From Chrysaora quinquecirrha (taxonomy: Eukaryota > Cnidaria > Scyphozoa > Semaeostomeae > Pelagiidae): a stretch of 64,000 bases of DNA. Made by a program: the position numbers and the translations under genes. Below the pieces are notes generated by a model, which was not told where the DNA came from, ran no database searches, and worked only from the letters and a program-made list of their open reading frames with translations. This document shows, in pieces, positions 1-64,000 of the stretch (position 1 is its first letter; the number at the start of each line of letters is the position of its first letter). Where the stretch lies: the NCBI GenBank assembly GCA_014526335.1, contig JACTAT010000119.1, forward strand, positions 273,229 through 337,228, given 5' to 3'.

Positions 1-812
1 TATCTCTTGCATGATGATGATGATGGCGATGTGATGATGTTGTTGATGATGATGATGATGATGACGATGATGGCGATGATGATGATGAAGATTATGATGA
101 TGATGATGATGATGATGATGTGATGATGTTGAAGATGTTGATGTATCTCTTGCATGATGATGATGATGGTGATGTGATGATAATGTTGATGATGATGATA
201 ATGATGATGAAGATAATGATGTTGTTGATGATGATGATGATGATGATGACGATGATGGCGATGATGATGATGAAGATTATGATGATGATGATGATGGAGA
301 TGATTGTGATGATGATGATGATGATGTTGATGTGATGATGTTGAAGATGTTGATGTATCTCTTGCATGATGATGATGATGGTGATGTGATGATAATGTTG
401 ATGATGATGATAATGATGATGAAGATAATGATGTTCTTGATGATGATGATGACGATGATGGCGATGATGATGATGAAGATTATGATGATGATGATGATGA
501 AGATGATAGTGATGGTGATGTGATGATGTTGAAGATGTTGATGTATCTCTTGCATGATGATGATGATGGTGATGTGATGATAATGTTGATGATGATGATA
601 ATGATGATGAAGATAATGATGTTGTTGATGATGATGATGATGATGATGACGATGATGGCGATGATGATGATGAAGATTATGATGATGATGATGATGAAGA
701 TGATAGTGATGGTGATGTGATGATGTTGAAGATGTTGATGTATCTCTTGCATGATGATGATGATGGTGATGTGATGATAATGTTGATGATGATGATAATG
801 ATGATGAAGATA

Positions 813-845
<33 letters not shown>

Positions 846-960
846 GTGGTGGTGATGATGATGAAGATGGTGATGGTGATGATGATGTTGATGTTGATAT
901 GGTGATGTTGATGATGGTAATGATGATGATGCGATTATGATTAAGATGATGATGATTAAG
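1..960. repeat. GAT-rich higher-order satellite
   Basis: This is a block of (GAT)n with regular interruptions. The phrase TATCTCTTGCATGATGATG recurs at about 1, 144, 356, 544 and 741, so a unit of roughly 140-210 bp is itself repeated about five times. Open frames on both strands (Met/Ile/Asp runs) are artefacts of the trinucleotide. It reaches the left edge, so its full size is unknown. Confidence 0.95.
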
Positions 961-1578
961 ATGATTAAAATGATTAAGATGATGATTGTTATGACTGTTA
1001 TGTTATGATCTTTTTGTGATGGTATGATTTAAGTTGAGTCATGAGTGTATACGTTTAGGAATTACGTGGTAACTGACTGGCAGGCTTTGAGGTAATCCAG
1101 ATATCAGATTAGTGCAGTCAGAGGCAGAAAAATGCTTCTTCATCAATTTTCGTAAGCAGAACCCCCGTCCCTGGATGTTTCAGATTGTCTTCAGATTACA
1201 AGTACATTACCCCCGGATAGCCAACGATCATGAAACAAATCATGAAGGTCTCTTCATTTCGGACCTGAAGTAATAGCGGAATGTCACAACACAGGATGGG
1301 TGTTGAGATAGCATCGCACTAATAATCAACTTCTTATAAACATCGGCTGTGATTAGGTCAGAGAATCTCAAGTGGCCCGTTATTCAAGCTGTCAAAATAT
1401 TCGCTGCACATTTGATAATTATTTTATATTAGAGTGTTCATGTGAAGCATTTTAATTTGAACAACATAGAGAGACCACAACATAAAGTTATATGGTGAAA
1501 TCATTCGTTTATTGATCAACTTATATTAAGTAGAAACACGATATCGAAAGAGAAAACGCTTCAAGGAAAACACAGATC

Positions 1579-1810
1579 TTGATTAATGCTGGTGTATATT
1601 TAATATCGTTGTTTTCTACCGGATCATATCAGATATTCAGAGACAACGGTGGTCGTTTTACGAAACAGAAACTTGATACAAACATTATGCTTCTGCTGGA
1701 TTTATCATCTAGTGAGCAAGAAAAGGCCTCAGGTTTGCCTCAGATGTTTTACGAAAACAACCTAGCAGGAGTAGGCAGGTTGGGATATACAGAAGTTGAG
1801 CCTGGTAAGA
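1579..1810 (+). CDS. Possible isolated exon, unknown
   Basis: An open frame of about 75 codons ends at a plausible donor (GAGCCTG followed by GTAAGATA). Its composition is protein-like, with mixed residues and a stretch MLLLDLSSSEQEKASG. I see no linked neighbouring exon and recognise no family. It could be an exon of a gene outside the window, a transposon fragment, or a chance open frame. Confidence 0.2.
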
Positions 1811-4719
1811 TAATAGTGAGCATTTCTTTCTCTTATTCCCCGTTTTGACACCTCTTACTTCTACTTCTAGTCTTTCTTAGTTGTAAATAGTCCTGTCATA
1901 ATCCTTGTCGACATTACAGTAGACTCAAAAATGAGAAATTCGCCTGCCCTAAGCTTTACTTACTTTAAAAACCGGCGTGTTTTCGAATACATAAATAGTA
2001 CATAATTGGTGTCAAAAAAGTGATTTTTAAAACCATAGTGTTTGTATAATGTTTAATACGGCAGTTCTGAGGGGTTTGAGCTGCCAGTTTACATTTTAGC
2101 AACGTAAGACTGAAATGCTTAATTTTTAGGTTTAACATTCTTCTAATATTACATACATAAGCTTCTTTTCAAGAATTTTCCCACAAGTTAATCATTTTCG
2201 ATAAGATAATAAAACTTTTAATACCATTTCCCTGCTAAGATACCTGCTAACAACGATTATAACGATTTAAAAGGCCACACTTTCAAGTGACCGTTATTTT
2301 ATTTTTCAAAACACCAACAACTGTGTTGTGTATTATGTTATCAGGGCAGATGACACAGATTCAAAGCTAAAAGTAGAAATTTACATATTTTGCGGTGAAC
2401 ATTGTTGTTTGAAACACTGAGGGTTTAAGAGGAAAGGTCCAGCTATTTTCAAGTTGGTTTAGCACTTCGGAAATCAAGCTTCAAAGTTAGGACCTTTAGA
2501 CCCTGGGAACTTGATTAATACATAAATAACTGCACATCTGTGTCCAGGCGAGGCCATATGTTATGAAAGTGAGGTGTCTCTCGTGTAACGGTTCGCCTTT
2601 TAATAGTTTCGATAATGAACTCGTAAACTATGCTTAATGAACTGTCTGTCTGCCATTCCTTGTAGATTAGTTTCTGCAGGAAGTAGTTGTGACTCTTAAT
2701 TTCGTTTTCCAGAACCTTAAAGCATTACCTAATTTAGTCCTCTTATGAGGTTTTAAATAGGCCACTTCTAGGACAGAAGCGCTCCTTTGCGGCAGAAGCC
2801 ACACTTTTTACCGCCACGCACAATATTCTGTCACAACGAAACGCTAATGAGCGCTTAGGCCTAAATTATCCAAATTTAGCGGAATATTTTGTCATTATAA
2901 AGCTTTCAGGGTGGATTGCCCAAGTATCCCTTCTGGGCGGTATTGCTTTGTGTGGTAGAGGTTGAGCCCTATGAGCTGGCCTCGTACAGTATGTGGAAAC
3001 AATTCACCTCACCCATATTAGGCTCCATTGTTCTCCTCCGTGTGGCCTATCTACTGTAAGATCTGAGGTGTTACTTTTCCGAACTGCGGAAAAAGGTACG
3101 AGAAATGACAAGAATTTTTATCATTGGAACATTCCCCGTAAGCGGATGGGCGATGAATAAGGATTAAACTACGAAGTACAAGAGATTATTTAATTTCGCA
3201 TAAGAAACAAAGACAGCCATAATCAAGGAAGCTAAGCCAAATTGTCAAAGATTTATGATGCAATCTCCGCGCGTTCCGGTCTTTGCAAAAATCAAGAAAA
3301 GGCGTATTTGAATTTAAGTAAGAGGTTTCTTGAAGTGATGCTGAGTGTGTGTATAGTCATTGCAAATAATATGGCCTGAAAACACTACAGGTTTTTCTTG
3401 TTTGGGGTTAAAGATCCGCGATTTTCATGCACGCGATCAAACCACTTTTTGGGACGTTGCTTTTGAACCCCTTTAAGCATTGCGTGCTTTTAAATTTCTA
3501 TCACTGACACTGCCTTGCAACCAATTATTTTCGATCGTATTAGCTTTTGCACGGTGCGATTCCTTGATGTGGTGAGATTTAGTTAGCTCCGAGCAGCAAA
3601 TTCAGTTGACAATGGTTGCACTGTAGACAGTACGGTTGCTTTGCTATGGGTCTACACTTTTTTTTAATAAGTTTGTTAGCTAATGTTTTCCCACTTACTG
3701 TCTCCCAAAAGTCGTGCTGTGGGCTAACAGTTGACGATTTTGACCCGCGAAGTCAGGGGTGGTTATTAGGTACAAAAAATGTAAAGCAACTTTTAAGCAA
3801 CTTTGAGGGCTGAAATGTCTAAAATTTTAAGCAACTTTGAGGGCTGGACAAAAGTCAATTTGCTTATTACACGCAAAAGCGGAGCAGAAAATAGTAGCCG
3901 TTGGGTTCTCGTTTATGGTTTGCGTGAAAACGCTTGACAACCTTTATTAAAATGAGCTTTCTAAATACCTTTTTATGGAAACTCCTAGTCCCAAGACGTA
4001 ATTGAAAACTAGCTGGGACAAAGGGGCAATGTATTGGAAAGCGCGTCTGGGAAACAGAGAAAGCGAAGCGGTTGTAGCTATTGGAGAAATCGAACAATTT
4101 GAAAAAATCCAGCTTAGACCTAAGACTCAGTTCAGAAGGCTTTTGTTCGACATTTCACAGATTTTTCCGCAGTCTAACCGAGCTGTTTGCAAAATTTTAT
4201 TTTAAATATATTTCTTCGGCTTGATATCTAGCGGTCAATAAAGATCCCACCCTAACGCCCCCTGTGCTTGTTCCAAACTTTGAAAAATGTGGATTATTAC
4301 AATTGTGGTCTGCTTCTGCACGTTTTCAGCTCAGAAGTTTAAAATCAACATGAAATGTTTACGACCAAACAATATATGCATCATGAAATAAGAATATATC
4401 AACTAATTATGGCACGTGGGAATTAAAGCGTTGCATTATATACCCGAATATCAAATGAGAACTACGGTTTTGTCTAAGCGTAAGAAATCGGTTTGAGTTT
4501 CTTAGTTGGGTAGCTCGAAATTTTTTAAATTTATGTAGGGGGGTTATATCAATACCAACTTCTCATTTATTAAAGGACTTTAGTAACAACAACAACAGCA
4601 ACTAAAAGTAAGACAACAACAGCAACAGCAACAGAAATATGCTACATGAAGTAGCAATTATGAAGTTAGAACTCAGGAAAAACTTCGTCCTATCATTGAA
4701 TGGCCACCCTAGGTAATGT

Positions 4720-4930
4720 CTGCGCAGTATTGTTGAGAATGTGCAGTAATGTGGAGAGATTTTTGCAGCATTTGAAGGATGTCCAGTAATGTGGATGGAT
4801 ATCTTCAGTAATGTTGAGGGATTTTTGTAGTAATGTGGACTGTGGAGGATGTTCAGTAATGGGGGGCTATCTTGCCGAAATGTGGTAGATGCGGAGTAAT
4901 GTGGGGGGCTATTTTGAAGTAATGTGGAGG
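4720..4930. repeat. Degenerate minisatellite (AGTAATGTGGAGG-like)
   Basis: Variants of 'cagtaatgtggaggat' recur about eight times with irregular spacing of 20-40 bp. A related motif returns at 7290-7570 (GTGGAGGGTTATCATCAGTA). It is non-coding. Confidence 0.6.
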
Positions 4931-6295
4931 CTGATGAGTTTCCTAGCTTTTGGTCTCTAATGGCGATGACGACACAACGCTTTGCCGGCTATATGATGTC
5001 TTTTGTTTTTTTCCACTACGTCCTAGACTCGCTACACGGATGGCAGTTATTGCTATTGAATTGAATTGCTGGTACTTCGAAGGTAGCTGGAAGCTTATAT
5101 GAACTGAAGCGAACAACAACAACAATTCATTCAATTCAACTTTATCTCTACGGTCTAATTCCGCTCCATGGCGAATCTGGCAAACAAACATTGAAAAAAG
5201 CTGAAATGATAAAGTGCTGAATGAAACCATGAAACAGATGACAAATATTTTCATTTCAGATTTTGAGGCGAACGAGAATATCCTTCGGGAAGTCGTGATC
5301 CTTCAGTTATCTTATCTGAAGGAAATAAACAGTTTAAGTGAAATACTCGAATCTCCAGACTGTACGAATGAGTTTCCGATTTGTTGTAGTGCTTTGTCGA
5401 TCTTTTGAAGAACATTGACTCCAAGAAGTCTGCGCCTAAAACATTTCGAACTTCGAACTGAATATTTTCCCCACAAATCGCGTGCTTTTCCGCTGCTTTT
5501 TCTAATTTATAAACAAAATAAAAAAAGAAAACTGTTTAAAACGTATGAATTTTTGACACATTAAAAGAGTACCTCAATTCCACTCAGAAGGACACTTTTT
5601 GAAAAATTTTGTGTTTCATTCTGGGGTCGGTAAAAATCACTGGCGTTGTTGCCGTGTAGAGAGATTGAGAAAGTCCGAACCTCGACCCCAGACTCCAAAC
5701 ACGTCTGCTGGCAACAATTTCGACCCTGGTACCGACTGCTAAGAACTTTTCAAAGTTTAATCGACATTACGTTAGGGGCAGAAGGCAGACACTGGGTCGA
5801 AAAGGTCTTTCTTTTTCAGATTTTCTTTTTGGCCTACTTTGATCGATATGATACTTTGAAGAAATCGTGAAGACAGGTGAATATTCTATTTTGGCCAACA
5901 AATCCAATTTTAAATGGACCTTACAGATACCACCAACGTCGAACGCCAATATGGGCAGCCATGTTTTGTGTAGGGTTCACTTGAAGCGCCATTTTTGCCC
6001 CTGGGAAAAAAGACGCCATCTTTCCTTATAATCTCCTTCGCATCAATCATTTTACGCTCCGTAGCGGGAAGATCAGACAATTTCTGTTTTGTGCTGATTA
6101 AAACACGAACAACTGAATGTAGGTTTAAATCAGACCTTTTTCTGCCAACTCTTGGCATTTTGTGACTTATAAAGCCCACGAGGGAAACGCATTGATGCAG
6201 TTCAGTTTGAAAAAAAACTCTTACATTACAAAAACTGCAGGGGTTGATGGGGAAGGGGTTTACAAGGGCTTAGCCCTGTTTTTTAAGTGTTGAGT

Positions 6296-6480
6296 GGGTG
6301 GCCAAGCTTCTCGGTCAGTTCTCGTAAGCTGAAGTTAGGCTTGGTCGTGCGAGGCCAGCATCTGGATGGTTGACTAAACAACTCACTTTGTCGTCCTTCG
6401 GAAGGGACGTTAAACCAAAACTGGGGGTCCCATGCCTCGATGCGGCATGCATACTAGGCCTAAATTAGCTGAAGAAGGTA
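6296..6480 (+). mobile_element. SINE-like element, possible 5S-derived head
   Basis: The segment GCGAGGCCAGCATCTGGATG resembles the internal promoter end of 5S rRNA (consensus 'GG..AGTACTTGGATGGG'). It is followed by CTTCGGAAGGGACGTTAAAC, a phrase I associate with shared central domains of some animal SINEs. A short CAA-repeat tract lies downstream near 6510. I have not aligned it to a database, so the family is uncertain. Confidence 0.4.
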
Positions 6481-6685
6481 GAAATAACAGCCTACTTAAA
6501 ATAAAGTAACAACAACAGCAACAACAACAAGTGCACCTAAGTCTGCTTGATTCCTTACCTGACTTCTTCCTGCTGCCAGTACTTGTTGCACCATTCAAGA
6601 CCATACCTTGACATTGCATTACATCCCAGGCCATAGTCCTTTTCTTGTCTTCATTGTACTTTATTCATAATAGTAACATTGTTTC

Positions 6686-6925
6686 GTGGTTAACAAGTGT
6701 AACAACTTATACCTTGCAACCGCCGATTTCGGCATTCCCAAGAAACCTAAGAATTGTGGCTGCTTGACAGGCCGTATGAATTTTGGCATCAGGAATGTCC
6801 CAATTGTTCACTGCAACGTGACAGCCGAAGTAGCGATAGTTTTATGTAACATTGAAAGTCACATTCACGGATATTTTGTGAGGCACGGGGATTGCCCTGC
6901 TGTTACTGTTAGTAGCTATGTGGTA
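6686..6925 (+). CDS. Possible isolated exon, unknown
   Basis: The open frame reads through a Cys-containing stretch (NCGCLTGRMNFGIRNVP) and ends at a good donor, AGCTATGTG followed by GTAAGA. The residue mix looks coding. The donor is phase 0, which does not fit the only upstream acceptor I can propose for the RhoGEF first exon, so it is probably not part of that gene. No family recognised. Confidence 0.25.
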
Positions 6926-7289
6926 AGAGTTTCATTCCTTCTTTCCTCTTAGTTGTTTTCTAAGCAGCTTGCAGTATGGGCTGGGAAATTGAAGTATGGA
7001 GAATGGAGTGTATGATGATCTATTTTAGTTATTATTTCTGCATTCTTTATTGCCTATACATGTTTTTAAAGAACAACGTTCAGATGACATTCCATGATAA
7101 CCACTCGAGTTCAGTGCGTACAGGCTATGTAAGCGTGAGGCACTGAGGCACTATTTCTTAATTTTTGGAATCTCACGTTTTGAGATAGGCAATGTGCTGC
7201 AACAGGCCTCACCAATTTTTACCGGAGCAACGTTTAAATGGCTGAGATTTTGGTCAGTAAATAGTTGTTATCAGCGTAGGGGAGGGTTA

Positions 7290-7570
7290 TCATCAATAAT
7301 GTGGAGATGCGGAGAAATACCAACTATACAGTGGAGGATGCAAAGTATCTTGGAGGGTTATCATTAGTGCAGTAGTGGGTTATCATCAGTACAGTAGCTA
7401 CAGCGGAGGTCTCTCATCAGTACAGTGGAGGGTTATCATCAGCAACGCTAAGTGATATAATCATTACAGTGAAGGATGTGGAATGAAGTATCGTGTAGGT
7501 TTATCATTAGTGTAGTAGAGGGCTGTCATCAGTAACGTGGAGGGAGGGTTATAATCAGTACCGAGTAAGC
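7290..7570. repeat. Degenerate minisatellite (GTGGAGGGTTATCATCAGTA-like)
   Basis: The motif 'gagggttatcatcagtacagt' recurs about eight times with drift and variable spacing. It is related to the repeats at 4720-4930. It lies upstream of the RhoGEF gene and is non-coding. Confidence 0.65.
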
Positions 7571-8105
7571 TAAAAGCTCTTTAAAAAAGCGGGCATTGAT
7601 GTTTACATTGATAACTAAATTTTTTATTGGTTACATGAATCCAGTACTCTTTGTCTGGGATGTTTCAAACTTTCAAGGACAGGCTAATACAGTCCAGTGA
7701 CTGTTGAAGAGCCTATGACTGTGTTTCCATGTTCAAATAACAAAAAGATAAATTATAAGATTGTGGCAGAGTCATTTTCTTTCAATTTGGTAATTGGTTA
7801 TTTCTATATCAGGGATTCCGATCTAAGTTTGATGGGGTTTGATCACCCCAAATAGCTACTGTTATTTCTGTCTAGACAAAGGCCTTTTTGTTGTTCAGCT
7901 CAGCAACAGGCTCACCACAGTACCAAGAACGGAACAGTTTAGCCAGTTTATGCAGCAGAAAGCAATGGAGCTTTTGTATCTCAAGATATCTATACCACAA
8001 AGATCGTTTAAGTAACAATTTCTGATTTATTTTGGTTGAAACGAGTTTGCTTCTGGGCACGGAAGGTTTCCTAAATCTTGGTCTCGCTCCCATTTAAACG
8101 TGAAA

Positions 8106-15655
<7,550 letters not shown>

Positions 15656-17006
15656 ATATTCTTGTCAATTATTGAATTTTTAGGCAGATATTTGTTTGTT
15701 CATACTGTATTCGAGAATTTTTATTATTGTTTTTGGAAAATGTTTTCGCATGCGTTGTTTGGATGAACTTTTAGGGAGCAAATTTTTTCTCGGTTGAAGT
15801 CTCGACCACTCCTTGTTGTTGGATGTGAAATTTTCAACTTTATGGGCCAGTTATTGAATTTTAGAAAATTTCTTCCTGAATTTTGATCTTAGAGTACTTG
15901 CTTTTCTTCGCCCTCCTAGAGTTATTGCTTTTTATCGTGGTAAAGACATAATATATAAGGCTGGAAGTGCAAAAATTTACGCTTAGACCAAAATTGAGGT
16001 CCTGGACCCGAATAATGATTCAAAATTTCGTATAAAATTGTTCTCTCAAAATCTTAGTTAATTTTAAAATGAATTTTTCGCAAGAACGTTTTTGGGCAAT
16101 ATCTATGGGAAAATCTCACAAACGTTTTTCCCCATTCTTTTCGTCTTATCAAACTTAGGGAAAGAGTGTTTTACAGGAAAATTGAAATTCCTGGGAATGA
16201 TAAACTTGCCTTTTCTTTAAACCCTTTCAAAGATACTGTAAATTTTTTTCTTTTCAAAATGCAGTTAGTTATTATTTTTGATACTATGGTTTAATATTAA
16301 TCCCTGTTAGATATTTGATTCAGATGTTCAATTCATGAGTAATATATATATATAGAAGAGTTTTTATATATAATTATTGTGTAGTTAGCTAGTTAGCTAG
16401 TTAGCTCATTTTATTTATGACTTATTCCATGGAAATTTTATTCTGTTCATGTACATTGAACATTCATGTCGTGTTGTTTGAGAGAGTAAATTCCAAACAT
16501 TTTCTAATAATTAATTGTGAAATAAATCGCCTTGTTTTTGCGCCGTCTTCCTTCATTAAAATGGCCTAACATTTAGGCATCATGTTCTGTCATCTTTTTT
16601 TGCGGCTTCTACTCGAGAAAATCGTAAAGTTAAGTAAAGTTGCTGTTTTTTAAGTCTACTACATACTACCCTAGGGCTATTCAGTCAATTCAAGACTTTT
16701 TCCCTGATCTGGATGCATTAGCATGTGGAAGAAGTGCAGCCACACACGGCGCTCGTAATTACCGACCAGGTACCCATTTATACATCTGGGTAGAGAGTCG
16801 TACAAAAGAAACGCCATTCGATGTCATTCCATGCCATTCCATCTCATTCCATCATTCCACTCCATCATTCCATACTCCATGTTTTAGAGTTAGCCAAATA
16901 CACACGCCCTCAGCCCCCCTTGAACAATCTGCGATTTGATTTGTGTCCCGTCACGCTACTTGGATATCTCATTGTACAATCTTTGCTAACTCCTTTGCCT
17001 TCGCAG
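15656..17006. other. RhoGEF 3' region and intergenic spacer
   Basis: Probable 3' UTR of the RhoGEF with GAAATAAATC (AATAAA) near 16520. Then a short spacer with a CATTCCAT-type simple repeat at about 16820-16880. Nothing else coding is convincing. Confidence 0.5.
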
Positions 17007-17199
17007 GACAATAGCAGTGCATGACGCAATGTCATTGGTGTCTGACGCAACAAGTGGAAAAGGGTAAGTTACTACCGCATTACTACCGCATTCTTTTGTT
17101 AACAATTAGCGTATCTTGGCAGGTTATTTGGTAATCGGGGCTCTGCAAAGCACCTGGAAATTTTGAAACTTCTCACTCGAAATCGAATAAATCTTGCAG
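17007..17199 (+). other. Possible 5' exons of the amino-acid transporter
   Basis: Two candidate exons, 17007-17063 and 17123-17199, have good splice sites (TTCGCAG acceptor, GGGTAAGT donor; CTTGGCAG acceptor, TTGCAGGTAAAG donor). They read open with compatible phases, and an ATG at 17029 can join in frame to the transporter if the acceptor at 17966 (TATAGAG) is used. They may be a 47-residue-scale N-terminal extension or simply 5' UTR exons. Transporters of this family normally have short N-termini, so I do not commit. Confidence 0.35.
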
Positions 17200-17992
17200 G
17201 TAAAGTAAAGGTAGGCATGAATTCTATTAATTTTATTGATTTGCAATTTGCATTTTGCACAGGCGTCCAACTGTTGCAGTCGAAAGAACTATTCACATGC
17301 TATTTTGTTTTAAAATAAATTCGCTTTTACTGTATTGTTTGAACTTTATCCTCATTGTCAAGTAATCACGAGTTGGACTATCAAGCAAAACATATACTAG
17401 TCTAGGCCTATTTTGAATTCAGTCTGTTGATGGCTTGACACTTGATATGAAGAGCTCGTGTTTGCAGCGTTCTGTCCGAAAGGTCCGATCCAACCTGGAA
17501 TGAAATCGTGAAATCCACGAGACTTCTGACTGACTTAAACTTCACGTGACACTGCTTGCCTGCCCGCTGCCGCGAGGGGCAATTCATTCCTTTGAAATCT
17601 CGTATCTGCTATAGATCTGCTTCGCAGACGCTATGTGTTCGCTCTGCTCCGCAGCAATTGAATAGATATTCACGTAAAATTTATTCAAATAAAAATGTTT
17701 ACAACTCACTCCAATAGAGTACCTAAGTTTGACGTCATCAAGAATCTATTTATAGAATTATTAGAATTATTATTGGCCATATCTCAGCCCATGTTTGATA
17801 TATTCGACTGACATGGACTGACTTTGCACGTTAACGCATTATTTTTGACGCTCTTTCACAAAATGAGAGCAAATTTCGAAATTCTAAAAATATCTTTTTG
17901 TGACGTCAAGACTTCGGTACTCTATTATTTTATTTCATTTTGTTACTGTGTTATTTTTTTATAGAGAGAAACGAAGAGTGAAGTTTGCTGTG

Positions 17993-20228
17993 ATGGAGGA
18001 GGAAGGTTCCCAGAACATCAATGGGAGCTATGCTGACGAAACCTATGAAAAGGATTTCCAGCCTCTGATCCCGCCAACTCATGGTCTAACTGTAATAACA
18101 TGCGCCTTGTTCATCGTTGGCGAGATGGCAGGCAGTGGAGTACTTGCCATTCCACGAGCTATTGCAGATGCAGGCTGGACAGGTATTGGCCTGCTAATCG
18201 TTTGTTGCTTCTTATCTTTGTACTGCGGTGTAATTCTTGGCAAATGTTGGACAATTCTACGAAAGAAGAAAGCAGTTTATCAAGCATACCCAAGAGATCC
18301 TTACCCATCGATTGGTTTTGAGTGTTTTGGCAGAGTTGGAAGAGGAATCGTCGAAGTGTGCCTTTTGGTGACCCTGTTTGGTGTTTGCGTTGTGTTCTTG
18401 TTGCTCGCATCGCAGAACGTTGCCAGCCTTGTCAACAAGAAAATCGGCAGCTTCTCATCAGAAAAAGCAGAATCAAGAGCTTGGTTGCTGATCATCAGCG
18501 CATGCCTATTGCCTTTTACTTATTTCGAGTCGCCTAAAGATATCTGGGTGTTTGCGCTTCTTGCCAGTCTATCGACGTCCGCTGCCTGCATTCTAATAAT
18601 CATCAAATCCGCGATAGACTTCCCAGCAGATCTAAGTAAAGTTCCACAATCGAAGATGACAGTAGAATCTGTGTTCACAGCTTTTGGTACAATCGCGTTC
18701 TCTTTCGGCGGAGCGACTCTCTTTCCGTCCTTCCAGTCAGACATGAAAGAACCGAAGAAGTTTCCCAGAGCAGCGATTCTTGGGTTCCTCGTCGTCCTGT
18801 TGATGTACCTACCGACCGGAGCTCTTCCTTTTCTCGTCTACGGCGGATCCCTTGATTCAAATGTGCTGACTACAATCAAAAGCCAAGGTGACACTGGAGC
18901 AGCAAAACACATCGCAACCGCCGCTGAAGTTTTGATCACTGGGCATCTTCTTTTCTCATTCGTTATAACATTAAACCCAATATCACAGCAAGTCGAAGAA
19001 TACTTGAAGTGGCCACAGAGTAAGTAATTCATTTTTATATTGGGTCCAAATGATACATCGCTATTTAGCTACTTCAACAATGAAAGACCCGCGCGCTTTT
19101 AAACGCGGATTTTCTGCACGTGAAATTTTTTGATGCGGAATTTTTTAACAGTGGTCCCGTTTAAGTACTAATCCTAGACCAAGGAGACAAAGGTATTGAA
19201 ACAATCGTTACAGTATTGTTCACTGCTTGGTGTCTTATGCAGTTTGTTTGCCCAGCACTAGCAGACCAACGAAATTAAACAATTAGGCATAAGAACTGGG
19301 TTTGGAGACAGGGATTGCCATGAACGATCGAAATCCTTTTTTCAAGGACTGTAGGACAGACAATTAGCTAAGAGTTAAGGAAACTGTCTTTATTGGAAGA
19401 TGAGGTGGAGTCCCAAAATGGCTCGATTGAGGATAGCGTTAGGTCTGAGTAATGAACTGAGGGAAGAGGATCACACTCGTCATCTTTTGAAGGTGCTGTG
19501 ACATTGAGGTCTAATCCAAGAAGCCCACCGCGTAAGTAAACTCTATAGTTAGCTCGTTGTGCTAGCAAGCTTAGTGAGGTCGAGGTTCGAGTCTCAGTCA
19601 CGGCAGTGTTACAGCTGGGTCAATGGCTCGTTGATTTGATTTAATCTGGGATCTATCCAAAAGACTCGCGCTAAATACACCATCCGCATCCCTTCATTTT
19701 CACCGTCAACTTGAGAAACAGCTGAGACTTGGGATTTGGGTCCAGTTGTCAAGGAAGCACAGACCATCTTGCCACTTATTACTATCGTTAGATTGCGTTT
19801 TCTCGCTCTTTCCTCTCGCTTCGCTTCTGAGTCCATGTCGTAAAACATTTGACTTTACTTCTTGTCTTCTTCTTCAAGAAAATCAACCAAATTATGAGAT
19901 GATCCCAAATTATTTATCAAATAATATAACCATTTATAAATTTTGTTAAGGATTTGGATGGAGAAGATGTTTGATACGCACTCTATTGTTACTCATCATC
20001 CTTGGTATGGCTGAAGCTGTCCCAAAATTTGGGCCTATTCTCTCGTTGATTGGTGGATCAACTGTCACACTGATGGCGTTTGTTCTGCCTTGCATTTTCT
20101 ACCTGAAATTAAAACCAAATGCACCACTCTACATTAAAGTGTTGCATGCAGAAATTGTGTCAGTAGCTTTGGTCAGTGGAGGCACTGCTACTTATTCCGC
20201 CATTATCGGAATTAAAAATACGTTCTGA
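17993..20228 (+). CDS. AAAP/SLC36-type amino-acid transporter
   Basis: Multi-pass membrane transporter of the amino acid/auxin permease family, which moves amino acids coupled to protons or sodium. Two coding exons, 17993-19019 and 19951-20228, join in phase 1 across a 931 bp intron and give 434 residues, normal for the family. The N-terminal cytoplasmic stretch is acidic (MEEEGSQN). The first membrane segment carries the family hallmark: VGEMAGSGVLAIPRAIADAG matches the 'G.G.L..P.A....G' pattern of Aa_trans proteins. About ten or eleven hydrophobic segments follow, and exon 2 encodes the last ones (LLLLIILGMAEAVPKFGPIL). The substrate cannot be told from sequence. An upstream acceptor near 17964/17966 suggests at least one further 5' exon. 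A tRNA-derived SINE sits in the intron. Confidence 0.88.
19488..19718 (+). mobile_element. tRNA-derived SINE (transporter intron)
   Basis: The head has a Pol III B-box-like GAGGTTCGAGTCTCAGTCAC preceded by an A-box-like TAGTTAGCTCGTTGTGCTAG. The body ends CTCGCGCTAAATACACCATC then TTTTCACCGTCAACTT. Body and tail match, in part, the elements near 46320 (-), 47605 (+) and 60505 (-), which share 'gcgctaaatacacca...ttcacc'. Confidence 0.65.
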
Positions 20229-21994
20229 CTTAATTGAATGAGGCTGTCGAGTTTTTTGAGAGCCTTCCTGATATCATTGACTAATTGCCATCAAGAAAAG
20301 CCTGAAATAACGACTATAGAGAGTATAGAGACATGAAGAAAGTATCTGTTTATATGTATTTTGAACAGCTAAATGGTAGAAAACAGATTCAGTGCCAGGA
20401 AGCCGGCCAATTTTCACGACCTATATGACTTTTACTCTCTTCAAATCAATATTTGGTTTCGATTTGAAATAGAAGAAAGCCCTAAATTTAACATTGTCTC
20501 TCTGGCTGGTACTGAGTCCTTTTCCCACAATTTTGATGTTCAATTTTTTTCTAAAGCACAACATGAACTCATTCATATCATATTAGATTTTTTGTATCTG
20601 TAGAATAGAAAATTTAGCATATTTTATGATTATTAATACGTATAGACGCTCTCCAGCATTTTCACTAATTCATTAACGATTCAACCGCTCAATTTCTCTA
20701 ACGTTCCTTGAATATTTCCCAATTGAAAGTGATCCTTCCAAGAGTTCAAGCAACAAAATTTACGCGGGGGGTTGCAATCAGGTCTTGCGGAACAGTTGAT
20801 TCTGAAAAATATATGTACTGTTTTGTTGAATATTCGCCAACAACATCAGAAGAATAAAATCAAACTGTGAAATTTTACACCCCCTATGTGACCCCTTGAA
20901 TCTGAATATCCACAGTACTATACATACATGCACATTACTATACTGTACTGGGCCGTGGGTGGCGGGGGGCTGGGGGGGGCTTGAGCCCCCCAATAATGTT
21001 GAAAACAGTAGTATGATGTCATAAAATAATTACGTCATCAAGTACTTTTCAGTTGTTTAGTCCCCCCCCCCCAATCTGAGATTCCTTCCGACGGTCTTGC
21101 TGTACATTGAAATGTCAAAAGGCGTCGATGTGGATGTAGCTTGCCCAGCGAAAAAACCAACATCAAAAGTTAGAGCTGCTAACGAGAATCCGCGTGGGTA
21201 TTTTTAAATATTACTTTAGGTTCTAGAAATAATTCTAAGAAACATATTATGTCTAGCGAATATAGACGAGAACTATTTTGAAAATTTAGAGTCAATTAAT
21301 TTTTGATTATAAATAAACATCTTTGTAAAGTTGCAGTTAAATTGTATCTGTAGCGTAAAGCAGTCAGTCAGTCATTTTCACAAGACAATATTTAGGATAT
21401 TTCCTTAATTTTCCTAACGCACTTTTCGTATATAGGTATCTTTATACTATCATATGTATCAAAGGTTATGTATTTTCCCGAAAGAGCGCTCGGAGGAATT
21501 TTTTATCTGATTCTAGAACATCGTGTCATTTAGGCCCTGGTCATTGACCAGTGGTCAAACAAACGATCAAACCTTGTTTTTGTCAAACATTCATATGAAA
21601 ATGAATTAATCGCAAAACATTGCTTATCTAGCATTGTTGCTGGTGTAAAGCAAAACGTGTTTTTTACTGTAAATTCTCTTTTTGGTTAGACCGGCAAACT
21701 CCCAGCACAACCATTTCTCCGGTTCTCCGTTTCCCCTTCCGTGTCCATGGTTCATAGTTCCATGGTTCCATGATTCCTATTCCATGATTCCATTACATGG
21801 AAGTCTCTTGATCAAACCGAGACACGTGTCAGAAATCGAATGAAATAGGCCAATTCTTTTCAAGCGGTCGTCCGTGTTGTGGTTTTCGCTGCTTGTTCTT
21901 CGCAAAAGTGATGACAGCAGATTGATTTAGGATGTAAACATGAAAAGGTAATTTTTCCGTGAGATAAAAGCTGAATTGTCAAAAGATTATCAAA
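20229..21994. other. Intergenic: transporter 3' region to next gene
   Basis: No convincing coding sequence. It holds G- and C-homopolymer runs near 20960 and 21060, a partial palindromic MITE (21532-21670), a CCATGGTTCCATGATTCC-type simple repeat near 21745-21800, and the probable promoter of the ankyrin-GH20 gene. I see no RNA gene. Confidence 0.5.
21532..21670. mobile_element. Palindromic MITE, CAAACATTGTTTG family, copy 3 (partial)
   Basis: AGGCCCTGGTCATTGACCAG leads into AAACAAACGATCAAACCTTG and GTCAAACATTCATATGAAAA, clearly related to copies 1 and 5. Only about half of the element survives. Confidence 0.5.
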
Positions 21995-24900
21995 ATGGCC
22001 GATGATACATCGAAGCTGAGTCGAAAAGGGAAAATAATTTGCCAAGATGGAGAACTGGATTTTGAAGATCCTGCAGTTGAAGATGGTTTTGCTGATTTGA
22101 AAGCAGCAATTATGACTGGGCGGACAGACATTGTTCGACTTGTTTTATCTGCTGCACAGTCTTGTAAGTCAACAACGATTATATATTAAATTTATAAGTT
22201 TGACTACTAGACTCTCTGATTGACTGAAAATACCTAACCACCCTAATTGCAGAATGCAGATGACTTTTGTCACAAACCAATGAATTCTGAAAGCAAAGAG
22301 GCCGGTAGGTGGTAGATAAGGCAACAAAAAGAGTCGGTTGTGTAAGTTTTCCATGCAGAACAAATTAAAATTGCATGCATGGGTGTGAAACAGAATGGAT
22401 AATCCAAAGTTTAAATATTTTAAAGTTTCTTAATCTTAAATTCAAATTTAAAAGCAGAGAAATATTAAGAAATGTAAATAAGAATCTATTATAGTCTATA
22501 GACATTTTTGTCCACCTTTGCTTTTCCATTTTTCAAGAAAAATAGCTGTTGACTCATTAGAGGGTCACACCTCACTTCTTATTCTTTGAAATTCCTTTCT
22601 CAATACACATTCAAAGAAGAATGCCTTTGGTATTTTCTATTTCTGGCCAGAATGTAACATTACGAAATTTTTATAAGGCAACATAATAAGAAAGTATGTA
22701 AGAATAAAAATTTTCATTGCATTTAAATAATGAGCCTTTCAAAGAATCTTTGTTGCAGTAATTCAAGATTTTCTTCAAGGACATGCCCACATGGACACAC
22801 CTCTTTTTTGGCTATGACCATCCACTGAAAATTCCTAGCTACACCACAGAACGCCATTGTTCTGTGCACCAATGCACCATTGTTCTATTGTTTCTGTGCA
22901 AAAAAGTCTTATCATAATTCAAATCATAATTTCACCCTTGCACCAGCAATTTCTTGGCAATGATGCCGTTGAAACATTGCACACTCTGCAGACTGGGTGT
23001 CACCTGGTGGATTGGGAGGACATGTCTAGGTACCCAACTTTTATTAAGGATCAATTTTATAGTTCATCTAAATTCGATGAGAAAACTAAAGTGTTAGCGA
23101 AAGCATGAAAAAAGTCAAATCGTAATGCTAGCTATAAAAGGACATTTTCCAACATGCTGTAGGATATGATTCTAAAATTTTCCTTGGGCAAGCCCCTAGA
23201 ATACCATTTTTTACTCACTTCCCCCTTCATACCACCCCACCTAACTATCTGGAAGTAGGGACCAGTCCTGCTACCTACTCTACAACCTTCCATGTCTCCA
23301 AATGACAAGTTTTGTTTCTGGACTTTTCCAGATAGAGATGAAGAAGAATCATTAAGTGATGATGAAGATGATGAGACAACAACAAAAGAATCAAAAGATC
23401 AAGAAATATTAGATCTTCTTCAGATGTTGCTGAATTTTAGAGATAATGATGCAGGAACAAGTCTTCACTATGCCACCAAGGTAGATGCTTATATAAGTGT
23501 AAACAAGTTTTCTTTTCTCTATTGTGAGAACAGCGGAAACAATTTTTCCTCTGTTTCTGGCAACTCAAAGACCACTCAAAGACTCTTTTCCCTATTTGAG
23601 ACTTAAGCCTGGTTCTCATATTTCCCAAGCATTTTTAAAGTTGGGAAACTTTACAAATCTAGCGTTTACAATCTATAGGCTAGTTCACATGTTAAGGATC
23701 ATAAATATTGTGATCGCTGAGGCCAATAAGCATTCAAAATTTCGATGAAAAAGAAGACAGCATCCCCCGAATGTTATTATTTTCTTCGTTTGCAAGGCAA
23801 AAGAAACATTTGGAATCCAGGAGGTTGATGTCATAATTTTCAAACAAAGCATCACAAATTTCAAACAGGGGTTGCTTTGATTTGGCCAGTGATAGGGCCA
23901 AGCCTCGGCACATTTCAAACCACAAGAAAGATAAACATATTTTTGTACCTGTTTAAAAAGATTTAGTCAAGGAAGGAGAAAAAAATGTAATCTGTAGACA
24001 GTTTAGGAGTTGGGGAACATTTTGATGTAAAGAAGCTTGCGTTTAATGCAAAATTCACCGAAATTCAGGAAAAAGAAACAATTTTAAATCATGGCTATTC
24101 AAAAAGCTTCACTCCTTGTTAATTATTTATTATACATATAAGGCTTATATATAATTTGGCATTTTTCAAACAACAACAGCAACCATATATCTGTATTGAA
24201 TACATGATGTTCTAGGCAGAAAACAATGCAAATTAGGGTACATAAATCATGATATCAATGCTATTGGGCCTCCTTTGATCTAATCATTTTTGTTATTTTT
24301 CTTAGCTTGACCAAACAGACATAGTAAGATCTCTACTGGCTGCTGGAGCAAATCCGACTCTTAAGAATTGTGAAAATGCTACTGCTTATGATTACTGCAA
24401 AACTGATGCAATGAAAATGCATATGTTGGAGCATTGATGCAAGCTGTTGCACAATCTCAGTGAGTAGAATTTTTAATGTCTTCCCAATAGATCACTTATT
24501 TTTCAACACCAATAATCATTATTTAAAGTTATCCCAAAACCATTTTATGCATTAAACATAGTTTGCCTGACTAACTTAAACACAATTAAAATTTCTTTAA
24601 TTTCCTGTTGTTCAAATGCATATACTAATTACTAGTTCTTGATTCTTTTGAAAAGAAGTTAACCATCAATACCCCTTTTTTCTCTTGCTTTCAAGGAGAT
24701 ACAGAGTGAATCTACTGCTTCAATCTGGGGTAGATGTGAATTCTGGTGATGGTGCAGTAAGTGACAACAAGATCCTTCACTGGGCTGCAAGTTTTGCTGA
24801 TGCTGAAATTGTCAGATTACTTCTTGGTATGATAGGTTGGAATTTTTTTATTTCAAGTCTAGAAATGATTGATTGTTTGTTTATGGGTCATTACAGAAAC

Positions 24901-26059
24901 TTTTCCAAAAATGCGTAAAGAGCTTTTTTGTAGCACTCTCCAGAGTATCAAACATTAGAAAGGAACCAAAAATTGTTTGCCACATACAAAATTTGTTCCT
25001 GATGTGAAACAAGCTGAGCTGATAGTGATATTTGTCTATTTTGAACACCAATTAGTGGACACAATACTGCAAAAAGATCAATAGAATTTTAATGAAAGAG
25101 TCCAAATGAGAAATTGATTTCTTTCAATCTACACAAACTTTTCTGGTTAACATTTTATTATAGAAACAAATTTGAGCATTTGAAATAAACGTTTGACAAG
25201 AGATTCTAAGCTCCACTTGATTAACTTTTTTAAATTTCTGTTGGGGTTATAAAGAACAAATTGAGAGTTTCTTATTTGCATTTTCCAACAGACAGGGCTG
25301 AATTCTATCTTTGAATAAATTCACTGGTTGCCCTATTCCTTGACATCACCTTGTGTGTATTTGCTGTACGCTATTGTATGGTATCCTAGGCCACGTGTAT
25401 TTTGTCCAAGATTCCACAAGTTTGAACAAGCTATCTATTTTTGTGCTTTTATGACATTGTTTTTGTGGCACTTGGTTGAAAATCTCTAAAGGAGCAGGAT
25501 GTCCTAAGCACTCTTTGCCTTTTCCGCACTTGTTGCAACAGAGCAGGGCATCGTTTTCCTAAAGTCTCCCTGCATGTCAAGCAATTCAATTTGGCATTCA
25601 TTCTAATCAGCTTTCGTTTTTAGTAATCATCGTATTTGGACAGTGTTTTTAAAAGCTTATGCTATAGCCTTTGTAACTTGATGTGCGTATACTAAAAAAA
25701 GCGCGCCCAAGAAACTTTGCAGGCAAAGGCCTTGGCCAAACGATCAATTTTTTGTGAAACATTTGAGATTTGCTTGTGAAGAAAAATTTTCGACAATGTT
25801 TGACCAACAGTGTTTGGTCTTTTGCAAGGATCCAACAAACCCGTAACCGGCATTTCTTGCTTGATTTCGAGAGGCAACATAAAGTGAAGGGAGAACTATA
25901 TCTTTTTCATTTGTTTCTCGTAGAATCAAATGCAGATGTTAATGCAATAAATGCTGATGGTGCAACCGCATTGCATGATGCCATAGCGCGTGGGGACGAA
26001 GGAATAGTTCTGGAGCTTCTAAATCATGGTGCAACAATCGACATAAAGCCTTCAAAAGG
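21995..26059 (+). other. Ankyrin-repeat module of the fusion gene (exons 1-5)
   Basis: Exons 1-5 encode a first repeat-like helix pair (ADLKAAIMTGRTDIVRLVLS), an acidic insert (EEESLSDDEDDETTTKES), and then at least four ankyrin-type units with the TSLHYA, ILHWAA and TALHDA tips, each followed by IVR/IVL..LL. Ankyrin repeats bind protein partners. The module ends GATIDIKPSKG and continues in exon 6 with GPMAGKTCYDLAQSKSN, another partial repeat, about 4.6 kb downstream across the nested antisense gene. Confidence 0.85.
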
Positions 26060-29000
26060 GTATGGAATTGCTAAAGGTTCTTTTACCTAATTATACCTTA
26101 CGAGCCTAGAATTCTTATTGCATAGATTGGTTTCTCGCGTCATTCCATTTTACGTTTTTCTGCTTGAGACTTTCTGAAAACAGAATTCGTCTTTGAGGGC
26201 CAGAACACTTCACATCAAATTCTTATAAATTGCTCTTGAAATCACTGAATACCTGAAGAACCTGCAAGTTGTATCCTCAGGCTGATATTCTAGAACGAAT
26301 ACCCTTGTTAATCATTTACCGCTCTCGGAAAGATGGACACCTGAATTACCTGGAGAGTGGTGTCGACGAGATTCAAGCGCACTGCTTGCCGATCGTGAAC
26401 CGAACGCCAGAGCAGAGATAAATATTATAGAGGATGAAAAAGGAAACACAACGTTTTCATATTTCAACGTTTTGAACATTTTAAAAGAACGAACAATCGA
26501 GTAAATAAATTTAGAACCAACAAAGTAAATATAAACAATAAGATATAATTCTAATGGTTTTGGCTCCTTCTTCGCAACCAACTAAAAACACTTCTTTTCT
26601 TCTTTTTTTGAATTTCTGAAACATCTTTTATCAACATTTCAAATTTGCATTCTAGAGCCTTCAACTGTTCAGTAATGTTTTTGTTGGTTTGTTCCTTTTG
26701 TTGGCATATTTCTCCAACATTTTCTAATTCAATTCCCATTCTCATCAATGAATCTTCTTGATCTGTCATTTCTTTCGTCATATTTGCATTAATTTTGAGC
26801 AAATCTTCATTTACTGCAGCCATCTTCATGAGCTCTTCCTTCAAATTTTCATTCTTCATTTCCAGCTCACCGAACTGCATATCTTTCAGTTGAGCAGCCG
26901 TCTTATAATTTTGAATCTCAAACTCAAGATCTTCTATTTTCTTCAACATAGATTCATTTTCTTCCTTGGTTGCTTCAAGCACGTTTGCTTGTTGCTGATA
27001 AATTTGAATCTCAAGTTCGAGCTCTTCAATTTTCCCCGACATAGATTCATTCTTTGCCTTCGTTGTCAGGAGAACTTTTTCCTGCTTCTGATAATTCAGA
27101 AGCTCAAATTCAAGCTCTTCTACGTTTCTTGAGATAGATTCATTTTCTTCTTTGGTTGCTTAAGCTCTTCTTCTTGTTGTGCATACTTCTGAATCTCAAA
27201 TTCGAGCTCCTCTATTTTTCTTGAGATAGATTCTTTTCTTCTTTGGTTGCTTTAAGCTCTTCTTCTTGTTGTGCATACTTCTGAATCTCAAGTTCAAGCT
27301 CCTCTATTTTTCTTGAGATAGATTCTTTTTCTTCTTTAGTTGCTTTAAGCTCTTCTTCTTGTTGTGCATACTTCTGAATCTCAAGCTCGAGCTCCTCTAT
27401 TTTTCTTGAGATAGATTCATTTTCTTCTTTGGTTGCTTGAAGCTCGTTTTCTTGTTGTGCATACTTCTGAATCTCCAGTTCGAGCTCTTCTATCTTTCCT
27501 GACATTGATTCATTCTTTGTCTTTGTTGATTGCAACTCTTCTGCTTGTTTCTGATAATTTTGAATCTCATAGTCGAGCTCTTCCAGTTTTCTCGACATAG
27601 ATTCATTCTCTGCTTTTGCAACTTGAATTTGCGACTCAAAATCAGATTTTTCATTTCTGGTGATGCATAATTCTTTCTGAAGCTGTTCTTTCTCAGCTTC
27701 AAATTTAGCAAGAGCTTGCTCGAGAATCTGATCTTTTTGTAGCAAAGACATCTCCATGTTTGCTATTTCTTCTTCGCTCTTCGTTACCATATCTTTGAAA
27801 TTCTCACATTGTGAAGCGGCTTCTTCAATTTCAGAACAAAGAAGCTGATTTTTTTCATCATTCAGATCTAGTAACCTTTCTTTCTCATTCACTTCAGTGT
27901 TTAGGCCTTCAATCTCTTCTTTGTATCTCGCCTCCTTTTCCTCCCAATCTGAAACATTTCTCTTCAGATTCTCGTTCTCCTGCTTCAGTTTCTCAATCTC
28001 ATTTTCTGCTTCTTGAAAATCATCGATGACTTCTGCCTTTTGCTTTCTAAGCTTTCGAACTTTATGAGTTTCTTTCAGCATCAATTCATCTATGATGACT
28101 TTTTGCTCTTGAAGCAAATACAGCAGTTCTTCTTTTTGGTCTTTGAGACTGGATAACTAAAAAGCAAAACACCACAATTAAATTTCACAGAATCGATTAA
28201 TTAAAACGTTTCTATCTACACTTGCTGACTCTTGTTCAATTTGGTTTTTCCTTTTTTTTTGAAATGTTTCATTGTTGTTTCAAACTGCTTTTTAAAGGAT
28301 GAAAAGGGTATAAAAATCCGTATTTTGGTCAGCAAAAAGGTATAAAAGTTTCTTCGATACTGGAGTTTTCCTAACGATATGCCTATAAAGCTATCATTAA
28401 AGTCAGACATTTCTTTTTAAATCGTTTTTGAGAAAAAATAATTTATATGGGCATGAACAAGAGTATGTCTTTTTTTGGTACTGGAAATCTGTGAAATTCT
28501 GAAAATTCTCGACCTTAATACGCAAACGATGAAAAACTACGAGTTTTGCATTTCTAAATTGGTTTCGATTTTGTGTTGAATTTACCATCGCAAAAGCAAG
28601 TTCATTTCGACTTTACCGTCGAAAATCGAGTTTTTCATTCAACTTCGCAAAACAGAGTTTGTTTCGAATTAACCGTCACAAAAGCGAATTCTTTTCGATT
28701 TTGATTTTGATTTAATCTTTGAAAAAAGCGAAACGAAAAAACCTCTGCAAAGTGTATCGAGCCTTAATTTTTTCATTCTGTCTGTTGAAATAAAGGGTTA
28801 GACTAATAAAGGGTTAGGGGGACTTTAGAGGGACCTGCCAACCCCGTCGCTCTTTTTTTTGTGCACAATCGAACTCGAATTCATACCTTAACTTGAATGC
28901 AAATCAACAACCCACATAGTTCTTGCGCTATTTGCGCTATCAATCGAACAACGTCTGGGTTTCTAGCCTCTAAGCATTATCCGAATTAATTTCTATAAGT

Positions 29001-32000
29001 CATACCTTATTTTTATATTCCTTTTCATTATTAATCTTCTCTGCTTTGTACTCTTTCACTTTTCTAAACAAAAAATGTGCATTTGATTAATATATAACCA
29101 TTATAACGCATGATTATAGTGGTGTAGTGGTGTTGTGTAGTGTGATGTTTACATTAGTAGTATCTGTGTTTGTAGAGTAGTAATGTATTCGAGATTCAAT
29201 CAATCATTGTAGACTATGCTCATACAACTACAAGGTACTACTCACTTCATTAGGAGTTTTTTCATCTCTTCTGAAGCTTGCAAGTTTGCTTGCGTTTCCA
29301 ACAACTGGTCTTTTAACTCCTCCATCACGGCCTTTTGGCTTTCATCTGTGCATTGAATACCAACACACGAACTCATCTCAAGTAGTCGATTCAACTAGAT
29401 TCAACTACCTCTCAATAGCTAATAAACTTTTACTTCGGAAAATAACAATTTCTATCAGGACTACTCCGTAAAAATTGTGTATCTAATCAAGGATCGGGAT
29501 TTGATTTATTTTTCTTTGCTTTCATTTTGATTGTGACGTCAGTTTAATTTTTGATTGTTGCGTCATTGGTCCGTCCATCGTTGTTTTGATTGGCTCCCGC
29601 GATTTCTCCCGCCGTAAACGTCAAATTGATTTGTTTAATTTACACAAAGGCCTAAACAACATGTCTTCTTTGCTGGCCTGAAAAAGACTAAATTCTTCTC
29701 CATTGCATATTCGAACTTGGTACCCTAGTTGCCTTCAAGTATTGTGTCATAATTTAGGCGTATTTTCTGCTTCTTATTCCTGTATACTTTAAGTGTTTTG
29801 ATTACAGCAGTACAGCTTCGGTTGTTTCAAACATCCAAAAAATGACCAAAAAATGTCCGATTTTTTAATTGTTGTAAAATACCGAACCGTCATGTAACCG
29901 CCCAGGTGTGTTCACGAACCGTTCTTTTTCTACTGTTCAATTCTAAAATAGATCATTTTCGCTTCTTCATATTTCAAGCCCTGGTGAAACATCGCTTGTG
30001 TTATCAGGTGACACCCAACCGTTTAACCAAGTTCTTTTTGTTTCTTATGTTGGTTGCTGTTTGAGCACGGGTTGGCTAAACGCAGAGACCATTTCAGCCA
30101 ACATATTCGTATCAGATCAAAAAGGTGGTCAGTCTGAGCCCAAAGCAAATACTCAGTGTAAAGATTATCAATAATAGAATACTCACATCACGGCCTTTGT
30201 AAATTGGAATTTGCTCGTATGGTTAGAATGGAAATTAATACTTAAAGGAGAATTCTTAGTCCAGGATTCCCTTTGATTATTCGCTCTAAAATAACATGGT
30301 GATTACGCTTGTTGAAAGGCCTATTTGTGGTAGTTTCCATGCTGTTTCTGTGTCGATAAGTTTAAGAAGTTTCTTGAGCACCAGAGTGCCTTATAGCTAA
30401 TACGCATTCGTGTAGCCTACAAAAGTAGGTTGGTTGGGTTTTGTAATCCTTATCGAATGTTGTTTTTTCTGCCACATTTTATTCCCCAAAACCCTTCACT
30501 TTCCACCAGCATTTACTGTATTTTTGAAAGGAACATTTTGAACATTATTCATGTTTTTTCCCAATGGTTTCACGCTTCCCTAGATAACGAGCTATCTATA
30601 ACTGTTGTTTTTCAATTTTTTAGGCCAATGGCAGGGAAGACCTGTTATGACCTTGCCCAGTCGAAAAGCAACATTAAAAATCTCATAGAGATCCATCTTA
30701 GAAAAACAGCAAACCATGTGGATGCAGACGCGTTAATCACCAATGATCAATATGAAACATCATCAAATGCAAGCTCAATTCCCTCTCTTCCAAATATTTC
30801 ACCACTTTTGCCTACTTTGAATGATTCTACACCCCCTAAAGTCAACGGAGAACATTCATACGAAAATAGCAATCAAGATACAAGTCAGGAGGAAGGCAGT
30901 GAGAGTACACCTCACGACAGCAGTAATCTTGCTGTTTCTCCAGCCAACCAAAGCTTTCAGCCAATTCTCCTTCCACCAAAATCGCCAATGAAATTGTTCT
31001 TTCCAACATTGGTTCAGTTAGATGCTGGAGTTTCTCAACTTTGGCCTCCACCACAAAAGATATCACAATACCAAGGAACCTTCTATGTCCCTCCCGGCGA
31101 CTTGAAATTCACGTTGATGTCTTCAAAGAATACGGCTCAGGGTAAGCAACATTTTATCTCACATCATCCGCATTTAGACCTTGTTAATGCGTCGAAGTTA
31201 TGCAACAGCGAATTTAATTCAGATGTGAACCTTTATCTTCGCACTTACTCCGCTATAGTTGCGGAATAAAATAGACACTTTGAAATTTTCCTTAGCTCGG
31301 TTTTAATTGCTGGAATTGTGTCATACCAAGTTTAACTCATTGATTTCTCTATGTTGCACCAGAAAGGAATAAATAATACATATTAATCACATTGTATAAT
31401 TATGACTTGGTTCTGAAGAAATCCTATGTTTTATTATGTTGATATGTTTCATATAAGAGATATATGAGTCTTTGTCACGTCCACATTTAAGTAAAGTCTT
31501 CCTGATTTTCTCTTGATAAAATGTGCAAGAAACGTTTTAATAATGAACGCCGTACAAAAAGAACGCGAGAGGAATTAACATTGATTAAGACAAAATCGCA
31601 CTTATCAATGTATCGCTTTAATTTCATGTAATAAGGTATATTCATTCTCTCATTCTCAAGTTTGCATCCTCCTTTCTTGGTTTTCCAAGAATTGCTGGCA
31701 ACGTTTTCGCAGTGACTTCTTAGCTTACAGCCATACGTTGCTGTTGAATTGCTGCATTGCATTTGCTACACAATTTTGTATTTACTACGATTTAGTTCCA
31801 TGGAAACACCGGTTCCCGTTAGATAACCGTAGTGGTCATTTCCAGGAATGGTTACCTCTTGGACATACTTGAGCTGTTGTAGATACAGTTGAAATCCGCT
31901 ATCTCGACTGCCCGCTATCTCGAACGATTTTCCATTTCCCCCCGTTTTGGTATAAGGGTTTGTATAGAAAAATCATCCGCTATCTCGAACCCCGTTATCT

Positions 32001-35000
32001 CGAACATTCGCTGTCTCGAACCATTTTCGACTTCCCATGGAGGAAAACCTGCTCTTTATCTCGAAAGTTGCCAAATTTTCTGCTGAACTGGATAAAGAAA
32101 CCAGCTGAAAATATGGATAAGTTCACCTAGCGGAGCGTGAATGGCACCGGCTAAATGATATGCTGCCCATGTATACAATAGATGAAGCTGTTCTCTTTCG
32201 AGATGTGCTGCATCGCCATTATCTCAATTTCACCAATAGTAGGGATGAAAGCAGATGACCTTTGACTCGTATGTAAAAACACCAGACTTGTTTGATGAAA
32301 TTTGGGAACAGTAACGCTGCATGTTAATAGGGGTTCCTTTTCTGACTTAAAAACTATAATTTTTTATATTTATATGGGGCATCCGTTATTTAGAACATTC
32401 GCTATCTCGAACAAATTCCAGTTTCCCTTGAAAGTTCGAGATAGCGGATGTCAACTGTACATCTCCGTACCAAGGTGTAGCATTGGTACGGAGATGATGA
32501 AGGCCCTAAGAAGCTCTCGATGCACCGAATCTGAATATATGGCTGCACGAGTCAATATTTACTCCCCAGGGAATATAGAAAAAATGAATAACGGTGTTAT
32601 ATAAAAGCAATGCCTTTGCCTTTTACTTTTAATAAGATTTGTTTGTTTTTTCGTTACAGATTGCCTGTTGGAATTAATAGACATGATTGAAGTTATGAAG
32701 CCAAAATTCAAAACTACTGGATTTGATTTACAAACGGATTTTCTGTCTTCTTGTAAGTTCATATCATTCTACTCTTACTTTCTCATGAAGGTTTTAAATT
32801 TTCGATCATCCCAAGGCTCTATCCATCTTGGAAATATACTCTTTTTAATAAGCATCTTTACTCAGATAAGATCGAGAAGCTATTGTTTGATAACAGAAAC
32901 ACAGAAAATTTTCACGCGAAAGCTCTCTTTTACTATCAGATTTAGATTTCCTTAGGACTGGAATTGGAATTCCGAATTCCCCAGGACTGGATTTTCAATA
33001 ATAGTCTAAAAGTTCTGCGTATATTATTATCATGATTGATCATTACTAACTCGTAAGGTATAGATACAAAGAAGTATGCATATCAAAGCCTTTCAATTGT
33101 GTTCTAACTAGTCACAAACTGTTTAATAGAATACTCAATTTATAAGATAGTATCACTATTCACCGGTGATTTTTCATGTTTTTTTATTAGATTCCACGAT
33201 TTCAAGTTCTACTAAAGGCAGCGTGGAATGCTTCTTCGATCAAACGGCGTTTCATCACACTGATGAATACAGGATGCAAATTTCGACTAGAAAGGTGAGA
33301 AAATATGAAAAACTAGCACATTTTGGTTAGTAACAGATTATAAAACGGCAACTTCACTATTTTCTTTATGAGATTGCACGTTTTTTTATAAGGAACCTTT
33401 GGTCTGAGTTGAGGCTAGAGTTCTTTAATTTTTCAACAAAATATGGCTGAAAATTCCTTATACTGTTCTTTGTCTGTCGAGATATGTTTGAATACTTATT
33501 TGTAGAGCAAATTCATATAAAATTGCTTCATTTTCTAACTGTAAATATCTTTTGGAGAAAAATAATGGAAAATATATTGTTATTCTGTTTTTTATTTGTA
33601 CAAACCGTCTTGTTCTTGAAAAAAGTGACTGTTGGTTTTTCATCCGAGCCTAGACAGTTCCTTAAAGTTCCTTAATTTTTGGAAATTTTCAGACTCGAGT
33701 TCGCTGTAAAGGTGTTCCTTAAGAAAAACGTGTATATCTTGCTTTTTGTCTTCTAGGTGAAGATTGTAGCTAGCAGTACCAGATCAATGTTCTATGCAAT
33801 AAATACATTTCTTCAGTGTTTGAGGATATATCAAGGAAAGAGTGTACCATTGTTACAAGTGAGTAGAAGTAATTGCTGTAAAAAGTGTTTGTACAGGCTT
33901 AAGGCACTAGCCAAACGATCAAACATTATTGGTCAAATATTTTAGGTTTTCTTTGCAATTGACTGTTTTAGTCACAAAACATTGTTCAACAAGCAGAATT
34001 TATTTGGCAATGTTTTTCGAAAGCTTCAAAAGCATTTTCTGTTCTTTACAAGCAAAAACGTTTGACGAGCAATGCTTTGTGATGTGACCAAACGGTAAAA
34101 CATTTTGCTTGACATGCAAAAGTTTATATGTTTGACAAACAATGTTTGATCGTTTTGCCAGAGCTTAAGTGATTTTATTCAATGTTATTCGGTTTTTGTA
34201 GCAAGAAAGATGATTAATAAAAGCATATTGGGAAGTTGTGTTTGTATGATCGAACTTTAATAAGTTTCATCAAGCCGGGTCTCGGGCAAACAGCTCTTCG
34301 CGTGAAGAGAACGGTTTCGTCGCTACAAATACGTTGTTCTGCTCATTTGTTCGTCTCGGGGAGTAATGATAAGTAGAAATGACTTCTGTTTTTCGTCATG
34401 AAAAAATTTTGGGTGAATGATTTTGCCTAGCGAGGATCCGGCTTTAGATCAAGCAAAAACCCCTGAGCCGATTGGGCGGTCAGAAAACCTCGAGGAGCAA
34501 GAAAAGCGACTAGTTTAATAAGGAGGAAAGTCCTTCCATTTGAAGCTTGTACGAAATAGATATTTAGGTATACACAGCCATAACAAAATTGAATGACTAG
34601 ATCATTGGCATACATTCTCCGGACTGCTCATTACGTTTTCTTTTCTATTTGTTGTTTGTGTCTTTGAGTAAAAATACTATTATTATTGTTGATTTTATAC
34701 ATTCAAAATGTTGTTTTAGATATCAGATTGGCCTGATATGAGTGTCAGAGGCGTCCAGGTGGACTTTCATCAAGGGGACCTGCCTAAATTGGTAAGTAGT
34801 GAGTGTAACAAATGACTTTTCTTCGTTTTAGTCATTGCATCTTTTCATAGTCTTGTTTTTTTTTCGTTCCCAATCAGAATCTACATATTATCGTACTGCG
34901 CCCTGATACTCGTGTACTTTTCATCATCAGCACTGAAAATTTCAACTCGAAATTTTCTTTTTCTGCATTGCTTCTATTTTGCATATAGAACAGTTATAAC

Positions 35001-38000
35001 GTTCCTTTTTCAGGAAAATTTTCTCCAATTTATCGATGATCTTTCAGGATTTAAAGTTAATCAGGTATGTGTTCGCTTTTCGCTATTTGCTATGATAATT
35101 CACAATTGATAGTCGACAGAGACATACAAATGTTCTCAAAGGGGTTGCTTTCTGTGTTTAGCAAGGTTTGATGTGACCACACCTCCTGGTTCCTTTTGCC
35201 TCTCACCTGTAATTATGCAAACTGGCTAATCTCTTCTTGGGAATCACGAGGGTACGTGGAGGTACGTGACTTGTAGATGGACGTGGATGTGCCGCCGATA
35301 TTTGTAGACGCAGTACGCAGACACTATATTATGATTATTGAGTATTTGGGATTAAATTTCGTCATTGAACACGTCGCCCATTTTCCAAACTTGATCGGAC
35401 CGATTTTTGCATGCACATGAGAGCATTTTCATGCAATTATGTGGATGAATGAGTTTGATATACAAATTCAATTTAATATTCATTTTTGGTTATATTTTCT
35501 TTGTTTAGATTCATTTACCTGCAGAAATTTTCCTTCCACATGATCAGAATAAGTACATCTACTACACAAGATGGTGAGAATGTGATGTTATATTCTGCTT
35601 ATGTTATCCTTCGGCCTCGTTGCAAGCTTTTGCAGCGACTTGATTTCATATTGCATTGGGGTGGTATGTGAGCTAACCGATACGAAACGCTTCATTTTTC
35701 TCACTCCGTTTTATAGGTGATATGATATGAAACGAACTCTGTTCCGATAATTTGTTGACATTCTTTGCGAATGGAGATTAACGATTGACATTTTCTCTGT
35801 CCGATGTGAAAATCAAGACGCAAAGATAGCTATCGGGTATAGACCGGTATAATAAATATAGGGTGATTGGACTCGATCCTTTCTCTTCACGTTGAGAAAA
35901 TGAACAATGATATTTTACATTAAATTGATAACCTTGTTAGATAAGTGAATTAATAATTTATTGGTCATGAATGACCAAAACCAGGATAGATTTGTCAAAA
36001 AATGGCATACCACAGTAAGTCGAACCTGGACTGCATGACCAGAGCCAACGACGTTTCCACTGAGCTAGCCCAAGTCATACAGCCCAAAGCTCTCCTCCCG
36101 TTTTGACTTTTTGGTGTTGCGGCTATGATGAGCCTTCTTCAGCACCATACATATGTATACATATTTGTCATGAATGGCGAATTGTTAAATAATTGAATTA
36201 TTAATAATTTCTTTTCCCAGTGACCTGTTGCGCATTCACAAGTTCTGCAAAGAAAGATACATTGACGTTATTCCAGTTTTAAGGTAAGACTCAAGAAGCA
36301 TTTTTTTGCTATGTATGTCTGAATTATAGCGTAATATCAAACGTCAGATTTCACCAGTTATCACCATAATGATTTTATGGCAACTCGTGCATTTGGAACA
36401 CACACAATACGGTTACTGGTATTCGAGAACCAAAGAGTGCTCAAGCCTGTCACTACAAGAACTTCCCATCTGAAAAACATGCCTTAAGAACTTTGATTGT
36501 ACTTAACAAAGAAGTATCTGAGATAGACACTGTGCTGATCTGTTTTATTTCGTAAACAGTTTATCACAGTGTTGCTATAGTTGAATAAACCTACGGCGTT
36601 GCTTTATTCTTCAGATGCAAAATTATTCTTGAAGCTTAGTGCTTTTAAATATAAAAATATCATATTCTTTATAATATCATCTAGCTTGCCTTGCTAAATC
36701 CATGCTTAGTATGCGGACCTACTATACGATACGATAATAACTGTTAACTTATGTCAGCATGTCAACTACTAGTCACAGAAATTATAGGATACAGTTGATC
36801 GAGGTCGTGAGAGCAATCAGGTCGACTGCGACTGACGGGAATCAGTTGTCAGCTAATCGCAGTTAAGTAGAAATGCCCAACTTTCTGGAACTGTTCGTCG
36901 ACCATTTGCCGTTTAAAAGTAGCTAGCTGCCCTGAGATTCAGTTGCGTAAGCACTGTAGACTCCATTAGTTCAAAAACTAAGGGCCCTCGATGAAAAGGG
37001 GCCCCCGAGATTTTTTCGTATTGTATTCTTTTTTGCCATACTATGCTGGAATGCTTCCTAAGGGCATCCCATAAACAGTCATCAATCAAGGACACGTAAC
37101 TCAGATTTCTAAATGCATGCTTTCAAGAACTTTCCCACCACTCCAAGCCACCTCCCTCCCCCCGTGGAGCTCACCGCTCTTCTTTAGCCGTCCCTGCATA
37201 AGGGCCCCATGTACTAAATTCCTACGGACCCTGAGCATTTCCGTTACGCCACTGCTGAGATTCCAGGAAAATTTTGATCAGATATAAGTTTCGTTTTCTT
37301 AAACGTTGCTCTTATGAAAAGCGTTTTTCTAATTTTTTTATTTGGGTTCTTAACTAACCATGTATTTTTACACAGGTCCTCAGATATACTGGGAGAATTT
37401 AGCACTCTTTCATATGCAAGCATAAAAGCGGATATTCTGCCTCTGTTTCCTTCAATAAGGTACGTTAGCATGATGATGTTTTTGGACCACTGTATTTTGA
37501 GCCATATCACATTGGGCAACACACTGGACCATACATTGAGAATGGTTGGTGAAATGATTTAATGACTTTATAAAGCCCCAATCTGGTAATAATTTGCAAT
37601 ATTTTAGCAACATTCCTACCCTCTGCAAATACGATTCTTTATCGTGTCCTATTGATTTGTAATCTATGGCAGCCCCGCTTTTATATTTTCTAACATCAAA
37701 GATATGATAGATATTCGTTTTAAGAGTCTCAGAATATTTTTCCTCGATTTATCGTAGATATCTAAACGTGAGTTTAAGTGACGAGGAAGACCAGCCAAAA
37801 ACATACCGGAATATGGTGAGTGAATTTATCGCTCATAATTTGATACTTGTCACTGACATAACTGCTGTTTTGAATTCGGTTCGGGTAACATTTTTTCCTT
37901 CAAAACGTCTATGATCCTTCTTGCATCCAACACATCAAAGACCATTTTATCTATTGCGGATTTGTTTAGTCAGACTTATTACAAGAGTCACAGTTTTCGC

Positions 38001-41000
38001 TTGTTGAATCTAGACCAAAAAAGCGTTACACTAAGGTCCCAGTTACACCATTCCGGCATGTCCGTCGCGCCATGAACTTTGTATCGGATAGGGCTTTCAG
38101 TTACACTATCACGACCCAATCCGGTATAAGACGCTCCGCAAATCGTCTTGAAAATCATGGCGCTCTGGAGGTGATATGAAAATCAAGACGCGACACGGCG
38201 GCACAATGTAATCAGACCAATCCGATACATGACGCTCTGAAACCTTGTTTTCTTATTGTTTCACAAAAGAAATGCGAAGCAAATCTGCGAAGGAGCTGTC
38301 GTGGCGTCTCAGTGTAACTGCAGTGATCGCCACAGAAATCGTGGCGCTGCGCTCGTGTAACTGCTGGGCGAAATCTTATGACGGCACGAAAATCAAAACG
38401 CAACGGTATCATGCCGGCATTGTGTAACTGGGACCTAAAACTGTGCAGCTACATCTGCACAACATCAACAACTTAAGGTGGTGGCATAATTAGGACTCGT
38501 GTGGTAAGTCTAGTATTTTCTTCAGTCTTGTTTTACCTCTTCTGCAATTTTTCGTAGCTCAGTGGAATAACAGACAACGATTTAGTGAGAAGAATAGAAG
38601 AACTGCACGAATTTTGTGATAGCAATGGACTCACTTTACTATTAGACTCGGAAATAATCCTGCAGCAACCTGTGAAGCTTCTAGACATAAATCACAATTT
38701 AGTTTGCCTTAATCTTTCAGAGGTAAGCATATTTATTTTGTCCTTGACACTTTTTTCAATATTGATTTCGATGTGTACACGCTAGCGAATCAACTCGCAC
38801 TACTGTGGTGGGTACGCATTACTGTGGTGGGTTATTGTGCTTAATGTGGTGGTGTTTTTTGCGTGTGGATAAGCACTACTGTGGTGGGTTATTATTCTTA
38901 AATATTTGCGTACTGTGGTGGATATGCACTACCGTCGTGGGTTATTATGATTGATGCGGTGGTACTTTTTGCGTACTGTGATGGATTTTGTACGCAAGAA
39001 ATGCCAGCACACTACGCAAAAAATACCACCACAGTACGCAAAAATATCACCACATCAAGCATAATAGTCCATCACAGTAGTGCTTATTGACCACAGTACG
39101 TAGAATGTACCGCCACATTAAGCAAATTAACCCACCACAGTAGTGCCTATTGATTAGCTAGCGTGGTTTGCTCATCCAAGTAATGAACTTTGTTTGAAAG
39201 TTTTCTTATAAGAATGTGTCATATGAATTTTGAAATTTATCAAAATTCTTTTTCAGGAATTAAAGAAGGAAGCGACATGCGAAAATCTTTATGACTTAGG
39301 GTGAGCTTATCTTACTTCAACTGCTTTCAGTTTAATGAATGATTTGTTATATTAAATTGACGACCGTACTGTACTTATTCGATTTCCTCATTTTAAAATG
39401 TCTTTTATGTTTTAGAATTCCTCATGTTGAATCACCAATTTATAGAGATATAGACACGTAAGCAAAACATTGCTTTTAGAGTTTTAACATTTACGTACCT
39501 GGTTTTTCTTTCGTGATATTTCACCGACAAGTATCTCATCTTGATCCTGACCTTTCAACTTACCGTGACCTTTAACTTGACCCAGGCTTGCCCTTTGCAC
39601 CTTCTCAGGTTCAATGATTGACAGGATGTGCACGTGAGATGACCTTCCGTTCGACGTCTTATGGGGCGTATTTTTCAGTTACCTTTTTTCACTAAATGCC
39701 ACCTCTATTTGGTAAACTTCAAAGTGAATTTTCAGTTACAATCTTCTGAAAACGACATGTTTGTCAGGTCCTTGAAACCTTCTGCCCTTGATTCTTGAAG
39801 ATTTCTAAGACATAGTAAAGAATCTCGTCCTAAATGGCAGCCACATCCGCAAATACAAGATTTAGTCCGAATTTGCTCCTTCAGCCTACTGTTTTAGGCG
39901 GTCTTGTTTTTTAGTAAATTTGATAGCAATTTTTGGGCCAAGTTTGCCGTTTCCAGAATTTGGAGGGCCTGCCTGAGTTCAATTTGTCTATAGTCATATT
40001 CTCGATCATTTTTGCATGGATTATCTGTCTTGGGGCACAAGCTGGTATCACATCAGCTGTATAACTCTTGTAAGCCTGACCTGCATTAACAATAAAGATT
40101 GGTTGTTTGCTTGCTTGCCCAAAAAATGCTTTCAAATGTGTTAAAACTAGAAAATATCAAATAAAAAGAACAACGGCAAAAAGGGGTGTCCCAAGGTCCA
40201 AACAATTTTACGGTTAAATTTCATGAGGACATGTTTGAAGCGTAAATTTGATGATCGATTTCGTTACAGAGATTACACAGATTAATTGAGTAATTTTTCA
40301 TCTGTAGGATTCTAAATGACGCACGTGCAGGGCTGAAAAGCTTTGAAAGCAGCTGTCGAAAAGCAGTTAAATGTGGTGCTCTAGGGATGATTATTCGATA
40401 TGAAGCAAAACCTTGCCTCAATTCATTCATTATTGATATAGCGTCATTAGCAGTTGGTTCAGCGATGGCCTGGAAGTCGTCCCCAGCTGTGGTAAGTATA
40501 CATAGCACTTGGATTCGCCAAAATAACTTGACAGGTCTTTGAGTTGTAAAAACTTCAGTAGTGTTAAGGAAAGCGGAGACTTCTTTTTGAGACATTCATC
40601 TTAATATAAACACCTAAAACAGGCGAGAAATGTGCCATTTTGTCCCAAAAAAATGTCCCGAGTGTCTCTCAAATATGTCCCAAGATGTTACCACTTTTCT
40701 TCGTAATACCCGAATAACTTAATTAATTGATACAAGGCTCCACGATTAGGATAAAAAGTGAAAAGATCTTTGAACCTTCTGTTAACAACATGGGTTAATT
40801 TCAAAGGTCTGATCTCTAGTGATTGCGCTGTATCCTTTGAGCTGATTGGTATTCAAAACAAGAGAATTGTTTGGGTCTATTTCTGAGGTTTCGACAAGTA
40901 AAATAGACCATGTTGCACTATTGTTTTCAGCGTGTCGCCTGGCAAATGTCGCTCAGAATTTGTAACACTTTTCAACATGTTCTAACATTTTGTGCGACAT

Positions 41001-44000
41001 CTGACATGTCACACAAATATATTCTAGTTACTGGTAGCCACTTTGTCGACAGACAGTGCAATTCAACACGTATGTTCTTGCCTGCCAAAACATGTTTCTG
41101 TCCATGATTTTGTTCGCCCACATAAATATAGGAAAAATTTCAAAACATTCGTCAATTTCCGATTATGGGGGTAGTTCCCTATGAAAAGGAACTAAGATTG
41201 AAGTTCTTAGAGAAAAAATAAGATAAGCAACTATGTAATTATAAAGAATTAATGAAACAGGCATTTTAACTTCCTTTGTTGAATACATATAACGCGAAGA
41301 AGAAAATTGGTGATGGACCAGAATGTAAAAGCCAGCTTAGAGTCAGCATTTCGTTCATCAGAAAAGTCGAAAAGTTTAGCTATCGCTTCATTTGTATGTG
41401 CAAGCAACATCATGGACACAAATTCAACAAAGTCGCGCAACAATGCTGTCTAGACCAGGCCTTTTACTCTGAAGTGTGTCGGTCGAAAAAATCATTTACT
41501 ATGTTCAGTCATTAATAATTTTCTAGCTGCAATTGTCCCCCCTGCATTTACGGATAAGATTGGCAGTGTGAGAAATTCGTTCGACACAAGACTAATTGAG
41601 ATCCTGTGGCCAGGTTGCTAGAGAGTTGGTAGAGTATTGGTATACAAAGCCAGACGTCATAGGGTCGAGAGAGACCTAACCTGATCAAATCAATATCTCG
41701 CATTATCTCTGATAATTTGTGAAATTATTTTTCTGATAATTTGATCTAATATGTACATTAATGATCTTCTCTATAGATTGCTGATGAGGACATGCTCGCT
41801 GGCATCTTAAACAGACATATATACCAAGATGAAAACGACAAAGTTGGTAATTTATTACTGAATTTGGGGAGTGTTGAACAAATCGAGCGTGTTGGAAAAC
41901 GAAATGTAGAAATGAATAGGCGAGATATTGAACCAACAGAAAATGACGTGGCCCATAAAGCTTGTTTCCTGAGAACATTGCTGAGTTCAGTTGATGATCT
42001 GAATAACCATTCAATCTCACTAGAGAGTCTTAAGGTTTGTTTTTGTTTTGAAGAATTCAATAAATCATTTACCCTGGTATTCAGTGGCGTAACGCCTCGG
42101 GGGTACTTGACCCTCAAATGTACGGGGTTGCCCTGAGTCTTTACAACTCAACCCACCTTTAAGGTATTGTTTTACACATTCAGCCACCTAGTTTTAAGAT
42201 TGAAGTATGCATTTGTGTACCAAATGTTGAGGAAATTTGATTCTATACCCATTTTTAAGGTATTTTAGGCAGAAATCGGACCCAGTTGTAAGGAATTGTT
42301 GAAGAAAACCCACCCATATGAGGGACACATATCTGTCAGCATACATCAGGGAGTACTTCCCGGGCCTAACGCATAGTTTAGGCTCTCTTTGTCAAAGAAC
42401 TAGGGGCCCCGATAAATTTTTCATATCGTGTGCTTTTTGGCCATACTTTGCTAAAAGGTGTTAGAAGGCCATTCTATAAGCAGTCAATAACAGGGGAGCA
42501 CGGGACACGTAATGTCAATTTTCAAGGTTCTAAAGGACATGTTTTCAAAAATTTGATAACCATTTTGATCTTTGACATTCATAATCATAAGCAATTTTCT
42601 TTAAGGGACTTCTCTCATGTTTAAGACTAACCTTTAGCTGACTTCATGTACATCTGTAGTAAAATCCTGAGATAATGAAAGATAATGGAGATAGTGAATT
42701 TTCCTACAATGTTTGACCCTTAGCTATGGCTAGGGTTGCTGATCCAAGAAAGAAATCTAAAAGCAGTGAATTCCATCAGCAGGTTCCACTAAAGTGCAGC
42801 ACAATGTACCATCAAACCACAATACTGTGTTTAGGAATTTAGTTCCAAAATCATTAGACAGTGATTGGTAACCTACAATCATGGACAAAATAAGTTTAGA
42901 CAAATGCACAATGCCCATATTCAATGTTGATTGCTTTTCACGGATTTTATTACGCATCGCCCGCATGATGGATCGGTTACTTCTGATGCGAATGGAACAA
43001 AGTATCCAATACTGAACTGAGGGAAGGTGGACTAAGTGAGGCAATAAGCGATCTGGACATACATTTTCAGTATTGTCTCGATAATTTTGTCCATGATTGC
43101 AGAATAGCTTAGCTTCAAGTTTAGCTAATTTTTTTTCTTCGAAAACAGATCATCACAGTGTCGCTAAAGCAGTTGGAATCCCAAATAGGAAAATGTAAAA
43201 TGAAATGTGATGCACGAGAAATGGTTATCAATGAAGTCAAATTCCTCATCAAGATACTTTTATTTTTATCGAGGTAAAAAATCCTGTTTCAAGTATCGTG
43301 TGATTGCCCAATAATGCGCTGAACACTTGAAGTGCTTTACAGAGTTTTCACCTGCTAGAGTGCTACTAGGATTGTCACGTTCAGCTGCATACTTGAATAA
43401 ACTGACGACATTGCTTAAGCCGAATCTCCAGTCGGCGACGCGCGAAGAGAATGGTCTCGTCGCTACGCATAAGCAGCAGTACATTGTCCCTTCTACATTT
43501 GTCGCAAAAGCTTTTCGCGTGAAGGTTTTTGCCTAGTGGACGTGACTGTATACCTTGCTTCAAACGCTGGACCTGCTGTGTCTGCGAGCTTGTGTTTTTG
43601 GCCACTTCTAGCTTCGAAATGCCGGTTTTTGTGCACCACAAATACATTTCATACAGAGGTCGGCGGAAAAAATTCAATAAAAACACGCAACAGGCTTGGC
43701 TTAATTGTTTCAGCTTTGAAGCAGTGGACTATGTGTCGCCCCATACTAGAAAATACAAAACATCCACGTTTGAAACAAGCCAAACAAATTTGACTGATGC
43801 AAAAAAACGTACAAATGTAGAGAGGTGTTTGAAGCAAACAAAGCATACCGTATACGTGGATTTGGATTGAACCAATCGTGATGCAAGTCGAACGGCCGTT
43901 GAGCGGTTTTTCAAAAGCCAAAAAATTTTACGCAGCAAGCTTTTGATAATTTTTGATATATATAATTATATTTTATAAATATATATTAAATATAATGTTT

Positions 44001-45438
44001 TGATAATTTATTAGTTTTCTATTTCAATTATGCAAAAAACAAGTACTGTTTTCGTTTTTAGAGTTGGGGTAACATTACAAAAGTCTAGAAAGGCAAATAA
44101 AGAAATTCATCTGGGAGATTTAACTGAAATTCAGCGGAGTGATTTATCAAACAAGTATGTATGATTATTATTTTATGCTATTTTGGTATTTTATGGTTTG
44201 GATGCCAAGTGTGGCATAATAAAAAGGTAAGTCAAGCAAGAATGCATTTTCACACACTTCTAAGCAATTGATTGAAATATTCTTTAAATTCAATCAAACT
44301 TGCTTCTGAAAGCAAAGAAAGTCGCTGTCTAAGAATAGGCCTATCCATGAGTTATTTTCAACCTTAAGACGATGCTAGTAAATCGCAGGATGTGCAGAAA
44401 TCTACATTGCTTGTATTTTGAACTAAATGACGGCACAAAACTAGCTTAGACATCGCCAAGTGCATTGCACGTTTTTATAGTTTATCCCCACGTCAAATCA
44501 AACTGAGGGTTTGACTGCATTTCGAAAGAAATTATATAACGTATGTCTTAACTCCAATTTACCACCACTCAGGTTCATAACAGCCTGTTTGAACAATCAT
44601 GCAACTTTGAGGTATGCAGAATGGTATCAGCATATTATGCATCAAATACACCTAGCATCACGGGCAGCAATCTTTTCGAGGTTGTGTGGGACTAATGAGG
44701 TGGATGCTGCTTCCCAATTACTTTGCATCAATTCGAGCCCTAGTAATAGCGCGAATTGAGTCTGACCTTGAGAAATGGAGATGGTTGTTGACAATGAATA
44801 GTTACTGTTCAATGGAGCTGACTTGGAACCTTTCGACTGACCAACTTTTCTCAGTTGCCGGCTGCCCTTTCCTAGCCTATACTGGGCAAAAGTAGTACCC
44901 GTTTCTTTATTAACAGGAGGATTGTACTAACAGGAGGACTTTACTAACAGGAGGACTACTCACCTACTCGCCTCTACTTGTTGTCCAGCTCTTTGGCTGA
45001 AGATTATCACGCAGTCATGAATGACAACTTATGAGCCAACCCGTTGGACCATTTACGAGAAGTGTATTGCGTGAAAGCTGGTTGTTTTTTATGAAAGAAT
45101 GGATAATGATTATCAACTAATTTCTGTGCTTACTTCATTTTATTTCATGGATGAGAAAATAACATCTTTGTTTCTGCCCCAGCTTTTGTTATTTAGGCCG
45201 ATGATATTAAAGTTACCTATAAAACAAACTTTTTCCCGATGACTTTTCTGAATCACAAATCTGTCCTTCTAGATTGATGGGCCTAACTGAGCTATACGAA
45301 AATTTCTGCCGATTTCATTACAAGGAAACTTCACATGGGTTTAAATCTGTTGAACTAATGAGAAAGCTTCTTACAAAACTTTATCCAGAAAGGGAACCGT
45401 CATTTTTTAATTCTATAGCACGCGCATTCAATGTGTAA
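21995..45438 (+). CDS. Ankyrin-repeat protein fused to a GH20 hexosaminidase-like domain
   Basis: A 23-exon gene for about 1008 residues. Exons: 21995-22163, 23332-23480, 24306-24459, 24696-24826, 25924-26059, 30624-31141, 32660-32752, 33191-33294, 33757-33858, 34720-34791, 35014-35064, 35509-35573, 36221-36283, 37376-37459, 37758-37815, 38558-38722, 39257-39300, 39416-39457, 40308-40491, 41777-42034, 43149-43273, 44062-44154, 45273-45438. Every junction is GT-AG and phases agree throughout, except that exon 3 lacks one base near 24431 (see findings). Residues about 1-270 are ankyrin repeats (VRSLLAAGANPTLKN, ILHWAASFADAEIVRLLL, ADVNAINADGATALHDAIAR). Residues about 270-360 are a Ser/Asn/Pro-rich linker. 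About 370-520 resembles the GH20 accessory domain (STRKVKIVASSTRSMFYAIN). About 520-800 resembles the GH20 TIM barrel (SVRGVQVDF, then RYIDVIPVL, then YLNVSLSDEED). A helical C-terminal part follows. There is no signal peptide, so it should be cytosolic or nuclear, like hexosaminidase D. Whether it hydrolyses GlcNAc/GalNAc is unproven. Confidence 0.85.
25731..25832. mobile_element. Palindromic MITE, CAAACATTGTTTG family, copy 4 (short)
   Basis: AAGGCCTTGGCCAAACGATC on the left; ACAATGTTTGACCAACAGTG then TTTGGTCTTTTGC on the right. It is about 100 bp, an internally deleted copy in intron 4 of the ankyrin-GH20 gene, close to the exon 5 acceptor at 25923. Confidence 0.6.
26551..29376 (-). CDS. 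Coiled-coil protein with 31-residue repeats, nested antisense gene
   Basis: Three exons on the minus strand, 29246-29376, 29006-29063 and 26551-28156, give 598 residues if two single bases are restored. The ATG at 29376 is preceded by an in-frame TAG. Phases 2 and 0 join correctly. Nearly the whole protein is Glu/Lys/Gln-rich coiled coil (EIEKLKQENENLKRNV). The middle is about eight copies of a 31-residue unit (SMSGKIEELELEIQKYAQQ then ENELQATKEE), 93 bp in DNA. The C-terminus changes to a basic, aromatic tail (KKKKRSVFSWLRRRSQNH). It is a structural or scaffold-type protein of unknown role; I do not recognise a family. The gene lies entirely inside intron 5 (26060-30623) of the ankyrin-GH20 gene. 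Frame breaks lie near 27235 and 27160, each one T short of the neighbouring repeat copies. Confidence 0.75.
26930..27610 (-). repeat. 93-bp coding tandem repeats of the coiled-coil gene
   Basis: The phrase CTTGAGATAGATTC recurs at 93 bp intervals (for example near 27225, 27318 and 27411). The central three or four copies are almost identical at the DNA level, showing recent expansion; outer copies have diverged. Confidence 0.85.
28540..28740. repeat. Degenerate ~35-bp repeat in coiled-coil gene intron 2
   Basis: Variants of 'TTCGATTTTACCGTCGCAAAAGCGAGTT' recur about five times. Non-coding, between exons at 28156 and 29006. Confidence 0.5.
29377..30623. promoter_or_regulatory. Probable 5' region of the nested gene inside the host intron
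   Basis: About 1.2 kb between the nested gene's start codon and host exon 6. It should contain the promoter of the antisense gene. I see no clear TATA box or repeat. The placement is inferred from gene order only. Confidence 0.35.
31886..32457. mobile_element. pogo/Tigger-like non-autonomous DNA transposon
   Basis: It starts CAGTTGAAATCCGCTATCTC and ends AGATAGCGGATGTCAACTG, flanked by TA on both sides (31884-31885 and 32458-32459). Subterminal CGCTATCTCGAAC repeats occur several times at each end. The CAGTTGA ends with 'ctatctcgaa' subterminal repeats are characteristic of pogo/Tigger elements. There is no transposase frame. It lies in intron 6 of the ankyrin-GH20 gene. Confidence 0.85.
33898..34168. 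mobile_element. Palindromic MITE, CAAACATTGTTTG family, copy 5
   Basis: Full-length copy: AAGGCACTAGCCAAACGATC on the left and AACAATGTTTGATCGTTTTG then CCAGAGCTTA on the right, with interior CAAACA/TGTTTG palindromes. It is about 270 bp, similar to copy 1, in intron 9. Confidence 0.75.
34262..34450. mobile_element. MITE of the 'TTCGTCGCTAC / GATCCGGC' family, copy 1
   Basis: AGCTCTTCGCGTGAAGAGAA then CGGTTTCGTCGCTACAAATA and ATTTTGCCTAGCGAGGATCC GGCTT. Related sequences occur at 43380-43545 (CTCGTCGCTACGCATAAGCA, GCGTGAAGGTTTTTGCCTAG) and 57745-57932 (TTTCGCCCAGTGGAGATCCG). Confidence 0.5.
36003..36098 (-). mobile_element. tRNA-like SINE fragment
   Basis: On the minus strand TGGGCTAGCTCAGTGGAAAC resembles a tRNA A-box region and CAGTCCAGGTTCGACTTACT a B-box (GGTTCGA). 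Spacing is close to that of a tRNA, but the arms do not fold into a complete cloverleaf, so this is a SINE head or tRNA relic rather than a functional tRNA. Located in intron 12 of the ankyrin-GH20 gene. Confidence 0.5.
37971..38505. mobile_element. MITE with TAGACTTATTACACGAGTC-type ends, carrying an inserted MITE
   Basis: The left end CAGACTTATTACAAGAGTCA and right end AGGACTCGTGTGGTAAGTCT are inverted repeats. The same ends bound a short copy at 46117-46271. The interior is split by a second element at 38033-38438. It lies in intron 15 of the ankyrin-GH20 gene. Confidence 0.7.
38033..38438. mobile_element. Inserted MITE with GGTCCCAGTTACAC ends
   Basis: The left end AAGGTCCCAGTTACACCATT then CCGGCATG is mirrored on the right by CATGCCGGCATTGTGTAACT then GGGACCTAA. 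The flanking TAA on both sides could be the target duplication. The interior repeats phrases such as AATCAAGACGC and TGGCGCT in both orientations. No transposase. Confidence 0.8.
38784..39168. mobile_element. Foldback element built of CCACCACAGTAGTG units
   Basis: The two ends are long inverted repeats: GCTAGCGAATCAACTCGCAC then TACTGTGGTGGGT on the left and ACCCACCACAGTAGTGCCTA then TTGATTAGCTAGC on the right. Each arm repeats 'ACTGTGGTGG' and 'TTTTTGCGTACTGTG' several times. The whole 385 bp could fold into one long hairpin. In intron 16 of the ankyrin-GH20 gene. Confidence 0.85.
41605..41700 (+). mobile_element. tRNA-like SINE fragment
   Basis: GCTAGAGAGTTGGTAGAGTA resembles an A-box half and CATAGGGTCGAGAGAGACCT a B-box. 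It is not a complete tRNA. Located in intron 19 just before exon 20. Confidence 0.35.
42881..43104. mobile_element. Tc1/mariner-like short element
   Basis: Inverted ends AATCATGGACAAAATAAGTT and CTCGATAATTTTGTCCATGA are typical in style of Tc1/mariner termini. About 220 bp with no transposase. In intron 20, some 45 bp from the exon 21 acceptor. Confidence 0.55.
43380..43545. mobile_element. MITE of the 'TTCGTCGCTAC' family, copy 2
   Basis: GGCGACGCGCGAAGAGAATG then GTCTCGTCGCTACGCATAAG and TTTCGCGTGAAGGTTTTTGC CTAGTGG. Ends are partly inverted. Related to 34262-34450 and 57745-57932. In intron 21 of the ankyrin-GH20 gene. Confidence 0.45.
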
Positions 45439-46116
45439 CTCAAAATACTATTTATAATAATGCTTAAATATTTATTTAATATCCAAGAATCAATTGTGGC
45501 AAAACTTTGTAGTGAATGGGGAAGTATATATTTTTAGTATTCATGCCTCTGTATAGAATTAGGCCTATATTTTTTAAATCATGATAATAATCATAATCAG
45601 ACTTTATATTTCAAGTAATAGTCCCGAATTCTTTAATTGGTATATTATAGCATTGACGGTATGACATGATTGCATTCAATAGTTTATCGTTTGAGTTCAC
45701 TACGCTTATTGGACTGTTTCATCTTTGGTTTTCTGCTGTCTTCTTCACACTGCTTAAAACAATGTTTGCCCCACTATAGTCGAAGCATTCCATCCATGAT
45801 CCGAAGGTTGCAGGTTTGAGCCTTAGCATTGTGAGGGATATTCGTTGCACATGCCTAAAGTCATCTTTGTTGTCCATTCTTTCACACATCCAGGGAATTT
45901 GTTGTCTAGTGAATTTGACTCAAGATATCAGTCTGAGGAACAAGCTTCAGTATCACCTTAGCTGTATATCTGATTCAGAGGCATGGCGGATGTAACTGAT
46001 GGTTATAGTTTAGTTGCTTACTCCTACTGTCTCAAAATCATGGGTGGTATCTTTTTATTCTGCGAAAAGAGATTTCTTTGAATGTTAATCTGGACTTTAC
46101 TTGCAGTCATTGGCCT

Positions 46117-46271
46117 AGACTTATTACACGAGTCTCACGTTCCGTTCATAAAATCTAGAACAACGACCACAGCAAATTGCTACACTGTACACTGCCAGTT
46201 TGAGCAGCTTTCTGACAACAACAACAACTAAAGATGCTAGCTGCGATACCTGGGACTCGTGTAATAAGTCT
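46117..46271. mobile_element. Short MITE with TAGACTTATTACACGAGTC ends
   Basis: The left end TAGACTTATTACACGAGTCT and right end GGACTCGTGTAATAAGTCTA are near-perfect inverted repeats 154 bp apart. Interior includes an ACAACAACAACAAC run. Solo or degraded ends of the family also occur near 50648 and 54050. Confidence 0.8.
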
Positions 46272-46319
46272 ATCAGTGGTCTAACAAGAGGTGAAAGACT
46301 AAAGGGGATAAGGGCTTGG

Positions 46320-46450
46320 TCAAAGGGTGAAAGTGAAATGGTGTATTTAGTGCCAGTCGCTAGGATCTCAGGTCTCAGTATTAGGTTAACCAATCGAGAC
46401 CTCGACCCTATGTGACGCTGACGTCGCTTGAAGCCCGAACTCGTTGAGCT
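46320..46450 (-). mobile_element. tRNA-derived SINE body
   Basis: The plus strand reads TGGTGTATTTAGTGCCAGTC, GCTAGGATCTCAG and AACCAATCGAGACCTCGACC, which match the body of the element at 60505-60690. The head near GAAGCCCGAACTCGTTGAGC is degraded. Confidence 0.6.
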
Positions 46451-46945
46451 TCTTTGAAACTGATGTGGAATGCTGATTTGGAACTTTGAAGGCAGATGAT
46501 CTAACAAACCATTCTGAGGTAGTTACTAAGCTGCTCTTCGGGGTTTTTTCTAGTCTAATGCAATCATTGCAATTTATAATTTGGCGACGATGCGACGTTG
46601 CCTAAGTTACTATGCGATCATTAAATGCGGTGAAGATTCCCTTAATCAAGATGTCCGCCATCTTCCAGAAAAATTTCACGGTGACCCAGACCTCTTTGAA
46701 AAGGTCTATTCCGTAATACAGTATAAGTCTGGAGGAACAAGTTGCAGATCCACATAAACTGTAAAGGGTCCCTCACATTTTGGGCCGCGCAAACAAAGTA
46801 AAGGTATCTTGCTTGCAGAAAGTCTGTTTTCTTTCCTATCCTGTAAGGATTAGAACAGCGTATCTACTATTTTTCTTTATTCACATAATAAATCTCAGTG
46901 GTTGCCATGCTTATGCTTCTTCGCAACTCCAATCTCAGAAATATA

Positions 46946-47556
46946 CAGGGTGGCCCAAAAAAAAGTGACCCCCTTAGGTAAATAATTTCTGTATAAATTT
47001 TCTCAAGGAGGAATTTTATCAAATTTATACCAGGTAGTATTCAAGTCAAGTGCGATATCGTGTAGAAATATGTTGGTGATAAGAGCTTCCATCTCGGTGC
47101 AATGGGACATTAAATTTATGATGTCCAAAAACCAGATGTTCGTATTCTATCACTGCGTACTGTACTGCAATCGTGCGTGAAGGAGAATCATTATCCCAGA
47201 GTAAAATTGTCATGACCATTAATGTATGGTCAGTCATATTAGAGAAGTGTTTTGAGCAGGATTGAGGACATTTTGAATATCATTTGACTGAAAGAATGAG
47301 TTATTGATTTTTCTGTTTTGTGCGTAAGGATTACGTAAGGATATAAAGTTGCATATTTTGTTACAGTACGTTTTTGGATTGTAAAGTTTGAAAGTCAATT
47401 TATTCAGAGATACTAACCCATATCATCATGATATTTACACGATATATCTCACTTGAGTTGAATATCATGTAGTATTAATTTCATGAAATTCCAACTTAAG
47501 AATAAATTATTAATAAATTATTTAGTTAGGGGGTCCCTTTTTTTTGAGCCACCCTG
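46946..47556. mobile_element. Mariner-like MITE (CAGGGTGGCCCAAAA ends)
   Basis: It begins CAGGGTGGCCCAAAAAAAAG then TGACCCCCT and ends GGGGTCCCTTTTTTTTGAGC then CACCCTG, flanked by TA on each side. About 611 bp, no transposase. Ends of this form are known from animal mariner-type elements. Confidence 0.85.
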
Positions 47557-47604
47557 TAGAATTTTGCTGAGAATTTTCACTAAAAGATCTAATAATGAAG
47601 ATGT

Positions 47605-47760
47605 TTCGGTGTCGTGGTCTAAGCTAGCTGATGGTGTGAGGAGCTCATTGATGGTGTAAGGAGCTCGAGCCCCAACCACCAACAGTATCCCTCCCAGGAT
47701 CCAGGTCTCGTCCAGTGACTACTTCTAAGTACACCATATCACCTTCACCTTCAGTTGCTG
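47605..47760 (+). mobile_element. tRNA-derived SINE
   Basis: GGTGTCGTGGTCTAAGCTAG is an A-box-like head, GGAGCTCGAGCCCCAACCAC a B-box-like segment (with a small internal duplication of GATGGTGTGAGGAGCTC), and the tail is AAGTACACCATATCACCTTC. Same family as the copies at 19488 and 60505. Confidence 0.6.
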
Positions 47761-47979
47761 CCATATTTAAGGGCGGAAGAAGCTTGAGACAAATAAAGAA
47801 CAGACTCGGGTAATGCAACAAAGTTTCAATCTCTCACAAGATTCAGTGCATCATAATCTTAATATATATAGCTACTGTGTTCTATAGTTAAGTTTCTCTA
47901 CTAGGTGCTCTGTATTTAAGTTTCTGTATGAAGTGCTTTGTATTTAAGTTTGTGTATTTAGAAGAAGAAAACGTTCAGA

Positions 47980-50900
47980 TTAAACTTGAACAAACTTCTT
48001 GATCCAATCCAAGTATGCGCCAACATCAGCAAATGCGGTGTAATACTTGCAATATTCAACAACGAAGCTTGCAATGCCGTGGACGGTCCATGATGAATCA
48101 GTATTACGACACATCAATGGTCCACCACTATCTCCTCTGCACGCATTGGTTTTTGATGAGTTACCATAACCAGTACATATCATATGATTGGCTTGGAAGC
48201 AATGGCTCTCGGATACGACTGGCATGTAGGCTTGCTGAAGAACCTCAGGACTTACTCCAGGATGTGTGACTGTTCCCCAGCCTGTTAGTGAAACAAATGG
48301 ACAAAGTCAACAACCAACAACACAGCAATTTTCGTATTTTCTGGAATGAGCGGCGTTTAAATTATTGGGGTCTTAGGGAAACCCTCATTCGAGGCCATTA
48401 TTCAAGGAGGGCGCTAGTATATTTTCCTTGATTTAGAGGGTAAAATTCTTGTTTTCTGTTTCAGTTTTTCTATTTTAGAAGAGCATACACCATAGTGTAT
48501 ACACAAAACCTGCGCTGCAGGACAAGAAATTAATTGGGACGTTAAAGAACCACTAAGGAAATAAACCCTTTGGGAGTGACCACCCTCAATGCCAGTGAAG
48601 AGGTCGGCCTGACAAAGATATTCCAAAAATGACAGTTGAGTGAATGAGACCTTAATGCTTTGTAATGCCATTTTGAAAGAGTTTTGATAGCTACGCACTC
48701 TAGGCATTAGAAAATGACCGAAGAGTGCTCACTGCACCCTGTTAGTCTCTCCGATCTGGCCTGTTTTCTAAGTGCGGTATTTCGTGATGGGATTTCTTTA
48801 GAACTCTGCGAATCTTTGTGAAAAAGGAAGATTCATTTTGGGTTGTTACTGAAGAATTTTCGACAGCACTTCCCTGAAATATGAGCTGTAACGATCAGAA
48901 GTACTTTAATACAAACCTGCCAAGTAGCAAACTGCATTTTTCTTTGGCTTTTGATTTTTTCCTGGCAAGCAGACAGTCTGAACTCGTTTGCTCAACAATG
49001 CTGGTGTTTTCAACTCAACCAATGCAACATCATGCCAGCCTTTGGTGTTGCGATCTGACCAAGTGTGGTGAATATGGAAATCTTTGACGCCAATGTACTG
49101 TAAAAAATGAAGAAGTCTAATTGACCACTGTTGGTTTGAGTGGGGCTTTACAACAGTGGCAAAAGAAATGAAAAGCGTAGACTTACAACAGTGGCAACAG
49201 AAATGAAAATCGTAGACTTACAACAGTGGCAAAAGAAATGAAAAGCGTAGACTTACAACAGTGGCAAAAGAAATTAAAAGCGTAGACTTACAACAGTGGC
49301 AAAAGAAACTAAAAGCGTAGACTTACAACAGTGGCAAAAGAAATGAAAAGCGTAGACTTCGAAATAGCAGCTTATGGTACCGCGGTGATTGCATCGATGG
49401 TGAGTTCCGCGTTCATTCTGTGAACCTCGTTTCCAAATGATCAAAAGTACTGGGAACAGTGTGACACATGGCTGCGCAAGTGCTGAGACTGGACCTTGCC
49501 ATTTTGATAGATGATACCGCAAAAGATTGCGACACTCATCTATGTTCTTGTTTTACCCATCGAAATTCTATAGAATCATTGTCAGTTCTGTTATAGAACG
49601 CAATGAGTCATGGTGAATGAAATGCTCTCCGATACAATATTTTACGGAATGGACACGTTCTTATAGCCAGACTTGCTGAACTTAACTGCAATAACGTTAA
49701 ATTTGTTTCAAATGTGAAGGTCGTCATGATGCTTCAGCCGCGAAAAGGTTTTGATGAGAGGACAAGACGTATAGGCATCGGATACTTATCTGTGATCATA
49801 CCCTGCTTCCCATGGAACAAATGCTTGTAGCTAACCATTCAACTGCAATCAAATAACGTCATTATTCCTAAAAGAAGGAGTTGGCTTGGGTGTCAAATGA
49901 AATCAAATGGCTTAAGCTTAGCAATACCTGCACACTTGATTCCATATCAGATCTGTTATGTACTCCAAGTCCTATCTGAAAACTATTCATTTTCTTTGTA
50001 TCGTTTTTGGCAATGAAGTCCACACAATGTGCTGCTGTGAGAACCCATTTTGGATGAATCAATGATCCACCACAGAAATGAAAGTGGTTTCCAGTGTCGG
50101 CACTTTTCAGGGTCATTGATGCAATCCAAGGCCATGCTCCCTTTTTGGCATCAACACCAGCGATAATTCGTGATTGCTGCACTGCACTTCTTCCACAGCT
50201 GCCACCTGGTATAAAATTCACATAAAAATCACTGCCAGAGATCCGTGCCGAGTCTATGCAAGTCAAACTATGTCCTTTCATGCGAAACTGCACACAGGCT
50301 ACAATGGCTGCCGAAAGTGTTTGAACGCCTGTGCTGAAATTCTCTTTCACTGCCTGCTATTGCTTCACCCTCCCCCTCTCCCCCCTTAAACAATGTTGTT
50401 TAACACTAAAATTTCCAGCTAATTCTGGCCTTGCGCGATTGCTAAGAGAATTATCCATAGTCTCAACATTGTTTGAGGGGGAGGGGAGGGCTTAAGCTCG
50501 TGAATATGCTAGGTTTACCGAAAATGTCAGTGATTCACTCGAAATATCTTGGGCGTTCCAACTACATTTGGCAGCCATTGTACGATGAGGAAGACATCTT
50601 CTTGAGTTGGGCATTTTAGATCAAAATTTATTACAGAATTTATTTGTAAGACTTATTACAGGAATCCCATTTATCACTGCCTAGGATAATTAAATAAGCC
50701 CTACTACTTCGCTCGCTCTGTTGGAATGACAAATCAAAAGTAGAGGAGCGTAAACTAGAGACTCGTTTTGCGAGTCTAATCGCTGCCACCACCTTAAGTT
50801 GTTGTTGTTGCTGCAAAGAGGAAGCTCAAAACTAGCGAAATGCTTTTGTAATAAGTTAAGAAAGTTTCTAGAACACAAATTCATATTCATAAAGGTTAAA

Positions 50901-53900
50901 AATCCCGTAACTTATGTTGATTCTACTAAAACGCGAAAGTTTGTTCCCGCGAAAATTCTCATTTTGCCCCATTTTCGAGCATCAATTTAAGAAATTTCGC
51001 TTTTTTCAGCATGCGAAAGTTCGTTTCCAAAAGTAGTATTCAGATTACAGGCTACTGGCACGCACCCACAAAGTTTGATCGATGTAGCTTCCATAGCAAA
51101 TTTCTTACTCTCCCGTGCCTTCGTAGTCATTTTCAAGACCTTACCAGGTATTAATTTTCTCATTGTTTGCTCAGAGTCCAGGAAAGTGCTTGAGACAAAA
51201 ATTCGCCTAGCTGAAAACCTTGAGACAAAAATTCGCCTAGCTGAAAACCTTGAGACAAAAATACGCCTAGCTGAAAACCTTGAGACAAAAATACGCCTAG
51301 CTGAAAACCTTGAGACAAAAATACGCCTAGCTGAAAACCTTGAGACAAAAATTCGCCTAGCTGAAATCCTTTCTCGCTTAACAATGAAAAACAGGCGTTT
51401 CTTGGGGTGTGACATAAGATTTTTCTTTTATTCTGATTCACCGACTGATTATGCGACCGTAAATTTTTCCTCACTATGGTTTTGTTCAACTTCGTCAACT
51501 TAAACGCTCAAAATATCAAAAATAGACAACACTGATATTCTACTAACCTGGAGGGCTTGATTTTGGCTCTAAAATGAAGCAAAATATCACAATAAGTTTC
51601 ATTTTGTTAAAATTTAGCTACTTAACTTGAGCAATCAATTTGAAAGTTACAAGAAATGGTTTTTGTTTTGGTCACTTACTTGTAGTGGAAGGCATAGGAG
51701 GCCTCGATTTGGGCCCTGAAATGAAATGAAATAAAATATCATACTACGTTTCCATTTGTTAAAATTTAGCTGTTAAATTTGAGTAATCAATGCGAAAGTT
51801 GCAAAAAAGGTTTTTTGTTTTGGTCACTTACTTGTAGTGGGAGGCATTGGTGGCCTCTTCGTGGATAATTTTCCAGTAGTGCCTGAAGAAATGGTATATG
51901 TTATTAGCTAGATGCGGCTCGAAATGCACCAGTCAGAAGGAAAGGCGAATTGGCATTGTGTTTTAAACACCAATCAGTCTTCTCTTTTTGCTGTTTCGGG
52001 AAATTTTGAAATAGAAAGAACTTTGGGAGTTTAATTCATAATTCTCAGTATTTGATTAAAAAAATTGAGTACTGAAACTTCTAACAGGTTTCTAGAAATG
52101 TTGGATGGTAGCTCGGCAGCCCCAGCACTGAGTTATTCATGAAACGTTGCTCAAGTTAGCAGAAAAGAGCGGAAATATCTCTGGTCATACTAAAGCCTTT
52201 TCCTTTGATGTTTAAGAGTATCAACGTCCGAGTATCGCTTAAGAGTATCACTTCAAAACCAACTTTATTTGACCAGATTAGATTTCCACCAATTAGATCG
52301 ATTCTATTTGTCGAATTGACCAATCAGAACGCAGCATTTGCAAAACTGGTTTATTTAAACCGGTTTGACTTGCAGTGTGAAATGCACCCATCAGAATGCT
52401 GAAGCTGGATTAGTATTGTGTTTTGAACTCCAATCAGCTCACGGGATTCAGTGGTAAGACAAATTGATGTAATTCAAGAGTCCAATCTTTCTGTGAACAC
52501 ATAACCAGACTTTTGTCTCTGATGTCGACAGATTCCAAAAACCCCGAATGACACAGAGATCTAGAAATTTCATGAAATAAATGGGAAACCAGCCATCTAA
52601 GAAAGGCAACACACGAGTTATCTTTGTTAGGTGGTATCAAGCCTCTACTGTAGAGAAGTTGGATATAAAAGAACATTTCTAATCATTTTTATCTTACAGT
52701 TTCCACATGTTTTCTTGCATTCGGTTTGGAAGTAGTCACACCAGCCTTCCCTTTTGTAGTCAACACAATCATAACCAGGAGGTCTTTGCAGGCACCTTAG
52801 TATAATTGATGCCATTAGTTTTAATTTACCATGAATGAGTATATTCGCGAGAATAGTGAAGATCTTGAAGAATAAAATGAACTTCGATGTATAACAACTT
52901 AAAGAAATTGTCTCCCGGTTTATTCAGTTGGACGATCGAGTTTTTCGCAAGTGGCTGAAGGATGATTCCAACCGAAATACATTCTGAAAATTGAAACTCC
53001 CCCTGTATTGAATTATAACCCATTGGTACTGAACTTAAAACACATCAATTAGAAATCGAGGGGGGTCAAGGGACCGTGGCCCTGTTTTCTTCAAGTCAAA
53101 AACAGTTTTGCATTCTCCTTATCAAATTTTCCTTTCTGTGACTTGTTTTTAAAGAGAATACTACTTTATTGCCAGAAGGCCATATTGTATCAGATGCTTA
53201 AAAGAATTGAGCGCTTCTCTGCAATAAACATTGTACAATAGTGGTGCTAAGGCCTTCAAGGTGGGTGTATTAAAAGCCTGGGCTCTCACATTTCGTAGAC
53301 CTGATTGCAGACAGTCGGCGACCGTCTGCGATCATCGTCGACGAAGTGTTCAGATATGCTGCTTGTCTGCAATAGTCGATAATCCTCCATCCCCTGTGAT
53401 GCCAGATGTGGCCCAAAAAGACAAAAAACCTCATTTCGGTATCACCCAGATGGTTGGGGATGGTCGCCGGTCATTGAAAACTCATGTTCATCAATCGCAA
53501 GCATCGTAAGGCCATGATCGCCGATTGTCTGTGACATAAGAGAAACAGGCTTTAGTGCGTCCCTATTCAAGTGTCCTTTTTTGTTGTATCCACCTTTTGA
53601 GGAACTCCATACGTCCCTTATATAAAGTTGCTTGAAAAAGAGGAAAACAGAAAAAAGCAGTAATTCAACTTACTTGGAGGCTTTGTGCTTGGCTCTGAAA
53701 AAGGCAACATATCAAATTAGATTGAATTTTTAAAAACTACGAAAAATGTTAAACAGCTGATAAAAATTCTCTAGACTTCTTACTTTTTGTGGGAGGCACT
53801 GTTGGCTTTGACGGAATACCTAAAATGAAATTACTGATTATTATCGTATAAGTGGTTAATATTCGTTCTTCAATGCAAGCAGTCCGACCCTAGACTCAAT

Positions 53901-54910
53901 ACGTAGGTCCAAATCTTCGCAAACAGCAATGGCAACTGTTAGCAACATAAATAACCATTTACATAAAGAATTGAAGTGAATGGCCTAATGCTCCCACTCT
54001 TCACAAACAGCACACTTTCTATCAGATGAATGGCCTGAGCGAAAACTGCGACTCCTGTAATAAGTCTAGTTTTGAGCGGCCTATCTTCCAGATTGGTCTA
54101 AAGGTCGAAAACTTCCTGAAAGGTCGTAATTTGTCAAGTCTATTTAGACCCCGGGGGGGGGGGTAACTACCATATGTATGGGTACGGGATGTGCCATATT
54201 TTGAGGTACCTTTTCAGGGGTGCAAAATAAATTTGGGGTATCAAATTTGCTAAAATTACAAACCTGGGGTATTATTTTTGCTAAGATAATCAATTTTGAT
54301 AAAGTCACAATAACTGCCAAATAAATTTCAGCTGTACAACTGTAAAAGCAGACTTTTGAGTATTTATATGTTCTTTATTCATATTTCTTTGTGAACTTTG
54401 AGGTATACTTTTTAGAATTTTCATAAATTTTGGGGTTAACTTTTTATTACGAAAATGGCACACCCCCGTCACTTATCTATTGAAGTTACCCCCCGGAATT
54501 TAGACGCCTATTCAATCGGCTACTCTAAAATAGAAAGAGCGCCTTATATGTTGTTTTAGGCCCGAGCTCCCTCAAAATGTCCAAATGAACACTGGGACGC
54601 CAAGTCCCATAACTCTACTATGAAGTGACAGATCTGTAAATAATAGAATAATTGAAAGTCAAAAGGAGAGAGCAGAATATAGAATAGGAAAAGATTAACA
54701 TTGCAAATAGTTTCTTACAGTGTTTGCATGTTCTTTTGCAATAAGTCTTAACGAAAACACATAAACCATTTCTTTCGTAAAATGCACAGTCTAATCCAGC
54801 ATGATCTTCACAAGCACCTAAGAAGTGTAATATTGGATTAGAATTCTGATTTGCATGTTTAATAAACCCAAACCTCATGTTTAATGTTTGTTAGGTATTG
54901 TTGATTAGTG

Positions 54911-54941
<31 letters not shown>

Positions 54942-55632
54942 CAGTTATTTAGTTTCTTAATTAACTAGTTAGTTAGTGAGTAAGTTAGTTAGTTAGTTAA
55001 TTAGTTAGTTACTTAGTTAGATAGATAGTTAGTTAGATGATTAGTTAGCTGGTTAGTTAGTTAGTTAGTTAGCTAGCTAATTAATTAGTTAGATGGTTAG
55101 TTAGCTGGTTAGTTAGTTAGTTAGTTAGTTAGATGGTTAGTTAGCTGGTTAGTTAGTTAGTTAGCTAGCTAATTAATTAGTTAGATGGTTAGTTAGCTGG
55201 TTAGTTAGTTATTCAGTTAGCTAGTTAGTTAGTTAGTAAGTAGGTTAGTTAGTTAGTTGGTTAAGTTAGTTAGCTATTTAGTCGGTTAGCTAGTTACTAG
55301 CTAGATAGTTAGTTAGTTAGATAGTTTTTAGTTTCTTAGTTAACTAGGTATTGTAAGTTAGCTAGTTTGTTAGTTTGTAGTTAATTAGTTAGTTAGTTAG
55401 AGAGTTAGTAAGTATTAGATGGTTTGTTAGCTGGTTAGTTACAGTAGTTAGCTTGCTAGCTAATTAATAGTTAGATTGTAAGTAAGTTAGTTAGTTAGTT
55501 AGTTAGTTTGTTAGTTAGCTAGTTAATAAGTTAGTTAATTATTTCGTTAGTTAGTTAGTTAGTTTATTAGATAGTTAGTTAGTTAGTCAGTTAGCTAGTA
55601 AGTAAGTAAGTCAGTTAGTTAGTTAGTTAGTT

Positions 55633-55666
<34 letters not shown>

Positions 55667-57552
55667 CATTACTAAGTTAGTTCATTAGTTAGTTAGCTAG
55701 TTCTTTAGTTAGTCAAATAGTTGGTAAGTTAGGTAGTTAGTTAATCAGTTAGTAAGTTATTTTTAGTAAGTTAGTTTGTTAGTCATTTAGAAATCGATGT
55801 TGCCAGTGGTCCCAACATTGAGTAGGGGGGGGGGTCTAATTACCCAAATATGTGTAATGGGACCGGGTTTGTCCTCAATAGTTTTGGCGAGGATTGTAGT
55901 TTGTTATTTGGTTAGTTAATTAGATAGTTAGTTGGTATATGTTATTTGGCTAGTTTGATAAGTAGTTACTAAGTTGGGTGGTTTAGTTACTCAATTAAGG
56001 AGAGCAATACTTACAATGATCGCAAGTTTTATTGCAGCTCTCTTGGACTACAAAGCAGAGTTTCATTCTCTTGAAATATTGACATGTTGAAGTGTCATAT
56101 TGGTCTTTGCAAACACCTGCTCCTGCATTGCAAAAATGAAACCTCCTTTGAGTTAAATGTTGGAGGACACTCGGCCTTGCATATATAAATAGTTCCACGG
56201 GTATTCGCGGGTCGAAAAACTAACCCTAACGTTAACTTTCTTTGAGACGCCAGTAGACTGTAGTAATACAGATATTTTATTAGGGAATTAGATTGCAAGC
56301 CGCTGAAAATCTTACAGCTCTTACACAAAGCAAAAACTTGCCGAAAGAGGTTTGCCACCTTTTACCTTTGTTGATCATTTTTGCCAGTGGATAAAGGATA
56401 TCATATATAGATTGGGACCGTTAGTGTCAGGGCATGCGCTAATCCGCTTCCCACCCTCCTGGCTTTTAAAGTGCTTATGCAACCAATGTTTTGGTTATTA
56501 CTTTATTTATGGTTATTTAAGATCTATCAGTTTTTAAGCGCAGATCCAAGCGCAGCAAACAGAATGTGAGAATATTGCCTAAATTTTTAGTTATAGAGGT
56601 AAAAGTTACCACTTTAAGGTGCAGGCTGCTTGACATCATATTGATGTTCCAAATCCTCTGAACATTGTTTTCAAATACACGTTTTTTTTACAAGAAACCT
56701 GGCTCGGGGCCTAGTTCTAAAAGTTTCTTAATTTTGGGCCCAATTTTAGTTCTAAAAGTTTCTTAACAGTTTCTTAAATAATTGAAATAACTTGCAGTAA
56801 AAACGACAAAAAACCCTCTATGGGCTACACGGGATATAGTATTGCTTACAGATGCGAGAAATCGCACGAAATTAGCCACGCTGGTACGAGACATCGCATG
56901 GAAATGCTTGAGAACCAATTACTACCTCCACAAATGTGAATCAGTATGTTGGAAAACGGACGAAAAAATGTCTGAAGTTTCTTGACTCCTTCCTCGTAGT
57001 TCTAAAAGTTTCTTAACTTTTTGGGTGTTTAGTTCTAGGTTTCTTATAAACCGGTTTCTTATTTAAAAAAACGTGTATAGCAAGATTGAGAGAGACTGCT
57101 GCGTTGACAAAAAAGCACTTGCTCGTGAAACCTGGACGAGAGTCGCGCTGTAAGCAACCCAGTGAGTTCTACCATTAAATTGTCTGAGCTGAAGTGACTA
57201 CGAGGATCGTTTCAAGAAGCGTTTTCATTTTTAGTGAACTCATGAACGCGCGCAGATGCAATTTAGTGTTAAGCTGAAAACAACGCATCAGATAAAAGTA
57301 GAAATAGAAATTAATTTCGGAAAAAACTTACTCTGTGCCTCGACAGCAGGGCAAACTAGAAAAAAACGATGATAAATTTAATTAAGCGTTTAGAATTTAT
57401 GATTTTCACAAACAAGGGCATGTCTAAATCTTCAGTTCGGAAAAATCCTTAGAGCTGCATAAAATAAGTAAAAACCAGCAAGTGCAACTTTATTGTCACT
57501 TACCACTGCCAATTGCCACCAGGCATAAAACAGTCACAGCGATGGCAATCAT
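47980..57552 (-). CDS. Secreted serine protease with three ShKT domains
   Basis: Thirteen exons on the minus strand: 57504-57552, 57332-57355, 56015-56116, 54719-54817, 53784-53819, 53674-53694, 52698-52795, 51832-51882, 51680-51715, 51548-51568, 49928-50205, 48917-49097, 47980-48281. They encode about 432 residues. The first exon is a signal peptide core (MIAIAVTVLCLVAIGS). Three exons each encode one ShKT (SXC) domain with six cysteines, including the TC.HC or TCGNC ending. Pro/Thr/Lys linkers follow the second and third. The protease domain begins after an activation Arg (residue ~192, R/IIAG). The triad is His in TAAHC (~239), Asp in WHDVAL (~295) and Ser in GDSGGP (~384). The residue at the trypsin-189 position is Asn, so trypsin specificity is not expected. 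It is secreted; ShKT domains are also found in non-toxic enzymes, so a toxin role should not be assumed. The third ShKT exon lacks one base near 52781. Confidence 0.85.
49178..49360. repeat. 35-bp minisatellite in protease intron 11
   Basis: The unit GACTTACAACAGTGGCAAAA then GAAATGAAAAGCGTA is repeated about five times with one or two substitutions per copy; a partial copy precedes it at about 49147. It lies between the exons ending at 49097 and beginning at 49928. Confidence 0.95.
50648..50865. mobile_element. Degenerate MITE (GACTTATTACAGGA end)
   Basis: It starts AAGACTTATTACAGGAATCC, related to the TAGACTTATTACACGAGTC family, and a weaker match TTTTGTAATAAGTT occurs near 50848-50861. 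The interior GCTGCCACCACCTTAAGTTG matches, inverted, ACTTAAGGTGGTGGC at 38471 in the outer MITE there. Confidence 0.45.
51185..51368. repeat. 30-bp minisatellite in protease intron 10
   Basis: Six copies of the unit CTTGAGACAAAAATTCGCCT then AGCTGAAAAC. Differences are limited to T/A at one position, indicating very recent expansion. Because the unit is a multiple of three, both strands have open repeat frames, but the region is intronic by the protease exon phases. Confidence 0.97.
51560..51842 (-). repeat. Tandem duplication including a linker exon
   Basis: The segment from about 51560 to 51700 is repeated at about 51710 to 51845: both contain AAAATTTAGCT, GCAAAGTTTGAAAG-like tracts, GGTTTTTGTTTTGGTCACTT and then ACTTGTAGTGG, the start of a linker exon. 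It therefore duplicated an intron plus the 3' end of a protease linker exon (51680 and 51832). Confidence 0.85.
53270..53556. mobile_element. Probable MITE (AAAGCCTG ends)
   Basis: It starts AAAAGCCTGGGCTCTCACAT and ends ACATAAGAGAAACAGGCTTT, a short inverted repeat. The interior contains CGACCGTCTGCGATCATCGT and related inverted phrases (GATCGCCGATTGTCTGTG). Non-coding, in protease intron 6. Confidence 0.5.
54148..54500. mobile_element. MITE with CCGGGGGG-GTAACT ends
   Basis: Left CCCGGGGGGGGGGGTAACTA and right TTGAAGTTACCCCCCGGAAT are inverted repeats about 350 bp apart. The interior contains GGGTACGGGATGTGCCATAT and its partner AAATGGCACACCCCCGTCAC. In protease intron 4. Confidence 0.75.
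54905..55790. repeat. (GTTA)n microsatellite in protease intron 3
   Basis: About 880 bp of GTTAGTTAGTTAG with frequent single changes and a few longer internal repeats such as TTAGATGGTTAGTTAGCTGG (about four times). Degenerate compared with the (CTAA)n tract at 58370-58865. Confidence 0.98.
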
Positions 57553-57744
57553 CTTGAATTCTTACCTTGCCGTGCCTAAAACTTCCAGATAACTTGTGGG
57601 GACAATATAGGCGCTTGCCCTTTATATATAACAGGCATTTCTACAGTTATCATATTCGTTCTGAAGAATGCCAACCTGATTAAATAAGGTTGTTTGTTTG
57701 TTGACGGTTTCTCATAATGATTACATGCGAAAACAAGAAGTTAA

Positions 57745-57932
57745 TAAGTCTGATCTCCACTGGGCGAAAACTTTTGCGCGAATAGTTTCACAACGAAAAC
57801 AAGAAATAATGTCTACTTTTCGTCATTTGCTACGACGAAAAGTCGAAATGAAAATGCACTACTGCAGATTTATTGCGTCGAAACCTGACTTTCGCGTGAA
57901 GAATTTCGCCCAGTGGAGATCCGGCATCTTAA
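57745..57932. mobile_element. MITE of the 'GATCTCCACTGGGCGAAAA' family
   Basis: Inverted ends TGATCTCCACTGGGCGAAAA then CTTTTGCGCGA, and TTTCGCGTGAAGAATTTCGC then CCAGTGGAGATCCGGCA. The interior includes CGTCATTTGCTACGACGAAA. About 190 bp; best-preserved copy in this window. Confidence 0.85.
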
Positions 57933-58269
57933 ATATTCACTGCAATCGCAAGTGCAATATGCCGAGGTTGCCTGAGTTACAGAGGCATTGAATGTGCATT
58001 TGGAAAACATATATTGTTTTTTTAATCTTAATTTAATGCTACCTTGTATTATATAACCAGATGATCTAATATACCATTCTTTAGTCGTTGCTTAGCTGTT
58101 CCTTTGAGAACTTTTTCTAGTTTTATCAGGTGCACCAAAGGCTATCTGGTAAATATTCAATTGTTGCCAAAATTTGCATTCCCACTTGGTTTGGTTTTAT
58201 CAATGAATCGAGGGTTCTGGAAGCTTATGAAACTGCCTGATATAACCATTGTCTAGTAAAAAGAAAACA

Positions 58270-58448
58270 TCGACTAATTAACTTGCTAATTTACTTACCT
58301 ACTAAGTACTAACTGGCTAAATCACTAACTAACTAATACAAATAGTAACTTACTAGCTAATTAAATAGCAATCCACTAACAAACCACGAAGTAACCAACT
58401 AACTAACTGCTGACTAACTAACTAACTAATTAACTAATTAATTAACTG

Positions 58449-58479
<31 letters not shown>

Positions 58480-58491
58480 TAACTAACTAAT

Positions 58492-58590
<99 letters not shown>

Positions 58591-58865
58591 CTAACTAACT
58601 AACAATTAACTAACTAGCTAACTTACTAACTAACTGACTGACTAATTAGCTAACTGACTAACGTAACTAGTAACTAGTTAACTAACTAAATAACTATCTA
58701 ACTAATTAGCTGATTAACTAACTAACTAAGTAACTAACTAACTAAGTGACTGGTTAACTAACTAACTAAGTAACTAACTAACTAACTGACTGGTTAAATA
58801 ACTAACTAACTAACTAACTAACTAACTGACTGGTTAAATAACTAACTAACTAACTAACTAAAACC
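58270..58865. repeat. (CTAA)n microsatellite
   Basis: About 600 bp of CTAACTAACTAAC, with an almost pure stretch at about 58450-58590. It is the reverse complement of the (GTTA)n tract at 54905-55790. Not a TTAGGG or TTAGG telomere repeat. Confidence 0.98.
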
Positions 58866-59154
58866 TGGCAATTCATTTGAATACGCCTGCTAAAGAGCCT
58901 GGACATTAAGGGATGGATATTAAAGTGCAGTAGACAGCTTTGGTATATGGGCAGATATGGGGATGTTAAGATTGTAGAAGGTTATTATCAATTACCAGTA
59001 GTATTATAGCCAGTGTAATGGTAATTTGGTAATTGCTAATTTGTCTTCTTCGCTTTAAGACAACTTCAAAAAAACATCAACTGAATTCTGTACTCCATCT
59101 CTTTTAACTATAAATCTTAAATTAATCTATCTGAATGTTGGTTACATGGTTTTG

Positions 59155-60890
59155 TCAAGCAAAAATGTCTTCTTCAGAAAATAAGTCGATTGGAACAGCT
59201 CCACGTTGTTGTTGTGGAAATGATCTGATTCTTCTTTTCACATTGTTACGTTTTTGACGATTTGCTGGTTTTTCTGCATTGCTGTCTTGTTTTAATGTTG
59301 CAAAACTTTGCTCCTGTGCTGGACTTATGTACGGTGAGCATAGAGGAACAATTTGCTCTGCAGAGAGACAATTCATCCATTATTATATAGTATCTAGCTA
59401 AATAAAAATTCTACTATGAAAATATTTAAAAATCTTATGTTCATTAGGTAAGTAGCTTAAAAATTAAAAATAGAGTTAGTTCATTTCATTTATGTAGAGA
59501 CGTCGAGAAAATGGTTAAGAATGGAGGTTGAGAGAAAGTAAAAACATAGTAAAAAGTTCAATGTTGCTAGAAGATCTTTAGAAGGTTAAACACATGTAGC
59601 TTGGAAAAGCGGAGTAATATGGATTCTTCAAGACTTTTAACTCATAAAAGTAGAGATACCTCACATGAGGACCCAAATATTCTCAAAATGTTCTGCTTTC
59701 CAACAGTGGCATGGATAGGACATTAAGCAGGAGGGGCTAGGGAAAGACCCAAAGATTTTATGACAAAATGGGCGTGGCCTTATTACCGCAACCGCTGCTT
59801 CGAGCAAATGTTAGTTGATTACATTTTCAAACAAATTTAGTGGTCTAGTAAGAAGCAAATAGAGAGGACCAGTGTGCAATGTGAAAAAATTATTTCTTTA
59901 AATAGCAGGCATTTCATTGTTTGTTTTACTTACCAGCTGATTGTGTGTAGTGTTTAATCCGTTGCCTTGGTGTATTTGACGGTACTTGTACCTCTGGTGT
60001 AAAAGGAGCTGTGCCTATGAATGGTGAAAGTACTCCAGTCCTTCTCCTTATGCCAACCTCAGAGTAACTCCCCAAACGTCCACTGTTTATTCTGCTACCT
60101 TGAAAAAAAAAACAAAATTCTCAACTTTGCAATGCATGCAAAAGTTAGAATACTACCTATATACTAGATATAGCTAATGTTTCTCAGAGAGGAAACACTT
60201 TTTAGGAATACGCCGTTTACATTAAGTTTTTAGTGCTGGTGTGCACCCTTGCTATAAAAACTATTGTTTTCACAGAAATCTCTTGAAGACCCTGTTTAAA
60301 TAAAAATCTCGTACTCGTACGCTTTCTTAAAGAGTGAATTGCCCGTCGAAATAACTTTCATTTACTGGACTTATCAAGTCATCTAGTAAAGGAAAGAGAG
60401 ATTCTTATAAGATGACTTTGGAAAGTCTATTCGTGTTATGTATTTTCATGAAAATTTTTTGATGTGATAACAAATCATTTCGTTGAACAGTGTTTTAAGT
60501 TAGGTGAAGGTGAAGTTGAAGGTGAAATTGTGTTTTAGCGCCAGTCGCTAGAATCTCAGTAGTAGGTTAACTAATCGAGACCTCGACCCTGGCTGTGACG
60601 CTACCGTGGCTGGGCTCGAACCCTGACTACACTGAGCTTCTGACACCACGAGTCAGCTGGATTACACCACGACGCCACAGCACCTTTCAGTTAAAGTCTC
60701 GTCATCTTAAGGCTTACAATTTGAGTACAAATTTCAGCTTACCATTTCTTTGGAATAGATTAGCCTGCTCAGTTTTTTCAAAATTTGGAACAAACTGCAC
60801 TGGCGTGTGGCAGGAGTTGGTTGGTCTTGGAAGAAATGGGGAACATGGAACACAATGCGAATCCGATGAACTGCCCATCAAAAGTGACAT
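59155..60890 (-). CDS. Unknown Ser/Pro/Arg-rich protein
   Basis: Three coding exons on the minus strand, 60743-60890, 59934-60098 and 59155-59357, join in phase 1 twice and give 171 residues. The start is the first ATG in its exon (MSLLMGSSSDS); the acceptor at 60896 implies an upstream non-coding exon, probably near 61190. The protein looks disordered: Ser/Pro-rich N-terminus, a conserved-looking centre (SGRLGSYSEVGIRRRTGVLS, then PFTPEVQVPSNTP) and a basic stretch (RQKRNNVKRRIRSF) before an acidic end (IDLFSEEDIFA). The TP and SP motifs could be kinase sites. I recognise no domain. It is head-to-head with the gene at 61373. Confidence 0.65.
60505..60690 (-). mobile_element. tRNA-derived SINE
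   Basis: On the minus strand the head reads GGTGCTGTGGCGTCGTGGTG then TAATCCAGC, with the B-box GGGTTCGAGCCCAGCCACGG, and the body ends CGACTGGCGCTAAAACACAA TTTCACC. It is the most complete copy of the family seen at 19488, 46320 and 47605. It lies in intron 2 of the gene at 59155-60890. Confidence 0.8.
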
Positions 60891-60895
60891 ATTTC

Positions 60896-61372
60896 CTGAA
60901 AAAATTCGAGAAATTGATTTAAAAGATAAAGCTATTTAGTCCCTGTGGGCGCACTGGAGAGGGAGGATTGATCATATAAGCTAAAAAATGACTAAAAAGA
61001 CAATTTTTTGTGTTTTGAGGCAGAAAGCAACGCCATTGGAGAGAGAAAGGAAGACTAAAGCTCAAATACATGCATGCAGCCAGTTATCGCAGAAGGAGCA
61101 CAAAATAAATGCTATAGCGTTGCTTCTTGAGAAAGCGACACAACAAACAGTATAACCAACCTTCTTACTCAGCTGATTTCATAATCTTTGCTCGAAATCC
61201 GCCATTATGGGTACTCATCAGCTGATTCGTCAGCTGATTTTTTTGGCGCGAAAAAAGTGCCGCTTTTTAAAGCTCGGCCTAGTCCCTTTCCCTTTTGCTT
61301 TTCCTGGTGTCTGCTGCCTGTGGTCTGCTGTTCTCAAGACTGAAAAATGAAGAGAAGGATTGAAAATTAGAC
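60896..61372. promoter_or_regulatory. Putative bidirectional promoter
   Basis: The minus-strand gene's likely first exon (donor CAGCTGA followed by GTAAG on the minus strand, near 61166) and the plus-strand gene's ATG at 61373 are about 200 bp apart. The stretch has repeated CAGCTGATT motifs (near 61170, 61210 and 61230) and TTGGCGCGAAAAAA near 61243, an E2F-like site. Both calls rest on motif inspection only. Confidence 0.45.
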
Positions 61373-63844
61373 ATGAAAGTAAAGAAGGGGTGAGTAGAGT
61401 ACAAGTTCAATTGGATTTTATCGAAATAGATCCCTTGTATTACTATTAGGTATCTGTATTAGTGTATTCTACTCTAATACTACCTATCTGTACTGGGGTA
61501 TGAGGGATGGAGTTGACTGCAATGTGTATATATTATAGTTTGTACAGTTTCATTTTCAAGTCATTTATTTCTTTTAGAGCAAATACCTTTGTCACTGAAC
61601 AAGCAAAATATAGCTATGAATCGTCATGGAACAAGAAGAAAACAGTGAAAACATATTCAAAATCACGACCTCATTTGGTACAGACACAGAGCCCAGATAT
61701 TTTTGATGATGTCTTTGAAGAAGAGGGCGGTGTAGAAGGTATTTTCTGTTGGTTTTATTTTACCCCAACATAAGTAGGGTTTACGTTAAAGATACCTTTA
61801 TGCCCCTTTAACGCTGTCACCCAGTCTGATGAGTGTGGCGTGTAGCAATAGAACAATAGAAAAGAACAATGGAAAAGTGCTTTTGCATGCACTTGATCTT
61901 ATCCGGAACTGCCATACTCCTTAGACTGGGCTGTCACCAACCAGAGGGAGTATTTCAGGGGGTCTGGAAGCTGTAAAACCCCTCAAAATTTGTGTGTCTG
62001 GATTTCATAAAAACTTGTGGAGCACCTTACCAATATACCCCTTTAAACCTCTCTTATGTAATGTGTCTATGCATGCTATGCTGTCTATAAATACTTTTTT
62101 ATCTACAATGTTTTAGGGGCTGACCAAATGAACAAAGAAAATGAAGCTCATTTTTCAATGTAAGCTGCATTTAGTTGTATTTGTTTTCCAGTATCCAGCA
62201 ACATTCCATTTCACTGTTGGCTGTTGTTTCTATTTTGCAGGGGCTGGTCTCGTACTCAAATCTATGTCAAAATCATTTTTCTTATTTTCATCTCATAGCG
62301 AGTCTCAGACCCAGAACAAGGATGTGCAAGAAAACAGAGATGTTGCTCTGTCAAACCATAAACCTTTTGAAGTTTTGTCAAGCAATGCTGTTCTTGATGA
62401 TAATACAGAAAATGATCTTGCAAATAAAGAGAATGTAACTGGAGAAGAAGAAGGCATTGATACCTCACCAAAAAATTCCACTTGCATTGAAGGAGGTGCC
62501 AGAATAGAAAATCAGCAAATCTATGAACCAAAATTGTCACCAATCCATGGTAAGGTGGCTGAATATTATATTTTCTGTTTCTTAAGAAAGTCAAATCATC
62601 ATCATCATCACCATCATCATCATCATCGTCATCATCATCATCAAAATCATCATCATTATTATAATTATCATAACCCATCATCATCATCATCATCATAATC
62701 ATAATCATCATTATCACAATAATTGCAATCACCGTCAACATCATAATCATCATCATCAACATCAACATAATCATCGTAATAATAATAATCATCATCTTCA
62801 TGATAGAAGTAATAATCTTAACAATTATAATCATAATACTCATTGTAATCATTGTCATCATTGTCACTATCATCATTACCATAACCATCATTATTATCAT
62901 CATTGCCATCATCATCATAATCATTATCATAATCATCATCATCATCACCATCATAATCATCATTATCACAATCATTGCAATCACCATCAACATCATTATC
63001 ATCATCATTATCATCAACATCATTATTATCATAATCATAATAATAATCATTATCATCATCTTCATTAATTGAATAAAGGAAGCCATTGATTAAAGCATAT
63101 TTTCCTCCCAAAATTCTGATGTACTGTATCTTCTCCTAACTAAAAGTGTCCCTACTCTGATGTCTGACCCTTGCCCATTTGTCGTACAAGTATCACTGAG
63201 TATTTCTATTAATATATGAAATATGAACATGATTTAAGAGATTCATTTATTTTTGGAGATCTTAGGGTTGAAAAAACGAACATGGATAATGTCTCAATGG
63301 AATTGACAAGTCCTTGTATTTCTGACAAATTCAACTCCAGTCCATGCCTTTCAACCATTGGAGGATCATCTCCATACATCTTAGCAGCTTTGCGGGTAAT
63401 CATTCTTATATACATCTCATATACAATACATCTTGTATGTAATATATATTCTTTATTTCTTATATCATATCATCATCATCGTCATTTATCATGTAAAATT
63501 ACTTTTGCATTTCATTAGGTAAAAAGAAGAAGAAAGTCACGCAAAGCAAGTATGGCACCATTCATAAAACAAAGACTAAAAAATCTTCGGAAGGAAAGAT
63601 TACTTAGCAAGGCAAGCTCTGAGTTACATTTTGAGTATATTTTAAAGCCATTCAAAACAAAATTGACGTGTCAACTTTTCAAGAGTTTTGTCATTGCGCA
63701 AAATAGAAGTGGTGTGTTTCTTTCCAGAAAAAATTTGGGTCTTCAAGCTATTTTTTAACACGGAGGAAAGAGAAATCGAAAGAAATTCAGTCTTCCCAGT
63801 CTCAGTCTAGCTCATCATCTCAAAAAGAAATCTGCATTTCTCAG
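61373..63844 (+). CDS. Unknown, probably nuclear, basic Ser-rich protein (partial)
   Basis: Exons 61373-61389, 61578-61738, 62241-62549, 63241-63395, 63519-63611 and 63728-63844 keep one frame, and the last ends at a donor, so the gene continues beyond the part visible here. It starts MKVKKGANTF. Near the N-terminus is TVKTYSKSRPH then SPDIFDDVFEEEGG, which recalls the 'KTYSRK...FDEVF' start of the cohesin release factor WAPL; this is a weak resemblance only. Later parts are acidic/Asn-rich, then basic (VKRRRKSRKASMAP) and Ser/Gln-rich. The intron after 63611 starts GC, not GT. It is probably disordered and nuclear. Confidence 0.6.
62595..63070. repeat. (CAT)n-rich microsatellite in intron 3 of the last gene
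   Basis: About 475 bp of CATCATCAT with interspersed ATAATCAT units. Several phrases such as CAATCACCGTCAACATCATA recur. His, Ile and Met open frames in it are spurious. Confidence 0.97.
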
Positions 63845-63914
63845 GTAGTTTTCTAAATTAATATTTTCTCACCAAAGTTGATTCCCACACACCAGCTAAA
63901 TTTGATTCCCTTAA

Positions 63915-63972
63915 GCTATGGCTAATCTAGGAGACCTGTCGTGCCCGACATGTCTCCTAGTTTAGCCAGGCC
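63915..63972. repeat. Perfect-like short palindrome
   Basis: GGCTAATCTAGGAGACCTGT then CGTGCCCGACATGTCTCCTAGTTTAGCC forms a hairpin with about 20 bp arms. It may be the end of a MITE cut by the window edge or a small foldback repeat. Confidence 0.6.
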
Positions 63973-64000
63973 TTTAGTCCTTGTTCAGACGTAGTGCCAT

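Follow-up and report, generated by a model that had tools for sequence, protein, structure and literature searches.

A jellyfish ankyrin-repeat protein carries a GH20-type barrel without the catalytic glutamate and probably belongs to a family of pseudo-hexosaminidases

The window analysed here, a stretch of 64,000 nucleotides of the Chrysaora quinquecirrha genome, contains on its forward strand a gene of 23 exons that could be rebuilt from the DNA from an ATG at 21995 to a TAA at 45438. All 22 introns begin with GT and end with AG, the spliced gene measures 3,026 nt with its stop codon at 45436-45438, and the sole frame break lies within 24420-24428 in exon 3, all other exons being open. Both the joining of ankyrin exons and GH20-like exons in a single 23-exon gene and the frame defect in exon 3, as put forward in a preliminary description of this DNA, are borne out by the reconstruction. 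The four relatives that align at the break site read through it in frame without interruption, indicating that intact copies of the gene exist. For residue numbering one X was placed at the break, which gives a protein of 1,008 residues. Upstream of the gene, an amino-acid transporter domain is encoded by an open frame (17888-19027, + strand; PF01490, 8.1e-53), and downstream lies an open frame with a partial trypsin-like protease domain (49871-50356, - strand; PF00089, 7.1e-16). Intron 5 harbours a coiled-coil gene on the opposite strand (26551-28156, -) built of 93-base repeats, one of which has 92 bases; single-base differences in run length break its frame, hinting at base-level assembly errors. 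Many GTGGTGG-type copies together with their complements occur in intron 16 (38787-39160), forming an inverted repeat by eye, and the two ends of the window (3-1028 on the - strand and 62132-63089) consist of long low-complexity simple repeats whose open frames have little meaning.

The exons, all on the + strand, follow the domains in order. Exon 1 (21995..22163), aligned with the relatives P0003 and P0004, holds the start codon, the N-terminus and the first ankyrin-like helices. An acidic insert precedes the beginning of an ankyrin repeat in exon 2 (23332..23480), and ankyrin repeats continue through exon 3 (24306..24459), where the rebuild and the relatives' alignment place the frame break, exon 4 (24696..24826), which encodes the string LHWAASF, and exon 5 (25924..26059); exons 2, 4 and 5 are assigned from the rebuilt gene and Pfam. 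The final ankyrin helix lies in exon 6 (30624..31141), followed by a weakly conserved linker and, from about 31039 (LWPPPQ, residue 386), the start of GH20 domain 2. This domain extends through exon 7 (32660..32752), which corresponds to a piece absent from the gene model P0003, exon 8 (33191..33294) and exon 9 (33757..33858), the last contributing its final helix and strand; the rebuild and Pfam define exons 8 and 9. Barrel strand 1 with Arg529 and Asp534 is encoded by exon 10 (34720..34791), helix 1 by exon 11 (35014..35064; rebuild, alignment and the P0001 structure model), strand 2 by exon 12 (35509..35573), after which the loop is shorter than that of the prokaryotic enzymes, and helix 2 with strand 3 (RYIDVIPVL) by exon 13 (36221..36283), the second piece absent from P0003. 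Exon 14 (37376..37459) follows strand 3, exon 15 (37758..37815) carries strand 4 (YLNVSLSDEED), and exon 16 (38558..38722) leads from helix 4 to strand 6. The barrel continues in exons 17 (39257..39300) and 18 (39416..39457), both placed by rebuild and alignment, and closes with its final helix and strand in exon 19 (40308..40491; rebuild, alignment and P0001 model). A C-terminal helical region occupies exons 20 (41777..42034; rebuild, profile alignment and P0001 model), 21 (43149..43273), 22 (44062..44154) and 23 (45273..45438), the last of which ends with the stop codon; exons 21 to 23 rest on the rebuild and the P0001 model.

The ankyrin model PF12796 scores 1.4e-07 before the frame break and 9.5e-15 after it, both above the curated Pfam cut-off, and PF12796 and PF00023 exceed the cut-off on either side of the break, as expected of tandem ankyrin repeats. 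GH20 domain 2 is recognised by PF02838 (1e-11; 46.1 bits, cut-off 26.1). For PF00728, the model of the GH20 catalytic domain, a 340-residue piece gives E 0.06, which is below cut-off, and the Pfam scan of the 861-residue piece that follows the break did not list it. Curated models describe the predicted product as an ankyrin protein that has the accessory domain of GH20 and a barrel they do not recognise. Identity between the window protein and P0001 is 73-77% in the ankyrin block, domain 2 and barrel, 64% in the C-terminus and 29% in the linker. Within the first 60 residues, mean hydropathy over 19-residue stretches peaks at 0.90, and the N-terminus is thus not strongly hydrophobic.

Residues 230-640 of the 861-residue part, used as query in a first protein search, matched six proteins: P0001 (73% identity), P0002, which is LOC135690827 of Rhopilema esculentum (54%), P0003 (50%), P0004 (53% over 47% of the query), and the bacterial-type GH20 enzymes P0005 and P0006 (3.6e-5 and 5.4e-4). 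P0001-P0004 all have ankyrin repeats and PF02838 above cut-off. P0003 is near-identical to P0002 minus two pieces matching window exons 7 and 13, an indication that the introns there sit at shared positions. P0004 covers the gene from the ankyrin block as far as the end of exon 11, beyond which it departs from the alignment; since the window gene has ten introns in that stretch, the 1,808-base contig of P0004 most likely derives from RNA. The GH20 part alone retrieved only P0001-P0004 and one fragment, P0007, whereas a full-length profile reached members in other phyla, all of them from one word-limited database search that scored the 7,995 candidates with the most words in common and listed the best 120 of 1,243 matches. 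Ankyrin repeats together with PF02838 are present in P0009 from the nemertean Tubulanus polymorphus (LOC141906956; 25% identity over 93%), in P0013 (590 aa) and in P0116 from the red alga Rhodosorus marinus. P0116 also has PF00728 above cut-off (24.7 against 22.3 bits), the sole aligned family member to do so. P0030, from the copepod crustacean Lepeophtheirus salmonis, has ankyrin repeats and a PF02838 score just below cut-off (25.4 against 26.1 bits). With P0001-P0004 these make eight of the 120 listed matches in which GH20 domain 2 follows ankyrin repeats. Besides P0001-P0004, the Pfam scan covered five listed rows (P0008, P0009, P0013, P0030 and P0116), and the remaining rows of the 120 have other ankyrin architectures by precomputed domains, P0008 having been re-scanned. 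No vertebrate or fly member stands among the best 120 of the 1,243 matches, for which the 7,995 most word-sharing candidates were scored.

The profile search that the preliminary description had recommended thus uncovered further ankyrin-GH20 proteins in a nemertean, a crustacean, a red alga and Rhopilema, and the architecture, there noted only for the window gene, recurs in other animals and in an alga. Searches of open-access literature found no paper describing an ankyrin-GH20 protein, as judged by titles and abstracts. The N-terminal ankyrin stretch of the window protein is 43% identical to P0009, 44% to P0013, 34% to P0030 and 27% to P0116. Of 123 proteins, six (P0001-P0004, P0009 and P0030) contain QAVAQS, and the same six contain LHWAASF. 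The proteins of Rhopilema, Tubulanus, Lepeophtheirus and Rhodosorus share the same domain order and fall in one clade, with 20-28% identity in the GH20 part across phyla and a far longer linker in algal P0116. These relatives point to an ancient and so far uncharacterised pseudoenzyme family.

The GH20 character of the barrel was assessed by alignment, profile and fold. A tblastn search of plasmid records with the algal GH20 part found 34 records, the best, from Halomontanus and annotated as a family 20 glycosylhydrolase, with 31.7% identity over 92%. Eight such regions were retrieved, among them L083, which as annotated is without domain 2, and four of them entered an alignment with the seven rows of the family (window, P0001, P0002, P0009, P0013, P0030 and P0116); left out were P0003 as a near-copy, P0004, which ends before the catalytic strand, and the fragment P0007. 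Compared as profiles, the window+P0001+P0002 group matches the nemertean+copepod+alga group with probability 100 over 569 columns, the latter matches prokaryotic GH20s with probability 100 over 470 columns, and the GH20 part of the former matches the four prokaryotic GH20s directly with probability 99.1 over 391 columns. Twelve control profiles (two reversed, ten column-shuffled) reached at most 0.2, so the GH20 match of the window+P0001+P0002 profile exceeds chance at the level of sequence profiles. A structure model of P0001, the 73% relative, predicts a (beta/alpha)8 barrel of GH20 fold, albeit with moderate confidence (335 of 982 residues under 50); the model used was built from eight sequences, a four-sequence model with mean pLDDT 40.5 being too weak for searching. 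The first Foldseek row for this model is moderate (TM 0.34 of the query, 0.49 of the target), the matches include GH84 O-GlcNAcases, and S. pneumoniae GH20C ranks 48th. Forty-three bacterial GH20s, filtered from 80 loci plus P0005 on a GGDE- or GCDE-type motif, served for fold comparison only and were kept out of all counts of the catalytic pair. Domain 2 followed by a (beta/alpha)8 barrel is the arrangement found, which upholds the GH20-like region first recognised by eye. Its landmarks were also well chosen: ISDWPDMSVRGVQVDF is barrel strand 1 and RYIDVIPVL is strand 3, while YLNVSLSDEED is indeed strand 4 but the Asp-Glu pair claimed within it is one residue out of register.

An Asp-Glu pair forms the catalytic residues of GH20 enzymes (PMC11308363). 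At the Asp position the window has S638, P0001 Ser, P0002 Asp, P0009 Arg, P0013 Asn, P0030 Lys and P0116 Asp, and at the Glu position the window has D639, P0001 Asn, P0002 Asp, P0009 Leu, P0013 Tyr, P0030 Leu and P0116 Arg. The catalytic Glu is therefore found in none of the seven family rows, the pair being present in all four prokaryotic rows, and the motif H/N-x-G-x-Asp-Glu with its catalytic Glu is absent from these seven rows. The alga keeps the Asp of the pair and has Arg in place of the Glu; its strand 2 is followed by a longer loop. A His that follows strand 3 in all four prokaryotic rows is missing from all six family rows that have a residue there (Ile607, exon 14, in the window). 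The four pocket Trp positions are all lost in the window, P0001 and P0002, as is the pocket Tyr; two are kept in the nemertean and copepod and one in the alga, and a late His is kept in the nemertean and alga. By contrast, Arg529 and Asp534 of strand 1 persist in seven of seven rows. The hexosaminidase activity would accordingly seem to have been lost from the window protein, and the pseudoenzyme option raised in the preliminary description gains support from the loss of catalytic residues in all aligned members. Exon 15, the former catalytic strand, is identical to P0002 at 6 of 19 residues, only exon 7 (6/31) scoring lower against this relative, while exon 16 is identical at 45 of 55 residues to P0002 and 47 of 55 to P0001. 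Thus, the former catalytic strand is loosely kept between these animals and its neighbour tightly. Although it belongs to a barrel without catalytic residues, exon 16 ranks with the best conserved exons; by eye in the alignment, its sequence has no clear nemertean or copepod counterpart.

The tree was computed from 14 GH20 parts, among them six ankyrin-linked ones and seven of the eight retrieved plasmid-record regions; L087 and P0013 were left out. A branch with support 96/98, recovered in 94% of bootstrap trees, separates the six ankyrin-linked parts from the rest. Viewed from the prokaryotes, the alga splits first and the other five hold together (100/99), with nemertean and copepod (94/89) set against the window, P0001 and P0002; within the latter group the window falls outside P0001+P0002 (97/95), though P0001 is nearest to it by identity. 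These values come from a small sample with long branches and seven rows of unlike letter composition. The branching order follows that of the species and fits one old fusion with vertical descent, for which transfer to or from the alga may be an alternative.

We consider it probable that the gene encodes a soluble, presumably cytosolic protein of about 1,008 residues, with ankyrin repeats and a GH20 barrel without the catalytic Glu, which acts as a partner-binding scaffold and belongs to one pseudo-hexosaminidase family. By sequence, the window protein is a member of this ankyrin plus pseudo-hexosaminidase family of jellyfish, nemertean, crustacean and red alga, laid out as ankyrin block, variable linker and GH20 domain 2, then a predicted (beta/alpha)8 barrel without catalytic Glu, and finally C-terminal helices. 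A cytosolic location would be expected because the N-terminus is not strongly hydrophobic. The ankyrin block and the barrel may provide the two binding surfaces of the scaffold, connected by a free linker, the remodelled barrel binding a partner protein instead of cutting sugar; for the window protein, P0001 and P0002 the likely interface would lie around helix 4 to strand 6, that is exon 16. The pointers to this putative scaffold role are the residue loss and the conservation pattern; the good conservation of exon 15 relative to P0001 (14/19) speaks against it.

It is possible that the barrel is instead a sugar-binding pseudoenzyme that holds GlcNAc or GalNAc, for example a cytosolic O-GlcNAc reader whose target is picked by the ankyrin repeats. 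Arg529 and Asp534 of strand 1 in all seven rows, the two Trp of nemertean and copepod with the late His of the former, the single Trp and late His of the alga, and the GH84 O-GlcNAcases among the fold matches of P0001 all lean this way. However, all four Trp positions and the Tyr are gone from the window, P0001 and P0002, and the pocket varies between lineages in a manner not suggestive of a single conserved ligand. This main rival thus appears rather unlikely, even if the retention of Arg529 and Asp534 could mean that some sugar contact persists in the proposed scaffold. Less likely by far is that the frame break marks a dead gene in the Chrysaora genome. There is one break in 3,026 nt, outside any long single-base run, but GT-AG is intact at all 22 introns, 22 of 23 exons are open, and the domains are 73-77% identical to P0001 against 29% in the linker; the run-length slips among the 93-base repeats of the gene in intron 5 also fit base-level assembly errors. 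Still more improbable is a working hexosaminidase with a shifted acid, in which D639-E640, as originally proposed, or D639 alone would be catalytic. An Asp-Glu pair does adjoin the expected place, but on alignment with the four prokaryotic enzymes D639-E640 was rejected: the aligned positions are S638/D639 (Ser/Asn in P0001, Asp/Asp in P0002), residues 639-640 correspond to Asn-Leu in P0001 and Asp-Leu in P0002, and the pocket His, Trp and Tyr are lost as well. Finally, two adjacent genes joined by eye, as the 4,564-base intron between exons 5 and 6 with another gene inside it might imply, can be rejected, because ankyrin repeats are followed by GH20 domain 2 in eight database proteins, several of them gene predictions, and P0004, a 568-residue frame, most likely stems from spliced RNA.

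The systems closest to the window family are two-domain bacterial and archaeal GH20 beta-N-acetylhexosaminidases and lacto-N-biosidases (8hvc, 3gh4, 9fyn; L081, L082, L084), with which it has domain 2, the barrel and the C-terminal helices in common, in colinear order along most of the length. Unlike these enzymes it adds an ankyrin block and linker, is without the catalytic Glu (7/7 rows) and His (6/6), and has variably lost the pocket aromatics. The PDB was searched with a profile built from the GH20 parts of nemertean, copepod and alga, and the 60 listed of 77 matches are hexosaminidases, N-acetylglucosaminidases (human HEXA and HEXB chains included) and O-GlcNAcases. HEXA/HEXB, lysosomal enzymes of GH20 subfamily 2, match more weakly than many bacterial enzymes among those 60 (1.2e-9 against 1.9e-17); they are secreted, active and free of ankyrin repeats. 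The bacterial GH84 O-GlcNAcases BT_4395 and NagJ superpose more loosely, use different catalytic residues and likewise have no ankyrin repeats. HexD, to which the region had been likened, belongs to GH20 subfamily 1 and is nucleocytoplasmic. Its solved representative, HEX-2 of T. suis (8QK1), consists according to PMC11308363 of a TIM barrel with a working Asp-Glu pair and, after it, a bundle of three helices. Like HexD/HEX-2, the window gene has a GH20-fold barrel followed by helices; the N-terminus of its product is not strongly hydrophobic. In contrast to HEX-2 as there described, the window gene and its relatives have PF02838 before the barrel and no Asp-Glu pair within it, and 8QK1 is absent among the 60 listed of 77 PDB matches. 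It is also absent among the 50 listed rows of each of two fold searches, where absence proves nothing. The HexD label is thus not supported, and kinship of the window family with HexD, judged against the published description of HEX-2, is unlikely.

Two acquisitions of GH20 by eukaryotes, giving two clades, have been argued by Intra and colleagues (PMC2492878). Another published eukaryotic GH20 tree was restricted to sequences of 300 to 750 residues (PMC11308363), a filter that proteins as long as the window protein would not pass. It is appealing, if speculative, to propose a third eukaryotic lineage, in which a prokaryotic-type two-domain GH20 was joined to ankyrin repeats before red algae and animals split, lost catalysis at or soon after the joining, persisted in the cytosol as a module for binding, perhaps one that reads proteins bearing GlcNAc, and was lost in many lineages; we hold this scenario to be tentative. 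In the animal cytosol, few proteins are known to process or recognise GlcNAc. If true, the family would represent a further eukaryotic branch of GH20 and a natural cytosolic pseudo-glycosidase common to animals and a red alga, and it may serve as a system for asking what a glycosidase barrel does after catalysis is lost.
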